From contig NZ_FNTF01000002.1 of NCBI RefSeq assembly GCF_900105495.1, positions 4,146,501-4,210,500 on the forward strand: DNA of 64,000 nt. Reading direction: 5' to 3'. The DNA comes from Pseudomonas frederiksbergensis. Lineage in GTDB: Bacteria > Pseudomonadota > Gammaproteobacteria > Pseudomonadales > Pseudomonadaceae. The first letter of the stretch is position 1. Every line of letters begins with the position of its first letter. The notes beneath the pieces are model-generated. The model was not told the DNA's origin. It did not search any database and saw only the letters and a program-made list of their open reading frames with translations. A program made the position numbers and the translations under genes. This document shows, one piece after another, positions 1 through 64,000 of this stretch.

Positions 1-2173
1 TAGGCTTTCAGGACAAGGTTCAGTTGCTCTTCAGTGATGTGGAAAAGTTGGTGACCGCTTTACTTCCCGAGCAAGCTCAATTGCAAGCACAACTCAGTGT
101 GCTCGGAACGACATCCGCCACTAGCGTGGCCATGGAAAAGTCCGAACTGGCGAAACAGAGGTCCTATCTCACCGCTCAAAAAGACAAGATCGATAACGAT
201 CTCAACATACTGCTGGCCATCAAGGAAGGCGCAACTAACCTCATCACCCAGATTGCCGCTATTCGGCGCACTCAACTGGAAACCGAGCTGGCCCAGCGCA
301 CTGCCAGCTTCCTCAACCCCCGCTTTTGGCTACCGCTGTTTTCTCCGTTGCGGGAGGATGAAAACCGTCTGAGGTTTTTGATTGATCAGTCCAACAGTGT
401 CATCCAGTCGGTCTGGCAACCCGGCCGGCGTGCCGCGACCGTCACGTTGTTATTGCTGGCCCTGGCCTTCTGGACGCCGGGACGAAGACTGGCTGAAAGG
501 GGTTTGACATGGATCTGTATCCATCGAGTACCCGAAGGTCGCTTGCGCAGAAGTTCATTGGCGATTGCGACGGTAGTTGCCACGATGTTGAGCGCGGTGT
601 GTGCCATTCAGCTCATCTCCGCTGCGGCTACCCGCTTTCAGCCATTGCCGCAGCCACTTCAAGGTTACTTCGATGATGTCGAGAAAGTCGCTTACGCCTG
701 CGCGCTGATTGTCGGTTTGAGTCGGGCCCTGCTGTCCAAACGCAATCCCTCATGGCGGTTGCCTGGCATCGCCGATGAAGTAGCACTTGCAATAAACCCT
801 TTTCCGGCACTGCTGGCCGGGTCAATGCTGATACTCATCTCGCTGGTACAAGTCACCAACGCAACGGGTATGAGTACGCAAGTGGTGCTCTTCAGCCGGG
901 GCGTCGTGTCATTAGTGGTCATTATGATTATCGGTGCGCTGTTGATACGCGTCAGTAGAACCCGCCGGGCGATGGTGATTGCCGGGGAACATCCCGAGTC
1001 AGGCACTACGCTGGCGGGGGTGATTTATACCGGTGTCAGTATCGCCGTGCTGATCTCCATATTTGGCCTGTTGATCGGTTACATCTCCCTGGCCCGATTC
1101 ATCACTTACGAAATTGTCTGGCTCTATATCGTTATCGCCAGCTTCTATTTATTGACGCAGTTATTCAGGGACTTGTGCGATTACCTGTTTTCGCCAAAAC
1201 AGCCAAGCGGCAAGGCGATCAAACAGCTGCTGGGTATCGGTGATGTACGGCTCGAACAAATCGAGGTTGTCGTGGCGGGTATTGGCAGAGCGGCGTTACT
1301 GCTAATTGCCGTCATTACAACGTTTGTGGGGGGATAGGGGCGACCTTTGGCCAACTGACTGACAGGGTTTCTGCGATCCTCGGCGGCGATGGATTGCGCA
1401 AGCTGAACATCATTCCAGGCAACCTGTTGAATGCGGTCCTCGCGCTGTTGATCGGTATTTACCTGATTCGATCGCTGCGCAGATGGCTGGATAACGAATT
1501 CCTGCCGAAAACCGATATGGACCCCGGCATGGGAGCGTCGCTAAGCACCCTGTTCAGCAATATCGGGTACGTCCTGGTCATCCTGTTGGCGTTGTCTTCG
1601 TTGGGCGTCAAATGGACGAATCTGGCCTGGATCGTCAGTGCGTTGTCGGTGGGTATCGGTTTCGGCTTGCAGGAGATCGTCAAGAACTTCGTATCCGGGT
1701 TAATCCTGCTTACCGAACGTCCGGTCAAGGTCGGTGACCTGATCAGCATCAGCGGGGTCGAAGGCGATATCCGACGAATCAATGTCAGGGCCACCGAGAT
1801 ACAGCTCAGCGACCGTTCGATTGTGATCGTGCCCAACTCGCAGCTTATTTCCCAGAACCTGCGCAATGTGACCATGGGCGGAAGCGCCCAAGGGGTGGCC
1901 ACGCTCGAATTGGTGTTCCCTCTGGACATCGACCCCGAAGAAGTCAAAAACCTGCTGTACACCGCTTATCAGGAGCATGAAACCATCCTCGACAAACCTG
2001 CTCCCGTTGTCCGCTTCAGCCATCTGAGCCCTGATGGCATCACCCTGACCATCACCGGGTATGTCAGCAGCCCAAGGATTGTCAGTACGACCAAGAGCGA
2101 TCTGCTCTTTGAGATCCTGAAGCGACTGAGTGCGGCCGGCATCAAATTGGCCAAACCGGCCCCTGCTGCGTAA
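1..2173 (+). pseudogene. DUF3772/MscS-type mechanosensitive channel, 5' cut by window edge and frameshifted
   Basis: The open frame enters from the left edge (no start needed at base 24) and encodes a helical, coiled-coil-like periplasmic stretch, then many membrane segments, until a TAG at 1335. One frame over, the reading continues without a break as GGIGATFGQLTDR and runs through a classical MscS domain: a pore-lining helix near 1640-1720 (VGIGFGLQEIVKNFVSG) and the beta domain (VKVGDLISISGVEGDIRRI) to a TAA at 2173. Joining the halves needs one extra base, and the switch falls in a run of six G at 1328-1333; seven G would restore one protein. The family is known as large MscK-like osmotic-stress channels of the inner membrane. 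As written, the pore and MscS domain cannot be made from the upstream start; a separate product from the TTG at 1394 is unlikely. It could be a real mutation, slippage-based phase variation or an assembly error. Confidence 0.8.
1328..1333 (+). other. G6 tract at the frameshift
   Basis: A run of six G residues lies exactly where the mechanosensitive-channel reading frame switches. Adding one G restores the sequence V-G-G-I-G-A-T-F and a continuous protein. Homopolymeric G tracts are prone both to polymerase slippage and to base-calling error, so the tract is the natural cause of the break. Confidence 0.75.
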
Positions 2174-2204
2174 GCCACAAAGCCGCTGACTATTTCCGGC
2201 TTAC
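2170..2204. terminator. Hairpin between convergent genes
   Basis: GTAAGCC at 2170-2176 pairs with GGCTTAC at 2198-2204 across a 21-base loop. The hairpin spans the 27-base gap between the convergent channel and AraC genes, overlapping both stop codons. There is no T tract, so it is only a possible bidirectional end signal. Confidence 0.3.
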
Positions 2205-3124
2205 CCGCGACCTGTTGCGCCACAAGGTTTGCGGGCGAGCGTCTGACTGGGAAGTTCGTTGAACAACGCGCGATAACTGCTGGAAAATCGCCCTAAATGC
2301 CAGAACGACCAGTGCATCGCCACTTCGGCAACGGTGGTTTGCGTCGCTGTGCGACCGAGCAATTCGCGGCGTGCGCTGTTGAGTCGGCGCAAGCGCAGCC
2401 AATGGGTCGGGGTCATCCCGGTATAAGCCTTGAATGCATGCTGCAATTGCCGCAGTGACACCCCGGAAATCTGCGAAAGCTCCAGCAGGTTCAGGGTGTC
2501 TTCCGGCGCATCAGCCGCCCATTCACCGATGCGTTTCATCACTGCACGTTCTTCGGCGCGACGTTGTAAACCGCCGCGATCAAGGCAAACACAGGCGTTG
2601 TCGAGGATGTACAGGCAATCTTCGAGCAACTGCTGGGTCAACGCTTCCTTGCTCGGTGGATCGAGGGTCTGCGCCAGTCGGGTCAACGTCCCGCTGAGCC
2701 AGCGACTGAACAATGCGTTCTGTCCCGAGTTCAGTGGCGCCATGAACAGGCCTTCGAGCCTGGCCACGTTCAAACCGTGACGCTGCACGAACTCTGGACC
2801 GAACACCACGGCGATTTCCTGGTAGTTCTCCGGGGTGATCCAGATGTTGCGGCTTTCGCCATTCAACACGTACAGAGCGTTGTCGCTGCGATCGAAACAG
2901 AACGCCAGCGAGCCTTCGGGCGCGCTGAAATTCTGCTCGACCCGGGTGTTCATCTGTTCCTCGTAAATCTCCACGCCTTGCAGGTCCAGATAGCGCACAC
3001 GCCCGGCGAAATGCCCCGGTGACATTTGCTGGTAATGCTGGACCCAGCCCGGCGTGGCGCGGATTTGCTCGGCGACATCGGCGGTGTTGAACGCTTGGAC
3101 TTGCAGGGGGTTGCACGTTGTCAT
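2201..3124 (-). CDS. AraC family transcriptional regulator (EutR-like)
   Basis: A 307-residue protein with a C-terminal double helix-turn-helix of the AraC/XylS type. The first helix-turn-helix is near residues 213-235 (LSQISGVSLRQLQHAFK), followed by the family hallmark GMTPTHWLRLRRLNSARREL, and the second near 270-290. The N-terminal ~200 residues are a sensing domain without a recognised ligand motif; overall it resembles the EutR-like group. The gene is divergent from the glutamine synthetase-like gene at 3286, and direct repeats lie in the short gap, so it probably controls the gamma-glutamylation genes and perhaps itself. The start is the ATG at 3124; no better one is visible. The ligand is unknown; a polyamine, ethanolamine or a related amine is the natural guess from context. 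Confidence 0.85.
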   Translation of the reverse strand: MTTCNPLQVQAFNTADVAEQIRATPGWVQHYQQMSPGHFAGRVRYLDLQGVEIYEEQMNTRVEQNFSAPEGSLAFCFDRSDNALYVLNGESRNIWITPENYQEIAVVFGPEFVQRHGLNVARLEGLFMAPLNSGQNALFSRWLSGTLTRLAQTLDPPSKEALTQQLLEDCLYILDNACVCLDRGGLQRRAEERAVMKRIGEWAADAPEDTLNLLELSQISGVSLRQLQHAFKAYTGMTPTHWLRLRRLNSARRELLGRTATQTTVAEVAMHWSFWHLGRFSSSYRALFNELPSQTLARKPCGATGRG

Positions 3125-3142
3125 GGGTGACCTTACGCACTC

Positions 3143-3161
3143 GTTTGGTGCGTTTTGGTGC
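3143..3161 (+). promoter_or_regulatory. Direct repeat, candidate AraC-family binding site
   Basis: Two copies of TTTGGTGC, at 3144-3151 and 3154-3161, are spaced exactly 10 bases apart (one helical turn) in the gap between the divergent AraC gene and the glutamine synthetase-like gene. AraC-type activators usually bind such tandem half-sites. The link to this regulator is inference from position and geometry. Confidence 0.45.
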
Positions 3162-3285
3162 TGCTGAAAGTGGATAGATGGAACGTCAAGGCTCGCCCAA
3201 GATAGTCGTCAACGCGCCACAGGGGAAGTGTGTGGTGGATGAAACCAGCCTCCCCGGCGTCAATAAAACCAATAACGAGGTCTTT

Positions 3286-4644
3286 ATGAATGTCCCTTTC
3301 GATCAGCTGCTCACGTGGCTGAAAGATCACAAGATTACCGAAGTCGAGTGTGTGGTCAGCGACTTGACCGGCATCGCACGCGGCAAAATCGCACCCACCA
3401 ACAAGTTCCTGCATGAGCGAGGCATGCGCCTGCCGGAAAGTGTGCTTTTGCAAACGGTAACCGGGGACTTTGTCGACGACGACATCTACTACGACCTGCT
3501 CGACCCGGCCGACATCGACATGGTGTGCAAGCCCGTTTCCGATGCGGTGTACGTGATCCCATGGGCCATCGAGCCTACCGCCATCGTGATTCACGACACC
3601 TTCGACAAGTTCGGCAACCCGATCGAGCTGTCGCCGCGCAACGTGCTGAAAAAAGTCCTGCAGCTGTACACCGACAAAGGCTGGCGGCCGATTGTCGCGC
3701 CGGAAATGGAGTTCTACCTGACCCAGCGCTGCGAAGACCCGGACTTGCCGCTCAAGGCACCGCTGGGGCGTTCGGGCCGTGCGGAAAGTGGTCGGCAGTC
3801 GTTTTCCATCGACGCTGCCAACGAATTCGATCCGCTGTTTGAAGACGTGTACGACTGGTGTGAGCTTCAAGGCCTGGACCTCGATACCTTGATCCACGAA
3901 GACGGCCCGGCGCAGATGGAAATCAACTTCCGGCATGGCGACGCACTGGATCTGGCCGACCAGATCACCGTGTTCAAGCGCACCCTGCGCGAAGCGGCGC
4001 TCAAGCACAACGTCACCGCGACCTTCATGGCCAAACCGATTGGCGATGAACCCGGCAGCGCCATGCATATCCACCAGAGCGTGGTGGACATCGCCACCGG
4101 CCAGCCGATCTTTGCCGATGCCGACGGGCAGATGAGCGAACTGTTCCTGCATCACATCGGCGGCCTGCAAAAGTACATTCCCAAAGTGCTGCCGATGTTC
4201 GCACCGAACGTCAATTCCTTCCGCCGCTTCCTGCCGGACACGTCGGCGCCGGTGAACGTCGAATGGGGCGAAGAAAACCGTACTGTGGGCCTGCGTGTGC
4301 CGACTTCAACGCCGGACGCGATGCGCGTGGAGAACCGTTTGCCAGGCGCCGACGCCAATCCTTATCTGGCGATCGCAGCAAGCCTGTTGTGCGGTTATCT
4401 GGGCATGGTCGAACGCATCGAACCGAGCGCTGCGGTTCAGGGGCGGGCCTATGAGCGCCGCAATCTGCGCCTGCCGATCACCATCGAGGATGCCCTGACG
4501 CAAATGGAAGAGTGCGACACCGTTTCGCGTTATCTGGGCAGCAAATTCGTTCGCGGTTATGTGGCGGTCAAGCGAGCGGAACACGAGAACTTCAAGCGGG
4601 TGATCAGCTCGTGGGAGCGAGAGTTTCTGCTGCTTAGCGTTTAG
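3286..4644 (+). CDS. Glutamine synthetase family protein, probable gamma-glutamylpolyamine synthetase
   Basis: A 452-residue glutamine synthetase-fold ligase. Visible motifs are the metal/ATP acid motif APEMEFYL (about residues 140-147), DGPAQMEINF (about 209), the ATP-binding stretch ATFMAKPIGDEPGSAMHIHQS (about 246-266) and the C-terminal VENRLPGADANPYLA. It lacks the adenylylation tyrosine loop of housekeeping GlnA and has the length of the PuuA/SpuI/PauA group, which glutamylate putrescine or other amines with ATP. The ATG at 3286 has AACGAGG at a good distance upstream, so I prefer it to the open frame beginning 108 bases earlier. A polyamine-binding protein and a PuuB-like oxidase follow, which supports an amine-catabolic role. 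The amine itself (putrescine, cadaverine, ethanolamine or other) cannot be read from sequence. Confidence 0.88.
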   Translation: MNVPFDQLLTWLKDHKITEVECVVSDLTGIARGKIAPTNKFLHERGMRLPESVLLQTVTGDFVDDDIYYDLLDPADIDMVCKPVSDAVYVIPWAIEPTAIVIHDTFDKFGNPIELSPRNVLKKVLQLYTDKGWRPIVAPEMEFYLTQRCEDPDLPLKAPLGRSGRAESGRQSFSIDAANEFDPLFEDVYDWCELQGLDLDTLIHEDGPAQMEINFRHGDALDLADQITVFKRTLREAALKHNVTATFMAKPIGDEPGSAMHIHQSVVDIATGQPIFADADGQMSELFLHHIGGLQKYIPKVLPMFAPNVNSFRRFLPDTSAPVNVEWGEENRTVGLRVPTSTPDAMRVENRLPGADANPYLAIAASLLCGYLGMVERIEPSAAVQGRAYERRNLRLPITIEDALTQMEECDTVSRYLGSKFVRGYVAVKRAEHENFKRVISSWEREFLLLSV

Positions 4645-4674
4645 AAACCTCGCTCCCCCATGGCATCACACATC

Positions 4675-7211
<2,537 letters not shown>

Positions 7212-7235
7212 CGATAACTCTCCCCCTCCTCTTAT

Positions 7236-7266
7236 GATCGTTCCCACGCTCCGCGTGGGAACGATC
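7236..7266. repeat. Short palindrome, GTTCCCACGCTCCGCGTGGGAAC family
   Basis: A near-perfect hairpin (GATCGTTCCCACGC, loop TCC, GCGTGGGAACGATC) lies between the oxidase gene and the PqiA-like gene. It is a single-hairpin version of the larger repeats at 26348 and 49750, so it belongs to a dispersed family and is not a dedicated terminator, though it could act as one for the upstream operon. Confidence 0.7.
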
Positions 7267-7354
7267 AGTACCCGCCTTTTAATTTGCTCAATCGCGATGC
7301 GCTTCTATATTGAGGGAGTGCTCTGACTTCCCTGCGTCCTGGCGAGTGCGGCCT

Positions 7355-7951
7355 ATGGCTACGACTGACCGACTGATCATCTGCGAGCACTGCGACTGCG
7401 TGTATGAAAAAGTCACGCTCGCCAAACATCAGAAAACCCTGTGTACACGCTGCGGCGGCGTGCTTCAGCGCTATAACGGCCTGACAGTGGAGCAACGTCT
7501 GGCGTTGACCTTCACCGCGTTGATGCTGTGGATTTTCGCCAACTTCTACCCCGTCATGAGCATCAGCCTCAAAGGCCTGAAAAACAGCGCAACGCTTTGG
7601 GATTCGGTGCTGGCCCTGAGTCTGGGGCCGATCACGTTCATCGCCATGGTGGCGGCGATCTCGATGATCATCGCGCCGATTTTCCAGTTGTTGCTGCTGA
7701 TCTGGGTGCTGAGCTTCGCCCTCGCCCACCAGCGCTCGCCTGGCTTCAAGTTTTGCATGCGCTGGCTGGAAACCCTCAGGCCCTGGAGCATGCTGGAGGT
7801 CTGTCTGCTGGGGGCAATGGTCGCGGTCATCAAACTCGCCGGATTGCTCGATGTGCTGCCCGGCATCGGCCTGTTTGCCCTGGCCATTCTCAGTCTGATG
7901 ATGATCCGCATCGCCGGGCGCGACATTCGTGACCTATGGGAGATCTTATGA
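7355..7951 (+). CDS. pqiA: PqiA-family inner-membrane protein (first copy)
   Basis: About 198 residues. The N-terminus carries two zinc-ribbon-like CxxC pairs (CEHCDC, CTRCG), followed by four hydrophobic segments (near LALTFTALMLWIFANFYPVMSI, FIAMVAAISMIIAPIFQLLLLIW, MLEVCLLGAMVAVIKL and ALAILSLMMIRI). This is one half of an E. coli PqiA, which carries two such halves. PqiA-type proteins are inner-membrane partners of the MCE protein PqiB in phospholipid traffic between envelope membranes. I chose the ATG at 7355 because the family starts just before the zinc ribbon; its ribosome-binding site is poor and an upstream TTG at 7310 is in frame, so the start is not certain. It overlaps the next gene by four bases. 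Confidence 0.85.
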   Translation: MATTDRLIICEHCDCVYEKVTLAKHQKTLCTRCGGVLQRYNGLTVEQRLALTFTALMLWIFANFYPVMSISLKGLKNSATLWDSVLALSLGPITFIAMVAAISMIIAPIFQLLLLIWVLSFALAHQRSPGFKFCMRWLETLRPWSMLEVCLLGAMVAVIKLAGLLDVLPGIGLFALAILSLMMIRIAGRDIRDLWEIL

Positions 7952-8604
7952 ACAGACCCCCGGTGGCGAGTGAACTCAACCTGTGCCTGTGCCATAGCTG
8001 CGGCCTGGCCTGTGACATCACCGATGAACCTCACGAATGCCCACGGTGCGGCGCGCCGCTGCATCGGCGCAAAACCAACTCACTGGCCCGGACCTGGGCC
8101 TACATGTTCACTGCCCTGGCGTTTTACGTCCCGGCTAATCTGCTGCCAGTGATGAACACCAAGATGGTTGGCAGCGGCGCCGATAGCACGATCATGAGCG
8201 GTGTCATTGAGTTCTGGCAGCACGGCGCCTGGGACATTGCCCTGATTATTTTCATCGCCAGCATCGCGGTGCCGGGCATCAAGTTCGTCGCCCTGACGCT
8301 GTTACTGGTGACCGTGCAGCGCGACAGCCAATGGGCCAGTAAGCAGCGTTCAACGCTGTACCGTTTCGTCGAGCTCATCGGTTACTGGTCGATGCTCGAT
8401 GTGATCGTCGTCGCCTTGGTGGCCTCACTGGTCAAGTTTCAAGCCCTGGCCGATATCGAACCGCGCCCGGGGATCTTGTTTTTTGGCCTGGTGGTGGTCT
8501 TCACCATGCTGTCGGCAATGAGTTTCGACCCACGCCTGATCTGGGATAAAGAAGAACGGGATAACCCAAACGAGGAGGTCATGGATGAAGTCGCAAATCA
8601 CTGA
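7948..8604 (+). CDS. pqiA: PqiA-family inner-membrane protein (second copy)
   Basis: About 218 residues, homologous to the preceding protein and matching the other half of a two-domain PqiA: CHSCGLACD and CPRCGAPLHRR zinc-ribbon pairs, the conserved FYVPANLLPVMNT segment, then more membrane helices and a short charged tail. The ATG at 7948 overlaps the upstream stop codon (ATGA) and has GGGAG in front, so it is preferred to the in-frame ATG at 7936. The stop lies inside the start region of pqiB (20-base overlap), giving a tightly coupled pqiA-pqiA-pqiB-pqiC unit. The split of PqiA into two genes is common in Pseudomonas. Confidence 0.87.
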   Translation: MNRPPVASELNLCLCHSCGLACDITDEPHECPRCGAPLHRRKTNSLARTWAYMFTALAFYVPANLLPVMNTKMVGSGADSTIMSGVIEFWQHGAWDIALIIFIASIAVPGIKFVALTLLLVTVQRDSQWASKQRSTLYRFVELIGYWSMLDVIVVALVASLVKFQALADIEPRPGILFFGLVVVFTMLSAMSFDPRLIWDKEERDNPNEEVMDEVANH

Positions 8605-10240
8605 CGGGCCGCAAGCCCCCGGTCAGGCCCCTGTCAAGACCCGCCGTTTCAGCGTTTCATTGGTGTGGATTGTGCCGATCGTCGCGGTGCTGGTGGGGAT
8701 TTCCCTGGTCGTGCACACCATGATGCAGGAAGGTCCGACCATTACCGTTACGTTCAAAACCGGTAGCGGCCTGACCGCCAACAAGACCGAAGTCAAATAC
8801 CGCAACGTGGTGATCGGGCATGTCTCGGACGTGGAGCTGAGCAACGATCAGAGGAGCGTCAACGCCACCATCAAACTGTCCAAGCAGGCGGAAAGTTTCA
8901 CCCGCGAAGACTCGCAGTTCTGGGTCGTGCGGCCACGTATTGGTGCCGGTGGGGTATCGGGTATCGATACCCTGCTGTCCGGGGACTACATTGGCGCCGA
9001 CATTGGCCAGGCCAACGCTCGTGCAAAAAACTTTATTGGCCTGGAAAACCCGCCACCGATTACCTATGGCGAGCCGGGCAAGCGCTTCACCCTGAACACC
9101 CAGGACCTCGGTTCGCTGGACATCGGCTCTCCGGTTTACTACCGCAAGATTCCGGTGGGTCAAGTGGTGGCCTATGCCCTGAACGCCGACGGCAAAGGGG
9201 TCAACATCGAAGTGTTCATCCACTCGCCCAACGATGCCTACGTCACTGAAAATACCCGGTTCTGGAACGCCAGCGGGATCGACGTGAATGTCGGCGCCAA
9301 CGGCTTTTCGCTGAAAACCGAGTCGCTGTCATCCATCCTGGTGGGCGGCATCGCCTTCCGCGCTCCGGATTACAACCCGAATGACCAACCGGCTAAAGAG
9401 GACAAAGTCTTCGATCTGTTCGAAGACCAGCTAACCGCGCTCGCCCCGCCCAGCGGCAAGGGGCAATTCCTCAGCTTGCGTTTCGATCAAGCCTTGCGCG
9501 GGCTCAGGGTCGGTGCGCCGGTGGAATTCCTGGGCATGGAGTTCGGCAGAGTCGTGGCGATCAATCTGGATTTCGACGCGAAAAAACGCAGTTTCCCGGT
9601 CAATGTCGGGATCATGATCTACCCGCAACGACTCGGCCAGGCCCACACCAAAATGCTCGAGGTGTTGAAGCATGACCCCAACGACGAAGCCGCTGGCGTA
9701 CGTTTGATGGGTTCTTTCATCGAAAACGGTCTGCGGGCCCAGGCTCGAAGCGGCAATCTGTTGACCGGTCAGCTCTACATTGCGCTCGACTTCTACCCCA
9801 AGGCGGAGAAAGTCGTCTTCGACCCGACCGCCCGTCCAGTCGCTATCCCGACTATTCCTGGCAGCCTCGAGCAGTTGCAGGAAAAACTCGAGGGCATGGT
9901 TAACAAGATCAACCAACTGCCCATCGAACGCATTGCCGGCAACCTGGACAGCAACCTCGTCGAACTGCGTAAAGGTCTGGCGCAATTCAACGCCAAGACT
10001 TTGCCTGGCGTGCAGACCACCCTGGCGGATGTCAGCAAGACCCTGCAATCGGCCAGTTCGACCTTGGCCGAAGACTCGCCGCAACGCGAACAATTAGGTC
10101 AAACCCTCGACGAGCTCGGGCGCATGTCGCGATCCTTGCGTGAACTCTCGGATTACCTGGGACGCCATCCGGAATCGCTGATTCGCGGTCGTCCCGACAA
10201 TGCCGCGCCGATGGATATGCAGGGGCCACCGCGCAAATGA
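8585..10240 (+). CDS. pqiB: PqiB, MCE-domain intermembrane transport protein
   Basis: A 551-residue protein with one N-terminal membrane anchor (about 20-45, VSLVWIVPIVAVLVGISLVV) and three successive MCE/MlaD domains: about 50-140 (TVTFKTGSGLTANKTEVKYR), 165-250 (FTLNTQDLGSLDIGSPVYYR) and 290-395 (LSLRFDQALRGLRVGAPVEF). A helical region follows (about 425-525), and the length matches E. coli PqiB (about 546). PqiB forms a hexameric, needle-like tunnel across the periplasm that carries lipids between membranes. GAGGT lies just upstream of the ATG inside the preceding gene. The stop overlaps the next open frame. YebT-like proteins have more MCE domains, so PqiB is the better name. Confidence 0.92.
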   Translation: MKSQITDGPQAPGQAPVKTRRFSVSLVWIVPIVAVLVGISLVVHTMMQEGPTITVTFKTGSGLTANKTEVKYRNVVIGHVSDVELSNDQRSVNATIKLSKQAESFTREDSQFWVVRPRIGAGGVSGIDTLLSGDYIGADIGQANARAKNFIGLENPPPITYGEPGKRFTLNTQDLGSLDIGSPVYYRKIPVGQVVAYALNADGKGVNIEVFIHSPNDAYVTENTRFWNASGIDVNVGANGFSLKTESLSSILVGGIAFRAPDYNPNDQPAKEDKVFDLFEDQLTALAPPSGKGQFLSLRFDQALRGLRVGAPVEFLGMEFGRVVAINLDFDAKKRSFPVNVGIMIYPQRLGQAHTKMLEVLKHDPNDEAAGVRLMGSFIENGLRAQARSGNLLTGQLYIALDFYPKAEKVVFDPTARPVAIPTIPGSLEQLQEKLEGMVNKINQLPIERIAGNLDSNLVELRKGLAQFNAKTLPGVQTTLADVSKTLQSASSTLAEDSPQREQLGQTLDELGRMSRSLRELSDYLGRHPESLIRGRPDNAAPMDMQGPPRK

Positions 10241-10257
10241 CCACAGGAGCATCACTC

Positions 10258-10815
10258 ATGGTTTATCCGCTGAAGATCAGCTTGGTCACTGCATTGTTGC
10301 TACTGGCTGCATGCCGCAGTGATCCAATTCAATTTCACACCCTGATTCCGGCTCAACCGGGACTTGCGGCGCGCAACAGCGGTGCGGAAATCCAGATCGA
10401 GGGCATTAGCGTGCCGCCCCAGGTCGATCGTCCGCAGATCGTCATTCGCCAAGGCAACAGTGGCATGGCAATCCTCGAAACCGAGTGGTGGGCGGCGAGC
10501 CTGGTGGATGAATTGCGCAGCGCGCTGATCGATCAAATGGTCAACAGCAATCCCCGGCGCAACGTATCGGTGCGGATAGAGGTGCAGCGATTCGATTCGA
10601 TTCCCGGTCAATATGCGTTGATCGACGTCAAGTGGCGCCTGCGCAATCTGAGTGAAAGTGATGCCGCGCTGGTCACCTGCCGCAGCACTTTGCAGACGCC
10701 TTCAGGCGCTTCCATCGATGAGCTGGTGGCGGCTCAACAAAACAATGTCAGACGCCTGGCTGCGCTGATCAGCCAGGCCGCTGGCGGAATACAAAAAGGG
10801 TGTCCATCGGCTTAA
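10258..10815 (+). CDS. pqiC: PqiC outer-membrane lipoprotein
   Basis: A 185-residue lipoprotein. The signal peptide ends in a lipobox, ALLLLAACRSDP, placing the acylated Cys near residue 20. The rest is an ABC-type-transport auxiliary (YmbA/PqiC) domain with the pattern IQIEGISVPPQVDRPQIVIR and WWAASLVDELRSALIDQM. PqiC is thought to receive the PqiB needle at the outer membrane. The ATG at 10258 has ACAGGAGC upstream and puts the signal peptide at the N-terminus; the in-frame ATG at 10237 that overlaps the pqiB stop would add seven residues. It is the last gene of the pqi operon. Confidence 0.87.
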   Translation: MVYPLKISLVTALLLLAACRSDPIQFHTLIPAQPGLAARNSGAEIQIEGISVPPQVDRPQIVIRQGNSGMAILETEWWAASLVDELRSALIDQMVNSNPRRNVSVRIEVQRFDSIPGQYALIDVKWRLRNLSESDAALVTCRSTLQTPSGASIDELVAAQQNNVRRLAALISQAAGGIQKGCPSA

Positions 10816-10830
10816 TCAAGCCATCACGCG

Positions 10831-10969
10831 ACCTGTAGCAGCTGGCGAAGCCTGCGTTCGGCTGCGAAGCAGTCGTCAATCCAGCCAGTTCGATTTACCT
10901 GAAACAGCGTGGTGCCTGATTTCACGACTGCTTCGCAGCCGAACGCAGGCTTCGCCAGCTGCTACAGGT
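10831..10969. repeat. Large inverted repeat (TGTAGCAGCTGGCGAAGCCTG family)
   Basis: ACCTGTAGCAGCTGGCGAAG continuing to CAGTCG (10831-10874) is repeated in inverted orientation at 10925-10969, with about 50 bases between. The arms exceed 40 bases. This is a different family from the GGGAGCG-type REPs. It fills most of the gap behind pqiC and may serve as the 3' end of that transcript. Confidence 0.8.
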
Positions 10970-11039
10970 GATGCGTTGCTACTGAAATTTTGACGCTTTT
11001 TTCTCATTTAACACTTTACATTTGCCGCGCCTTGAACAT

Positions 11040-11056
11040 GCAAATGATTCGTATTG
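11040..11056 (+). promoter_or_regulatory. Putative Fur box upstream of iron ABC operon
   Basis: The sequence GCAAATGATTCGTATTG contains AATGATTCGTATT, one base from the AATGATTCTTATT form often seen in Pseudomonas Fur sites. It lies about 85 bases upstream of the first gene of a ferric-iron importer, the expected place for iron-responsive repression. The assignment is from pattern and context. Confidence 0.55.
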
Positions 11057-11139
11057 AACTACACTGATCGACGACCCTTTCCCGTCGATTCTGCCGAGTT
11101 TGCGCGCAGGATTTTAATAAAAACAGGAGCTGCCAACGC

Positions 11140-12153
11140 ATGAATCCCCCGTTCCCTTCTTTCCTGAAAACAGCACTGCTGGCCACCGCTTTGGTGAGTG
11201 CCGGTTATGTGTATGCGGCGGATGCCGATGGCATTGTGGTCTACAACGCCCAGCACGAAAGCCTGACCAAATCCTGGATCGAAGGCTTTACCAAGGAGAC
11301 CGGAATCAAGGTCACCCTGCGCAATGGTGACGACACCGAGATGGGCAATCAGATCGTGCAGGAAGGCACGGCCTCCCCGGCCGACGTGTTCCTGACCGAA
11401 AACTCCCCGGCCATGGTGCTGGTCGACAATGCGGGGCTGTTTGCACCGGTTGCGCCGGCCACCCTGGAACAGGTCGGCAATGCTTACCGCCCGGCCCATG
11501 GCAAATGGGTGGGGATCGCCGCGCGCTCCACGGTATTTGTCTATAACCCGAGCAAACTGCCCGAAGCCGAACTGCCAAAGTCACTGATGGACCTTGCTGG
11601 CCCGAACTGGAAAGGTCGCTGGGGCGCTTCACCGGCCGGTGCCGACTTCCAGGCCATCGTCGCTGCCGTGCTGGAACTCAAGGGTGAAGTCGCGACCCTG
11701 GAATGGTTGAAAGGGATGAAAACCAACTTTACCGCGTACCGGGGCAACAGCTCCGTGCTCAAAGCGGTCAATGCCGGGCAGATCGACAGCGGCGTGATCT
11801 ACCACTATTACAGCTTCGGCGACCAGGCCAAGACCGGCGAGAACAGCAAGAACACCACCCTGCACTATTTCAAGCACAAGGATCCGGGTGCGTTTGTCAG
11901 TGTCTCCGGTGGCGGCGTGCTGGCGTCCAGCAAACACAAGGAACAAGCCCAGGCGTTCCTCAAATGGATTACCGGCAAAGATGGCCAGGCCATCCTCAAA
12001 ACCGGCAAATCGTTCGAATACGCGGTGGGCAAGAACGCTGAATCCAATCCAAAACTGGTGCCTTTGCAGCAACTCGACGCGCCGACAGTCGATGCTTCAA
12101 AACTCGACAGTAAAAAAGCCGTGGAGCTGATGACACAGGCGGGACTGCTCTAA
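11140..12153 (+). CDS. fbpA: Ferric iron ABC transporter, periplasmic binding protein (FbpA/HitA-like)
   Basis: A 337-residue exported protein with a signal peptide (cleavage after GYVYA, about residue 26) and the ferric-binding fold: IVVYNAQHESLTKSW at the mature N-terminus, GDDTEMGNQIVQEG, PADVFLTENSPAM and the iron-binding tyrosine pair in GVIYHYYSFGDQ. FbpA proteins bind bare Fe3+ with a synergistic anion and deliver it to FbpBC. ACAGGAG precedes the ATG. The stop touches the start of the permease gene, and a Fur-like site lies upstream, fitting iron-starvation control. Related thiamine- or spermidine-binding proteins lack the tyrosine pair. Confidence 0.9.
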   Translation: MNPPFPSFLKTALLATALVSAGYVYAADADGIVVYNAQHESLTKSWIEGFTKETGIKVTLRNGDDTEMGNQIVQEGTASPADVFLTENSPAMVLVDNAGLFAPVAPATLEQVGNAYRPAHGKWVGIAARSTVFVYNPSKLPEAELPKSLMDLAGPNWKGRWGASPAGADFQAIVAAVLELKGEVATLEWLKGMKTNFTAYRGNSSVLKAVNAGQIDSGVIYHYYSFGDQAKTGENSKNTTLHYFKHKDPGAFVSVSGGGVLASSKHKEQAQAFLKWITGKDGQAILKTGKSFEYAVGKNAESNPKLVPLQQLDAPTVDASKLDSKKAVELMTQAGLL

Positions 12154-13755
12154 TTGCTGCCTGAAACCTTGCCGGCGGGTGTCGCTGAGGCGATACCCGC
12201 GAATTTGCGACGACGATCCCGCGGCCTCTTCGCGGGACGTGGTGGCGCGTGGGTGATCGGTTTGTCGGTGCTGATTTCGCTGCTGTCACTGCTGCCGATT
12301 GCCTTCGTCATCGGCGTATCGTTTCAGACAGGCTGGGCGACCCTTGTGCCGCTGGTATTCCGGCCGCGGGTCGCTGAATTATTGATCAACACCGTTTTGC
12401 TGGTGGTGATCACGATTCCGTTGTGCGTCACGTTAGGCCTGTCGCTGGCCTGGTTGACAGAGCGCACCAACCTGCCGGGGCGGCGCTGGTGGTCGTTGCT
12501 GGCGACCGCGCCGCTGGCGGTGCCAGCGTTCGTGCACAGCTATGCGTGGGTCAGTCTGGTGCCGCCGATTCACGGACTGTTTGCCGGGGTGCTGGTCTCG
12601 GTCATCGCTTACTTCCCGTTCTTGTATTTGCCGATAGCCGCCACCCTGCGCAGGCTCGATCCAGCCATCGAAGACGTTGCCGAATCGCTGGGGCTCAAGC
12701 CTTGGGCGATATTTTTCCGTGTGGTGTTGCCGCAACTGCGCCTGGCCATTTGCGGCGGCGCATTGCTGGTGGGCCTGCATCTGCTGGCCGAATATGGTCT
12801 GTACGCGATGATCCGTTTTGACACCTTCACCACGGCCATCTTCGATCAGTTCAAGTCCACCTTCAACGGCCCCGCCGCCCACATGCTGGCCAGCGTGCTC
12901 GCCTTATGCTGCTTGGTGATGCTGACCGCAGAATCGGCCGCTCGTGGTACGGCGCGCTACGCCCGGGTCGGGTCGGGAAGCGCTCGCGAACAGCGGGTGG
13001 TGCGCCTGAAACCCGCAACCACCCTCCTCGCCCTGACCGTCCAGATGGCGACCTGCGCACTGGCACTCGGCGTGCCACTGGTGACTTTAGGTAACTGGCT
13101 GATCGCCGGCGGCACGCAGGTGTGGCAAATGGACGAGCTTCTGCCGGCGCTGGAACAGACGCTGCTGCTCGGCGTTGCGGGCGCCGCCGTCACCACCTGC
13201 GCTGCCATCCCGATTGCCTGGCTGTCGATTCGCGCTCCGGGCCGGTTGCAACGCGTATTGGAAAGCTGCAACTACATCACCAGTTCGTTGCCCGGGATCG
13301 TCGTGGCCCTGGCCTTGGTGACTGTCACCATCCATTTTGCCCGGCCGATTTACCAGACGACGGTCACGGTGCTGCTAGCGTACCTGCTGATGTTTTTGCC
13401 CCGCGCCCTGGTGAGTTTGCGCGCCGGCATCGCCCAGGCGCCGGTAGAGCTGGAAAACATGGCCCGTAGCCTCGGCCGTTCCCCAGCCCGGGCATTGTGG
13501 CTGATCACCCTGCGTCTGGCCGCGCCCGGCGCTGCCGCTGGCGCCGCGCTGGTGTTTCTGGCGATCACCAATGAGTTGACCGCCACCCTGCTGCTCGCCC
13601 CCAACGGCACACGCACCCTGGCCACCGGGTTCTGGGCGATGACCAGCGAAATCGACTACGCCGCCGCTGCGCCCTATGCCCTGTTGATGATCCTGCTGTC
13701 GCTGCCCTTGACCGGACTTCTTTATCACCAATCCAAACGAACGGCTGGCCGATGA
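12154..13755 (+). CDS. fbpB: Ferric iron ABC transporter permease (FbpB/HitB-like)
   Basis: A 533-residue double permease with two homologous sets of about six membrane helices. Each half carries an EAA loop for ATPase contact: [24 protein letters not shown] (about residues 172-195) and [22 protein letters not shown] (about 433-454). The fused architecture is typical of FbpB. The frame begins with a TTG immediately after the fbpA stop; another TTG at 12169 is possible, and no ATG lies before the first helix, so the exact start is uncertain. The stop overlaps the ATPase start (ATGA). Confidence 0.88.
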
Positions 13756-14822
13756 ACGCTCTCGAACTCCATTCCATTTCCAAGTCCTACGGCGCCCATC
13801 AAGCGCTGGAGAGCATCAATCTGTCGGTACCCACAGGCAGCCGAACGGTCATCGTCGGCCCGTCCGGCTCAGGTAAAACCACTTTGTTGCGGATGATCGC
13901 CGGCTTCGAATTCCCGGACTCGGGGCGTCTTTCGCTCAATGGCCAAACGCTCGTCGACAGTACCCACGAAGTCCCGGCGCATCAGCGTTTGATTGGTTAT
14001 GTTCCGCAGGACGGCGCCTTGTTCCCGCACATGACCGTGGCCGCGAACATCGGTTTCGGGCTTTCGATCAGGGGCGGTGCAAAACAGGAGCGAGTCGCTG
14101 AGTTGATGGACAGCGTGGCGCTGGATGCGAGCATGGCCAACCGTTGGCCCCACGAGCTCTCCGGCGGCCAGCAACAGCGCGTCGCACTGGCGCGGGCGTT
14201 GGCCCAACAACCGCGTTTGATGCTGCTGGACGAGCCGTTTTCGGCCCTCGACACCGGGCTTCGTGGCGCCATGCGCAAAATGGTCGCCCGGCTGCTGACC
14301 GACGCCGGCGTGACCACCATTCTGGTCACCCATGACCAGAGTGAAGCCTTGTCGTTCGCCGATCAGCTGGCGGTGATGCGTGACGGTCGGCTGGTGCAGT
14401 CGGGCCATCCGCTGGACCTTTACCGCTACCCCGAGGATGAACAAACCGCGCTGTTTCTCGGGGATGCCATCGTCATGCCCGCCCGAATCGAAGCCGGCTG
14501 GGCCCATTGCGACCTTGGCCGGATACCGGTGAACAATCACCGGGCCAATAAATCGGCGCAGATCATGCTGCGCCCCGAACAATTGCAACTCGTCAGCATC
14601 CAGCCCAACCCATCCAAGGCTGGCGGGTGTCGCGCCGTCGTGACCGAGCGGGATTTCAGCGGCAATACCTGCACCTTGACCGTGGAACTGGAGGCTTTGG
14701 CGTCCGGGCAACAGCCTGGGCGATCATTGATGGTGCGCAGTTCTGGCCTGTATGCGCCACCTGCCGGCAGTGCAGTTCACGTTTCGACAATCGGCCATGC
14801 CCACGTACTGAGCGAAACGTGA
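13752..14822 (+). CDS. fbpC: Ferric iron ABC transporter ATP-binding protein (FbpC/HitC-like)
   Basis: A 356-residue ABC ATPase: Walker [10 protein letters not shown] (about 36-44), Q-loop [13 protein letters not shown], signature [16 protein letters not shown], Walker [13 protein letters not shown], switch [12 protein letters not shown]-terminal regulatory domain of about 115 residues (TOBE-like, with [11 protein letters not shown]) matches iron and other MOI-type importers. The start overlaps the permease stop by four bases. It closes the fbpABC operon; a convergent recombinase gene ends ten bases later, so transcription from the two sides meets here. Confidence 0.9.
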
Positions 14823-14832
14823 ACCCCTTCCA

Positions 14833-15771
14833 TCAAAGATCGAACCGGTCCACAGCACGACGTCGCTCGTTATCATCGCGCACGTCGTAGTTGGCCGTGG
14901 TCTGGATGTTGCTGTGATGGGCGAGTTTCTGGGCGATCGACAAGTCGTACTCCTCAATCACTCGGGTAATGAACGAACGTCGGAAATCATGCGGCATGAT
15001 TTTCACCCCGACCTGCGCGCCCCGCTGGCGGGCGATGTAATAGATCGCATGTTTGGTGATGCGCTCGCGGGTGATGTGGCTGCCGCGGCGGATGCGATTG
15101 AACAGAAATGAATCGTCCGTTTCGCCCTCCTTCAATAGCGAGCGCCGCAGTTCCAACCAGTCATTGAGTTTGGCGAACGCCCAGGCCGGTGCGTACTTGA
15201 TCAGTTGCTTGTTGCCCTTGGCGGTCACACGGAGGCTGCGCTCGGCGAAATCGACCTGCTTCAGGTCCAGGTTTACCGATTCCGATTTGCGCATGCCCGA
15301 GCCATACAAAATCCCGATGATCGCCGCATCCCTCAACCCTTGTGGCCGTGGATCGGCAGCACAGACCGCCATCAGTTCCTGGATCAGCGTGCGCCTGAGG
15401 TTGCGCCCCTGGGATAATCGCGTGCCGGCAATTCCCTTGACCGAGCGCATTTTCAGCAAGTGCTCCTGACTGATCAGGCTCATGCGCCACGCCTCGTTCA
15501 TCACCCCGCGCACCGCATTGACGTACAGCGAAGAGGTGTTGGGCGCATAGCCGTCGGTGCGCAAGGTGGCGACCAGCGCGATGACATCTTCCGGTTGCAG
15601 GTTGTGCCAGGGAATCTCCTCGACGTTCATGTCTTCGAAGCCCAACCGGTCAGCGGCGTCCTGCAACACATAACGCATGGTCAGCTGGCTGGAGGGCGCC
15701 AGACGTGCCAGGTACAGGGTCAGCGGGTTGGTCTTTGAGGGAATGGAATCGGTTGCGGGTAAGTCAATCAA
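14833..15771 (-). CDS. Solitary tyrosine recombinase (XerC/D-like site-specific integrase)
   Basis: A 312-residue phage-integrase-family protein. Residues 13-100 form a SAM-like core-binding domain; the catalytic domain follows with the full active-site set: R161 (GSGMRKSE), K185 (TAKGNKQ), H261 and R264 (MPHDFRRSF), H285 (LAHHSNIQ) and the nucleophile Y295 (TTANYD). It therefore looks active. It is not the housekeeping XerC or XerD by context (no dsbC, dapF or xerA-type neighbours), and there is no phage or integron cassette array beside it. An inverted repeat lies just upstream of its start (15783-15868), a possible target. The likely job, such as inversion, integration of a small element or dimer resolution, cannot be decided from sequence. 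Confidence 0.88.
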   Translation of the reverse strand: MIDLPATDSIPSKTNPLTLYLARLAPSSQLTMRYVLQDAADRLGFEDMNVEEIPWHNLQPEDVIALVATLRTDGYAPNTSSLYVNAVRGVMNEAWRMSLISQEHLLKMRSVKGIAGTRLSQGRNLRRTLIQELMAVCAADPRPQGLRDAAIIGILYGSGMRKSESVNLDLKQVDFAERSLRVTAKGNKQLIKYAPAWAFAKLNDWLELRRSLLKEGETDDSFLFNRIRRGSHITRERITKHAIYYIARQRGAQVGVKIMPHDFRRSFITRVIEEYDLSIAQKLAHHSNIQTTANYDVRDDNERRRAVDRFDL

Positions 15772-16383
15772 ACGAAACGGCCTTAAGTGGAAAACAGTTC
15801 ATTAAACAACTAAGGATTGAAACATCCTTCATATAGCGCGGAACACTTCTGTAGGAATTTCCACTAAAAAACTCGATGAACGGCAGAAGTCTGAACAGTG
15901 ACTGTATGACTTTCAGGTAAGCAATTCACCCACCGGTTTTCTCGTGCCCCTTTCACAAAACCAGACATAACCTTCAATCAATCCAGTGAGCCTCGGTGGG
16001 CTCCCAACCTGCCGGCCACGGCTGTAAATGTCAAATACAGTGTGCGTCTGGTCGTTAGCTAAATCATTGAAATCACGTTTCTTTCGGCATTGACGCTGAA
16101 GGATGGCTTACGCCCGAAAGTTCTCCAGCAACCAGGCTTTTTCCTGTTGTCCCGTTCCAGTACCGGCGATGAAGAAACTGCCGTCGTAACGCAAGTATTG
16201 CGTTTCGCTCAATACCGCCGCGAGGCCGTGGCTTGGAGTCTGAAACGTCTGGACGTGGCGTTGTCCAGCACGATAGACGAATTGAAATATGACCACGCCT
16301 ATCCTGACGCCGCACAGCAGCGAGTCGACCGTCATCGCCCTCAACGCTCGCCCTGCTCTCGCATCCGGACTCAGGAGTGCCCC
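15772..16383. other. Long intergenic region between recombinase and ugd
   Basis: About 610 bases without a convincing gene. It holds an imperfect inverted repeat (15783-15793 against 15858-15868), a small hairpin (AAGGAT...ATCCTT, 15812-15828) and, from about 16090, an open frame continuous with ugd whose translation has no recognisable domain. Base composition in the first 300 bases is more AT-rich than the neighbours, as in promoter regions. Divergent promoters for the recombinase and for ugd must lie here. Confidence 0.5.
15783..15868. repeat. Inverted repeat upstream of the recombinase gene
   Basis: TTAAGTGGAAA at 15783-15793 and TTTCCACTAAA at 15858-15868 are inverted copies matching at 10 of 11 positions, enclosing 64 bases. 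The left arm begins 11 bases upstream of the recombinase start codon. The arrangement is what a small invertible or autoregulatory target could look like, but the arms are short and this could be chance. Confidence 0.35.
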
Positions 16384-17763
16384 ATGAAAATCAGTGTATT
16401 TGGTAGCGGTTACGTTGGCCTGGTGCAAGCGGCTGTCCTGGCTGAAGTCGGCCACGACGTGGTCTGCATGGACATTGACGAGCGCAAAGTCGAACGGCTG
16501 CAACAAGGCCACGTGAGCATTTTCGAACCGGGGCTGGCCAGCCTGGTGCGCGAAGGCCTGGAAGCCCATCGTCTACAGTTCACCACTGACGAGCAGTTTG
16601 CGGTGCAGCATGGCCAGGTATTGTTTATCGCCGTCGGTACACCGTCCCGGGACGATGGCTCGGCGGATCTGCGTTATGTGCTGGCGGTGGGCGAAGCCGT
16701 GGCGCGTCATCGTGAACAGCCGGTGATTCTGGTGGAAAAATCCACGGTGCCGGTGGGCACGGGTGACACCTTGCGCGCACACATCGACAAGTGCCTGATC
16801 AAGGTCGGTCGGCTGCTGCAGTTCGATATCGTCTCCAACCCGGAGTTTCTGAAAGAAGGCTCAGCCGTGGCCGATTGCCGACGTCCGGACCGGATCGTCA
16901 TCGGCTGCGAACGCGATGAAGTGCGTGACGTAATGCGTGACCTCTACGCGCCCTTCAACCGCAACCATGACCGGGTCATGTTCATGGACCTGCGCAGCGC
17001 CGAGCTGACCAAGTACGCCGCCAACTGCATGCTGGCGACCAAAATCAGCTTCATCAACCAGATCGCCGAACTGGCTGAACACCTGGGCGCCGACATCGAA
17101 TCGGTGCGCCTGGGCATCGGTGCCGACTCGCGCATTGGTTACCACTTCATCTACCCCGGCTGCGGCTATGGCGGCTCGTGCTTTCCCAAGGACATGCGCG
17201 CGCTGATCCACAGCGCCGAACAGGCGCATTGCTCCAGCGATTTGCTGCAAGCGGTGGAAGCGATCAACCAGCGTCAGAAGCACAAGTTGTTCGAGCGTAT
17301 CAACGCGTTCTACCGGGGTGATTTGCGTGGCAGGACCTTCGCCGTGTGGGGGCTGGCGTTCAAACCGAACACCGACGACATGCGCGATGCACCGAGCCGG
17401 GTGCTGCTGGAATCGCTGTGGGCCGCCGGGGCCAATGTCCGCGCGTTCGACCCGGAAGCCATGCAGGAAACCCAGCAACTGTATCCCGATGAATCCCGGT
17501 TGATGCTGATGGGCACGCCGGAATCGGTATTGTCCGGCGCTGACGCGCTGATCATCTGCACCGAATGGCAGCAGTTCAAGGCCCCGGATTTCAGCCTGAT
17601 CCAGCAGCGACTCAACGCACCGGTGATCTTCGACGGACGCAACCTGTACGACGCCGATCGCCTGGCCCGCGCCGGTTTCATGTACTTCCCGATGGGCCGT
17701 GGTGAGTCGCGCAACTTGCCGATTCCGCATCAGCAGTGGCCCGCTGCTTCGGTCGTCGCTTGA
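16384..17763 (+). CDS. ugd: UDP-glucose 6-dehydrogenase
   Basis: A 459-residue UDP-glucose/GDP-mannose dehydrogenase family enzyme: NAD-binding MKISVFGSGYVGLVQA at the very N-terminus, GTPSRDDGSADL, EKSTVPVGT, SNPEFLKEGSAV, K210 and N214 (ELTKYAANCMLA), the catalytic C266 in GCGYGGSCFPKD with D270, and the C-terminal domain WGLAFKPNTDDMRDAPS. It oxidises UDP-glucose to UDP-glucuronate for polysaccharide or lipid A modification. The length and NPEFLKEG motif favour Ugd over AlgD, which belongs in an alginate operon not present here. CAGGAGTG precedes the ATG at 16384, and the NAD motif starts there, so the 294-base upstream in-frame extension is not part of the protein. Confidence 0.88.
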   Translation: MKISVFGSGYVGLVQAAVLAEVGHDVVCMDIDERKVERLQQGHVSIFEPGLASLVREGLEAHRLQFTTDEQFAVQHGQVLFIAVGTPSRDDGSADLRYVLAVGEAVARHREQPVILVEKSTVPVGTGDTLRAHIDKCLIKVGRLLQFDIVSNPEFLKEGSAVADCRRPDRIVIGCERDEVRDVMRDLYAPFNRNHDRVMFMDLRSAELTKYAANCMLATKISFINQIAELAEHLGADIESVRLGIGADSRIGYHFIYPGCGYGGSCFPKDMRALIHSAEQAHCSSDLLQAVEAINQRQKHKLFERINAFYRGDLRGRTFAVWGLAFKPNTDDMRDAPSRVLLESLWAAGANVRAFDPEAMQETQQLYPDESRLMLMGTPESVLSGADALIICTEWQQFKAPDFSLIQQRLNAPVIFDGRNLYDADRLARAGFMYFPMGRGESRNLPIPHQQWPAASVVA

Positions 17764-17781
17764 ATACGATGTCAGCCGTTA

Positions 17782-18747
17782 TCAGAGCGGCGCCTTCAAA
17801 TCGACCCCCAACGCCTGGGCAAACGCCTTGACCAGCGGACTGCGCACAGTGTTGTGACGAAGGATCAGATTGAACGGGGTGCTGATGTTGATCAGGTCCG
17901 GGCGCACAGCCCGGAACTGTCCCTGCGCCACCATCGACGCGGCGTAATGCTGTGGCAGAAAACCCACGAAACGCCCGGTCTTGATCAACAATGCCACCGC
18001 TTCGACCTGGCTGGCCGAGGCGGAAAAGCTGTCGTAGTGGGCAAAATTCAGTTTGTCGCGATGAATCGCATAGCGGTGGTTGATGCACTCGTAATCCTTG
18101 AGCACATGACTGCCGATTTCTGCGTCCGGCACCGTGAATAACGGATGACCGACCGCGCAATAAACTTCAGAGCGTTCTTCATAAAGCGGGTAGTAATCAA
18201 ACTCTTCGCGCTTCTGATAAACCGGCACGATCCCCGCCACTAACCGTCCCTCTACAACACCTCTTTCCACCTCATCCAGTTGTGAGGCTTGAAGTTGAAA
18301 TCTTACTTTCGGCGATGTTTCATTAATTGTTCTAAGCGCAGCAACTAACGGCGAATTAGCATCGGAAATCGTATTATCAATAACCCCCACGCCAAGGTCA
18401 CCGATCAGTTCATTCTGAGCTGAACTAAGGCGGTCGCGAAAGTTGTCGACCGAGGCAAATAAATCAATGGACGCCTGATACACCAGGCGACCCTCTTCGG
18501 TCAGGTGAAAACCCTCGCGACCGCGGGTGCACAGGCGCATGCCGATGCGGATCTCCAGGTCGGAGATCTGTTTGCTGATGGCTGCCAGACCCACATTCAG
18601 CTCATTCTGGGCAGCACTGAAGCCGCCGGCTTCGACCACTGCCTTGAATACTTTGAGCAGTTTGAAATCCAGGCCGCTGAGGGTCAGCGGTGCCCGATGA
18701 CCCGTTTTCAGCGGCGGGTTTCCGGAATTGGAAAGTGGGGTTTCCAT
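17782..18747 (-). CDS. LysR family transcriptional regulator
   Basis: A 321-residue LysR-type protein. The winged helix-turn-helix is at about residues 28-85 (LDFKLLKVFKAVVEAGGFSA then LNVGLAAISKQISDLEIRIG), preceded by an unusual 25-residue polar leader. The effector domain follows (about 115-310). It is divergent from the ArgH-like gene with a 307-base gap that contains two inverted repeats, the classic layout of a LysR regulator controlling a catabolic operon. I infer that it activates 19055-26491 in response to a pathway compound; the inducer is unknown. Confidence 0.88.
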   Translation of the reverse strand: METPLSNSGNPPLKTGHRAPLTLSGLDFKLLKVFKAVVEAGGFSAAQNELNVGLAAISKQISDLEIRIGMRLCTRGREGFHLTEEGRLVYQASIDLFASVDNFRDRLSSAQNELIGDLGVGVIDNTISDANSPLVAALRTINETSPKVRFQLQASQLDEVERGVVEGRLVAGIVPVYQKREEFDYYPLYEERSEVYCAVGHPLFTVPDAEIGSHVLKDYECINHRYAIHRDKLNFAHYDSFSASASQVEAVALLIKTGRFVGFLPQHYAASMVAQGQFRAVRPDLINISTPFNLILRHNTVRSPLVKAFAQALGVDLKAPL

Positions 18748-18865
18748 AATGCCTATTTACCTCTGGCGCCCTATTCAACAACCTGTGTCCAACAACAAAA
18801 ATAGTGCTGGTAAATAATAATGACCACAGAAAACCAGGCTTGGCAACCGCTAATAAATCCCGCAC

Positions 18866-18885
18866 ATCAGTGCCAACTCACTGAT
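18866..18885. promoter_or_regulatory. Inverted repeat, candidate LysR operator 1
   Basis: ATCAGT (18866-18871) and ACTGAT (18880-18885) form a perfect 6-base inverted repeat with an 8-base spacer, midway between the divergent LysR and ArgH-like genes. LysR regulators typically bind such dyads. Assignment is by position and symmetry only. Confidence 0.45.
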
Positions 18886-18900
18886 TTCGAACTATTAAAA

Positions 18901-18918
18901 GCTGACACTTCGATCAGC
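18901..18918. promoter_or_regulatory. Inverted repeat, candidate LysR operator 2
   Basis: GCTGA (18901-18905) and TCAGC (18914-18918) form a second dyad with an 8-base spacer, 34 bases (about three helical turns) from the first and sharing the CTGA/TCAG core. The two could be the recognition and activation half of one LysR-controlled promoter. Confidence 0.4.
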
Positions 18919-19054
18919 TCTCGTAACGATGCAACTGCGCTTTCCCCCTGCCCTTGAATAATGTTTAGGCCAAACCACGCCCAATTGATTTGCGGCGAGT
19001 GTTTCAGGCCCGGCACACCGATTTCAGTTCGCTTTACCGACGAGGAAAACAACA

Positions 19055-20482
19055 ATGTCTCAAACCACCGACCGTCTCTGGGGTGCCCGCTTCAAAAGCG
19101 GTCCGTCCGAAGCCCTGGCGGCCTTGTCCCGTTGCCCCGAGCGCTACTTTCGCCTCACCCCGTACGACCTCGCCGGTTCCAAGGCGCATGCCCGTGAATT
19201 GCAGCGCGCCGGGCTGCTGAGCGAACAAGAAACCCAGACCATGCTCGACGCCCTGGAGCGCATCGGTGATGACTTCCGCGACGGCAGCATCGCGCCGACC
19301 CTGGATGACGAAGACGTCCACACCTTCATCGAACGCCTGCTGACCGAACGCCTCGGCGCGCTGGGCGGCAAGCTGCGCGCCGGCCGTTCACGCAACGACC
19401 AGACTGCCAACGACCTGCGCCTGTTCCTGCGTGATCACGTCCGCACCCTGGCCGTTGAAGTCCTGGCCCTGCAACAAGCCTTGGTGGATCAGGCCGAGCA
19501 GCACATCGAAAGCATCTGCCCAGGGTTCACTCACCTGCAGCAAGCCCAGCCGATCGTGTTCGCTCACCACTTGCTGGCCCACGCCCAATCGATGTTGCGT
19601 GACGTGCAACGCCTGGTGGACTGGGACGTACGCACTTCGCTGTCGCCACTCGGCGCGGCGGCCATGGCCGGTTCTGCCATCGCTCGTCTGCCGCAGCAGT
19701 CGGCCAAGGAAATGGGCTACAGCGGCGTGTGTGAAAACTCCATCGATGCCGTAGCCAGCCGCGATCACGTTGCCGAGTTCCTGTTCATTGCCAGCATGCT
19801 CGGGATCAACATCTCGCGCCTCGCCGAAGAGTTCTGCCTGTGGTCGTCGCGGCAATTTCGCTGGGTCGTGCTGGACGATGCCTACGCCACCGGCAGCTCG
19901 ATCATGCCGCAGAAGAAGAACCCGGACATCGCTGAATTGGCGCGGGGCAAGGCGGGTCGTTTGATTGGCAACCTGACCGGTCTGCTCTCTACGCTGAAAT
20001 CCCTGCCGCTGTCGTACAACCGCGACTTGAGCGAAGACAAAAACGGTGTGCTCGACAGCGTCGACACCCTGTTGCTGGTGCTGCCCGCCATGGCCGGGAT
20101 GGTCGCAACCATGAAGGTCAACGTCGAAGAACTGCGGCGTCAGGCGCCACTGGGTTTCACTCTCGCCACCGAAGTCGCCGACTGGCTGGCCATGCGCGGC
20201 GTGCCGTTCAAGGAAGCCCACGAAATCACCGGTGCGCTGGTCCAGGCCTGTGAGAAACACGACATCGAATTGTGGGAAGCCTCCCCGGCGCTGTTGGCCG
20301 AAATTGACCCGCGCCTGACCGCGGAAGTGCGCGAGAGCCTGACCCTCGAAGCCGCCATCGCCGCCCGCAGTGGCTGGGGCGGCACCGCACCGCAACAGGT
20401 GCGCGAGCAGATTGGTCGACTGAAAACTGCCCTGGCTGCGCAGCAGCAATGGACCGAGAACTATCAGGGCTTTCGCCTTTAA
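19055..20482 (+). CDS. ArgH-superfamily lyase (argininosuccinate lyase-like), probably catabolic
   Basis: A 475-residue member of the aspartase/fumarase superfamily closest in motifs to argininosuccinate lyase: GGKLRAGRSRNDQTANDLRL (104-123), the acid/base histidine in THLQQAQP (H160), ENSIDAVASRD and the catalytic-serine loop GSSIMPQKKNPD (280-291). All superfamily active-site residues are present. These enzymes cleave a C-N bond to give fumarate and an amine. The DDEDVHTFIERL and RAGRSRNDQ style is more like non-proteobacterial ArgH, and the neighbours (LysR, importer, NodB-like hydrolases, MmgE/PrpD) are catabolic, so this is probably not the biosynthetic argH. Possible substrates include argininosuccinate or N-substituted aspartates such as iminodisuccinate or EDDS. 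GAGGAAA precedes the ATG. Confidence 0.8.
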   Translation: MSQTTDRLWGARFKSGPSEALAALSRCPERYFRLTPYDLAGSKAHARELQRAGLLSEQETQTMLDALERIGDDFRDGSIAPTLDDEDVHTFIERLLTERLGALGGKLRAGRSRNDQTANDLRLFLRDHVRTLAVEVLALQQALVDQAEQHIESICPGFTHLQQAQPIVFAHHLLAHAQSMLRDVQRLVDWDVRTSLSPLGAAAMAGSAIARLPQQSAKEMGYSGVCENSIDAVASRDHVAEFLFIASMLGINISRLAEEFCLWSSRQFRWVVLDDAYATGSSIMPQKKNPDIAELARGKAGRLIGNLTGLLSTLKSLPLSYNRDLSEDKNGVLDSVDTLLLVLPAMAGMVATMKVNVEELRRQAPLGFTLATEVADWLAMRGVPFKEAHEITGALVQACEKHDIELWEASPALLAEIDPRLTAEVRESLTLEAAIAARSGWGGTAPQQVREQIGRLKTALAAQQQWTENYQGFRL

Positions 20483-20496
20483 GTCAGAGCACAAAA

Positions 20497-20590
20497 CCTG
20501 TGGGAGCGGGCTTGCCCGCGATGAGGCCATCACATCCACATTTTTGTTGACTGACAGTCCGCTATCGCGGGCAAGCCCGCTCCCACAGGG
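20497..20590. repeat. REP/BIME inverted pair
   Basis: Two inverted GGGAGCGGGCTTGCCCGCGA cores with CCTGT and ACAGGG flanks enclose a short spacer containing TTGACTGACAG. The pair sits between the lyase gene and the ABC permease gene, inside the presumed operon, and is nearly identical to the pair at 4675. Confidence 0.85.
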
Positions 20591-20629
20591 ACTGTGCTGA
20601 CCTGAAATATCAGAGTACGGAGAAACAAC

Positions 20630-21508
20630 ATGAGCCAGACTCAGGCAGAACGACTCCAGTCGGAGCGCAAACTGGCGGAAAACCAGTTCGATATCACCCA
20701 GTACCACCATGTGCCACGGCGTTATTACGGGCGGATTTTCTTCGCCACCGTGATCGTCATTGCGATTATCGGCCTGGTACGAGCCTTCGCCGAAGGCAAG
20801 ATCGAGTGGTCCTACATCGGCCAGTTCCTCACGTCCCAGGCGATCATGTGGGGCTTGCTCAACACCATCGTCATGGCGGTGCTGGCCATGGCACTGGGCA
20901 TCGTTTTCGGGGTGATCACCGCGATCATGCGCATGTCGGCCAACCCGATCCTGCGCTACGTGGCGGTGACCTACACCTGGCTGTTCCGCGGTACGCCGCT
21001 GATCCTGCAACTGCTGTTGTGGTTCAACCTGGCGCTGATCTTCCCCACCATCGGCATCCCCGGTCTGTTCGAAATGGACACCGTGAGCCTGATGACCCCG
21101 TTCGCGGCCGCCCTCCTCGGCTTGAGCATCAACCAGGGCGCCTACACCGCCGAAGTGGTGCGAGCCGGCCTGCTGTCGGTGGACACCGGCCAGTACGAAG
21201 CCGCCAAGTCGATCGGCATGCCGCGCCTGCAAGCGCTGCGCCGGATCATCCTGCCGCAGGCCATGCGGGTGATCATTCCGCCGGTCGGTAACGAGTTCAT
21301 CGGCATGGTGAAGATGACCTCGCTGGCGAGCGTCATCCAGTACTCGGAACTGCTCTACAACGCCCAGAACATCTACTACGCCAATGCCCGGGTCATGGAG
21401 CTGCTGATCGTCGCCGGTATCTGGTACCTGGCCACGGTCACCGTCCTGTCCTTCGGTCAAAGCCGTCTGGAGCGTCGTTTCGCTCGCGGCGCCGGCAAGC
21501 GTTCTTGA
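20630..21508 (+). CDS. Amino acid ABC transporter permease (HisM/GltK type)
   Basis: A 292-residue permease of the polar amino acid family with about five to six membrane helices. A 40-residue polar N-terminal extension precedes helix 1 ([14 protein letters not shown]). The family signature [14 protein letters not shown] is at about 120-133, and the EAA loop [40 protein letters not shown] at about 180-220. It is the only permease of the cluster, so the transporter is probably a homodimer. ACGGAG precedes the ATG. It is followed ten bases later by the ATPase gene. It should import the lyase-pathway substrate. Confidence 0.88.
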
Positions 21509-21518
21509 GGAGCCCCAC

Positions 21519-22283
21519 ATGAGAAGCATCGTCAAGGCCGTGAGCCTGAACAAGTACTACGACCATTTCCACGCGCTCAAGGACATCAACATCGAAGTCG
21601 AGCAAGGCGAAGTGCTGTGCATCATCGGCCCGTCCGGCTCCGGCAAAAGCACCCTGCTGCGCTGCGTGAATCAGCTGGAAAAAATCGACAAGGGCGGTCT
21701 TTGGGTCGATGGCGAACTGGTGGGTTACCGGATCGTCGGCAACAAGCTGCACGAACTCAACGAGTCGCAGATCGCCCGTCAACGCCTGGCCACCGGCATG
21801 GTGTTCCAGCGCTTCAACCTGTTCCCGCACATGACTGTGCTGCAAAACATCATCGAAGGGCCATGCCAGGTGCTCAAGCGTTCGCCCAAGGAGGCGCACG
21901 AGGAAGCCTTGGAATTGCTCGCTCGCGTCGGCCTGGCCGACAAGCGCAACAGCTACCCGATCGAACTCTCGGGTGGTCAGCAACAACGCGTCGCCATTGC
22001 CCGTGCACTGGCCATGCGGCCCAAGCTGATGCTGTTCGATGAGCCCACTTCGGCACTCGACCCGGAACTGGTCGGTGAGGTGCTGTCGGTGATGCGTGAC
22101 CTCGCGCAAACCGGCATGACCATGATCGTCGTCACCCATGAACTGGGCTTCGCTCGCGAAGTGTCCAACCGCATGGTGTTCATGGACGGCGGGCAGATCG
22201 TGGAGGCTGGAAGCCCCGAAGAAATACTAATAAGTCCGCAAAACCCGCGCACCCAAAGCTTCATTTCTGCCGTTCGAACCTAA
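21519..22283 (+). CDS. Amino acid ABC transporter ATP-binding protein
   Basis: A 254-residue GlnQ/HisP-type ATPase: Walker [16 protein letters not shown] (about 40-54), Q-loop [16 protein letters not shown], signature [18 protein letters not shown], Walker [20 protein letters not shown], switch [14 protein letters not shown]. It lies between the permease and binding-protein genes in one orientation with short spacings, forming a complete importer with them. GGAGC stands upstream of the ATG at 21519. Confidence 0.9.
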
Positions 22284-22322
22284 GCGTCCTTTGGCGCTCA
22301 CAACACTCATAAGAGAACGACC

Positions 22323-23147
22323 ATGAAGAACATTGTTATCCCAGCAGTACTCGCAGGCGTTATGGCTTCCGGCTTCACCTGGGCCGCCGAACTACCGGCC
22401 AGCATCAAGGAAAAAGGCGAGGTCGTGGTCGCGATCATGCCGAACTACCCGCCGATGGACTTCAAGGACCCGGCCACCAACACCCTCACCGGTCTTGACT
22501 ACGACCTGGGCAATGCCTTGGCCGAACGTCTGGGCGTGAAGATCAAATGGCAGGAAACCGGCTTCGAGCAAATGATCAATGCGCTGACCACCGACCGTGT
22601 GGACATGGTGCTGTCGGGCATGACCGACACCGCCGAACGTCAGGCCAGCGTGACCTTCGTCGACTACTTCACCAGTGGTCCGCAGTTCTACACCTTGCAG
22701 AAAAACAAGGATTTCAACGAGATCATCGACCTGTGCGGCAAAAAAGTCGGCACCAGCCGCCGCACCACCTTCCCGGCTGAAATCGCCGAGTGGAGCAAGG
22801 CCAATTGCGAAGCCGCCGGCAAGCCTGCGATCAACGTGATCGGCACCGAAGGCTCCGCCGATGCCCGCGCGCAATTGCGTCAGAGCCGTATCGACGCGGC
22901 CATGCAGGGCAGCGAGACCCTGTCCTACCTGAAGACTCAGGAAAAGGACATGTACAAAACCGTGGGCCTGCCGATCTCCAAGCAGTTCACCGGGCTGGGC
23001 GTGAGCAAGAAAAAGCCTGAGCTGAGCGAGGCGGTGAAGGTCGCGTTGCAGAGCATGGTGGATGACGGCAGCTACCAGGCGATCCTGAAAAAGTGGGACC
23101 TGGAACTGGGGGCGATCAAGACTGTGACCATTAACGCCGGGAAATAA
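22323..23147 (+). CDS. Amino acid ABC transporter periplasmic binding protein
   Basis: A 274-residue family 3 (SBP_bac_3) protein with a signal peptide (MKNIVIPAVLAGVMASGFTW, cleavage near AAELPAS). Family motifs include VAIMPNYPPMDFKDP, LTGLDYDLGNALAERLGV, DMVLSGMTDTAERQA (the conserved arginine that binds an alpha-carboxylate) and LCGKKVGT with a second Cys (ANCEAA), probably a disulfide. The ligand is therefore likely an alpha-amino-acid-type compound. It completes the importer with the two genes before it; a REP pair follows, then the hydrolase genes. Confidence 0.88.
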   Translation: MKNIVIPAVLAGVMASGFTWAAELPASIKEKGEVVVAIMPNYPPMDFKDPATNTLTGLDYDLGNALAERLGVKIKWQETGFEQMINALTTDRVDMVLSGMTDTAERQASVTFVDYFTSGPQFYTLQKNKDFNEIIDLCGKKVGTSRRTTFPAEIAEWSKANCEAAGKPAINVIGTEGSADARAQLRQSRIDAAMQGSETLSYLKTQEKDMYKTVGLPISKQFTGLGVSKKKPELSEAVKVALQSMVDDGSYQAILKKWDLELGAIKTVTINAGK

Positions 23148-23165
23148 GGGATCGGCGTGATGCCT

Positions 23166-23260
23166 TTGTGGGAGCGAGCCTGCTCGCGATAGCGGTCTGT
23201 CAGGCGAAAGGGATGTTGAATGTGCCAGCCCAATCGCGAGCCGGCTCGTTCCCACAGGGT
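23166..23260. repeat. REP/BIME inverted pair (diverged right arm)
   Basis: The left arm TGTGGGAGCGAGCCTGCTCG and the right arm (AATCGCGAGCCGGCTCGTTC then CCACAGGGT) form an inverted pair; the right arm differs from the consensus by a few bases (CCGGCTCGTT). It lies between the binding-protein gene and the first NodB-like hydrolase gene. Confidence 0.75.
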
Positions 23261-23293
23261 TCGGTGTTTATTTATGAATAGTTGGAGCACCAC

Positions 23294-24142
23294 ATGTCCT
23301 CCTTGCCACAACCCAACTGGCCCGACCAGCACAAAGCCTGCCTCGCCCTGGCCTTCGACCTCGACGGTCCGACCGGCGATGCCATGCTCAACGGCTCGAT
23401 CTGGCGCAAGCCCGAGTACTTCGGTTTCGGCGGTTACGGCCCTTACCGCGCCTTGCCCCGCATCCTCGATGTGCTCGACGCGTACCAAATCCCGACGACG
23501 TTTTTCGTCCCGGCCTGGGTCGTGGAGAACTGGCCGAAACAGTGCCAGGCGATTGTCGAGCGCGGGCATGAAGTGGCCTACCACGGCTACAAACACGAAT
23601 CCTTTTACGCCCTGACGCTGGAACAGCAAAAGGACGTGATGAACAAATCCCGCGAGGTGTTCTGGAAACACCTGAACATCCGCGCCGAAGGGTTTCGCAC
23701 CCCGTCCGGTGACTGGCGGGCCGAAACCCCGGCGATGCTGGTGGAGGCTGGCGTGACCTACTCCAGCAGCATGCGCGGCGATGACCGGCCATACCTGGTG
23801 AAAGTACCGGGGCACGACACGCCGCTGGTGGAAATCCCCGGCCGCTGGGAAATGGACGACTACGCCTCCCTCGCCTACACCCGCGCGCCGGACTTTCCTT
23901 CCGGGCTGGACCGCACCGCCAGCTACGCACTGACCCTCGATAACTGGTGCCGCGAATACGACGGCGCCATGAACGAAGGACTGTGCCTGACCACCCTGTT
24001 CCACCCCAAGATCACCGGCAAACCGGGACGCATCCTGCTGCTGGAAAAACTCTTCGAACACATGCGCCAGCGCGATGACGTGTGGTTCGCCACCTGCCGC
24101 GATGTCGCCCAGTGGTGGCTGAAGGAGCATCACCATGACTGA
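23294..24142 (+). CDS. Polysaccharide deacetylase (NodB)-family hydrolase, PuuE/imidase-like
   Basis: A 282-residue cytoplasmic protein (no signal peptide) of the NodB-fold family. Metal-site candidates are D22 and D24 (AFDLDGPTGD) and H97/H101 (VAYHGYKHESF). Further motifs are GFRTPSGDWRAETPAML and the late LTTLFHPKITGKPGR. Cytoplasmic members of this branch include PuuE allantoinase and cyclic-imide hydrolases, which open C-N amide rings instead of deacetylating sugars; the location in an amino-acid-type uptake operon fits that better than glycan work. The ATG at 23294 has TTGGAG ahead. The next gene, a diverged homologue, starts inside this one (8-base overlap), suggesting a two-subunit enzyme. 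Confidence 0.8.
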   Translation: MSSLPQPNWPDQHKACLALAFDLDGPTGDAMLNGSIWRKPEYFGFGGYGPYRALPRILDVLDAYQIPTTFFVPAWVVENWPKQCQAIVERGHEVAYHGYKHESFYALTLEQQKDVMNKSREVFWKHLNIRAEGFRTPSGDWRAETPAMLVEAGVTYSSSMRGDDRPYLVKVPGHDTPLVEIPGRWEMDDYASLAYTRAPDFPSGLDRTASYALTLDNWCREYDGAMNEGLCLTTLFHPKITGKPGRILLLEKLFEHMRQRDDVWFATCRDVAQWWLKEHHHD

Positions 24143-25022
24143 TTCCACTGTCTGGCCCAAAGGCTACCGCTGCGCCGTGGTACTGACCGTCGATTACAAC
24201 GACATCCACGGCATCCTCACCCAGGCCCCGGAGGTCGCCGGGCGCGACAAGACGCTGTCGGTCTGGCGCTATGGCACCCAACGCGGCGTCGACCGTTTGC
24301 TCGGTTTATTCGAAGAACTGGGGGTTTCCAGCAGCTGGTTTGTGCCCGGGATCGTCGCCGAGGAAAACCCCGGGCACATTCGGGCAATCCAGGCCGGTGG
24401 ACATGAGATCGCCTGCGCCGGGTATCGCCACCAGCACTACGACACCCTGAGCCTCAACGAACAAAGCGCCGAGATTGCCAAAGGCTGCGAGGCGTTGACC
24501 ACGCTGACTGGCCAGCGTCCAACAGGCTTTCGCATCCCGGCCGGCAACGGTGCACCGGGCTTCATCGAAGCGTTGAAGGATCACGGCATTCGCTGGTCCT
24601 CATCGTGGCGTGGCGATGATTTGCCATTCGCTCATCCGACGGCGTCCGACGTCATCGAGTTGCCATTGCACTACGAACTGGAAGACGAACCCTACTTCGC
24701 CTTCAACCTGAGCCCGGCCGTGCCACCGGCGCAATCGCGGATCGCCTCTTACAGCCATACCCTGGGCAACCTGCAACTGGATTTTGCCGGGTTTCACCGA
24801 TTCGGCCTGTGTTATGTGCTGCGACTGCACCCGGAAATCATTGCGACACCCGGGCGGATTGGCGTGTTGCGCGAGTTGCTGGAGGGGATTCAACAGCACG
24901 ACGACGTGTGGATTGCCACAGGCGCCGACGTTGCTCAATGGTGGGCCGAATCGGCGCGACAGGTGACCGAGGACCATCCGGCGGCCGTGTATGAGCGGCA
25001 TTATCGGGATTACCTCGTATGA
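24135..25022 (+). CDS. Second NodB-family protein with altered metal-site residues
   Basis: A 295-residue homologue of the preceding protein, alignable along its length (FVPGIVAEENPGHIRAIQAG, GFRIPAGNGAPGFIEALKDHG, LRLHPEIIATPGRIG, DDVWIATGADVAQWW). Compared with it, the second aspartate is Asn (D20-Y-N22) and the first histidine of the H-x3-H pair is Ala (A95-G-Y-R-H99), so a normal metal site seems lost. It may be a regulatory or structural partner of the first protein, or a metal-independent hydrolase as reported for PuuE. AAGGAG lies upstream within the preceding gene; the stop overlaps the MmgE/PrpD start. The pairing of an intact and an altered NodB domain in overlapping genes is unusual. 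Confidence 0.78.
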   Translation: MTDSTVWPKGYRCAVVLTVDYNDIHGILTQAPEVAGRDKTLSVWRYGTQRGVDRLLGLFEELGVSSSWFVPGIVAEENPGHIRAIQAGGHEIACAGYRHQHYDTLSLNEQSAEIAKGCEALTTLTGQRPTGFRIPAGNGAPGFIEALKDHGIRWSSSWRGDDLPFAHPTASDVIELPLHYELEDEPYFAFNLSPAVPPAQSRIASYSHTLGNLQLDFAGFHRFGLCYVLRLHPEIIATPGRIGVLRELLEGIQQHDDVWIATGADVAQWWAESARQVTEDHPAAVYERHYRDYLV

Positions 25023-26491
25023 GTGAGCGGATGCAGCGATTGGCGCAGTTCTGCGTCGACAGCCGATTCGAAGACTTGCCGCCCGCACTGGTGACCCAAG
25101 CCAAGCGACACATACTCGACACCTTCGGCGCGACCCTGGCCGGGGCTGGCAGTGATGTCGCGAAGCAGGCACGGCAGGTCTTCGACGGTGAGGTCGGGAA
25201 CACGCTGATCTGGGGCACCGATCAACGCACTGGCGCGGCCCAGGCCGCCCTGCTCAATGGTGTCGCCGCCCATGCCCTGGAACTGGACGACACCGGTGGT
25301 TGCGACCACTCCGGCGCGGTGGTGCTGCCGGCAGTCATGGCGGCGGTGTCGATGTCTGGACAATCGGTGAATGGCCGGGAGCTGATCACCGCTGTGGTAA
25401 TCGGCTACGAAATCGGCCGCCGGGTGCTCGAAGCCTGTGGCAGCTATTCAGCCCACAACGGCGCCGGCTGGCACTCCACCGCCACCTGCGGCGTGTTCGG
25501 TGCGGCGGCGGCCAGTGCGCGAATTCTTGGACTGGATACCGCGCAAACCGTCTCGGCGCTGGGCATTGCCGGCAGTTTCAGTGGAGGGTTGTGGGCGTTT
25601 ATCCACGACGGTTCGCAAAGTAAAAAACTTCACAGCGGTCGTGCCGCCGAGGGTGGATTGCTGGCGGCGCGATTTGCCCAACGAGGCATCACCGGGCCGA
25701 CGAAGTTGTTCGATGATGTCTGGGGCGGGTTTCTGAAAACCCTGGCAGGCGAGACTGCACAACCTGACGCGTTGGATGCCGATCTGGGCGTCGTATGGAA
25801 ACTTGCTCGCTGTTCGATTAAACCCTACGCCGCATGTCGCGGAACGCATTCCGCCATCGATGCGCTGGGGCTGTTGCTGGATCAGCTGCAGGTCAGCGCA
25901 GATCAAGTCGAAGATGTTCAGGTGTCGTTGTGCGGGTTTCTTCAGGGCATGTGCGGCGGGCGCGACGTCGGTACGCTGGCGGCGGCGCAGATGAGCCTGC
26001 CGTATGCCCTCGCAGCCCGGCTGGTGCAGGGGCATTGCCGGCTGGAGGCGTATGACGATGAACAACGGGGCGATCCTCGGATTGCTCACTGGATGTCGCG
26101 CATCCGTCTTGAAGTGGATCCGCAACTGTCAGAGGATGGCGAGCCCATCGTCAGCGTGCGGACCGTGGACGGTCGGCAGGCGAGCCTGTGTGTCGACCCG
26201 CCATTGGGTGCGCCGGGCAATCCGTTGAGTGATGCGGCGCTGAAGGATAAGTTTTTCAGCCTGGCGTTGCGGGTGATGCCGCGGGGGCAAGCGGCAGAAC
26301 TGCTTGAGCAGTTGTGGCGGGTTGAAGAGCTGGAATCTGTCGAGGCACTGATCGTTCCCACGCTCCGCGTGGGAATGCAGCCCGGGACGCTCCGCGTCCC
26401 AAAAGCGGACGCAGAGCGTCCGGTAAGGCATTCCCACGCAGACGGTTCGACGCCTCGACGTGGGTACGATCACTCAGAGAACATTAAATAA
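25019..26491 (+). CDS. MmgE/PrpD family protein (epimerase/dehydratase-like) with repeat-encoded C-terminus
   Basis: A 490-residue MmgE/PrpD-fold protein: HALELDDTGGCDHSGAVVLPA (about 83-103), HNGAGWHSTATCGVFGAAAA, IHDGSQSKKLHSGRAAEGGLLAARFA (about 199-224), KPYAACRGTHSAIDA and a C-terminal lid domain. Known members are 2-methylcitrate dehydratase, cis-aconitate decarboxylase and iminodisuccinate epimerase. Next to an ArgH-type lyase, the epimerase type is the most attractive analogy. The start overlaps the upstream stop (ATGA). The last ~45 residues (from about 444) are translated from a dispersed palindromic repeat at 26348-26472, so the native C-terminus and stop were probably replaced by repeat insertion. 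Confidence 0.82.
   Translation: MSERMQRLAQFCVDSRFEDLPPALVTQAKRHILDTFGATLAGAGSDVAKQARQVFDGEVGNTLIWGTDQRTGAAQAALLNGVAAHALELDDTGGCDHSGAVVLPAVMAAVSMSGQSVNGRELITAVVIGYEIGRRVLEACGSYSAHNGAGWHSTATCGVFGAAAASARILGLDTAQTVSALGIAGSFSGGLWAFIHDGSQSKKLHSGRAAEGGLLAARFAQRGITGPTKLFDDVWGGFLKTLAGETAQPDALDADLGVVWKLARCSIKPYAACRGTHSAIDALGLLLDQLQVSADQVEDVQVSLCGFLQGMCGGRDVGTLAAAQMSLPYALAARLVQGHCRLEAYDDEQRGDPRIAHWMSRIRLEVDPQLSEDGEPIVSVRTVDGRQASLCVDPPLGAPGNPLSDAALKDKFFSLALRVMPRGQAAELLEQLWRVEELESVEALIVPTLRVGMQPGTLRVPKADAERPVRHSHADGSTPRRGYDHSENIK
26348..26472. repeat. Palindromic repeat (GTTCCCACGCTCCGCGTGGGAA family) inside a gene end
   Basis: Nested hairpins CTGATCGTTCCCACGCTCCG, then CGGGACGCTCCGCGTCCC and GGACGCAGAGCGTCC, ending ATTCCCACGCAGAC...GGTACGATCA. 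It is closely similar to the copy at 49750-49866. It begins inside the MmgE/PrpD reading frame and supplies its final codons and the upstream part of the MFS leader. Confidence 0.8.
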
Positions 26492-26507
26492 GGATATTTG
26501 CACCACC

Positions 26508-27686
26508 GTGGCCACTTACTCACTCGTTATCCGCCGGTTGATGATCGTTTCGCTGACCATCGTCGTCAGCCGCGCCATCACCAGCCCGCTGCTGACGCTG
26601 TTCCTGAGCAACAAACTTGGCCTCAACCAACAGGATGTCGGCTTGCTGCTGGGCATTGCGGTGTTCATCGCCACCCTGCTCGCGCTCTACGGCGGTTACA
26701 TCATCGACCGCCTCGAGAAGCGCCGACTGTTGATCCTGGCGATGCTCTCCAGCGCCATCGGCTTCGTGCTGCTGACCTTCGCCGACAACCTCTACCTGAC
26801 CACCGCCACCCTGGTCATCACCGAAACCGCCTCGGCACTGTTCCTGATCGGTTCAAAGGCGATCCTCAGCGAAAACCTGCCCGTGGGCCAGCGCGCCAAG
26901 GCGTTTTCCCTGCGCTACACCTTGACCAACATCGGCTACGCCACCGGCCCGATGCTGGGCGTGGTGATTGCCGGCGTGTATCCGATAGCACCGTTCCTGA
27001 TCGCGGGCGGCATCGCGTTCTTCAGTATTTTCCTGATGATCGGAATACCGAAGGATTCGGCCCAGGCTCCCGCGATTGGCCAGCCAACGAGTTTTCTCAA
27101 GACCCTGATCACCCTGAAAAACGATCGCACGCTGATCATGTTCACCTGCGGCTGCCTGCTCAGCACCGTGGTCCATGGCCGTTTCACCCTGTACCTGTCG
27201 CAATACCTGTTGGTGACTCAAGACACCAAACGGGCACTGGAAACCATGGCCGCCCTGCTCGCCTGCAATGCGATCAGCGTGATCCTGCTGCAATACCAGA
27301 TCGGCCGTTTCCTCAAGCGCGAACAATTGCGTTACTGGATCGCGGGCGGTACCAGCCTGTTCATCGTCGGTTTGATCGGCTTCAGCCTGGCCGACAGCCT
27401 TGTGAGCTGGTGCGTGGCCATGTTCATCTTCACCCTCGGTGAAATGATCATTTACCCGGCCGAATTCCTCTTCGTTGACACCCTGGCGCCGGAAGAGCTG
27501 CGCGGCAGTTATTACGGCGCGCAAAACCTCGCAGCCCTCGGCGGTGCACTGAGCCCGGTGATTTGCGGTTTCCTGCTGATGCACACCCCAGCGCCAACGA
27601 TGTTTTATGCCTTGAGCGCACTGACCGCGATGGGCGGATTCCTGTGTTTCATGAGCGGTCGCCGGGTGGCTTTACAGCAAAATTAA
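26508..27686 (+). CDS. MFS transporter (12 membrane segments)
   Basis: About 392 residues with twelve hydrophobic segments and the MFS motif A between helices 2 and 3 (GGYIIDRLEKRR). The profile is of the DHA1/MdtH-like group: RAITSPLLTLFLSNKLGLNQ at the N-terminus and EFLFVDTLAPEELRGSYYGAQ late. The most plausible start is the GTG at 26508 (ATYSLVIRR...), with AAGGAT 12 bases upstream; the frame is open further up into the repeat, and no ATG is available. It lies 16 bases after the MmgE/PrpD gene and may belong to the same operon, as exporter of a pathway product or as a second importer; an unrelated drug exporter is also possible. Confidence 0.78.
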   Translation: MATYSLVIRRLMIVSLTIVVSRAITSPLLTLFLSNKLGLNQQDVGLLLGIAVFIATLLALYGGYIIDRLEKRRLLILAMLSSAIGFVLLTFADNLYLTTATLVITETASALFLIGSKAILSENLPVGQRAKAFSLRYTLTNIGYATGPMLGVVIAGVYPIAPFLIAGGIAFFSIFLMIGIPKDSAQAPAIGQPTSFLKTLITLKNDRTLIMFTCGCLLSTVVHGRFTLYLSQYLLVTQDTKRALETMAALLACNAISVILLQYQIGRFLKREQLRYWIAGGTSLFIVGLIGFSLADSLVSWCVAMFIFTLGEMIIYPAEFLFVDTLAPEELRGSYYGAQNLAALGGALSPVICGFLLMHTPAPTMFYALSALTAMGGFLCFMSGRRVALQQN

Positions 27687-27780
27687 TGCACTAAAACTGC
27701 ATTAATATGAATTTGTCAGCATCGGGAATGAGCGGCACACTGTGCCTCGTTCCTCCCCCAATAGTTGGAACAACTTCAAG

Positions 27781-27814
27781 GGCTTTCTGGGTATCCCAGC
27801 TAAGCCTTTTTTTT
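27781..27814 (+). terminator. Rho-independent terminator (or leader attenuator)
   Basis: A strong hairpin (GGCTT-CTGGG stem, TAT loop, CCCAG-AAGCC) is directly followed by eight T. It lies 95 bases after the MFS gene and only 33 bases before the next ATG on the same strand, so it either ends the upstream operon or works as an attenuator in the leader of the HPP gene. Confidence 0.8.
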
Positions 27815-27847
27815 GCCTCGGTTTTTTTTCAACGGATCGTCTGCCTC

Positions 27848-28555
27848 ATGTTTGCTCGCTGGTTTCCCGCTGCCATCAACACCCGCCCCTCCGAATGGAG
27901 TCGCGCCGCGATCGGCATGTCCTTGGGCACGATGTTCAGCGTCTGGCTCTGCAGCCAGGTATTCGGCATGCAAGTGGCGCAACACCTGATCGGTCCACTG
28001 GGCGCATCGGCCGTGTTGCTGTTCGCAGTGTCCTCCGGCGCCCTTGCCCAGCCCTGGTCGATTCTCGGCGGCTACCTCAGCGCTGGAGTGGTTTCACTGC
28101 TGGTCGCTCACGTGCTCGGGCGAACCCTTGGCAGCGCTTGCCTGGCGGCGGGCATGGCGCTGATTCTGATGTGCTGGCTGCGTTGCCTGCACCCACCGGC
28201 CGGGGCCTTGGCGTTGCTGTTGGTATTGGCAGACCCGGCGACCATTGCCCTGGACTGGAAAGCCCTCGGCCCGGTGATGCTCAGCGGCTCGACCATGCTG
28301 CTCAGCGCCCTGGCCTACAACAACCTGACCCGTATTCGTTACCCAAAACGCGCCAGCGAACCGGCGTCCATCGTGCCGGCCGACCGCCCGCCCACCGACA
28401 GCCAGGCGATCACTGCCGCGGATCTGAAACTGGCCCTTGCCGACATGGAGGCCTTCTACGACGTCACCCCCGAAGACCTTGAACAGCTGATCCATGCCAG
28501 TGAGTTGCATGCCAAACGGCGCAGCATTGGTGAAGTCCTCAGCGGTAGAACCTGA
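27848..28555 (+). CDS. HPP family membrane protein
   Basis: A 235-residue protein of the HPP family: four or five membrane segments and the family motif in WLRCLHPPAGALALLL (about residues 112-127), followed by a cytoplasmic tail of about 70 residues with an acidic helix (ADLKLALADMEAFYDVTPED). HPP proteins are poorly characterised; plant chloroplast relatives transport nitrite, but bacterial roles are open. The ATG at 27848 follows a T-rich stretch, and the upstream hairpin terminator leaves little room for an independent promoter. The longer in-frame opening from about 27707 would add a translated terminator and is rejected. Confidence 0.8.
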   Translation: MFARWFPAAINTRPSEWSRAAIGMSLGTMFSVWLCSQVFGMQVAQHLIGPLGASAVLLFAVSSGALAQPWSILGGYLSAGVVSLLVAHVLGRTLGSACLAAGMALILMCWLRCLHPPAGALALLLVLADPATIALDWKALGPVMLSGSTMLLSALAYNNLTRIRYPKRASEPASIVPADRPPTDSQAITAADLKLALADMEAFYDVTPEDLEQLIHASELHAKRRSIGEVLSGRT

Positions 28556-28569
28556 AGAAACAAAGATCC

Positions 28570-28662
28570 CCTGTTGGAGCGAGCCTGCTCGCGAAGGCGG
28601 TGTGTCATACAAATCAATATTGACTGACAGCGCCCCATCGCGAGCAGGCTCGCTCCCACAGG
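28570..28662. repeat. REP/BIME inverted pair
   Basis: GGAGCGAGCCTGCTCGCGA and its reverse complement flank a spacer with TATTGACTGACAG. The pair lies between the convergent HPP gene and astA and may act as a shared transcription end. Confidence 0.85.
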
Positions 28663-28686
28663 TTCAGCGCCAACCCAAAAATCTGT

Positions 28687-29721
28687 TCAGGCTGCTGACT
28701 GTTGCCGCACCGGCACCGCCAGACTCACCGCGCGCACCGATGACCCGACACTCAATCCCAAACTCTTCGCAGTTGCCGCATCGACAATCAACGTCCCGGC
28801 AGCCACCCGCGCCGGTGCCGCGATAATCCGGCACTCGGCAAATTGACGGTTATGAATCAGGTAAGTCGCCGCCTGCTCCCCCGGTGTGCCAATGCTCAGT
28901 TGCAGCACCTGGCTGTCGCGCACCGCACGGATATCCCCGGTGGCGCATTCGATCAGCGGGCCGCCGTCGAAGATGTCGATGTAGTCGCGGTGCTCGAATC
29001 CTTCAGCCTTGAGCATCCCCAACGCCGGTTCGGTATTGGGGTGAACCCGCCCGATGACGGTTCGCGCCGCTTCAGGCAACAGGCAGGTGGGCAGCGGAAA
29101 CTTGGGCATCAGCTCGGCGATGAAGGTTTTGTTGCCCAGCCCTGTGAGGTAGTCGGCATCGGCAAAGTCCATCTTGAAGAAGTGCCGACCCAGGCCTTCC
29201 CAGAACGGTGAAATGCCCTCTTCGTCCGAGTAGCCACGCATCTCGGCGATGACTTTCTCACCGAAGTGCTGACGAAATTCCGCCAGAAACAGGAACCGCG
29301 CCTTGGACAGCAAGCGCCCGTTCAGACCGCTGCGGTGATCGGCATGCAGAAACAGTGAACACAGTTCTGAGTGACCGGTCATGTCGTTACCGAGGAACAA
29401 CGTCGGCAGTTGCTGATTGATCCCGAGGTTTTTCGAGGCCGCGACAAACAGGCCCAGTCGGTAGTTGTACCAGGGCTCGCGCAGGCCGACGGCCCCGGCC
29501 AGTGCGCAGATGCCGATGGCTTCATGCTGGTCATTCTCAAGCACAAACAGGTAATCGGCATCGGCGCGTTCGGCTTCGCCGGCGAAGGTCTTCGCTGCCC
29601 ACTCCAGACGCTGGCGCAGACGCCCCGCGTCGGCAGGCAAGGTGGTCAAGCCGGTTCCGGCGCTATGGGCCAGGGCTAACAGTGCCGACAGGTCTGCCGG
29701 TGTGGCTGGACGAACGATCAT
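28687..29721 (-). CDS. astA: Arginine N-succinyltransferase (AstA/AruF-like)
   Basis: A 344-residue protein of the AstA family: MIVRPATPADLSALLALA at the N-terminus, GLTTLPAD, EPWYNYRLGLFVAASKNLGI, SELCSLFLHADHRSGLNGRLLSK and the C-terminal IDIFDGGPLIEC. The enzyme transfers succinate from succinyl-CoA to the alpha-amino group of arginine (or ornithine), the first step of the AST pathway. It is isolated from the other ast/aru genes and instead is coupled by an ATGA overlap to a CtlX-type hydrolase, which suggests a special role in arginine/citrulline or related guanidino-compound use. The start at 29721 is fixed by this overlap. Confidence 0.88.
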   Translation of the reverse strand: MIVRPATPADLSALLALAHSAGTGLTTLPADAGRLRQRLEWAAKTFAGEAERADADYLFVLENDQHEAIGICALAGAVGLREPWYNYRLGLFVAASKNLGINQQLPTLFLGNDMTGHSELCSLFLHADHRSGLNGRLLSKARFLFLAEFRQHFGEKVIAEMRGYSDEEGISPFWEGLGRHFFKMDFADADYLTGLGNKTFIAELMPKFPLPTCLLPEAARTVIGRVHPNTEPALGMLKAEGFEHRDYIDIFDGGPLIECATGDIRAVRDSQVLQLSIGTPGEQAATYLIHNRQFAECRIIAAPARVAAGTLIVDAATAKSLGLSVGSSVRAVSLAVPVRQQSAA

Positions 29722-30656
29722 TGCATTTGCTCCTGGGTAGCCCGGTGTTTGGACAGAAAGACTTCGGCCAACATGCAGCGCGCGCTGCCGCCACCGATGC
29801 GTTCGATGGTGTCGATGTTCACGGGGAGCGGCGTGGCGTGGGTTTCGATCAAACGACGTTGGGCGGCATCCAGCGATTGCCAGGCCGTGCGCGACATCAC
29901 CAGCAAGGGTTCGCCCGCAGCGTTGTGGACTTCCAGCATGTTGCCGGCGAAAGATTCCAGTTGTTCCCAGCTCAGGGCAATCACCTGTTTGCCGCTGTCT
30001 TCCAGGCGTTTACGCAGGGCCAGGCGTTCGGCCGGGTGCGTGACTGACGTCAGGCAGGCCACGGCCAGGCGTGTGCCGACACTCATCATCACGTTGGTGT
30101 GGTAAATCGCGACGCCCTGACGGTCCACCGCGTTGAAGGCGCACAGTTCGTAACCCAAATGACTGACCACCTGGTCCAGAGCGCGGGCATGGGTGCGGGT
30201 GGAGTAACCGGCGTAGCAAATTCGCTGCTGACGATCCAGCACCATGCTACCGGTGCCTTCGAGGAACACTTCCTGCTGTTCGAGGCTGGAAAGGTCCAGC
30301 AACTGTTCCACCCGGTACTCGTCCCGCAGCCAGTCGAGCACGCCTTTGTCCCGTTCCAAACGCCGGTTGTGGCCCTGCATCGGGTACAGCACCAAGGTGC
30401 CGTCGGGATGGCTGCTCCACCAATTGTTAGGGAAGATCGAATCCGGGGTATGCGGCGCTTCGCGGTCGTTGTGCACCCTGACCTCGACACCGTGCTGACG
30501 CAGCGCTGCAACGTAGCCATCGAACTCTTGCAACGCCTTTTGCTGCACGTCTTCGCTGACGGCGGCCGGCTGCTGGAAACGGTTGTTCGCCGCCGTGTCC
30601 TGATTGAAGGAGAAACGTGTCGGGCGAATCATCAAAACGGTATTGGTGGTTTGCAT
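29718..30656 (-). CDS. ctlX: Arginine deiminase/amidinotransferase-family hydrolase, CtlX-like
   Basis: About 312 residues of the guanidino-group-modifying superfamily: MIRPTRFSFN, PDSIFPNNWWSSHPDGTLVLYPM (acidic/Asn-rich substrate motif), EGTGSMVLD, the catalytic His region VAIYHTNVMMSVG and the catalytic Cys in IGGGSARCMLAEVF. This order matches CtlX proteins, reported as citrulline-utilisation hydrolases, and other small arginine deiminase relatives. The ATG at 30656 places the conserved N-terminus correctly; the frame stays open 138 bases upstream but with unrelated sequence. It is coupled to astA. The next gene upstream (Lrp) is separated by a terminator, so this pair has its own promoter in 30657-30794. 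Confidence 0.83.
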   Translation of the reverse strand: MQTTNTVLMIRPTRFSFNQDTAANNRFQQPAAVSEDVQQKALQEFDGYVAALRQHGVEVRVHNDREAPHTPDSIFPNNWWSSHPDGTLVLYPMQGHNRRLERDKGVLDWLRDEYRVEQLLDLSSLEQQEVFLEGTGSMVLDRQQRICYAGYSTRTHARALDQVVSHLGYELCAFNAVDRQGVAIYHTNVMMSVGTRLAVACLTSVTHPAERLALRKRLEDSGKQVIALSWEQLESFAGNMLEVHNAAGEPLLVMSRTAWQSLDAAQRRLIETHATPLPVNIDTIERIGGGSARCMLAEVFLSKHRATQEQMQ

Positions 30657-30794
30657 GGGCACAGATTCAATGAGGGCTGAGAGGTACTCATTGTCTGTTT
30701 CGCAGGCTGGAAAACCCGGTTGATAAGTGTCTGCGGCGTGATGGAAACGGCTGAAAAACGTGTGTGGCCCAGCCGATTCGGCGGAGCTGAACAC

Positions 30795-30828
30795 AAAAAA
30801 AATCGCAGCCCGAAGCTGCGATTTTTTG
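30795..30828 (-). terminator. Rho-independent terminator after the Lrp gene
   Basis: AATCGCAGC and GCTGCGATT form a perfect 9-base stem with a five-base loop, flanked by A runs on the left and T runs on the right, so it can work on both strands. On the minus strand it follows the Lrp-type gene by about a dozen bases and ends with a long T tract. Confidence 0.85.
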
Positions 30829-30839
30829 TTCTGCCAAAC

Positions 30840-31319
30840 CTATTCCATCGTGGTCTTGACCATCGCCAGTTCCGGATGGCTGACCAGTTTGTCGATGTGC
30901 AATTCCGGGTCATCGAACCAGACTTCGGTCAGCACCCGATAGTGCTCCATGTCCCGGCAACGCATGCGCAAGCTGTAGTCGAACGCGCCGCTGATCAACT
31001 GACATTCCATCACCTGCGGGCAGGCGCGGACCTTGGCTTCGAACGCCTTCTGCGCCGCGCGCCCGCTCTGGTTCGACAACGCCACCAACACCAGCAACGA
31101 CAAGCCTGGCGTCAGTTTCTTTTCATCGAGAATCGCGCCATACCCACGAATGACCCCGAGCTGTTCGAGTTTGCGCACCCGTTCCAGGCACGGTCTGGGC
31201 GTGAGATGGACGCGCTCGGAAAGCTTTTGATAAGTGATGCGCCCTTCGTGGCGCAACACTTCGATGATTGCCTGATCGATACGATCAAGCACGATCGACA
31301 GATCGCGGATATCCGCCAT
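30840..31319 (-). CDS. Lrp/AsnC family transcriptional regulator
   Basis: A 159-residue Lrp-type protein. The N-terminal helix-turn-helix is at about 10-60 (LDRIDQAIIEVLRHEGRITY then LSERVHLTPRPCLERVRKLE), followed by the RAM ligand domain (about 70-155: GLSLLVLVALSNQ, ACPQVMECQLISGAFDYSLR). It starts 12 bases after the ABC ATPase gene on the same strand and is followed by a terminator, so it is the last gene of the transporter operon. It probably senses an amino acid (arginine, ornithine or citrulline by context) and controls this operon and the adjacent ctlX-astA pair. Confidence 0.88.
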   Translation of the reverse strand: MADIRDLSIVLDRIDQAIIEVLRHEGRITYQKLSERVHLTPRPCLERVRKLEQLGVIRGYGAILDEKKLTPGLSLLVLVALSNQSGRAAQKAFEAKVRACPQVMECQLISGAFDYSLRMRCRDMEHYRVLTEVWFDDPELHIDKLVSHPELAMVKTTME

Positions 31320-31331
31320 GTACGTCTTGCC

Positions 31332-32093
31332 TCACTTCAAACGACCCGATAGGAATTGCTGCAAACGTTCACTTTTTGGCTGGTCGAGGATCGTAGCATC
31401 ACCCTGCTCCTCGACCTTTCCCTGATGCAAAAACAACACCTGGCTGGAAACCTGACGGGCAAACCCCATTTCGTGGGTCACCATCAACATGGTACGGCCT
31501 TCCTCGGCCAGGGCCTGAATGACCTTCAGCACCTCACCCACCAATTCCGGATCGAGTGCCGAGGTCGGCTCGTCGAACAACAGAATCTCCGGTTCCACCG
31601 CCAGGGCACGTGCGATCGCCACCCGTTGTTGCTGGCCACCGGACAGAAACGCCGGGTATTGATCGGCCACTCGTTGCGCCAGACCGACCTTGTCCAGGTA
31701 AGCCCGCGCACTTTCTTCGGCGGCCTTGCGGCTGATCCCCAACACCCGGCACGGCGCCAGCACGATGTTCTCCAGCACCGTCAGATGGCTCCACAAATTG
31801 AAATGCTGGAACACCATTGCCAGGCGCGTGCGCAGACGCTGCAATTGCGCCGGATGAGCGACGCGCATGCCACCGGCACCCGGGCGCGTGATCACGCGCT
31901 CGCCGTCCAGTTCAATGGCGCCTTCGTCCGCGCGTTCCAGAAAGTTGATGCAGCGCAGCATCGTGCTTTTACCCGAACCGCTGGCGCCGATCATGCTCAC
32001 CACATCGCCTGCCCGTGCATTCAACGAGACGCCCTTGAGCACTTCGTTGTCACCAAAACGTTTATACAGATTTTCAACCGTGAGTTTGTACAT
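31332..32093 (-). CDS. aotP: Basic amino acid ABC transporter ATP-binding protein (AotP/HisP-like)
   Basis: A 253-residue ATPase: Walker A GASGSGKSTMLRCIN (about 34-48), Q-loop VFQHFNLWSHLTVLEN, signature [18 protein letters not shown], Walker [20 protein letters not shown], switch VTHEMGFARQVSS. The WSHLTVLEN variant and the insert ITRPGAGGMRVAHPAQL are seen in histidine/arginine/ornithine transporters. The ATG at 32093 begins the conserved MYKLTVENLYKRFG. The gene is 56 bases after the permease gene and directly before lrp. Confidence 0.88.
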   Translation of the reverse strand: MYKLTVENLYKRFGDNEVLKGVSLNARAGDVVSMIGASGSGKSTMLRCINFLERADEGAIELDGERVITRPGAGGMRVAHPAQLQRLRTRLAMVFQHFNLWSHLTVLENIVLAPCRVLGISRKAAEESARAYLDKVGLAQRVADQYPAFLSGGQQQRVAIARALAVEPEILLFDEPTSALDPELVGEVLKVIQALAEEGRTMLMVTHEMGFARQVSSQVLFLHQGKVEEQGDATILDQPKSERLQQFLSGRLK

Positions 32094-32149
32094 GTCAGCA
32101 CTCCTGGAGCGGCAGGCCTGGCGGCACCGCTCTGGACAGAAAATGGGAT

Positions 32150-32860
32150 TTAGTGAGTCGGGCCGAGAAAACCCAGCCAACGCTTCTCTGCGAACCGGAA
32201 GGCGCCGACCAGGCCGAACGACAGCGCGAGGTACAGCAGCCCGGCAATGCCGAAGGCCTGGAACGTCATGAAGGTCGCGGCATTGGCGTCCCTGGCGACT
32301 TTGAGGATGTCTGGAATGGTGGCGGTGAACGCCACTGAGGTCGCGTGCAACATCAGGATCACTTCGTTGCTGTAATACGGCAATGCCCGGCGCAACGCCG
32401 AAGGCAGAATCAGCCGCAGGTACAGGCGCCAACCGCTCAAGCCATACGCGTGGGCGGCCTCGATTTCACCGTAGGGAATGCTGCGAATTGCCCCAGCGAA
32501 GATTTCCACGGTGTAGGCGCAGGTGTTGAGCGTGAACGCGAGCAAGGTGCAATTCATCGCATCGCGGAAAAATGCTTCGAGCAACGGTTGCGAGCGCACC
32601 ACCGCGATGCCGTAGATCCCGCTGTAGCAAATCAGCAACTGGATATACAGCGGCGTGCCGCGAAACACATAAGTGAACAGCTGAACCGGCCAGCGCAGCA
32701 GGCCCCAGCGCGAGGTTCGCATGATCGCCAATGGCAGCGACAGGAAGAACCCCATCACAATGCTCGCCACCAGCAGCCACAAGGTCATGGCCAACCCGGT
32801 GAGGCTGTAGCCGTCGCTGAACAGAAAGGGTTTCCAGTATTCGGCAATCAACTCGATCAT
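32150..32860 (-). CDS. aotM: Basic amino acid ABC transporter permease (AotM/HisM-like)
   Basis: A 236-residue permease with about five membrane helices, the signature VFRGTPLYIQLLICYSGIYG (about 63-82) and the EAA loop GAIRSIPYGEIEAAHAYGLSGWRLYLRLILPSALR (about 125-159). The long periplasmic loop VRSQPLLEAFFRDAMNC is typical for HisM/AotM. Its start overlaps the stop of the other permease gene (ATGA), so the two membrane subunits are made together as a heterodimer. Confidence 0.88.
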   Translation of the reverse strand: MIELIAEYWKPFLFSDGYSLTGLAMTLWLLVASIVMGFFLSLPLAIMRTSRWGLLRWPVQLFTYVFRGTPLYIQLLICYSGIYGIAVVRSQPLLEAFFRDAMNCTLLAFTLNTCAYTVEIFAGAIRSIPYGEIEAAHAYGLSGWRLYLRLILPSALRRALPYYSNEVILMLHATSVAFTATIPDILKVARDANAATFMTFQAFGIAGLLYLALSFGLVGAFRFAEKRWLGFLGPTH

Positions 32861-33582
32861 CGTGCCATCCCCCGCACACCCTGGTTGTAGCGCCGTTCCA
32901 ACACGCGCAAAACGTAGTTCGAAGCGCTGGTGATCAGCAAATACAACGCGGCTGCCAGCAGCAGGAAATCGAGCATGTTGAAGGTGCTTTTACCCGCTTC
33001 CTGCGCGACTTTGACCAGGTCCGACAACCCGATGATCGACACCAGCGCCGTGGCCTTGAGCAGTACCAGCCAGTTATTGCCCAGGCTTGGCAAGGCAAAA
33101 CGCATCATTTGCGGGAACACCACGAAGCGGAATCGCTGCCAGCGGTTCAGGCCAAAACACGCGGCGGCTTCCTGCTGGCCGCGCGGTACACTCAGAATCG
33201 CCCCGCGAAAGGTCTCGGTGAAATACGCGCCGTAGATAAAACCAAGGGTGATGACCCCGGCCACGAACGGATCGATTTCCATGTAGGGCCAGTCCATGGC
33301 TTCGGTCAGGCTGCTCAGCCAGCCTTGCAGGCTGTAGAAAATCAGCAGCATCAGCACCAGGTCCGGCACCCCGCGAATCAGCGTCGTGTAGAAGGTTGCC
33401 GGCAGGTTCAACAGCTTCAGCGGCGACAGTTTCGCTGCCGCGCCGAGCAGGCCCAGCGCCATGCTCACCAGCAGCGAGAGCGCTGACAATTTCAGCGTGA
33501 CCCAGGTGCCATGCAGCAACAATGGGCCATAGCCTTGCAGGGCCGAGAGATCGACCCCGATCAGATTCAGGAAGGAGTTCAC
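32857..33582 (-). CDS. aotQ: Basic amino acid ABC transporter permease (AotQ/HisQ-like)
   Basis: About 241 residues: five membrane helices, the signature LIRGVPDLVLMLLIFYSLQG (about 68-87) and the EAA loop YFTETFRGAILSVPRGQQEAAACFGLNRWQRF. RGVPDLV is the HisQ/AotQ version of the motif. No ATG is present near the first helix. I prefer the GTG at 33582 (NSFLNLIGVDL follows), preceded by AGGTGA; an open frame extends to 33615. Convention of the family (LxGYGPxLLxGTWVTLKLS) agrees with a start 20-25 residues before that motif. Confidence 0.85.
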   Translation of the reverse strand: MNSFLNLIGVDLSALQGYGPLLLHGTWVTLKLSALSLLVSMALGLLGAAAKLSPLKLLNLPATFYTTLIRGVPDLVLMLLIFYSLQGWLSSLTEAMDWPYMEIDPFVAGVITLGFIYGAYFTETFRGAILSVPRGQQEAAACFGLNRWQRFRFVVFPQMMRFALPSLGNNWLVLLKATALVSIIGLSDLVKVAQEAGKSTFNMLDFLLLAAALYLLITSASNYVLRVLERRYNQGVRGMAR

Positions 33583-33658
33583 GTCAGTCACCTGTCTTGA
33601 GGCGCCCGCGCGCAAGCGCTGCGCCTGTCACCAGGACGCAGCCTTTGGGGCGCGGGGA

Positions 33659-34438
33659 TCAGTAGTTGTAGAGGTCCAGATCGCCGAAGTGTTTCTGCTG
33701 GATCTGCGCGTAGATACCCTTGTCATGCAGGGCCTTGATGGCGGCATTGAGCATGCCTTTGAGTTCTTCGTTGCCCTTGCGCACGCCGATGGCGATGTCG
33801 GAGGGGACCAACGGGTCGCTGATGCCTTCACTGTTCTTGAAGTCAGCACCTTGAGGGGAAGTCAAAAAGCTCATTTGCGCCTGCATCTTGTCCTGGATCG
33901 AGGCGTCGAGACGGCCAAATACCAGGTCGGCGTAGACCTGATCCTGATTCTGATAGGCCCGCAGTTTCACACCGCCCGGCCCCAACTTGGCCTTGGCGTA
34001 GGTTTCCTGGATCGTGCCCTGCATGTAACCGATGGTCTTGCCCTGCAGCGACTCGGCGGTGGGCAACAGCCCGGAATCCTTGCGAGTGACGATGGCGGTC
34101 GGCCCTGCATACAGGCGGTCGGTGAAGTCGATCTGTTTTTTGCGCGCATCGGTCACGGTCATCGACGATTCGATGGCATCGAACTTGCCCGCCTTGAGCG
34201 CCGGAATCAGCCCGTCGAAGTCATTGCTGACCCACACGCATTTAACCTTCAATTCGGCGCAGATCGCATTGCCCAAATCCACGCCAAAGCCCTGCACGCC
34301 GCCATCGGCGGTGGAGGATTCAAAAGGCGGGTAGCTCGGGTTGACGCCGAATCGCAGCTCCTTCCATTCCTTGGCACTGGCGCCGGTGGTGCAGCACAGC
34401 AATGCGATTGCCGACAAGCTCAGCCATCTAGTCTTCAT
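33659..34438 (-). CDS. aotJ: Basic amino acid ABC transporter binding protein (AotJ/HisJ-like)
   Basis: A 259-residue periplasmic protein with a signal peptide (MKTRWLSLSAIALLCCTTGA, cleavage after GASA) and the lysine/arginine/ornithine-binding pattern: LRFGVNPSYPPFESSTADGG, GFGVDLGNAICAELKVKCVW (with the conserved disulfide cysteines), FDAIESSMTVTDARKKQIDF and VYADLVFGRLDAS. It is the first gene of the minus-strand operon. The ligand may be arginine, ornithine or citrulline; the downstream ctlX-astA genes support a guanidino or ureido amino acid. Confidence 0.88.
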   Translation of the reverse strand: MKTRWLSLSAIALLCCTTGASAKEWKELRFGVNPSYPPFESSTADGGVQGFGVDLGNAICAELKVKCVWVSNDFDGLIPALKAGKFDAIESSMTVTDARKKQIDFTDRLYAGPTAIVTRKDSGLLPTAESLQGKTIGYMQGTIQETYAKAKLGPGGVKLRAYQNQDQVYADLVFGRLDASIQDKMQAQMSFLTSPQGADFKNSEGISDPLVPSDIAIGVRKGNEELKGMLNAAIKALHDKGIYAQIQQKHFGDLDLYNY

Positions 34439-34884
34439 CTTCTTGAATCCCGATTTATTTGGAATTATCGCGGCCAGGCTAACCCGGCCACCTTTATGGG
34501 CAGGAACAGAGAGTCGATGCGGCTAACACCGCAACAGCGTTCTTATTGTTTTGCACGGTGGGCCGCACTCAGCGGCACCCGGCCTGAAACCCTCGGCAGA
34601 AGGCTTCAAACCCGAGGCCAGAATGCCAAGAGATGAGCGGGTACAGGTGTCGTACGGGCCGGTGTAGACACCCGGATTGCGCTGATAAGGCTGTTTTGAC
34701 AGCCGAATCTGTCGTGAGCCCGGCCCACGGCGGTATTCAGAAAGGAATTCTCCACCGCCATTACAAAAATGCAGGCAAGACCTGCACATATGCCGGTTGT
34801 ACATCACAAATTTGCACTGTTACGATCCAGCATCGCTCGCGCGCGAGCTTCTCTATAAAGAACAATAAAAGCAGGGAGTTAGTG
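34439..34884. other. Divergent intergenic region between aotJ and hydrolase genes
   Basis: 446 bases without a supportable gene; the open frame reaching back from the hydrolase at 34885 to 34633 has no conserved sequence. A perfect hairpin GGCTGT-TTTG-ACAGCC lies at 34689-34704. Promoters for the leftward transporter operon and the rightward acyl-CoA genes must be here. I could not identify a clear ArgR, Lrp or sigma-54 site. Confidence 0.5.
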
Positions 34885-35991
34885 ATGACTGCTCAGGTTT
34901 CTTCTCCGCGGACTTCGTCCATGGATGCCACGCAAAACGAAGTGCTGGCCGAGGTTCGCAACCACATCGGTCACCTGACCCTCAATCGCCCCGCCGGCCT
35001 CAACGCCATTACCCTGAACATGGTGCGTAACCTGCAGCGTCAGCTCGACGCCTGGGCACTGGATCCGCACGTACACGCGGTGGTGTTGCGCGGTGCTGGC
35101 GAGAAGGCGTTCTGTGCTGGCGGCGACATCCGTTCGCTGTACGACAGCTTTAAAAACGGCGACACGCTGCACGAAGATTTCTTCGTCGAGGAATACGCCC
35201 TCGACCTCGCGATTCATCATTACCGCAAACCTGTGCTCGCCTTGATGGACGGTTTTGTCCTGGGCGGCGGCATGGGCCTGGTGCAAGGCGCCGACTTGCG
35301 GGTGGTCACCGAGAAAAGCCGTCTGGCCATGCCGGAAGTGGCGATCGGTTATTTCCCAGATGTCGGTGGCAGCCATTTCCTGCCGCGCGTTCCCGGTGAA
35401 CTGGGGATTTACCTCGGCGTCAGCGGCGTGCAGATCCGTGCGGCCGATGCGCTCTATTGCGGCCTCGCCGACTGGTACCTGGAAAGCGACAAGCTGGGCA
35501 CGCTGGACGAGCAACTCGATCAACTCGAATGGCACGAAACGCCGTTGAAGGACCTTCAAGGTCTGCTGGCGAAACTGGCGGTGCAACAGCTACCCGACGC
35601 GCCATTGAGCGCGTTGCGTCCGGCCATCGATCACTTCTTCGCCCTGCCCGATGTGCCGAGTATTGTTGAGCAACTGCGTGAAGTAACGGTCGCCGACAGC
35701 CACGAGTGGGCCATGACCACCGCCGACCTGCTGGAAAGCCGTTCACCGCTGGCCATGGGCGTGACCCTGGAAATGCTCCGTCGTGGTCGGCACTTGAGTC
35801 TTGAAGACTGCTTCGCCCTTGAGCTGCACCTGGACCGTCAGTGGTTCGAGCGCGGCGACCTGATCGAAGGCGTGCGCGCCTTGCTGATCGACAAAGACAA
35901 GAAGCCGCGCTGGAACCCGCCGACCTTGCCGGCGCTGGACGCCGAGCACGTCGCGAGTTTCTTCAGCGGTTTTGACCAAAGCGGGAGCTGA
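34885..35991 (+). CDS. 3-hydroxyisobutyryl-CoA hydrolase (crotonase superfamily)
   Basis: A 368-residue crotonase-fold protein: LTLNRPAGLNAITLNMV (about 35-51), the first oxyanion motif AFCAGGDIRSLYD (about 76-88), the second oxyanion segment DGFVLGGGMGLVQGADLRVV, and PEVAIGYFPDVGGSHFLPR with the Glu/Asp acid residues typical of HIBCH. The length (about 370, longer than hydratases) and C-terminal tail match 3-hydroxyisobutyryl-CoA hydrolase of valine degradation. GCAGGGAG precedes the ATG. The following acyl-CoA dehydrogenase gene begins three bases after the stop, so they form one unit. Confidence 0.85.
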   Translation: MTAQVSSPRTSSMDATQNEVLAEVRNHIGHLTLNRPAGLNAITLNMVRNLQRQLDAWALDPHVHAVVLRGAGEKAFCAGGDIRSLYDSFKNGDTLHEDFFVEEYALDLAIHHYRKPVLALMDGFVLGGGMGLVQGADLRVVTEKSRLAMPEVAIGYFPDVGGSHFLPRVPGELGIYLGVSGVQIRAADALYCGLADWYLESDKLGTLDEQLDQLEWHETPLKDLQGLLAKLAVQQLPDAPLSALRPAIDHFFALPDVPSIVEQLREVTVADSHEWAMTTADLLESRSPLAMGVTLEMLRRGRHLSLEDCFALELHLDRQWFERGDLIEGVRALLIDKDKKPRWNPPTLPALDAEHVASFFSGFDQSGS

Positions 35992-35994
35992 GCC

Positions 35995-37146
35995 ATGCAC
36001 GATATCGAATTGAGCGAAGAGCAAGTCATGATCCGCGACATGGCCCGGGACTTTGCCCGCGGCGAAATCGCCCCCCACGCCCAGGCCTGGGAAAAGGCCG
36101 GCTGGATCGATGACGGTCTGGTGGCGAAGATGGGCGAACTCGGTCTGCTGGGCATGGTGGTGCCCGAGGAATGGGGCGGCACCTATGTCGACTACGTCGC
36201 CTACGCCTTGGCCGTGGAAGAGATTTCGGCCGGTGACGGCGCCACTGGCGCACTGATGAGCATTCACAACTCCGTGGGTTGCGGTCCGGTCCTCAACTAC
36301 GGCACCGAAGAACAGAAACAGACCTGGCTGCCGGATCTGGCCAGCGGTCAGGCCATCGGCTGCTTCTGCCTGACCGAACCCCAAGCTGGGTCCGAAGCCC
36401 ACAACCTGCGCACCCGCGCCGAACTGCGCGACGGCCAGTGGGTGATCAACGGCGCCAAGCAATTCGTCAGCAATGGCAAACGGGCGAAACTGGCTATCGT
36501 GTTTGCGGTGACCGATCCGGACCTGGGCAAGCGCGGCATCTCCGCGTTCCTGGTGCCGACCGATACCGCGGGTTTCATCGTTGATCGCACCGAACACAAA
36601 ATGGGCATTCGCGCGTCTGATACCTGCGCGGTGACCCTGAGCAACTGCACGATCCCTGAAGCCAATTTGTTGGGTGAGCGCGGCAAAGGACTGGCGATTG
36701 CCCTGTCGAACCTCGAAGGCGGCCGCATCGGCATCGCGGCACAAGCGCTGGGCATTGCTCGCGCGGCGTTTGAAGCAGCGCTGGCCTATTCGCGGGATCG
36801 GGTACAGTTCGACAAGCCGATCATCGAGCACCAGAGCATTGCCAACCTGCTGGCTGATATGCACACCCGGTTGAACGCAGCACGACTGCTGATCCTGCAT
36901 GCCGCGCGGTTGCGCAGTGCCGGCAAGCCGTGTCTGTCGGAGGCTTCACAGGCCAAATTGTTTGCGTCGGAAATGGCCGAGAAAGTGTGTTCGTCGGCGA
37001 TGCAGATTCACGGCGGGTACGGGTATCTGGAGGATTACCCGGTGGAGCGTTACTACCGGGATGCGCGGATTACGCAGATTTATGAAGGGTCGAGCGAGAT
37101 ACAGCGGATGGTGATTGCCCGGGAGTTGAAGCACTACCTGGTGTGA
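35995..37146 (+). CDS. Acyl-CoA dehydrogenase (isobutyryl-CoA/short-chain type)
   Basis: A 383-residue acyl-CoA dehydrogenase in canonical domain order: N-terminal helices ([20 protein letters not shown]), beta-barrel FAD region ([35 protein letters not shown]), and C-terminal helices ending [20 protein letters not shown] and [20 protein letters not shown] with the catalytic Glu. With the 3-hydroxyisobutyryl-CoA hydrolase directly upstream, oxidation of isobutyryl-CoA in valine breakdown is likely; 2-methylbutyryl-CoA is also possible. Confidence 0.85.
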
Positions 37147-37158
37147 AACCTTAAAAGC

Positions 37159-37234
37159 ATCGCGAGCAGGCTCGCTCCCACAGTGGATCTCCAGTGTTCA
37201 TGAGATCCCTTGTGGGAGCGGGCTTGCCCGCGAA
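37159..37234. repeat. REP/BIME pair with mixed cores
   Basis: ATCGCGAGCAGGCTCGCTCC followed by CACAG, then TTGTGGGAGCGGGCTTGCCC followed by GCGA: one arm carries the GAGCAGGCTC core and the other the GGGCTTGCCC core, so two REP subtypes are joined. It separates the two convergent acyl-CoA gene groups. Confidence 0.8.
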
Positions 37235-37255
37235 GGCGTCCGTGAGAATGCTACA

Positions 37256-38029
37256 TCACTTGCCTTGGAATTCGGCTTCACGCTTGGCAATAAACGCCGC
37301 CATCCCTTCTTTCTGATCCTGTGTGGCAAACGCCGCATGGAACACCCGACGTTCAAAACGCACACCTTCCGACAGGCTCACTTCAAACGCGCGGTTGACG
37401 CTTTCCTTGATCATCATTGCAATCGGCAACGACTTCTTGGCAATCAACGCCGCGACTTTCAACGCTTCCTCCAGCAACTCATCAGCCGGAACAATCCGCG
37501 CCACAATCCCGCAACGCTCCGCTTCCACCGCATCGATCAAGCGACCGCTGAGGCACATTTCCATGGCCTTGGCCTTGCCCACGGCGCGGGTCAGGCGCTG
37601 GGTGCCGCCCATGCCCGGCAGTACGCCGAGGTTGATTTCCGGCTGACCGAACTTGGCATTGTCGCCGGCCAGGATGAAGTCGCACATCAGCGCCAGTTCA
37701 CAACCACCACCCAAGGCGAAACCGTTGACGGCGGCAATGATCGGCTTGCGGCGGTTAGCCACACGATCGCTGTCGCTGAACAGGTCGTCGAGGTAGATCT
37801 GCGGGTAGGTCAGCTCGGCCATTTCCTTGATGTCGGCACCGGCTGCAAAGGCTTTTTTTGAGCCGGTGAGCACGATGCAGCCGATGTTCGAATCAGCTTC
37901 CAGGCCATCGAGGGCGTGGTTCAGCTCGCTGACTATCTGTGCGTTCAACGCATTCAGCGCTTGCGGGCGGTTCAGGGTAATCAGGCCCACACGGCCGTGG
38001 GTTTCCAGCAAAATCGTTTCGTAATTCAC
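37256..38029 (-). CDS. Enoyl-CoA hydratase (short/branched-chain)
   Basis: A 257-residue crotonase: [20 protein letters not shown] at the N-terminus, oxyanion motif [16 protein letters not shown] (about 58-73), [19 protein letters not shown] (about 103-121) and both catalytic glutamates ([15 protein letters not shown]-type motif in EAERCG). It is last in a five-gene unit (ligase, dehydrogenase/SDR, thiolase, acyl-CoA dehydrogenase, hydratase) whose order equals the P. putida fadDx cluster (PP_2213-PP_2217) as I recall it. It hydrates enoyl-CoAs such as crotonyl-, tiglyl- or methacrylyl-CoA. Confidence 0.86.
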
Positions 38030-38042
38030 AAATGACTCCTTC

Positions 38043-39170
38043 TCAAAGATTGCGCGAAATAACCATGCGCTGAATGTCGCTGGTGCCTTCGTAGATCTGG
38101 CAAACGCGTACGTCGCGGTAGATCCGTTCCAGCGGGAAATCGTTCAAGTAACCGTAACCGCCGAGGGTTTGCAACGCCGAGGAGCAGACTTTCTCGGCCA
38201 TTTCCGAGGCGAACAGCTTGGCCATGGACGCTTCGACCAAGGCCGGTTTGCCGCTGTCACGCAGCGCCGCCGCGTAATGCACCATCTGCCGAGCCACAGC
38301 GATTTGGGTCGCCATGTCCGCCAGGCGGAACGCGACCGCTTGATGTTCGATGATCGGTTTGCCGAAGCTTTCACGCTCGCGGGCATAGTCGCGGGCTGCT
38401 TCGAACGCAGCGCGGGCCATGCCCACCGATTGCGAAGCGATGCCGACACGGCCGCCTTCGAGGTTGGCCAGGGCGATTCGATAACCTTCGCCCTCCTCGC
38501 CCAAGCGGTTGGCCACCGGCACCTTCACGTCTTCGAACAGGATCTGGCAGGTGTCCGAGGCGTGCTGGCCGAGTTTGTCTTCGACCCGTGCGACTTTGTA
38601 GCCCGGCGAATCGGTCGGCACGATCAGCGCCGTGATGCCGCGCTTGCCGGCACTTGGGTCGGTCACGGCGAACACGATCACCACCCCGGCGTTCTGCCCG
38701 GAGGTGATGAACTGCTTGCAGCCGTTCAACACGTAGTGATCGCCTTCCAGGCGGGCGCGGGTTTTCAGGCCGCTGGCATCGGAGCCGGCCTGCGGTTCGG
38801 TCAAGGCAAACGCCCCGAGCATCGAGCCGCTGGCCAACGGTTTGAGGAATCGCTCTTTTTGGTCGTCGTTGCCGTACTTGAGAATCGGCACGCAACCCAC
38901 CGAGTTGTGCACGCTCATGATGGTCGAGCAGGCGCCGTCGCCGGCCGCGATTTCTTCAAGGGCCATGGCGTAGGCCAGGTAGCCGGTGTCACAACCGCCC
39001 CACTCTTCCGGCACCAACATGCCGAAGAAGCCCAGCTCGGCCATCTCGCCGATGGCTTCCTTGGGAAAGCGATGCTCACGGTCCCACTCGGCGGCGAACG
39101 GTTTCAGCCGTTCCTGGGCAAACTGCCGGGCCGCGTCGCTGATCTGAAGTTGTTCGTCATTGGGAATCAT
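38043..39170 (-). CDS. Acyl-CoA dehydrogenase (short/branched-chain)
   Basis: A 375-residue acyl-CoA dehydrogenase: [60 protein letters not shown], then [20 protein letters not shown] and [19 protein letters not shown], where Glu in YEGTSD is the expected catalytic base. The ATG at 39170 has AAGGATT upstream; the frame is open to 39248 through a REP element, which is not coding. It lies 13 bases before the hydratase gene. With 35995-37146 this gives two different short-chain dehydrogenases facing each other. Confidence 0.86.
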
Positions 39171-39206
39171 GGTGAATCCTTTAAATCCGGGGTACGGCAC
39201 AGAACT

Positions 39207-39298
39207 CTGTGGGAGCCAGCCTGCTGGCGATGGCGTCGTGTCAGTCAATGTCTACTTTTATGACACACCGTCATCGCCAGCAGGCTGGCTCCCACAGG
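39207..39298. repeat. REP/BIME inverted pair (CAGCCTGCTGGCG variant)
   Basis: GTGGGAGCCAGCCTGCTGGC and its reverse complement flank a spacer; the core has CCAGC/GCTGG where other copies have CGAGC/GCTCG. The paired change preserves the stem. It lies between the thiolase and acyl-CoA dehydrogenase genes within the minus-strand unit. Confidence 0.85.
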
Positions 39299-39310
39299 GG
39301 TGAGGTTGAC

Positions 39311-40504
39311 CTAGTACAGGCATTCAACGGCCATGGCCGTGGCTTCGCCGCCGCCGATGCAGATCGCTGCAACGCCGCGTTTCAGGCCTTTCTGGCGCAG
39401 CGCCGAGAGCAAGGTCACGAGGATCCGCGCCCCGGATGCGCCGATCGGGTGGCCGAGGGCGCAGGCGCCGCCGTGAACGTTGATCTTCTCGTGGGGGATT
39501 TCCAGTTTGGTCATGGTCACCAGACTGACCACGGCGAAGGCTTCGTTGACTTCGACCAGATCGACTTCGTCCAGCGACCAGCCGGTTTTCTTCATCAGCT
39601 TCTCGATCGCGCCCACCGGTGCCACCGGGAACAGGCCCGGGGTGTCGGCAAACGCCGCGTGGCCGTGAATCACTGCCAGTGGTTTCAGGCCGCGCTTTTC
39701 AGCTTCGGAACGGCGCATCAACACCAGTGCCGCAGCGCCATCGGAGATCGAGCTGGAGTTTGCCGCCGTCACTGTGCCGCCATCGCGGAACGCCGGTTTC
39801 AAGGACGCGATCTTGTCCAGTTTGGCTTTCGGTGGCTGTTCGTCGTTGCTGATCAGCACCTGCTCTTTGCCGACGGTCACGGTGAGCGGCACGATCTCGT
39901 CTTTGAAGCTGCCATCCTTGATCGCCTGCTGCGCGCGGGTGGTCGAGGCAATGGCAAACGCGTCCTGGGCTTCACGAGTGAAACCGTTGGTTTCAGCGCA
40001 ATCCTCGGCGAAGGTGCCCATCAGGCGACCCTTGTCGTAAGCGTCTTCCAGACCGTCGAGGAACATGTGATCAAGCACACGACCGTGGCCCATGCGGTAA
40101 CCGCTACGGGCGCGGTCCAGCAGATACGGCGCGTTGGACATGCTTTCCATGCCGCCGGCGACAACCACGTCGGCGCTGCCGGCCACCAGCATGTCGTGGG
40201 CCAGAATGGCCGCTTCCATGCCCGAACCGCACATCTTGTTGAGGGTGGTGCAGCGGGTCGATTTATCCAGCCCGGCGCCCAATGCAGCCTGACGCGCTGG
40301 CGCTTGGCCAAGGCCGGCGGACAGGACGCAACCGAACAGCACTTCTTCAACCGAGTCTGGCGCCACACCGGCACGTTCGACGGCGGCGCGAATCGCCGCA
40401 GCACCGAGTTGCGGTGCGGTCAGGCTTTTCAGTTCGCCCTGGAAACCGCCCATCGGGGTGCGGACGGCGCTGACGATAACAATGGGATCGTTGGAAATAG
40501 TCAT
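39311..40504 (-). CDS. Acetyl-CoA C-acyltransferase (thiolase, FadAx-type)
   Basis: A 397-residue thiolase: nucleophilic Cys in LNKMCGSGMEAAILA (about residue 91), GGMESMSNAPYLL, NVHGGACALGHPIGASGARI (active-site His, about 351) and the C-terminal second Cys in VAAICIGGGEATAMAVE. Tightly linked to an SDR dehydrogenase and an acyl-CoA ligase, it should cleave acetoacetyl-CoA or 2-methylacetoacetyl-CoA to acetyl-CoA (plus propionyl-CoA), as in isoleucine and short-chain fatty acid catabolism. The start at 40504 has AGGAGG nearby upstream. Confidence 0.88.
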   Translation of the reverse strand: MTISNDPIVIVSAVRTPMGGFQGELKSLTAPQLGAAAIRAAVERAGVAPDSVEEVLFGCVLSAGLGQAPARQAALGAGLDKSTRCTTLNKMCGSGMEAAILAHDMLVAGSADVVVAGGMESMSNAPYLLDRARSGYRMGHGRVLDHMFLDGLEDAYDKGRLMGTFAEDCAETNGFTREAQDAFAIASTTRAQQAIKDGSFKDEIVPLTVTVGKEQVLISNDEQPPKAKLDKIASLKPAFRDGGTVTAANSSSISDGAAALVLMRRSEAEKRGLKPLAVIHGHAAFADTPGLFPVAPVGAIEKLMKKTGWSLDEVDLVEVNEAFAVVSLVTMTKLEIPHEKINVHGGACALGHPIGASGARILVTLLSALRQKGLKRGVAAICIGGGEATAMAVECLY

Positions 40505-40516
40505 GACAAATCCTCC

Positions 40517-41278
40517 TTACTTGGCGGCCATGCGCAAGGCGCCGTCGAGACGGATCACCTCGCCATTGAGCATGCTGTTTTCAATGATATGCCTGACCAG
40601 CCCGGCATACTCGCTCGGTTTGCCCAAGCGCGGCGGAAACGGCACGCCAGCCGCCAAAGATGCGCGGACTTCCGGGGTCATGCCAGCCATCATCGGGGTT
40701 TCGAAAATGCCCGGGGCGATGGTCATCACGCGGATGCCGAAGCGCGCCAGTTCACGAGCGGCGGGCAAGGTCAGGCTGACGATCGCGCCCTTGGAGGCGG
40801 CATACGCGGCCTGACCGATCTGGCCGTCATAGGCGGCAGCCGAGGCGGTGTTGATGATCACGCCGCGCTCGCCGTCAGCATCGGCTTCGGTTTCGGCAAT
40901 CGCCGCCGCGGCCAGGCGCAGCATGTTGAAACTGCCGATCAGGTTGACGTTGATCACCTGGCTGAAATTGGCCAGCAGGTGCGGGCCGTTCTTGCCGAGA
41001 ATCTTCTCACCGCGCACGATGCCGGCGCAGTTGACCAGGCCATTGAGGCCACCAAAGGCTTTGACCGTCGCCTGCACAGCAGCTTCGGCCGCAGCTTCGT
41101 TGCTGATGTCCGCCACCACGCTTTGCGCGCCGAGACGTTCAGCCTGGGCCGCAACGGCTTCGGCGTTCATGTCCACCAGCATCACTTTGGCACCGGCCGC
41201 GACCAGCATTTCAGCCGTGGCCGCACCGAGGCCGGATGCACCGCCGGTGACGAGAAAAACCTTGTTTTCGATCTGCAT
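40517..41278 (-). CDS. SDR dehydrogenase, 3-hydroxy(2-methyl)acyl-CoA type
   Basis: A 253-residue short-chain dehydrogenase: cofactor motif [18 protein letters not shown] (about 8-25), VDMNAE specifying NAD, NCAGI, catalytic S and YAASK ([15 protein letters not shown]), and [12 protein letters not shown]. The pattern is that of 2-methyl-3-hydroxybutyryl-CoA dehydrogenase (human HSD17B10-like), which fits a place between thiolase and acyl-CoA ligase. Two consecutive ATGs (41281 and 41278) follow AAGGAA; the second has the better spacing and I chose it. It catalyses the second oxidation step of the beta-oxidation spiral encoded here. Confidence 0.87.
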
Positions 41279-41294
41279 CATTGTTTCCTTGGAT

Positions 41295-42959
41295 TCAAGC
41301 TGAAACGTTCTTCGCGGCGGCCTCTTGAGCCTTGGCGATTTCCTGGTTGCGCAAGATAAAGCGCTGCAATTTGCCGCTTGGGGTTTTCGGCAATTCGCTG
41401 ACAAACTCGATTTCACGGGGGTACGAGTGCGCGGCCAGTCGTTTGCGCACGTGTTGGCGCAATTCTTCGGCCAGTTCCGGCGCCGCGCGGTATTGCGGAC
41501 TGAGCACGACAAAGGCCTTGACCAGTTCGGTGCGTTCCGGATCGGGCTTGCCGACCACCGCCGCTTCAACCACGGCCGGGTGTTCGATCAACGCGCTTTC
41601 CACGTCGAACGGACCGACGCGATACCCGGAGGTGGTGATCACGTCGTCGCTGCGACCGACGAAGCTGATGCTGCCATCCGGGTTCCACTCGACGGTGTCG
41701 CCGCTCAGGTAATAGTTGCCGACGAAGGCCTTGGTCGGTGCGCCTTCGTAACCGGCGAACCAGCACATCGGCGACTGGGTGCGATCGATGGCCAGAATGC
41801 CCGGTTGGCCGACGCCGAGTTCCTTGTACTCGTCATCCAGCACCACGATGCGGTGGCCCGGCGAGGCAAAACCGGCGGCGCCCATGTGGATCGGGTGCTC
41901 CAGGCCATGGTGATTGCACAGCACCATACCCAGTTCGGTCTGGCCATAGTGGTCGTGGATGACCACGCCGAGGTTGTCGGCGAACCAGCGAATCACTTCC
42001 GGGTTCAGCGGCTCACCGGCGCTGCTGACGATGCGCAGCTTGCCCTTGATCGAACGGGCGAACTCGTCGCCACCGGCGATCAACAGGCGATAGGCCGTCG
42101 GCGAACCGGTGAGGTTGGTGATCCCGTATTTGTTGATCACCCGGCAGGTGCTTTCGAGGGAGAACGGGCCATCGTAAAAGGTGATCGGATGCCCCATGGC
42201 CATCGGCCCGGTGACCCCGAAATAAATGCCGTAGGCCCAACCCGGATCGGCGAGGTTCCAGAAGGCGTCTTCAGGGCGCAAGTCCACGGCGTCACGGGTG
42301 TAGCTCTGGAAGGCGACGATGGCCTTGAGCGGAACGGACAGCGCTTTCGACGGACCGGTGGTGCCCGAGGTGAACATCAGCAGGAACGGGTCTTCGCCCG
42401 TCAGCAGGACCGGTTCGCACTCGGCAGAATAATTGGCCAGTTCGGCCCAGAAGCTGTAATCGCCGCGGACGATGCCCTGGCCTTTGGGACCGGCCACGGT
42501 GACGATGGTCGGGCAGTCGGCGACTTCAGAGAGTTTGGAGCGATTGCCCGCGTCGGTGACCACCGCTTTGGCGCCCGAGGAGCTGAGGCGGTGTTCGATG
42601 GCTTTCGGGCCGAATGCCGTGAACAGCGGCTGGTAGACCGCGCCGATGCGCCAGGTGGCGAATACGGTGATCAACAGTTCGATGTTACGTGGCAGGAGAC
42701 CGGCAACCTTGTCGCCTTTTTTCACGCCCTGGGCCAGCAGGAAATTGGCGAAACGCGCGGCTTTGTCCTGCAAGTCGCTGAAAGTGTAGGTCGCGCTGGC
42801 GCCATCGCGGCCTTCCCAGAACAGCGCGATGCGCCCCGGCAAGGCATGCCGGTCGCAACACTCGACGCAGGCATTGAGGGCAGTCAAATCGCCTGCGAGT
42901 GCAGCGTCGACGGTGTGCTGATAATTGAACTGTGATGTAGCAGACAAGTAATCGCGCAT
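41295..42959 (-). CDS. AMP-forming acyl-CoA synthetase (FadDx-type)
   Basis: A 554-residue ANL-superfamily ligase: P-loop [15 protein letters not shown] (about 193-207), YGQTELG (A5), the hinge Asp region [25 protein letters not shown] (A7-A8) and the C-terminal catalytic Lys in [12 protein letters not shown] (A10). The N-terminal [20 protein letters not shown] resembles acetyl/propionyl/butyryl-type synthetases. First gene of the minus-strand beta-oxidation unit, it would activate a short or branched fatty acid for the four enzymes encoded after it. Confidence 0.86.
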
Positions 42960-43111
42960 TGCCAGAATCCCTTTGTTTTTTTATTAGGCTGGGGAACCTC
43001 GATTAACAAGGAAATACTCGCTCTGCGCGGGGCGCGGGACAATGGTCAAAGCTATCAAGTTGCGTGACTGGTTTGGCCAAGATTGGAGAGATACGGCGCC
43101 TGCCAGGGCCT

Positions 43112-43179
43112 CATCGCGAGCAGGCTCGCGCCCACAGGGGAACGCATTCCAAATGTGGGAGCGAGCCTGCTCGCGATAG
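43112..43179. repeat. REP/BIME inverted pair, compact
   Basis: ATCGCGAGCAGGCTCGCGCC followed by CACAG and TGTGGGAGCGAGCCTGCTCG followed by CGAT are inverted copies separated by only about 20 bases. They lie between the AraC-type regulator gene and the acyl-CoA synthetase gene. Confidence 0.8.
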
Positions 43180-43211
43180 CGTCAGACCAGACACCACAGG
43201 CTTCGGATCAG

Positions 43212-44228
43212 TCAGCTGGCTTCGTTGAGGATCAGGCTGCGGTAATGCCCGGGATTTGACCCCGACCACTTGCGAAACGCCTTGTAGAACGAGCTGGTAT
43301 CGGCAAAGCCCAGCCGCGTGGCGATCTCGGCAAAGCTGATGGTCGGTTCTGCCAGCCAGACAATCGCCAACTCCTTGCGCACGCTGTCCTTGAGCCCCTG
43401 GTAAGTCTGGCCCTCTTCGGCGAGGCGTCGACGCAAGGTGGAAGCCGACATGCACAGCTGTTGTGCCAGGGGTTCGGTTTCCGGCCAGTGTTCGGCGGGC
43501 AGTTGTCGCAAATCGTGCTTGATCCGGCTGGCCAGGCTCTCCGGGTCGCGGTACTTGACCAGAATATTGGCCGGCGCATGGGCCAGGAAACGCTTGAGTT
43601 CTTCCGGGCTGCGCTTGATCGGCAAGTCCAGGCACTCGGCGGAGAAAATCATCCGCGTGCGCGGCCGGTCGAAACGCAGGTTCTCGGAGAACATCACCTG
43701 ATAGTCATCGCAGAAGTCAGGCTGCGGGCAGCGCAACTCGATGGCCAGGATCGGAATTCGCCGCCCCGCCAGCCAGCAGGCGACGCCGTGAACGATCATC
43801 CAGTAGGTGAAATACGTGAAGGCGCGGCGCGGGTCCTGGTCGTCTTCGAGCAGGACGATTTCCGCCAGGCTTTGCTGACGAACCAGTTGCGCGGGCAGGT
43901 GTTCGAGCATCAACGACAAAAAGCTCAAACCCGAGGTCAGGCCGGCAGCCAGGCTCGGCTGGACCATGGAGCAGCGACAGAGAAACTCCAGACTGCCGGA
44001 TTTGAGTTTGCGCGGGTCCATGCCAAAAAACTCATCGTCCCCACGTCGGGCCAGTAAACGCCACAGACGCGCATAAGCGGTGGCCGGCACGCGTGCATCG
44101 CTGCTGTCGAGCAGTGCCGGATCGATACCGACCTTGGTCAACACCTCATCGGTGGTCGCCCCGGGGGCGCAACTTTGCAACAGTGCTTCACGCACCAGTT
44201 GAATGGAGATGGTGTCTTTTTCCGACAT
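43212..44228 (-). CDS. AraC family transcriptional regulator (OruR-like, arabinose-binding domain type)
   Basis: A 338-residue protein. The N-terminal two thirds belong to the AraC-binding-type (Arabinose_bd) domain of the OruR/PhbR group (FGMDPRKLKSGSLEFLCRCS). The C-terminal helix-turn-helix pair is at about 235-330: SASTLRRRLAEEGQTYQGLK and FAEIATRLGFADTSSFYKAFRKWSG. It is upstream of, and on the same strand as, the fadDx-type cluster, separated by about 250 bases, and is the natural candidate activator of it. The effector is unknown, presumably an acid or acyl-CoA. Confidence 0.87.
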   Translation of the reverse strand: MSEKDTISIQLVREALLQSCAPGATTDEVLTKVGIDPALLDSSDARVPATAYARLWRLLARRGDDEFFGMDPRKLKSGSLEFLCRCSMVQPSLAAGLTSGLSFLSLMLEHLPAQLVRQQSLAEIVLLEDDQDPRRAFTYFTYWMIVHGVACWLAGRRIPILAIELRCPQPDFCDDYQVMFSENLRFDRPRTRMIFSAECLDLPIKRSPEELKRFLAHAPANILVKYRDPESLASRIKHDLRQLPAEHWPETEPLAQQLCMSASTLRRRLAEEGQTYQGLKDSVRKELAIVWLAEPTISFAEIATRLGFADTSSFYKAFRKWSGSNPGHYRSLILNEAS

Positions 44229-44283
44229 TGACCGAGCTAAGCCCTGTTCTTGTTTGAAGTGGTGGGCCTATTTGCCCGCCGTG

Positions 44284-45627
44284 CTACAGAATCCGGTACA
44301 ACAACCGCTCGATCCGCACCCGACTCACGCGTTTGAGAAACTTGGCCACCCCTGGCGGGTACTCCAGCAGCGTTTCCAATTCCTGGTATCGCTCGATGCG
44401 ACGGGTGTTCTCGAAAATCTCCGCCAGCTCCTTACGTCGCGGCTCCAGCAACTCGCCTTTCGGATCATCGATCAGCAAGGCGTTTTCCAGATCGAGCCGG
44501 AACGCCCGCGGGTTGAGGTTGTTGCCGGTCAGCAAAGTGTAGCGCTGGTCGATCCACATGCCCTTGAGGTGATAGGTGTTGTCGCCGTCACGCCACAGAT
44601 GCAGGTTCAACTGGCCGCTGTCGACGCTGCGATGATGACGCTTGGCGAAGCGCCGCAGGCTGATCTCGTAAAGGTAAGGCAGCGCCGAAATCACCTTGAA
44701 CGGCTCGCTCGGCGGAATGTAGAAGTCGTTGGCCGTCTTGTCGCCGACAATGATGTCGATCTTAACGCCGCGTGCCAGTGCCCGGTTGATTTCCCGGGTC
44801 ACGGCCAGCGGCAGGTTGAAGTACGGCGTGCAGATGGTCAGTTGATGCTGAGCGCTGGCGATCAACTCGCAAATCACTCGACTCAACGGGTTGTTCTTGC
44901 CGACACCGAGCAACGGGCTGACCGACAAACTGCCCTTTTCCGTGGTGCCAGTCGTGGTGTCGTACGCCGCGTGCTTGAGGCGACTGCGCAGGTCGCCGAT
45001 GTCGTTGCGCAGGCTGCGGGTGGTCGGCAGGTTTGGCAAATCCAGACGATGCACCGCTTTGGAGGCGATCAGACCGTGCTGGATCAGGTGCTGCATCGAA
45101 TCGGCCAGGGCGCTGTTCTGCAGCAGGTGATAACGGTCGTAGCGGTACTTGTCGAATTTGTGCAGGTAAACGTTGTTCAGGCTCGCGCCGCTGTAGATCA
45201 CGCAATCGTCGATCACGAAGCCCTTCAAATGCAACACGCCGAACAGCTCTCGGGTCTGCACCGGAACGCCATACACCGGCACTTCACTGGCATGAGTGCG
45301 GGTGGTTTCCTGATACCAGGCCGAGTTGCCCGGCTGCTTGCCGGCGCCGATCAAGCCGCGCTGGGCGCGCAGCCAGTCAACGACGACCACCACGTCCAGT
45401 TCCGGACGTGCCAGTTTGGCCGCGTGCAAGGCATCGAGAATTTCCTGACCGGCTTCATCCTGTTGCAGATAGAGCGCGACGATATAGATGCGTCGGGTGG
45501 CGCTGGCGATCTTTTCCAGCAGGCACCGACGAAACTCGGCAGCACCGGAAAGGAAGGTGACGGCATCGGCGGTCAGCGGAAAACTGCGCAGTTTAGGCAG
45601 CAGAGAGCGTTTGAAAAGCGACGGCAT
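44284..45627 (-). CDS. pssA: CDP-diacylglycerol-serine O-phosphatidyltransferase (phospholipase-D-type PssA)
   Basis: A 447-residue protein with two phospholipase D HKD-type motifs: FGVLHLKGFVIDD (about 130-142) and NTYHLKGMWIDQRYTLLTG (about 353-371), each with downstream Asn-Pro/Arg-rich segments (NNLNPRAFRLDLENALLI). Size and arrangement match E. coli-type phosphatidylserine synthase, a peripheral enzyme that starts phosphatidylethanolamine synthesis from CDP-diacylglycerol and serine. It is alone on the minus strand between unrelated genes; a cardiolipin synthase is less likely because there are no N-terminal membrane helices. Confidence 0.9.
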   Translation of the reverse strand: MPSLFKRSLLPKLRSFPLTADAVTFLSGAAEFRRCLLEKIASATRRIYIVALYLQQDEAGQEILDALHAAKLARPELDVVVVVDWLRAQRGLIGAGKQPGNSAWYQETTRTHASEVPVYGVPVQTRELFGVLHLKGFVIDDCVIYSGASLNNVYLHKFDKYRYDRYHLLQNSALADSMQHLIQHGLIASKAVHRLDLPNLPTTRSLRNDIGDLRSRLKHAAYDTTTGTTEKGSLSVSPLLGVGKNNPLSRVICELIASAQHQLTICTPYFNLPLAVTREINRALARGVKIDIIVGDKTANDFYIPPSEPFKVISALPYLYEISLRRFAKRHHRSVDSGQLNLHLWRDGDNTYHLKGMWIDQRYTLLTGNNLNPRAFRLDLENALLIDDPKGELLEPRRKELAEIFENTRRIERYQELETLLEYPPGVAKFLKRVSRVRIERLLYRIL

Positions 45628-45713
45628 AGGGCTCGCAAAAAGGTCGAATCCGAAGAACCCGAGAGCTTACACCATGGATCGGCTCGGGTCTTGTGAGTGT
45701 CTGTAAAGGCCCC

Positions 45714-45777
45714 TTCGCGAGCAGGCTCGCTCCCACATTGAAATGCATTCCCTGTGGGAGCGAGCCTACTCGCGAAA
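45714..45777. repeat. REP/BIME pair, compact
   Basis: TTCGCGAGCAGGCTCGCTCC followed by CACA and TGTGGGAGCGAGCCTACTCG followed by CGAA, inverted, about 20 bases apart. Between the divergent pssA and TetR-type genes. Confidence 0.8.
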
Positions 45778-45817
45778 GCGATTTTTCAGTCAACAAAAAA
45801 TATCTGCTTGACCAAGG

Positions 45818-45831
45818 AGAACGATCGTTCT
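45818..45831. promoter_or_regulatory. Perfect 14-base palindrome, candidate TetR operator
   Basis: AGAACGATCGTTCT reads the same on both strands and lies 13 bases before the ATG of the TetR-type regulator. TetR repressors usually bind such palindromes and repress themselves. No second copy was seen in front of the next gene, so one operator may serve both genes as an operon. Confidence 0.6.
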
Positions 45832-45843
45832 ACTGTTCGCAAC

Positions 45844-46407
45844 ATGAACGAAATAACCAGCAACGACACACGCGACATCATTCTGGATGTCACCGAAAAG
45901 TTGATCTACAAAAGTGGCATCGCGGCCACCGGCATGGATCTTCTGGTGAAAACCGCCGGCGTTTCCAGAAAGAGTATTTACCGCTACTTCGCCAACAAGG
46001 AGGAGCTCACCGTCGCGGCGCTGCAACGCCGTGATGTGCGCTGGATGCACTGGTACCGAAGCGAAGTCGACCAGGCCGAAACGCCGGCCGACCGCTTGCT
46101 CAACCTGTTTACCGTACTTAAGGCCTGGTTCGCCTCCGAAGGCTTCCGTGGCTGTGCATTCATCAACACCAGTGGCGAAACCGGCGACCCGCAAGACCCG
46201 GTTCGCCTGGTTGCCAAAGAGCATAAACAGAAGCTGCTCGACTACGTGCGCGAGCTCTGCACCGAACATGGCGCCACAGACCCGGAGACGCTGGCCAAAC
46301 AGCTGCTGATCCTGATCGACGGTGCCATTACCGTGGCGCTTGTCATGGGTGATCACAGTGCCGCCGATAATGCGCAATGCATGGCGCGAAAGTTATTGGA
46401 CCTGTAA
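45844..46407 (+). CDS. TetR family transcriptional regulator
   Basis: A 187-residue regulator. Its N-terminal DNA-binding domain (about 8-55) has the TetR pattern: ILDVTEKLIYKSGIAATGMD then LVKTAGVSRKSIYRYFANKE. The C-terminal domain (TetR_C type with GFRGCAFINTSGE) binds an unknown ligand. The ATG at 45844 starts the conserved region; an upstream in-frame opening through the REP is not coding. A perfect palindrome precedes it, and a DUF1348/NTF2-like gene follows 56 bases later, a pairing seen in many proteobacteria where the regulator governs a small detoxification-type protein. Confidence 0.87.
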   Translation: MNEITSNDTRDIILDVTEKLIYKSGIAATGMDLLVKTAGVSRKSIYRYFANKEELTVAALQRRDVRWMHWYRSEVDQAETPADRLLNLFTVLKAWFASEGFRGCAFINTSGETGDPQDPVRLVAKEHKQKLLDYVRELCTEHGATDPETLAKQLLILIDGAITVALVMGDHSAADNAQCMARKLLDL

Positions 46408-46463
46408 CACTTTAATCAAGCCCGACAACTTGCTAGAACTTTACTTTGATAGGGAGACTATTA

Positions 46464-46940
46464 ATGTCTGATGCCGAAGTTCGTCCGCCATTGCCGCCGT
46501 TCACCCGTGAGTCGGCCATCGAAAAAGTACGCCTGGCCGAAGATGGCTGGAACTCCCGCGACCCGGAACGGGTATCGCTGGCCTACACCCTGGACACCCA
46601 ATGGCGCAACCGCGCCGAGTTCGCCTACAACCGCGAAGAAGCCAAAGGCTTCCTGACGCGCAAATGGGCCAAGGAACTGGATTACCGCCTGATCAAAGAA
46701 CTTTGGGCCTTTACCGGCAACCGCATCGCCGTGCGTTATGCCTACGAATGGCACGACGACTCGGGCAACTGGTTCCGCTCGTATGGCAACGAAAACTGGG
46801 AGTTCGACGAAAACGGTTTGATGGCCAATCGGTTTGCCTGCATCAACGACATGCCGATCAAGGAAAGCGACCGCAAGTTCCACTGGCCGCTGGGCCGCCG
46901 GCCTGACGATCACCCAAGCTTGTCCGACCTGGGCCTGTAA
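46464..46940 (+). CDS. DUF1348/NTF2-like (nuclear transport factor 2 family) protein
   Basis: A 158-residue small soluble protein of the DUF1348 branch of the SnoaL/NTF2 fold: [20 protein letters not shown], the invariant WRNRAEF and [20 protein letters not shown], then [21 protein letters not shown] and [14 protein letters not shown]. Function of the family is not known; the cone-shaped fold often binds small hydrophobic ligands. GGGAGA lies upstream of the ATG at 46464. Probably co-transcribed with the TetR gene. Confidence 0.85.
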
Positions 46941-46954
46941 CTTCACATAGACCA

Positions 46955-47049
46955 AATGTGGGAGTGAGCCTGCTCGCGATGACGGTTGAACATTCAACAA
47001 ATAAGTTGCCTGTTACACCGCTATCGCGAGCAGGCTCACTCCCACAGGG
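46955..47049. repeat. REP/BIME inverted pair (GGGAGTGAGCC variant)
   Basis: TGTGGGAGTGAGCCTGCTCG and the reverse complement with compensating changes (AGCAGGCTCACTCCCACAGG) flank a 50-base spacer. The matching C-to-T and G-to-A changes keep the stem. Between the convergent DUF1348 and sfnG genes. Confidence 0.85.
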
Positions 47050-47060
47050 TTTTGGGGTGT

Positions 47061-48155
47061 TCAGGCGACCGCGGCCTGCTGCCTGGCCGCTGCATTAGCT
47101 TCCAGCTCACGCACCAACGGCAACACCCGCTTGCCGAAATACTCCACTTCTTCCTGGAAGTGCAGAAACCCCGCCAATACCAGGTCCACGCCCACCGCTT
47201 TCAACGCGACGATCCGCTCGGCAATCTGCTGCGGCGTGCCGATCAGGTTGGTCTTGAAGCCGTCGTTGTACTGCACCAGATCGTCGAACGTCGACTTGGC
47301 CCAGTTGCCCTCACCCTCAGGTGACGCCCTGCCCGCCTGCTTCGCCGCATCGCCGAACGCATTCACCGCCTCGGGGTCCGCCTGATCGATGATTTGCGCC
47401 AGCACCGCTCGCGCTTCTTCTTCGGTGTCGCGGGCAATGACAAACGCGTTCACGCCGACTTTCACCGAATGATTGTTCGCCGCCGCCTTGGCGCGGATGT
47501 CATCGACCTGGGCCTTGATGCCTTGCGGGGTGTTGCCGTTAGTGAAGTACCAGTCCGAAACCCGCGCCGCCATGTCCCGAGCCGCGCGGGAACTGCCACC
47601 CTGAAAGATTTCCGGCTGACCCAGCGGTTTGGGTTTTAGGCTGTAGTTGTCGAAGCGGTAGAAGTCGCCGCGAAAGCTAAAGTTGTCCTGGCTCCAAATG
47701 CCTTTCAGCGAGCGGATGAATTCTTCGGAGCGGCGATATCGCTCGTCGTGTTCCAGCCAGTGTTCGCCAATCGCCTGGAATTCACCCTTGAACCAGCCAC
47801 TGACAATGTTCACCGCCACCCGGCCGTTGGTCAGCTGGTCGATGGTTGCCAATTGCTTGGCCGCCAGCGCCGGTTGCCAAGGGCCGGGCAGGATCGCGGC
47901 GATCACTTTCAGTTTGGTGGTGGCAGCGAGTAGCGCGTGGCTGAAGGCAACCGATTCGTGCTGGTACTCGGCGCCGTAACCGGCGGTGAAGCGGATCTGC
48001 GTCAGGGCGTATTCAAACCCTGCCTCTTCGGCCAGTTGCGCCAGTTTGCGGTTGTAGTCGATGCCCCAGTGGGTGCGTTGCTCGATCTTGCTGACCACCA
48101 GCCCGCCGCTGACGTTCGGCACCCAGTAGGCAAATTTGACGGCTTGCTGACTCAT
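47061..48155 (-). CDS. sfnG: FMNH2-dependent dimethyl sulfone monooxygenase
   Basis: A 364-residue bacterial-luciferase-family monooxygenase that I recognise as SfnG: VKFAYWVPNVSGGLVVSKIE, THWGIDYNRKLAQLAEEAGF, TRFTAGYG-type segment IRFTAGYGAEYQHESVAFSH, VNIVSGWFKGEFQAIGEHWL and PEIFQGGSSRAARDMAA. SfnG converts dimethyl sulfone to methanesulfinate with FMNH2 supplied by a reductase, for sulfur scavenging. The second ATG (48155) is better spaced from CGAGGA than the first (48161). It is divergent from an SfnC-type gene, and a sigma-54-like promoter lies 40 bases upstream, in line with known control by the sigma-54 activator SfnR. Confidence 0.92.
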   Translation of the reverse strand: MSQQAVKFAYWVPNVSGGLVVSKIEQRTHWGIDYNRKLAQLAEEAGFEYALTQIRFTAGYGAEYQHESVAFSHALLAATTKLKVIAAILPGPWQPALAAKQLATIDQLTNGRVAVNIVSGWFKGEFQAIGEHWLEHDERYRRSEEFIRSLKGIWSQDNFSFRGDFYRFDNYSLKPKPLGQPEIFQGGSSRAARDMAARVSDWYFTNGNTPQGIKAQVDDIRAKAAANNHSVKVGVNAFVIARDTEEEARAVLAQIIDQADPEAVNAFGDAAKQAGRASPEGEGNWAKSTFDDLVQYNDGFKTNLIGTPQQIAERIVALKAVGVDLVLAGFLHFQEEVEYFGKRVLPLVRELEANAAARQQAAVA

Positions 48156-48194
48156 TGGCATGTCCTCGGGACGTTAGGGATGTCCTGGGGTGAG

Positions 48195-48210
48195 AGCAGC
48201 AACCGTGCCA
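48195..48210 (-). promoter_or_regulatory. Sigma-54 (-24/-12) promoter for sfnG
   Basis: On the minus strand the sequence TGGCACGGTTGCTGCT matches the consensus TGGCACG-N4-TTGCW at all but one position. It is 40 bases upstream of the sfnG start codon and oriented towards it. Sulfone genes in Pseudomonas are known to depend on the sigma-54 activator SfnR. Confidence 0.75.
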
Positions 48211-48238
48211 GCGCACAAATCGCGGGGTGAGCGAGAAC

Positions 48239-48331
48239 TGTGGCGAGGGGGTTTACCCCCGTTGGGCTGCGAAGCGGCCCCAAAAAACAGGACTGCTGCG
48301 CAGTCCAACGGGGGTAAACCCCCTCGCCACA
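48239..48331. repeat. Large inverted repeat (GTGGCGAGGGGGTTTACCCC family)
   Basis: TGTGGCGAGGGGGTTTACCC continuing CCGTTGG is inverted at the right end (CCAACGGGGGTAAACCCCCT followed by CGCCACA). Each arm also contains its own small palindrome. It lies in the middle of the divergent sfnG-sfnC promoter region, between the two sigma-54-like promoters. Confidence 0.8.
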
Positions 48332-48366
48332 AAGTGTGGTGTGCCTGGGGCAAATTGCTGATGCAC

Positions 48367-48382
48367 TGTTGTTACAGCAACA
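48367..48382. promoter_or_regulatory. Dyad, candidate upstream activator site for the sigma-54 promoters
   Basis: TGTTGTTACAGCAACA has 5-base inverted arms (TGTTG/CAACA) around a 6-base centre. It is about 55-70 bases upstream of the sfnC-side -24/-12 element and about 160 from the sfnG one, distances usual for enhancer-binding proteins such as SfnR. Confidence 0.4.
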
Positions 48383-48435
48383 ATTCACTGCGTACCGACA
48401 TCCAGTTTCTCCAGTAAATCCTGGCTCGCGAGCTT

Positions 48436-48451
48436 CGGCATGGACCCTGCA
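48436..48451 (+). promoter_or_regulatory. Sigma-54-like promoter for the SfnC-type gene
   Basis: CGGCATGGACCCTGCA keeps the essential GG and GC at the correct 12-base separation and matches most other consensus positions (three mismatches). It lies about 50 bases upstream of the ATG at 48503. Confidence 0.55.
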
Positions 48452-48502
48452 ATAGCCCTGGCAAACGCAACACTTTCTACTGCCGCCCCAAGGAGCTGTC
48501 CC

Positions 48503-49738
48503 ATGACCGAACACCAGGTAATCAATCCGCTGTCCATTGGCACCGACTATGAAGCGCTTGCCGAAAGATTCCGGCCGATCTTCCAGCGCATCGCCACCGG
48601 TGCCGTTGAGCGCGAACAGTCCCGCAGTCTTCCGTACGAACCGATTCAGTGGCTCAAGGACGCCGGTTTCGGCGCGGTGCGGGTGCCGATTGAATACGGC
48701 GGTGGCGGTGCCTCCCTGCCACAACTGTTTGAGTTGCTGATCGAACTGGCCGAAGCCGACTCCAACATCCCTCAGGCCTTGCGCGGACATTTCGCATTCG
48801 CTGAGGATCGCTTGAACTCGCCACCCGGGCCGACGCGGGATCTGTGGTTCAAGCGCTTCGTCGACGGCGACATCGCCGGCAACGCCTGGACCGAAACCGG
48901 CAACGTGGCGATTGGCGACGTCATCACCAAAGTCTCGCCCCACGGTGACCAATGGCGGCTCAACGGCGAGAAGTTCTACAGCACCGGAAGCCTGTTTTCC
49001 GACTGGATCGACGTGTACGCGCAACGCAGCGACACCGGCGGCGATGTGATTGCCGCAGTCCGGACCCGCCAGCCGGGCATCGTGCTGAGCGACGACTGGG
49101 ACGGCTTCGGCCAGCGCACCACCGGCAGTGGTACTTCACGGTTTATCGATGCCGATGTAGAGGCCAAGAACATCATCGACTTCGCCACTCGCTTCAAATA
49201 CCAGACCGCGTTTTATCAGTTGGTGCTGCTGGCAACCCTGGCCGGGATCGGTCGTGCGGCGTTGCGCGATGTGGCTCATCAGGTGCGTGAACGCAAACGT
49301 ATCTACAGCCATGGCAATGCGCAGCATGTCAGCCAGGATTCGCAGGTGCAGCAAGTGGTCGGCGAAATCGCGGCATTGGTGTATGCGGCCGAAGCGAGCG
49401 CCTTGAAGGCTGCACAACCGGCGCAGCGGGCTTATCTGGCGCGTTTCTCGGGTGATGAGGCCGCGGAAAAAGAAGCTAATGTCGCGGCGGAAATCGAATC
49501 GGCCAAGGCGCAGGTGGTGGTGTCGGAGTTGATCCAGCGAGCGACCACTGCGCTGTTCAATGCGCTGGGGGCTTCGGATACTCGGGTGGGTAAATCGCTG
49601 GACCGGCATTGGCGCAATGCGCGGACGGTGTCGTCGCACAATCCGGTGATCTACAAGGCACGGATTGTCGGGGACTGGGCGATCAACGGGACCGAACCGC
49701 CGTTTGTGTGGCAGATCGGCAATGGTCCGCACAACTAA
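48503..49738 (+). CDS. sfnC: Acyl-CoA dehydrogenase-like flavin monooxygenase, SfnC-type
   Basis: A 411-residue acyl-CoA-dehydrogenase-fold flavoprotein of the DszC/SfnC/MsuC group: LPYEPIQWLKDAGFGAVRVP, YGGGGASLPQLFELLIELAE, GNAWTETGN, RLNGEKFYSTGSLFSDWIDV and the C-terminal NARTVSSHNPVIYKARIVGDW, the HN-P motif found in monooxygenase members that lack the acyl-CoA catalytic Glu. AAGGAG precedes the ATG at 48503. Divergent placement from sfnG supports a role in oxidative release of sulfur from sulfones or related organosulfur compounds. The symbol is assigned by context and family. Confidence 0.82.
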   Translation: MTEHQVINPLSIGTDYEALAERFRPIFQRIATGAVEREQSRSLPYEPIQWLKDAGFGAVRVPIEYGGGGASLPQLFELLIELAEADSNIPQALRGHFAFAEDRLNSPPGPTRDLWFKRFVDGDIAGNAWTETGNVAIGDVITKVSPHGDQWRLNGEKFYSTGSLFSDWIDVYAQRSDTGGDVIAAVRTRQPGIVLSDDWDGFGQRTTGSGTSRFIDADVEAKNIIDFATRFKYQTAFYQLVLLATLAGIGRAALRDVAHQVRERKRIYSHGNAQHVSQDSQVQQVVGEIAALVYAAEASALKAAQPAQRAYLARFSGDEAAEKEANVAAEIESAKAQVVVSELIQRATTALFNALGASDTRVGKSLDRHWRNARTVSSHNPVIYKARIVGDWAINGTEPPFVWQIGNGPHN

Positions 49739-49749
49739 CCACCACCGCG

Positions 49750-49866
49750 CTGATCGTTCCCACGCTCCGCGTGGGAATGCATCCCGGGACGCTCCGCGTC
49801 CCAGCGTTAACAGCGGACGCAGAGCGTCCATGGCGGCATTCCCACGCAGAGCGTGGGAACGATCAG
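49750..49866. repeat. Palindromic repeat (GTTCCCACGCTCCGCGTGGGAA family)
   Basis: A 117-base element bounded by CTGATCGTTCCCACGC and GCGTGGGAACGATCAG, with inner hairpins (GGGACGCTCCGCGTCCC; GGACGCAGAGCGTCC). It is the intact counterpart of the copy at 26348. Here it lies harmlessly between the SfnC-type and TSUP genes. Confidence 0.85.
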
Positions 49867-49947
49867 CTGTAGGAGGACAACTTTATAGGTAAGATATCGG
49901 CCCTTCCCCGCAGCCTTGTCCTGCACCCCGCCGAATAAGCCGATTCC

Positions 49948-50727
49948 ATGCCTTTCGAACTCAGTGTTGACCTCACCACCCTGGCCATTCTGGCCCTCGT
50001 CGCTTTCATTGCCGGTTTCATCGACGCCATTGCCGGTGGCGGTGGTCTGTTGACCACTCCGGCGCTGCTGACCGCAGGCCTGCCCCCGCATCTGGTGCTG
50101 GGCACCAACAAACTCAGTTCGACGTTCGGCTCGGCCACCGCCAGCTTCACCTTCTACCGACGCAAGCTGTTCCATCCAAGGCAGTGGATGCACGCGATTG
50201 TCGGCACGCTGGTGGGCGCGCTGACCGGTGCCGTGGTCGCTCACTACCTGCCGGCTGAATGGCTGAACAAGATGCTCCCGGTAATCGTTTTCGCCTGCGG
50301 CGTCTACCTGTTGTTTGGCGGCACGCCAAAAGCGCCGCTGGACAGCGACGCACCGATCAAGAAAAAGTGGCAATCGACCCAAGGCTTCGGCCTGGGCTTT
50401 TACGACGGTGTGGCCGGTCCCGGCACGGGCGCGTTCTGGACCGTCAGCACGATGCTGATGTACCCCATCGATTTGGTGAAAGCCAGCGGCGTGGCGCGCA
50501 GCATGAACTTCGTCAGCAACATTGCGGCACTGTCGGTGTTCGTGTTTTCCGGGCAAGTGGACTGGATCATCGGCCTGAGCATGGGCCTGTCGGTGATGGT
50601 CGGGGCGTTCTTCGGGGCTCGCACCGCCATCAGCGGCGGTGCGAAGTTCATCCGCCCGGTGTTCATCACCGTGGTATTGGGCTTGACCGTGCGGCTAGCC
50701 TGGCAACACTGGTTCAGCGTGGCCTAA
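49948..50727 (+). CDS. TSUP family transporter (TauE/SafE, YfcA-like)
   Basis: A 259-residue membrane protein with about seven to eight helices and the two TSUP repeats: [28 protein letters not shown] (about 20-47; [15 protein letters not shown] follows) and the second [21 protein letters not shown] (about 149-169). TSUP proteins move sulfite, sulfonates or other small anions. The position next to the sulfone genes makes a sulfur role attractive but unproven. Its end overlaps the convergent nudC gene by 33 bases. Confidence 0.85.
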
Positions 50728-51531
50728 GCGCCGCGCCACATAGACGTCGATCAGGTAACGGGCAATCGAGCGTGACGCCGGCAACGGCGGCAGCTCGTGC
50801 ACGTTGAACCACTGGGCGTCTTCGATCTCGTCTTCCTGACACACGATCTCGCCACCGGCGTACTCGGCATGGAAACCCAGCATCATCGAATGCGGGAACG
50901 GCCAGCACTGGCTGCCCATGTACTGGATGTTCTTGACGTCGATCTGCACTTCTTCGCGGACTTCACGAATCAGGCAGTCTTCGGCCGATTCGCCCGGTTC
51001 GGCAAACCCCGCCAACGTACTGTAGACACCGGCGACAAAACGCGGCGAACGCGCCAGCAGGACTTCATCGCCCCGGGTCACCAGTACGATCATGCTCGGC
51101 GAAATGCGCGGATAGCTGCGTAAATCACACGGCTCGCAATACATCGCCCGTTCCCGGGTCACCTGGGTCATCGCCTGTCCGCAGTTACCGCAAAAGCGGT
51201 GTTCGCGGGCCCAGGTACCGATTTGCGCGGCGTAGCCGAGCATCTTGTAAACCGTATGGTCGCCTTCGAGCATGAACGCCCGCAGGCCTTTCCAGTTGCA
51301 GCCCGGCACTTCGCTGTGACTGCGTAGCTCCAGCAAATAGACCGGTTCGCCGTCCAGGTGACCGATGCCATGTTCGGCGAGGATCGACAGGTCCTGGCGC
51401 TTGAGCCATTCGCGGGGGAACAGCGCGCCATTGTCATCGAACAGAAAGCCTTCGGGGCTGCGCGCCACCGCCCAGCCGCCGGGCTGATCGGTGTCCAGTA
51501 CTGCAGTGGTCCAGCGTGAAGTCATTTTCAA
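50695..51531 (-). CDS. nudC: NAD(+)/NADH diphosphatase
   Basis: A 278-residue Nudix hydrolase with the NudC layout: N-terminal domain, a zinc ribbon ([10 protein letters not shown] then [11 protein letters not shown], about 114-138), the Nudix box [25 protein letters not shown] (about 175-199) and the NudC-specific [14 protein letters not shown]. It cleaves NADH to NMNH and AMP and removes NAD caps from RNA. The gene follows the crotonase gene with no gap on the minus strand, so they are co-transcribed. Confidence 0.93.
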
Positions 51532-52344
51532 TCAATCCAGAAATTCAGGTTTCTGTTTGCTCATATGGGCGGCCATGGCCACGCGCAGATCGTTGGATTG
51601 CAGCATGGCGGCGTTCCAGGTGGCGACGTATTCGAGGCCGTCGTCGATGCGATGGTCGCGCATGTAGCTGATCATCTCTTTGGTGCCGGTGATCGCAATC
51701 GGCGACTTGCTGGCGATCTCCCGGGCGATGCCCATGACACCGTCGAGCAGGCTGGCGGTGTCGCTGTAAACGCGATTGACCAGGCCCATGCCACGCGCTT
51801 CTTCGGCGCCGAACGTGCGACCAGTGTAAGCCAGTTCACGCAGCATGCCGTCACCGATGATCCGCGGCAAGCGTTGCAAAGTGCCAACATCGGCGGCCAT
51901 GCCGATGTCGATTTCCTTGATCGAGAATTGTGCGTCTTCAGCGGCGTAACGCATGTCGCACGCGGAAATCAAATCAATGGCGCCGCCCAGGCAATAACCC
52001 TGAACCGCCGCCAGTACCGGCTTGCGGCAATTGTCGACGGCATTGAAAGAGGCTTGCAGGGCGAGAATCTTGCGACGCAGCAGGCGCGCGTTGCGCCCCA
52101 CGTCCTTGCCCAGTTCATTGGCCACACCGGCCAGCATCATCAGGTCGATGCCGGAAGAAAAATGCTTGCCCGCACCACTGAGCACCACCACGCGGACTTC
52201 ATCGGTGTCGTCGACCCATTGGAAAATCTCGATGATTTCGCTCCAGAACGCAGCATTCATCGCATTGATCTTTTCTGGCCGGTTGATCTGCACATGGGCG
52301 ATTTTATCGGCCAGTTCGACGGTGAACGCAGTGTACTGAGACAT
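51532..52344 (-). CDS. Crotonase/enoyl-CoA hydratase family protein (dienoyl-CoA isomerase-like)
   Basis: A 270-residue crotonase: VQINRPEKINAMNAAFWSEI (about 18-37), oxyanion motif AGKHFSSGIDLMMLAGV (about 58-74), the insert ELGKDVGRNARLLRRKILAL typical of delta3,5-delta2,4-dienoyl-CoA isomerases, GYCLGGAIDLISACDMRYA and ISIKEIDIGMAADVGTLQRLPR with the acidic catalytic residues (EID, D). It may isomerise dienoyl-CoAs during unsaturated fatty acid breakdown; a hydratase is also possible. It is directly followed by nudC. Confidence 0.84.
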   Translation of the reverse strand: MSQYTAFTVELADKIAHVQINRPEKINAMNAAFWSEIIEIFQWVDDTDEVRVVVLSGAGKHFSSGIDLMMLAGVANELGKDVGRNARLLRRKILALQASFNAVDNCRKPVLAAVQGYCLGGAIDLISACDMRYAAEDAQFSIKEIDIGMAADVGTLQRLPRIIGDGMLRELAYTGRTFGAEEARGMGLVNRVYSDTASLLDGVMGIAREIASKSPIAITGTKEMISYMRDHRIDDGLEYVATWNAAMLQSNDLRVAMAAHMSKQKPEFLD

Positions 52345-52906
52345 GGCAGTGATCCTTTTACCGGGCAGAAAATGAGGCCCGGACTATAACAAGGCAACAT
52401 GGCCGGCTGTAAGGCAGCGGTTCGGCCAAAGACAGGACTGGTCGTTATGCACCACAACAGTGCGCGAACGTGACCGCGCTTCGCACATTCATGTGACACC
52501 TAAATTATTTTTTGAGGCAAAAAGGTAAAAAAACATGCCCTTCATCGGGGCATTTTCCCTTCCAAGCGGTACGTCCGTACCTCTTTAAACCGATTGTCGA
52601 ACAATTTTGCCATCCGGCGTCCCCCGCTCTAAGTTCTGGCCTAGACTCAGTTCCGCCAGGTAAAACCGGTCGGTCACAAAGTGAAAAAAAAGTCGAAACT
52701 TTTGCCGGTCGTGACGAGTCAGCTTAAAAGGAGGTGCGTTGCGACTGGTGCAATCCTTGCAACGATCTCTCCAGCCATTGTGCTTCAACGTGTTGGCAGC
52801 GTTTGCTCACCGATGCGTAGCGCGTTTGCGCCCGGCCACAGGAATTGGCCACGAAACAACGTTTCTGCCAGACCTAAGAATTAGATCAACAACATGGGAG
52901 ATTCAT
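52345..52906. other. Intergenic and leader region upstream of glgA
   Basis: About 560 bases. It contains a hairpin near 52535-52553 next to an A run, and a very strong ribosome-binding sequence AAAAGGAGG (52726-52734) before an in-frame TTG at 52739. The open frame from that TTG runs into glgA, but its 56 codons do not resemble glycogen synthase. Promoters for the rightward glg/tre operon and the leftward crotonase-nudC genes must lie here. Confidence 0.5.
52527..52556 (-). terminator. Possible terminator hairpin
   Basis: ATGCCC (52535-52540) pairs with GGGCAT (52548-52553); a run of seven A lies to the left and four T to the right. Read on the minus strand it is a stem followed by a T tract. 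No gene ends there on that strand, so its role is unclear. Confidence 0.35.
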
Positions 52907-54493
52907 ATGATCAGTGCGGCTTTAGATATTCAGGGAGAACGTGCTCATCAGCAAGTCGGCGAAACAAGCGCCGTGAGTGCCCCCAGTCACCAATCGATCA
53001 GCGTCCCCGGCACCAAGACGCTGGCACCGGTGGCCAGTCGGAATCCCAACAGGAAGAAAGTGCTGTTCGTCACCTCGGAGATCGCCGACCTGGTGAAAAC
53101 CGGTGGCCTGGGCGACGTTTCAGCAGCGCTGCCGCGAGCCATGGCTCATTTGCATGATGTGCGAGTGTTGATCCCCGGTTATCCGCAAGTGCTGCACAGT
53201 GAAAACCCGATTCATATCATTGGTGAGCTCGGTGGTCACGCCGCGTTGCCTCCCTGCAAGATCGGGCGTATGGACATGCCTGACGGTCTGGTCATTTACG
53301 TGTTGATCTGCCCCGAACTCTACGAGCGCGAGGGTTCGCCTTACGGCGCCAACAACGGCCGCGACTGGCCGGACAACCACATTCGTTTCGCCCGCCTGGG
53401 CCTGGCAGCCGCCGATATCGCCGCCAACCTCGCACAAATTCACTGGTGCCCGGACCTGGTGCACGCCCATGACTGGCCTGCCGGTCTGGCACCTGCTTAC
53501 ATGCACTGGCGTGGACAGCGCACCCCGACGCTGTTCACCATTCATAACCTCGCCTACCAGGGCGTGACCAGTCTTGGGTCGTGCCCGGAACTGGGTATTC
53601 CCATGCATGCCTTGCAACAGGAAGGCATGGAGTTCTACGGCAAGATGTCGTTCCTCAAGGCCGGCATGGCTTATTCGAGCCACATCACCACCGTCAGCGC
53701 CACCTATGCCCAGGAAATCACCACCCCGGCCTTCGGCTGCGGCCTCGACGGTTTTCTTGCCGCCAAGACCCAGCAAGGTCTGCTCAGTGGCATTCCCAAT
53801 GGCATCGATGAAAGCTGGGACGCGGCCACCGACCCCCATTTGTTCTGCCCCTTCAAAATTGGCGATTGGGAAGGCAAAGCGGTCAACGCCGCCCACGTGC
53901 GTGAGCTGTTCGGCCTGGAAGATTCCAAAGGTCCGTTGTTCGCCGTGGTGTCGCGACTGGTCTATCAGAAAGGCCTGGACCTGACTGAAGCCGTCTCCGA
54001 GTACATCGTCAAATCTGGTGGGCAGATCGCGATCATCGGTCGTGGCGAGCCGGAGGAAGAACAAGCCATGCGTGAACTGGCCCTGCGTTTTCCAGGCCAG
54101 ATCGGCGTGCGCATCGGTTTCAACGAGACCGACGCCCGGCGCATGTTCGCCGGCAGTGATTTCCTGCTGATGCCTTCGCGTTACGAGCCTTGCGGGCTGA
54201 GCCAGATGTACGCCCAGCGCTTCGGTTCGTTGCCGGTGGCACGCAACACCGGAGGGTTGGCCGACACCATTGAAAACGGCGTGACCGGTTTCCTGTTCGA
54301 CGAATCCACTCCTGAAAGTTATGAGGAAGCGCTGAGCCGGGCCTTCAAGGTTTTTGCCTTCCCCGACCTGCTCAATGCCATGCGCTGCCGGGCCATGGCC
54401 GCGCCTTTCAACTGGTGCAAGGCGGTCGAACCGTACGCCGAACTCTACGAAAAACTGGTGACCAAAGCGCTGGGCAAATCGGGCAAACATTAA
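52907..54493 (+). CDS. glgA: Glycogen synthase (ADP-glucose type)
   Basis: A 528-residue GT5 enzyme. After a 48-residue polar N-terminal extension the catalytic core starts KKVLFVTSEIADLVKTGGLGDVSAALP (nucleotide-sugar KTGGLG at about 65). Further motifs are WCPDLVHAHDWPAGLAP, FTIHNLAYQG, LFAVVSRLVYQKGLDL, and the acceptor/donor region LLMPSRYEPCGLSQMYAQRFGSLPVARNTGGLADTI. It elongates alpha-1,4-glucan from ADP-glucose. The ATG at 52907 with GGGAGA is the usual choice; a TTG 168 bases upstream is an alternative. It heads the glgA-treZ-malQ-treY-DUF2934-glgX operon, equal in order to P. aeruginosa PA2165-PA2160 as recalled. Confidence 0.92.
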   Translation: MISAALDIQGERAHQQVGETSAVSAPSHQSISVPGTKTLAPVASRNPNRKKVLFVTSEIADLVKTGGLGDVSAALPRAMAHLHDVRVLIPGYPQVLHSENPIHIIGELGGHAALPPCKIGRMDMPDGLVIYVLICPELYEREGSPYGANNGRDWPDNHIRFARLGLAAADIAANLAQIHWCPDLVHAHDWPAGLAPAYMHWRGQRTPTLFTIHNLAYQGVTSLGSCPELGIPMHALQQEGMEFYGKMSFLKAGMAYSSHITTVSATYAQEITTPAFGCGLDGFLAAKTQQGLLSGIPNGIDESWDAATDPHLFCPFKIGDWEGKAVNAAHVRELFGLEDSKGPLFAVVSRLVYQKGLDLTEAVSEYIVKSGGQIAIIGRGEPEEEQAMRELALRFPGQIGVRIGFNETDARRMFAGSDFLLMPSRYEPCGLSQMYAQRFGSLPVARNTGGLADTIENGVTGFLFDESTPESYEEALSRAFKVFAFPDLLNAMRCRAMAAPFNWCKAVEPYAELYEKLVTKALGKSGKH

Positions 54494-54506
54494 GAGGTTT
54501 TCAAAG

Positions 54507-56306
54507 ATGCCGTTACGGACCCTTGAGACCTGGCCCCACGGCGCAATCATGCTGGACGCAGAACACACGCGTTTTGCCTTGTGGGCGCCAGATGCGTTTT
54601 ACGTCAGTGTCGAACTGGAAGATGGACAATCCTTGCCGCTCCTGCCCCAGGCAGATGGCTGGTTCGTGATCAATACCCGCTGCCCCGCCGGCACGCGTTA
54701 CCGCTACAACATCGACGGCGAGCTGGAGGTGCCCGACCCGGCCTCCCGCGCGCAGGCCGGTGATATCGACCGCCACAGCGTGGTGGTCGATCCACTTGCC
54801 TATCAATGGCAACACAGCGCCTGGCTCGGACGGCCGTGGAACGAGGCGGTGATCTACGAATTGCACGTCGGTGCGCTCGGCGGCTTCAGTGAAGTCGAGC
54901 AGCACCTGGCACGCCTCGTGGAGCTGGGCATCAGCGCAATCGAATTAATGCCGCTGGCGCAGTTCCCCGGTGATCGCAATTGGGGTTACGACGGGGTTCT
55001 GCCCTACGCACCCCAAGCCTCCTATGGCACTCCCGAACAACTCAAACACCTGATCGACACCGCCCACGGCCATGGCCTGGCGGTGATTCTCGACGTGGTC
55101 TACAACCACTTCGGCCCGGACGGCAATTACCTGCATCGCTACGCCAAGGGCTTCTTCCGCGAAGACAAGCACACCCCGTGGGGTGCGGCGATCGACTTCC
55201 GGCGCCGGGAGGTGCGGGACTTCTTCATCGACAATGCGTTGATGTGGTTGCTGGAATACCGCTTCGATGGTTTGCGCCTGGACGCGGTGCATGCCATCGA
55301 AGACCCGGACTTTCTTCGGGAACTGGCACAAAAGGTTCGCCAGCAAGTCGATCCGGCCAGGCATGTGTGGCTGACCGTTGAAAACGAACACAACCAGGCC
55401 AGCCTGCTCGAAGAAGGCTTTGACGCGCAGTGGAACGACGACGGCCACAACGCCTTGCACGTGCTGCTGACCGGCGAAACCGACGCCTATTACGCCGACT
55501 ACGCGCAAAACCCGACTGAACAACTGGCGCGCTGCCTGAGCCAGGGCTTTGTGTTTCAGGGCCACGTCACCCGTCACGGCACAACCCGAGGCGAGCCCAG
55601 CGGTCATTTGCCGCCGACGGCTTTCGTGCTGTTTCTGCAAAACCATGACCAGATCGGCAACCGCGCCCTGGGTGAACGGCTGCATCAACTGGCCAATCCC
55701 GACGCGCTCAAGGCAGCCACCGCATTACTGCTGTTGTCACCGATGATCCCGCTGATGTTCATGGGCGACGAGTTCGCCGCCGAGCAACCGTTCCTGTTCT
55801 TCACCAGTCATCACGGTGAGCTGGCGGAGTTGGTCCGCGAGGGACGACGCAACGAGTTCGCCGCCTTCAGCGCGTTTGCTGATCCGCACACACGCGAGCA
55901 GATTCCCGATCCCAACGCACGCCAGACCTTCGAGGCTTCACGCCCCGAGCTGACGTCAACTCGACAATCCGCCATGCACGAGTTGTATCGCCAACTGTTG
56001 CAGATCCGCCACCAGCAGATCATTCCCCGTCTTCCAGGTGCGCAAGCCCTGGGCGCCGAGGTGCTGGCCACAGGCGCGGTGACGGCGCGCTGGCGACTGG
56101 GCGATGGCAGTCAGCTGCGCATTGACCTGAACCTCAGCGACACAGCTGTGGTCCACTCCCCACAGGCCGACGCTTCGTTGTTGTTGTTCGAATACCCACC
56201 ACAGTCAGCCGGCCTGTTGGATCAGGGCACACTTGCCCCGTATTGCGCGCTAGTCAGCCTCACGGCCGCAGCCCCTTTGCTACCCCCGGATGGAGAGCGC
56301 CAATGA
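54507..56306 (+). CDS. treZ: Malto-oligosyltrehalose trehalohydrolase
   Basis: A 599-residue GH13 enzyme. An N-terminal carbohydrate-binding-like domain (FALWAPDAFYVSVELEDG) precedes the barrel with region I VVYNHFGPDGNY, nucleophile region GLRLDAVHAIED (about 250-261), acid LTVENEHNQ and FLQNHDQIGNRALGE. The HFGPDGNYL motif marks TreZ, which releases trehalose from maltooligosyltrehalose made by TreY. It follows glgA by 13 bases and its stop overlaps the malQ start (ATGA). Confidence 0.93.
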   Translation: MPLRTLETWPHGAIMLDAEHTRFALWAPDAFYVSVELEDGQSLPLLPQADGWFVINTRCPAGTRYRYNIDGELEVPDPASRAQAGDIDRHSVVVDPLAYQWQHSAWLGRPWNEAVIYELHVGALGGFSEVEQHLARLVELGISAIELMPLAQFPGDRNWGYDGVLPYAPQASYGTPEQLKHLIDTAHGHGLAVILDVVYNHFGPDGNYLHRYAKGFFREDKHTPWGAAIDFRRREVRDFFIDNALMWLLEYRFDGLRLDAVHAIEDPDFLRELAQKVRQQVDPARHVWLTVENEHNQASLLEEGFDAQWNDDGHNALHVLLTGETDAYYADYAQNPTEQLARCLSQGFVFQGHVTRHGTTRGEPSGHLPPTAFVLFLQNHDQIGNRALGERLHQLANPDALKAATALLLLSPMIPLMFMGDEFAAEQPFLFFTSHHGELAELVREGRRNEFAAFSAFADPHTREQIPDPNARQTFEASRPELTSTRQSAMHELYRQLLQIRHQQIIPRLPGAQALGAEVLATGAVTARWRLGDGSQLRIDLNLSDTAVVHSPQADASLLLFEYPPQSAGLLDQGTLAPYCALVSLTAAAPLLPPDGERQ

Positions 56307-58381
56307 GCGATGCGCAATTGGAAATACTGGCCAGCCGAGCTGGCCTGGCCGTCGACTGGATCGACGCCAACGGCCGCCCACAGAAAGTCGCGCCATCAGT
56401 GTTACGCAATGTCCTCACCGGACTCGGCCACCCGGCTGGCAGCGCTCAGGAAATCGACGCCAGCCTGCTGGAACTGCAGCAGGTGCAACAAACCCGACAC
56501 CTGCCACCGCTGCTGACCGCAGACTTCGGTGTCGGCCTGAGCCTTGCGCATTACTTTGAGCCCGAAACACCGTGCGAGATCAACCTTGAAGATGGCTCGC
56601 GACTTCATTTGAAACTGGATGGCGAGGCGGTATTGCCTGGCCTGGTCCCGGTCGGTTATCAACACGTCAGCATCGACGGACAGGAATTTACGCTGGCCGT
56701 TGCACCGGCGCGCTGCTACAGCGTCGGCGATGCCGTCGACAGCCCGATCCCCCGCGCCTGGGGCCTGAGCGTGCAGTTGTACTCGCTGCGTCGTCCGGGC
56801 GATGGTGGTTTTGGCGATACCCAGGCGCTGGAAGACCTTGCGCGGGTGGCCGGCGAACGCGGTGCCGAAGCGCTGGCGATCAGTCCGCTGCATGCGATGT
56901 TCGGCAGCGATACCCAGCGCTACAGCCCGTACTCGCCTTCCAGCCGTTTGTTTCTCAACAGTCTGTACGCCGCACCCGGCGCCATCCTGGGTGATCGAGC
57001 ATTGCGGGCCGCGATAGATGCAACCGGCCTGGCGGCAGAACTCAAGCACCTTGAAGCCTCGCCGTTGATTGATTGGCCAGTGGCTGCCGAAGCCAAACAT
57101 CGTCTGTTGCAGGCGTTGTACGAAGGCTTTGTCCAGGGCGAACACCCGCTGCATGAGGACTTCAGCAGTTTCCGCCACGCCGCTGGCGAAGCCCTGGAAA
57201 ACCACTGCCGCTTTGAAGCCATTCAAGAAGCCCGCGCCGCCAAGGGTGAAAGCCTCGACTGGCGGCATTGGCCCGAGCAATGGCAAAACCCGCGTAGCGC
57301 GGCCCTGGCTGAATTCGCCGAAGAGAACGCCGGGCGCATTGGCTTCTTTGCCTTCTGCCAATGGCTGATCACGCGGTGCCTGGAACGGGCACAAACCGCC
57401 GCCCGTAGCGCCGGCATGAGCATTGGGCTGATCGCCGATCTGGCGGTGGGCGCCGATGGCGGTGGCAGTCAGGCCTGGAGTCGTCAGGACGAATTGCTCG
57501 CCTCGCTGACCGTGGGTGCACCACCGGATATCCTTAATCGTACCGGTCAGGGCTGGGGAATTTCCGCGTTCTCGCCCGAAGGCCTGGTACGCAACGGCTT
57601 TCGTGCCTTCATCGAAATGCTCCGCGCCAATTTTGCCCACGCCGGTGGCCTGCGCATCGATCACGTCATGGGCCTGCAACGGCTGTGGGTGATCCCCAAT
57701 GACGCGTCCCCCGCCGACGGCGCCTACCTCTATTACCCGGTGGACGACCTGCTGCGTTTGCTGACCCTCGAGTCCCATCGCCATCAGGCCATCGTCCTTG
57801 GCGAAGACCTCGGCACCGTGGCTGACGGTCTGCGAGAAAAGCTTATCGCCCGCTCGATTCTCGGCATGCGCGTGCTGCTGTTCGAGCAGGACAACGCGCA
57901 CTTCAAGCCGATTCTCGACTGGCCAGACAACGCACTGGCGACCACCAGCACTCATGACCTGCCCACGCTCAATGGCTGGTGGCATGGCCGCGATATCGAC
58001 TGGAACGCCCGACTGGGCCTGGTCGACGCCTCGGGTGAAATCGAATGGCGCCACCACCGCGAACGCGAGCGTGAAGGCCTGCGCCGGGTGTTGAGCGAGG
58101 ATCCGCAGAACTTTCGCGAAGAGTCCCATGAAACTGATCAGGTACTCGACGCCGCCGTACGTTTCCTCGGTCATACCCGTGCGCCGCTGGTGTTGCTGCC
58201 GCTGGAAGATGCCCTGGGCATCGAGCAGCAGGCCAACTTGCCCGGTACCATCGACACGCACCCCAACTGGTCCCGACGCTTGCCCGGCGACAGTGAAGCC
58301 TTGCTCGATAACCCGGACGCCGCCCGGCGCCTGGAACTGCTCGCCTGTGCGCGGCTTCAGGCGGCCGAGCGTGACCAATGA
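56303..58381 (+). CDS. malQ: 4-alpha-glucanotransferase (amylomaltase)
   Basis: A 692-residue GH77 enzyme: WGLSVQLYSLRRPGDGGFGD (about 153-172), ISPLHAMF, SPYSPSSRLFLN, the nucleophile region GLRIDHVMGLQRLWVIP (about 451-467), acid LGEDLGTVADG and TTSTHDLPTLNGWW. It disproportionates maltodextrins, making chains of suitable length for TreY and clearing short ones. The start at 56303 overlaps the treZ stop; its own stop overlaps the treY start, so translation of treZ, malQ and treY is coupled. The 60-base open extension upstream is inside treZ and is not used. Confidence 0.93.
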   Translation: MSDAQLEILASRAGLAVDWIDANGRPQKVAPSVLRNVLTGLGHPAGSAQEIDASLLELQQVQQTRHLPPLLTADFGVGLSLAHYFEPETPCEINLEDGSRLHLKLDGEAVLPGLVPVGYQHVSIDGQEFTLAVAPARCYSVGDAVDSPIPRAWGLSVQLYSLRRPGDGGFGDTQALEDLARVAGERGAEALAISPLHAMFGSDTQRYSPYSPSSRLFLNSLYAAPGAILGDRALRAAIDATGLAAELKHLEASPLIDWPVAAEAKHRLLQALYEGFVQGEHPLHEDFSSFRHAAGEALENHCRFEAIQEARAAKGESLDWRHWPEQWQNPRSAALAEFAEENAGRIGFFAFCQWLITRCLERAQTAARSAGMSIGLIADLAVGADGGGSQAWSRQDELLASLTVGAPPDILNRTGQGWGISAFSPEGLVRNGFRAFIEMLRANFAHAGGLRIDHVMGLQRLWVIPNDASPADGAYLYYPVDDLLRLLTLESHRHQAIVLGEDLGTVADGLREKLIARSILGMRVLLFEQDNAHFKPILDWPDNALATTSTHDLPTLNGWWHGRDIDWNARLGLVDASGEIEWRHHREREREGLRRVLSEDPQNFREESHETDQVLDAAVRFLGHTRAPLVLLPLEDALGIEQQANLPGTIDTHPNWSRRLPGDSEALLDNPDAARRLELLACARLQAAERDQ

Positions 58382-61164
58382 AGCAAACGCTTATCCAACC
58401 GCTGCGGGCAACCCTGCGGCTGCAGTTTCATAAAAACTTCACGCTGGACGATGCGGTGCCACTGGTGCCGTACTTTGCCAGCCTCGGTATCAGCCACGTC
58501 TATGCGTCACCGCTACTGAGTGCTCGCGCCGGTTCCATGCACGGCTACGACGTCGTCGACCCGACCACGGTCAACCCCGAGCTGGGCGGCGAAGCGGCGC
58601 TGCGGCGTTTGGTCAGCGCATTGCGCGAGCAGAACATGGGGCTGATCCTCGACGTCGTCTCCAACCACATGGCCGTCGGCGGTGGCGATAATCCCTGGTG
58701 GCAGGATTTGCTGGAATGGGGACGCTTGAGCCCTTACGGCGAGTTTTTCGATATCCAGTGGCATTCACCCGATCCGTTGATGGAAGGCCAGTTGCTGTTG
58801 CCCTTCCTCGGCAGCGACTACGGCATCGCCTTGCAGGACGGCACCCTGCCCCTGCGCTTCAATGCGCAAAAGGGCATGTTTTATGTCGAGCACTACGAGC
58901 ACCACTTCCCGATCTGCCCGACGAACTACGGCGAACTGCTCAGGACCGATGACCCACTGAGCGCCGAATCGCTCAAGTCGCTGGCAGACCGTTTCAGCGC
59001 CTTGAGCTACCAGACTGACGCCCACAGCCTGGCGATACCGCTGAAAACAGAGTTGCGTGAACTGGCCAGCGATCCGGCGATTCTGCAGGCCATCCAGCAA
59101 AACCTCAGCGCTTACGACTCGCTCACGGCCGAAGGTTTCCAACGCCTGCACCAGTTGCTGGAACGCCAAAGTTATCGGCTGGCCAGTTGGCGTACGGCGG
59201 CCGATGACATCAACTGGCGGCGTTTTTTCGATGTCAACGAACTGGGCGGCCTGCGGGTCGAACGCCCCGCCGTGTTCGAAGCCACCCACGCCAAAATCTT
59301 CGAGCTGGTGGCCGAAGGCCTGGTTGACGGTCTGCGCATCGACCACATCGACGGTCTCGCCGACCCACGCGGCTACTGCCGCAAACTGCGGCGGCGAGTC
59401 GACAGCTTGTCGCCGGATCGGCACCTGCCGATCTACGTCGAGAAAATCCTCGGCGAAGGTGAAACCCTGCACCGTGACTGGTCGGTGGATGGCACCACCG
59501 GTTACGAGTTCATGAATCAGCTGTCGCTGTTGCAACATGCTCCGGAAGGCGCCCACACGCTCGCCGAACTGTGGAATCGCTACAGCGAACGGCCCGCCGA
59601 TTTCCGTCAGGAAGCACAACTGGCCCGCCAGCAGATCCTCAACGGCTCCCTCGCCGGAGACTTCGAAAGCGTCGCCCAGGCCCTATTGCAAGTGGCCCGG
59701 GATGACCTGATGACCCGCGACCTGACCCTGGGCGCGATTCGTCGGGCGTTGCAGGAACTGATCGTGCATTTCCCGGTGTACCGCACCTACATCAGCCCCC
59801 GCGGGCGTTCGGCTGAAGACGATGTGTTTTTCCAGCAAGCCATGACCGGTGCCAGGCATGCCCTCAGCGAAGCCGACTGGCCGGTGCTCGATTGCCTGGC
59901 CCGTTGGCTCGGGGGTGAATCATGGCGCAAACGCCCGTTGGGCCGGCCGCGCAAGATGCTCAAGCATGCCTGTGTGCGTTTTCAGCAACTGACGTCGCCG
60001 GCGGCGGCGAAAGCCGTGGAGGACACCGCGTTCTATCGCTCGGCGACATTGTTGTCACGCAATGACGTGGGCTTCAGCACCGAACAGTTCAGCGCCCCGG
60101 TGGCCGATTTCCATGCGGCTTGCGTCAACCGTCTCGACGAGTTCCCCGATAATTTGCTGGCCACCGCCACCCACGACCACAAACGCGGCGAAGACACCCG
60201 CGCGCGCCTGGCGGTGCTGAGCGAGCGCAGTGCCTGGTACGCCGAGCAAGTCCCGCTCTGGCAGGCCCTGGCCCGCCCCCTGCGCGACCACGACCAGATG
60301 CCGACTGCGGGCGATGAGTTGATCCTCTATCAAGCGATCCTTGGCAGCTGGCCGCTCGATTTGCGCCGTGACGATCAAGCAGCGCTGGAGAACTACACTC
60401 AACGAGTGTGGCAGTGGCAACAGAAAGCTTTACGCGAAGCCAAATTGCAAAGCAGCTGGAGCGCGCCGAACGAGGCTTACGAACAAGCGGTTCACCGATT
60501 CCTGCAACGTCTGCTGCGAAGTCCCGAAGGTGAACCGTTACGCGCGGCCCTCGGCAAGGCAGCCATGACCATCGCCGTACCCGGCGCACTCAATGGATTG
60601 GCGCAAACCTTGCTGCGCATGACAGTGCCGGGGGTGCCGGATCTTTATCAGGGCAACGAGTACTGGGACTTCTCGCTGGTCGATCCGGACAACCGCCGGC
60701 CGGTGGATTACGCCAGCCGTCAGCAGTCGATGCAGACACCCTCGGAACTGCCCGAGCTGTTGGCTGGCTGGCGGGACGGGCGCATTAAACAAGCGCTGAT
60801 CGCTCAGGTGTTGAACTTGCGGCTCGAGCACACCGAGCTGTTTCGGCGAGGGACCTATCAAGCCCTTGAAGTCGTCGGCAGCCAGGCTCACAGGGTGCTC
60901 GCATTTGCTCGCACGCTGGAGGGAAAACGCGCCGTCGCGATCGTGCCGATTCGCTGCGCCGAATTGCTGAAAAACAGTGCCGAGCCCCGTATTGACGCGC
61001 CGCTGTGGGGCGATACACGGGTCAAATTACCGTTCACCGCCCCTGATGAAAATTTGAAGGGACTTTTTTCAAGCACAACAGTCACACACCAACGGGAGCT
61101 GAACATCAGCGACGCGCTGGGAGATTTCCCGGTCAATCTTTTAATCCAAACTACCCATACTTGA
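58378..61164 (+). CDS. treY: Malto-oligosyltrehalose synthase
   Basis: A 928-residue GH13 enzyme of TreY size: ATLRLQFHKNFTLDDAVPLV and YFASLGISHVYASPLLSARAGSMHGYDVVDP at the N-terminus, ILDVVSNHMAV, nucleophile GLRIDHIDGLADPRGYCRKL (about 318-337), acid YVEKILGEGETL and TATHDHKRGEDTRARL (about 595-610). The family converts the reducing-end alpha-1,4 bond of maltodextrin to an alpha,alpha-1,1 bond for TreZ. The start overlaps the malQ stop (ATGA). Confidence 0.93.
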   Translation: MKQTLIQPLRATLRLQFHKNFTLDDAVPLVPYFASLGISHVYASPLLSARAGSMHGYDVVDPTTVNPELGGEAALRRLVSALREQNMGLILDVVSNHMAVGGGDNPWWQDLLEWGRLSPYGEFFDIQWHSPDPLMEGQLLLPFLGSDYGIALQDGTLPLRFNAQKGMFYVEHYEHHFPICPTNYGELLRTDDPLSAESLKSLADRFSALSYQTDAHSLAIPLKTELRELASDPAILQAIQQNLSAYDSLTAEGFQRLHQLLERQSYRLASWRTAADDINWRRFFDVNELGGLRVERPAVFEATHAKIFELVAEGLVDGLRIDHIDGLADPRGYCRKLRRRVDSLSPDRHLPIYVEKILGEGETLHRDWSVDGTTGYEFMNQLSLLQHAPEGAHTLAELWNRYSERPADFRQEAQLARQQILNGSLAGDFESVAQALLQVARDDLMTRDLTLGAIRRALQELIVHFPVYRTYISPRGRSAEDDVFFQQAMTGARHALSEADWPVLDCLARWLGGESWRKRPLGRPRKMLKHACVRFQQLTSPAAAKAVEDTAFYRSATLLSRNDVGFSTEQFSAPVADFHAACVNRLDEFPDNLLATATHDHKRGEDTRARLAVLSERSAWYAEQVPLWQALARPLRDHDQMPTAGDELILYQAILGSWPLDLRRDDQAALENYTQRVWQWQQKALREAKLQSSWSAPNEAYEQAVHRFLQRLLRSPEGEPLRAALGKAAMTIAVPGALNGLAQTLLRMTVPGVPDLYQGNEYWDFSLVDPDNRRPVDYASRQQSMQTPSELPELLAGWRDGRIKQALIAQVLNLRLEHTELFRRGTYQALEVVGSQAHRVLAFARTLEGKRAVAIVPIRCAELLKNSAEPRIDAPLWGDTRVKLPFTAPDENLKGLFSSTTVTHQRELNISDALGDFPVNLLIQTTHT

Positions 61165-61185
61165 GTTCAGTTCAGGAGCATTGCG

Positions 61186-61503
61186 ATGAGCATCAACGAT
61201 AAACGCATCCGCGAATTCGCCTATCAGATCTGGGAATCGGAAGGAAAACCCGAGGGCCAGGACGCTCGCCACTGGGAGATGGCCCGCAAACTGGCCGAAG
61301 CCGAAGCTCTCGCACCGAGCAAATCGCCGAAAGCCGCTGGCAGCAAGACCGACGGCGCCAAGGCTCCGGCCAGCAAAGGCAATGGCAAGGCCGCGGCGCC
61401 AAAAACCAAAGCCAAGCCCGCCGCCGCCTCCAAGGTCATACCGCCGGGCGAAAAAGCCAGCGAGAAAAAGCCTCGAGCAGCGCGTAAGCCGCCCGCTGTC
61501 TGA
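61186..61503 (+). CDS. DUF2934 domain protein
   Basis: A 105-residue protein. Residues 1-40 are a DUF2934 domain (RIREFAYQIWESEGKPEGQD then HWEMARKLAEAEA); the rest is a disordered Lys/Ala/Pro-rich tail (GKAAAPKTKAKPAAASK) like histone H1 tails. The family has no known function but recurs inside Pseudomonas glycogen/trehalose operons. CAGGAG precedes the ATG, and the gene sits 21 bases after treY. A nucleic-acid-binding or scaffold role for the basic tail is speculation. Confidence 0.83.
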   Translation: MSINDKRIREFAYQIWESEGKPEGQDARHWEMARKLAEAEALAPSKSPKAAGSKTDGAKAPASKGNGKAAAPKTKAKPAAASKVIPPGEKASEKKPRAARKPPAV

Positions 61504-61532
61504 CGCCTTTCACTTTTGTCCTGATTGACTTC

Positions 61533-61571
61533 GTGGCGAGCCTTCTCGCCACCGAGGGCTCGCTCGCCCTC
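61533..61571. repeat. Two tandem hairpins between DUF2934 and glgX genes
   Basis: GTGGCGAG-CCTT-CTCGCCAC (61533-61552) is directly followed by GAGGGC-TCGCTC-GCCCTC (61554-61571) and then a run of eight A. Both stems are perfect. There is no T tract on this strand, so a processing or mRNA-stability element within the operon is more likely than a terminator. Confidence 0.55.
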
Positions 61572-61618
61572 GAAAAAAAACCAGAGCCACGAATTGTCCC
61601 CCCTTTGCAGGAGCACTT

Positions 61619-63778
<2,160 letters not shown>

Positions 63779-63978
63779 AGTAAACCTTCAAGGTTTCCGG
63801 CCCTATTCGCCCCCCACAGCGATCCATTGGCCGGGATCGGGACACAGCCGGGGGTAATAAAACCGCACCGGATTGAACATCGGGGCGACGAATAGCGTGA
63901 CATGAGCAATACTCTGTTCGCGGCAATCCAGGGTTTGGAGCGCCGCACATTGCTATCAACGAGAACAAGGACGTAGCC

Positions 63979-64000
63979 ATGAAAACGGTCTCCATCAGTG
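63979..64000 (+). CDS. Start of the next gene (cut by window edge)
   Basis: ATGAAAACGGTCTCCATCAG follows AAGGA at a normal distance and encodes MKTVSIS before the sequence ends. It is in the same orientation as glgX, 200 bases downstream. Too little remains to identify it. Confidence 0.45.

Follow-up and report, generated by a model that had tools for sequence, protein, structure and literature searches.

The window, a stretch of 64,000 nucleotides of Pseudomonas frederiksbergensis (contig NZ_FNTF01000002.1, positions 4,146,501 to 4,210,500 of the forward strand), contains a cassette of seven co-directional genes with a divergent LysR gene. Judged from its sequence, the cassette most likely serves to take up a succinate-linked compound rich in nitrogen, with a possible relation to arginine, and to split it into fumarate and an amine.

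Gene content and conservation of the cassette

All eight genes of the initial annotation are present where it had placed them, and their profile scores assign them to the families it had named:

17782..18747, minus strand, LysR-type regulator, divergent (PF00126 and PF03466)
18748..19054, no strand, putative control region with two dyads
19055..20482, plus strand, ArgH-family C-N lyase, cassette type (TIGR00838, 529 bits)
20630..21508, plus strand, amino-acid ABC transporter permease, single (PF00528 and TIGR01726)
21519..22283, plus strand, amino-acid ABC transporter ATPase, GlnQ/EhuA-like (PF00005)
22323..23147, plus strand, periplasmic solute-binding protein of family 3 bearing an SRRT and QG(S/G)ET signature (PF00497)
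23282..24142, plus strand, NodB1, hydrolase of the NodB fold whose D/H/H metal motif is intact (PF01522, Polysacc_deac_1)
24135..25022, plus strand, NodB2, protein of the NodB fold whose metal motif is degenerate (PF01522, Polysacc_deac_1)
25019..26491, plus strand, MmgE/PrpD-family protein, IDS-epimerase / cis-aconitate decarboxylase fold (PF03972 and PF19305)

The overlaps of 8 bases between NodB1 and NodB2 (24135-24142) and of 4 bases between NodB2 and MmgE (25019-25022) are likewise present as first described. The listed start of NodB1 is TTG, with an in-frame ATG 12 bases further, and approximately 46 C-terminal residues of the MmgE protein fall inside a palindromic repeat.

The genes had been proposed to form one catabolic system, and all seven occur in the same order at 73 of 80 loci (the best 80 of 191 relatives), six of the remaining seven being interrupted by contig ends; such conservation is far beyond chance. 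Most of these loci belong to Pseudomonas and Enterobacterales, since only the best 80 relatives were kept, and alpha- and betaproteobacterial loci come mainly from hand-picked plasmid records. The unit is present in Pseudomonas, Enterobacterales and Burkholderiaceae, including plasmids of Burkholderia, and in rearranged order in alphaproteobacteria, where copies of type 1 possess one NodB gene instead of two. Genetically tractable strains are among the carriers, including Pseudomonas fluorescens FW300-N2E3 (locus L050) and Sinorhizobium meliloti. A close-match search of 50,697 phage records revealed no close copy of the cassette. Searches of open-access papers yielded no described pathway with this gene set, in agreement with the initial annotation.

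Among the 73 full cassettes (loci from the best 80 of 191 relatives), 70 have the LysR orthologue in divergent orientation, and cassettes of Burkholderia and alphaproteobacteria have LysR genes of other types. The control region contains the dyads ATCAGTG-N6-CACTGAT (18866-18885) and AGCTGA-N8-TCAGCT (18900-18919). Both exist as initially reported and are conserved in Pseudomonas, but neither stands out as a dyad in a single sequence: equal or higher numbers arose in 31 of 300 (6-base) and 50 of 300 (7-base) first-order resamplings. The first dyad recurs with 0-2 mismatches in 40 of 47 Pseudomonas intergenic stretches, against a background whose best match has at least 4 mismatches (200 resamplings). 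For the second, the plain count is 33 exact copies among the 47. Close kinship among these stretches adds to the conservation of the dyads.

The ArgH-family lyase

The cassette lyase scores 529.1 bits against TIGR00838 (cut-off 279.5). Its columns N114, D115, S281 and K287 are identical to ArgH, and N114, D115, G280, S281, P285, K287 and D324 are invariant in 91 main-type cassette lyases (the lyase of L150 is absent from the alignment); we take these columns to be active-site positions and GSSxMPQKKN to be the catalytic Ser loop. Position 31, presumably the equivalent of D33 in delta-crystallin, is Asp in 30 of 30 ArgH and in 3 of 3 type-2 cassette lyases, the ArgH rows comprising L004 and 29 of the 30 loci kept as the best-scoring of 60 genomes (L107, a copy of L004, was dropped). 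Main-type cassette lyases have Tyr (82/91, as in the window) or Phe (9/91) at this position, and their leaving group may therefore be something other than arginine; the case for one that lacks an alpha-amino group is weakened because type-2 lyases keep D31. At positions 108-109, ArgH has HT and the cassette lyase RA, which is also found in the ArgH 6iem.

The genome encodes a second ArgH, of biosynthetic type (C2:748649, 643.9 bits), 43% identical to the cassette lyase. In a quick tree with 33 hand-chosen cassette lyases, midpoint rooted and with SH-aLRT support only, 30 cassette lyases form one group separate from proteobacterial ArgH, and the three alpha type-2 lyases are nested within the latter; three PDB rows have long branches, and the EDDS lyase sequence was left out. 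The other ArgH and the separate tree group led us to reject a plain biosynthetic ArgH, and the lyase lies outside the biosynthetic ArgH of proteobacteria, as the initial annotation had expected. A close relation to EDDS lyase is not supported, the similarity being 504 bits to 6iem (ArgH) versus 206 bits to EDDS lyase (6g3d), and an EDDS lyase system was rejected by sequence. An ArgH-type lyase was recruited twice, alpha type-2 cassettes using a different one; succinyl elimination therefore seems required, and ArgH-family elimination chemistry seems essential to the cassette.

Binding protein, NodB proteins and MmgE/PrpD protein

The binding protein retains R106, S145, R146, R147, G196 and E198 in 83 of 83 main-type rows. 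The ligand site of family 3 is assumed here to bind the carboxylate by an Arg and the alpha-ammonium group by an Asp. This Arg is kept in all 83 rows and the Asp is replaced by Gly in all 83, with an extra twin Arg; the twin Arg and the lost ammonium Asp would therefore fit a polycarboxylate whose amino group carries a substituent. In type-2 binding proteins a single Arg (SRST) stands in place of the two, and an ArgT-type protein 10 kb downstream differs from the cassette binding protein at these ligand residues.

D28, H101 and H105, the metal motif of NodB1, are found in 88 of 88 rows. The first motif-2 His of NodB2 is Ala, Ser or Cys in 86 of 90 rows and the second is retained in 75 of 90. 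Both sets include two rows (L013, L015) of the single alphaproteobacterial NodB, and rows below 75% of query length are excluded from the alignments. Assignment to the NodB fold had been correct, but two equivalent hydrolases are not supported: NodB2 does not have the motif of NodB1, and alpha type-1 cassettes have one NodB. Scores against PuuE (TIGR03212) are 84.1 and 94.1 bits, far below the cut-off of 424.6, so neither protein can be called an allantoinase; this weak similarity to a ring-opening hydrolase is nevertheless counted for ring opening. Named relatives of NodB1 are mostly deacetylases.

Both MmgE/PrpD Pfam domains score above cut-off. The best solved relatives are IDS-epimerase (2hp3/2hp0, ~138 bits, distant), as anticipated, and IRG1. 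H97, H152, K202 and K268 occur in 90 of 90 rows and are, by analogy to IRG1, presumably active-site residues.

Arginine and guanidino neighbours

Genes of arginine or guanidino metabolism adjoin some cassette copies, not most. Downstream neighbours are visible only within the fetched stretch of 10-11 kb at most. An arginase-family ureohydrolase adjoins the cassette in four of nine alpha type-1 loci, one of these proteins scoring highest with 3-guanidinopropionase (285 bits) and guanidinobutyrase (259 bits). Among 22 gammaproteobacterial loci outside Pseudomonas, 10 have an arginase-family gene at a distance of ~1-6.5 kb downstream, with 523 bits to guanidinobutyrase 3nio in one case. Prodigiosinella has astCADBE immediately downstream of the cassette, in one species only (L093; L155 matches it at 100%). 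The window has AstA/CtlX downstream of the cassette, as do 17 of 56 Pseudomonas loci; at the other 39 it was not found within the fetched stretch (loci from the best 80 of 191 relatives). Neighbours of the Erwiniaceae type are mutually related and non-adjacent to the cassette, and are absent near three further gammaproteobacterial cassettes (L154-L156).

In a sample of 247 genomes belonging to family f70, a ureohydrolase is present in five of five cassette genomes versus 104 of 247 overall (P 0.0125, post hoc), in none of the five on the cassette's own contig. A guanidinobutyrase-type gene occurs in two of four cassette genomes versus 4 of 79 (P 0.011, post hoc).

Proposed pathway and alternatives

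From the gene set, its order, the conserved residues and the neighbours we infer the substrates, all reaction steps and the direction of the lyase. Our tentative preference, to which we give somewhat less than an even chance, is an accessory catabolic cassette for an argininosuccinate-type guanidino-succinate, possibly cyclic, that would be cleaved to fumarate and arginine or another guanidino acid. It is favoured because of the conserved unit, the ArgH-type lyase, the binding-site residues, the IDS-epimerase match, the weak PuuE similarity, the guanidino/arginine neighbours, the co-occurrence and the grouping of S. meliloti argH2 with nitrogen-control genes. Several observations count against it: Tyr or Phe at position 31 of main-type lyases, the single Arg of type-2 binding proteins, the frequency of the ureohydrolase across the f70 sample and its absence from the cassette contigs there, the patchy occurrence of the arginine and guanidino neighbours, and P values that are post hoc. 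The ABC importer would bring in an amino-substituted polycarboxylate, most likely the argininosuccinate-type compound or its ring-closed, 2-iminohydantoin-like lactam. NodB1 in the cytoplasm, with NodB2 as a degenerate partner, would open the ring or split an amide by hydrolysis. The MmgE/PrpD protein would then invert the succinyl stereocentre in the manner of IDS-epimerase, and the lyase would eliminate fumarate. The arginine or other guanidino acid released could enter the AST pathway or be processed by a ureohydrolase of guanidinobutyrase or guanidinopropionase type.

The main rival, that of the initial annotation, assumes catabolism of a substrate that lacks the guanidino group, either an N-substituted aspartate or an aminopolycarboxylate resembling iminodisuccinate, EDDS or aspergillomarasmine; here NodB would open a lactam, the MmgE/PrpD protein epimerise and the lyase yield fumarate and an amine. 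The match of the MmgE protein to IDS-epimerase as its best solved relative, the polycarboxylate-type binding site and the loss of D31, permitting a non-arginine leaving group, agree with this route, which we consider possible but rather unlikely: the lyase is distant from EDDS lyase, some copies adjoin arginine or guanidino genes, and these informative neighbours point to guanidino/arginine chemistry. What stands of that interpretation is the conserved unit, the non-biosynthetic lyase and the IDS-epimerase relative; an EDDS-like lyase and an equivalent NodB pair are not supported.

Ordinary salvage of argininosuccinate or N-acylated arginine, with NodB1 as deacylase and the MmgE/PrpD protein in a separate hydration or decarboxylation, would account for the ArgH-type lyase, the nearby arginine genes and the deacetylases among NodB1 relatives, but it is improbable, leaving no clear role for an MmgE/PrpD protein whose presumed active site is intact throughout. 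Breakdown of another arginine-rich product, for instance beta-aspartyl-arginine from cyanophycin, is very improbable; some neighbours are arginine-linked and the blocked amino group of its arginine fits the binding protein, but a profile search of the eight cassette proteins found no peptidase or cyanophycinase family match, and an ArgH-type lyase is not known to cleave the amide bond. ArgH-family lyases are reversible, and a YdeE-like MFS efflux-type gene, possibly an exporter, follows the cassette in Pseudomonas loci. Biosynthesis of an aminopolycarboxylate metal chelator from amine and fumarate is still the least probable of these readings, given the dedicated importer, the absence of the MFS gene outside Pseudomonas in the loci compared, and the co-expression in S. 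meliloti with genes for nitrogen scavenging, according to the accessible text of PMC2912261.

A bolder form of the guanidino-succinate reading, which we regard as unlikely, is a new Proteobacteria-wide nitrogen-scavenging pathway whose substrate would be argininosuccinate in ring-closed form or another cyclic guanidino-succinate related to it. The ring would be opened in the manner of PuuE, the stereocentre repaired as by IDS-epimerase, and ArgH-like cleavage would yield a guanidino acid and fumarate. A literature search for catabolism of ring-closed argininosuccinate found none, and the titles and abstract openings listed for guanidinosuccinate included no bacterial pathway. If true, this reading would mean that bacteria commonly feed on such a compound in soil and near plants.

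The tight seven-gene conservation across proteobacterial classes marks a compound often met by bacteria. Genes annotated argH may not serve arginine biosynthesis, and this also concerns those carried by symbiotic and other megaplasmids.

Comparison with known systems

The argH2 gene of S. meliloti groups, together with the ABC genes beside it, with nitrogen-control genes, and SMb21094-SMb21097 are listed as co-regulated, with a transporter of unknown function (PMC2912261, accessible text). These genes (argH, two ABC genes, binding protein) follow the tag order of the pSymB cassette L013 and, by order and names, probably are that cassette, which has one NodB versus the two found here. Canavanine breakdown is a further candidate. 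Its operon adjoins an editing protein gene, and argininosuccinate, deacetylase and LysR all gave no hit in a term search of the accessible main text (PMC10018355).

The cassette lyase shares its family score and active-site columns with ArgH and differs in the replacement of D31 by Tyr or Phe and in its tree group; EDDS lyase (6g3d) belongs to the same superfamily. With PuuE allantoinase and the NodB-fold deacetylases, the NodB proteins have the PF01522 fold and weak PuuE similarity in common. Iminodisuccinate degradation in Agrobacterium consists of IDS-epimerase and a C-N lyase. The cassette likewise possesses an MmgE/PrpD protein beside a lyase, here of the ArgH family, but adds the importer and the NodB proteins and reaches only ~138 bits to IDS-epimerase.

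Gene content and conservation of the cassette

The initial annotation had proposed a catabolic system at 17782-26491 of the window, and ORF listing with family profile searches recovered all eight of its genes at the proposed positions and in the proposed families. A divergent LysR gene is followed by seven co-directional genes, i.e. lyase, permease, ATPase, binding protein, two NodB-fold (Polysacc_deac_1) proteins (NodB1 and NodB2) and an MmgE/PrpD protein. The overlaps of 8 bases between NodB1 and NodB2 and of 4 bases between NodB2 and the MmgE/PrpD gene are present, as are the two dyads between the LysR gene and the lyase, whose number is within the ordinary range for the single window sequence. 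Of 47 intergenic stretches from Pseudomonas relatives, 40 contain the first dyad with 0-2 mismatches and 33 an exact second dyad; much of this conservation may come from close kinship.

The genome carrying the window comprises 6.39 Mb in two contigs. Searching one genome per species with the MmgE/PrpD protein gave 191 relatives, and the 80 best were retrieved; judged by the cassette locus, the closest belong to Pseudomonas frederiksbergensis and other Pseudomonas. Conservation of the genes as a unit, suggested earlier as a check, is borne out: all seven occur on one strand and in identical order in 73 of these best 80 of 191 loci, with a divergent LysR orthologue in 70 of the 73. Among the remaining seven loci, six run into contig ends and in L097 the ATPase match is split. 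The window gene order is also found on Burkholderia plasmids and in Caballeronia (locus L012), and a Paraburkholderia plasmid (L016) bears a partly duplicated, rearranged form. Downstream, Pseudomonas loci possess an MFS gene and, in most cases, one of HPP-family-like type; neither was observed in any other genus of the comparison.

The cassette is accessory. NodB1 is present in 32 of 149 Pseudomonas genomes. At order level the window MmgE/PrpD protein occurs in 3 of 194 genomes and at phylum level in 10 of 397; these two counts and that for NodB1 include the window's own genome. In family f53 it occurs in 4 of 79 genomes. When the Agrobacterium MmgE/PrpD protein served as query for the alphaproteobacterial family f70, 5 of 247 genomes were positive.

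The 3' end of the MmgE/PrpD gene contains a palindromic REP-like repeat, CCCACGCTCCGCGTGGGAATGC (26357-26378), further copies of which are at 49759-49780 and 49836-49857. Many orthologue matches to the window protein stop at residue 444, so about its last 46 residues seem to originate from the repeat. The next ORF (MFS, listed start 26460) overlaps the end of the MmgE/PrpD gene. The LysR gene is preceded, at a distance of about 2 kb, by a XerC-like tyrosine recombinase gene (14833-15771).

Cassette versions in Alphaproteobacteria

Alphaproteobacteria possess two arrangements differing from that of the window (main type):

Type 1: LysR, lyase, permease, ATPase, binding protein, MmgE/PrpD, one NodB
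Type 2: permease, ATPase, binding protein, NodB1, NodB2, MmgE/PrpD, lyase, LysR

Type 1 occurs in Sinorhizobium, Agrobacterium, Gemmobacter and Rhizobium; in Microvirga (L015) the NodB gene is separate from the other cassette genes. Type 2 comprises loci L146, L148 and L145, the last cut by its contig. Gamma, beta and alpha loci differ in the LysR subfamily of their regulators. Every complete copy examined includes an importer, NodB, MmgE/PrpD and an ArgH-family lyase.

ArgH-family lyase

Against the ArgH model (cut-off 279.5) the cassette lyase reaches 529 bits; it is 43% identical to the other ArgH of the genome (C2:748649, 643.9 bits). A quick maximum-likelihood tree with 66 rows (midpoint root, long-branch warnings) places 30 cassette lyases in a single group (SH-aLRT 99), which clusters with the ArgH of PDB entry 6iem (support 100) and is separate from every one of the 30 ArgH rows of proteobacterial genomes. 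The three type-2 lyases fall, on a long branch, among the proteobacterial ArgH rows; from this topology, an ArgH-type lyase thus seems to have been acquired twice by the same set of importer, NodB and MmgE/PrpD. In all three type-2 cassettes the lyase follows MmgE/PrpD and was apparently recruited independently.

Columns N114, D115, S281 and K287 are identical in cassette and ArgH rows. Position 31, presumably that of delta-crystallin D33 near the substrate, is Y in 82 and F in 9 of 91 main-type lyases, and D in 30/30 ArgH and 3/3 type-2 lyases. Since type 2 keeps D31, the change leaves the substrate unsettled.

NodB pair, MmgE/PrpD and binding proteins

NodB1 has the Asp/His/His motif in 88/88 rows, while the first motif-2 His of NodB2 is replaced by A, S or C in 86/90; each row set includes two rows representing the single alpha NodB. 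With this degenerate His, NodB2 is probably a helper or a metal-independent variant. H97, H152, K202 and K268 of the MmgE/PrpD protein, which we take to be counterparts of the IRG1 catalytic residues, are kept in 90/90 rows.

In the binding protein, the family 3 arginine R106, presumably the carboxylate-binding position, is kept in 83/83 main-type rows, all of which have G at position 196, where we assume an aspartate usually holds the alpha-ammonium; the extra arginines R146 and R147 are invariant in the main type. Type-2 proteins likewise lack the aspartate, and SRST, with one arginine, replaces SRRT. Unlike the cassette protein, the window's ArgT-type protein, encoded 10 kb downstream, has the ordinary residue pattern. 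Combined, these positions hint at a ligand that has more than one carboxylate and whose amino group is substituted. L012, L016, L015, L076, L089, L094, L136 and L141 have an additional, diverged binding-protein gene near the cassette (about 39-49% identical, without the twin-arginine motif); its product may bind a related ligand.

Arginine and guanidino neighbours

An arginase-family ureohydrolase adjoins the cassette in four of nine alpha type-1 loci (L015, L135, L137, L147); that of Agrobacterium is closest to 3-guanidinopropionase (285 bits), then guanidinobutyrase (259 bits). Ten of 22 non-Pseudomonas gamma loci, some of the 22 cut short, have an arginase-family gene about 1-6.5 kb downstream (Erwinia, Pantoea, Winslowiella, a record titled Enterobacter cancerogenus, and genome G635), accompanied by glycerol-dehydrogenase-like and LysR genes in all five inspected; the one scored matches guanidinobutyrase (523 bits). 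Three further gamma cassettes (L154-L156) have no arginase-family gene within the stretch examined. In Prodigiosinella a complete astCADBE operon lies directly downstream; L155 matches this locus at 100% and is not independent. Two genes past the window cassette, an arginine/citrulline island (28687-34438) contains AstA, CtlX, an Lrp-type regulator and a lysine/arginine/ornithine-type ABC transporter; of the 56 Pseudomonas loci for which 5.5 kb or more was available downstream, 17 have AstA/CtlX there.

Against such a link, ureohydrolases are common among the 247 sampled family f70 genomes (104) and in none of the five with the cassette lie on the cassette's own contig, although all five carry one (P 0.0125, post hoc). 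Guanidinobutyrase-type genes (at least 70% identical) occur in 2/4 cassette genomes of family f53 vs 4/79 overall (P 0.011, post hoc). The arginine link is suggestive, not proven. L151 and L153 have guanidinobutyrase-type genes at a distance from the cassette, close to a further amino-acid-type importer with one permease that may transport guanidinobutyrate.

Proposed function and comparison with known systems

The cassette is real, widespread, catabolic-looking and assembled from known protein families. The importer would take up a substituted polycarboxylate, NodB1 with NodB2 would open a ring or amide, the MmgE/PrpD protein would invert the succinyl carbon, and the lyase would eliminate fumarate, the freed amine being broken down further. 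We consider this general scheme of import, hydrolysis, isomerisation and fumarate-releasing cleavage quite probable. For the substrate, a guanidino-succinate is a tentative candidate. Argininosuccinate closes spontaneously to lactam forms, which would explain the joint presence of an ArgH-type lyase, a PuuE-like hydrolase and an iminodisuccinate (IDS)-epimerase-like protein, and the guanidino and arginine genes near some copies; ring-closed argininosuccinate or a close cyclic relative is a less probable candidate.

As the initial annotation had supposed, no described pathway with this gene set was found in searches of open-access literature. In a microarray study of a Sinorhizobium meliloti tolC mutant, SMb21094 (argH2) and the ABC genes SMb21095-SMb21097 are down about 10- to 21-fold (argH2 4.5-fold by PCR), ntrBC, glnK and nitrate genes fall alongside, and the reduction of nitrogen-compound transport genes is attributed probably to lower NtrC (PMC2912261). 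From gene order, SMb21094-SMb21097 would correspond to the pSymB cassette of locus L013. Among characterised enzymes, PuuE allantoinase resembles both NodB proteins weakly (84 and 94 bits vs a cut-off of 424.6), and IDS epimerase is the best match of the MmgE/PrpD protein (138 bits), followed by IRG1 enzymes. EDDS lyase is distant from the cassette lyase (206 bits), which matches the 6iem ArgH at 504 bits.
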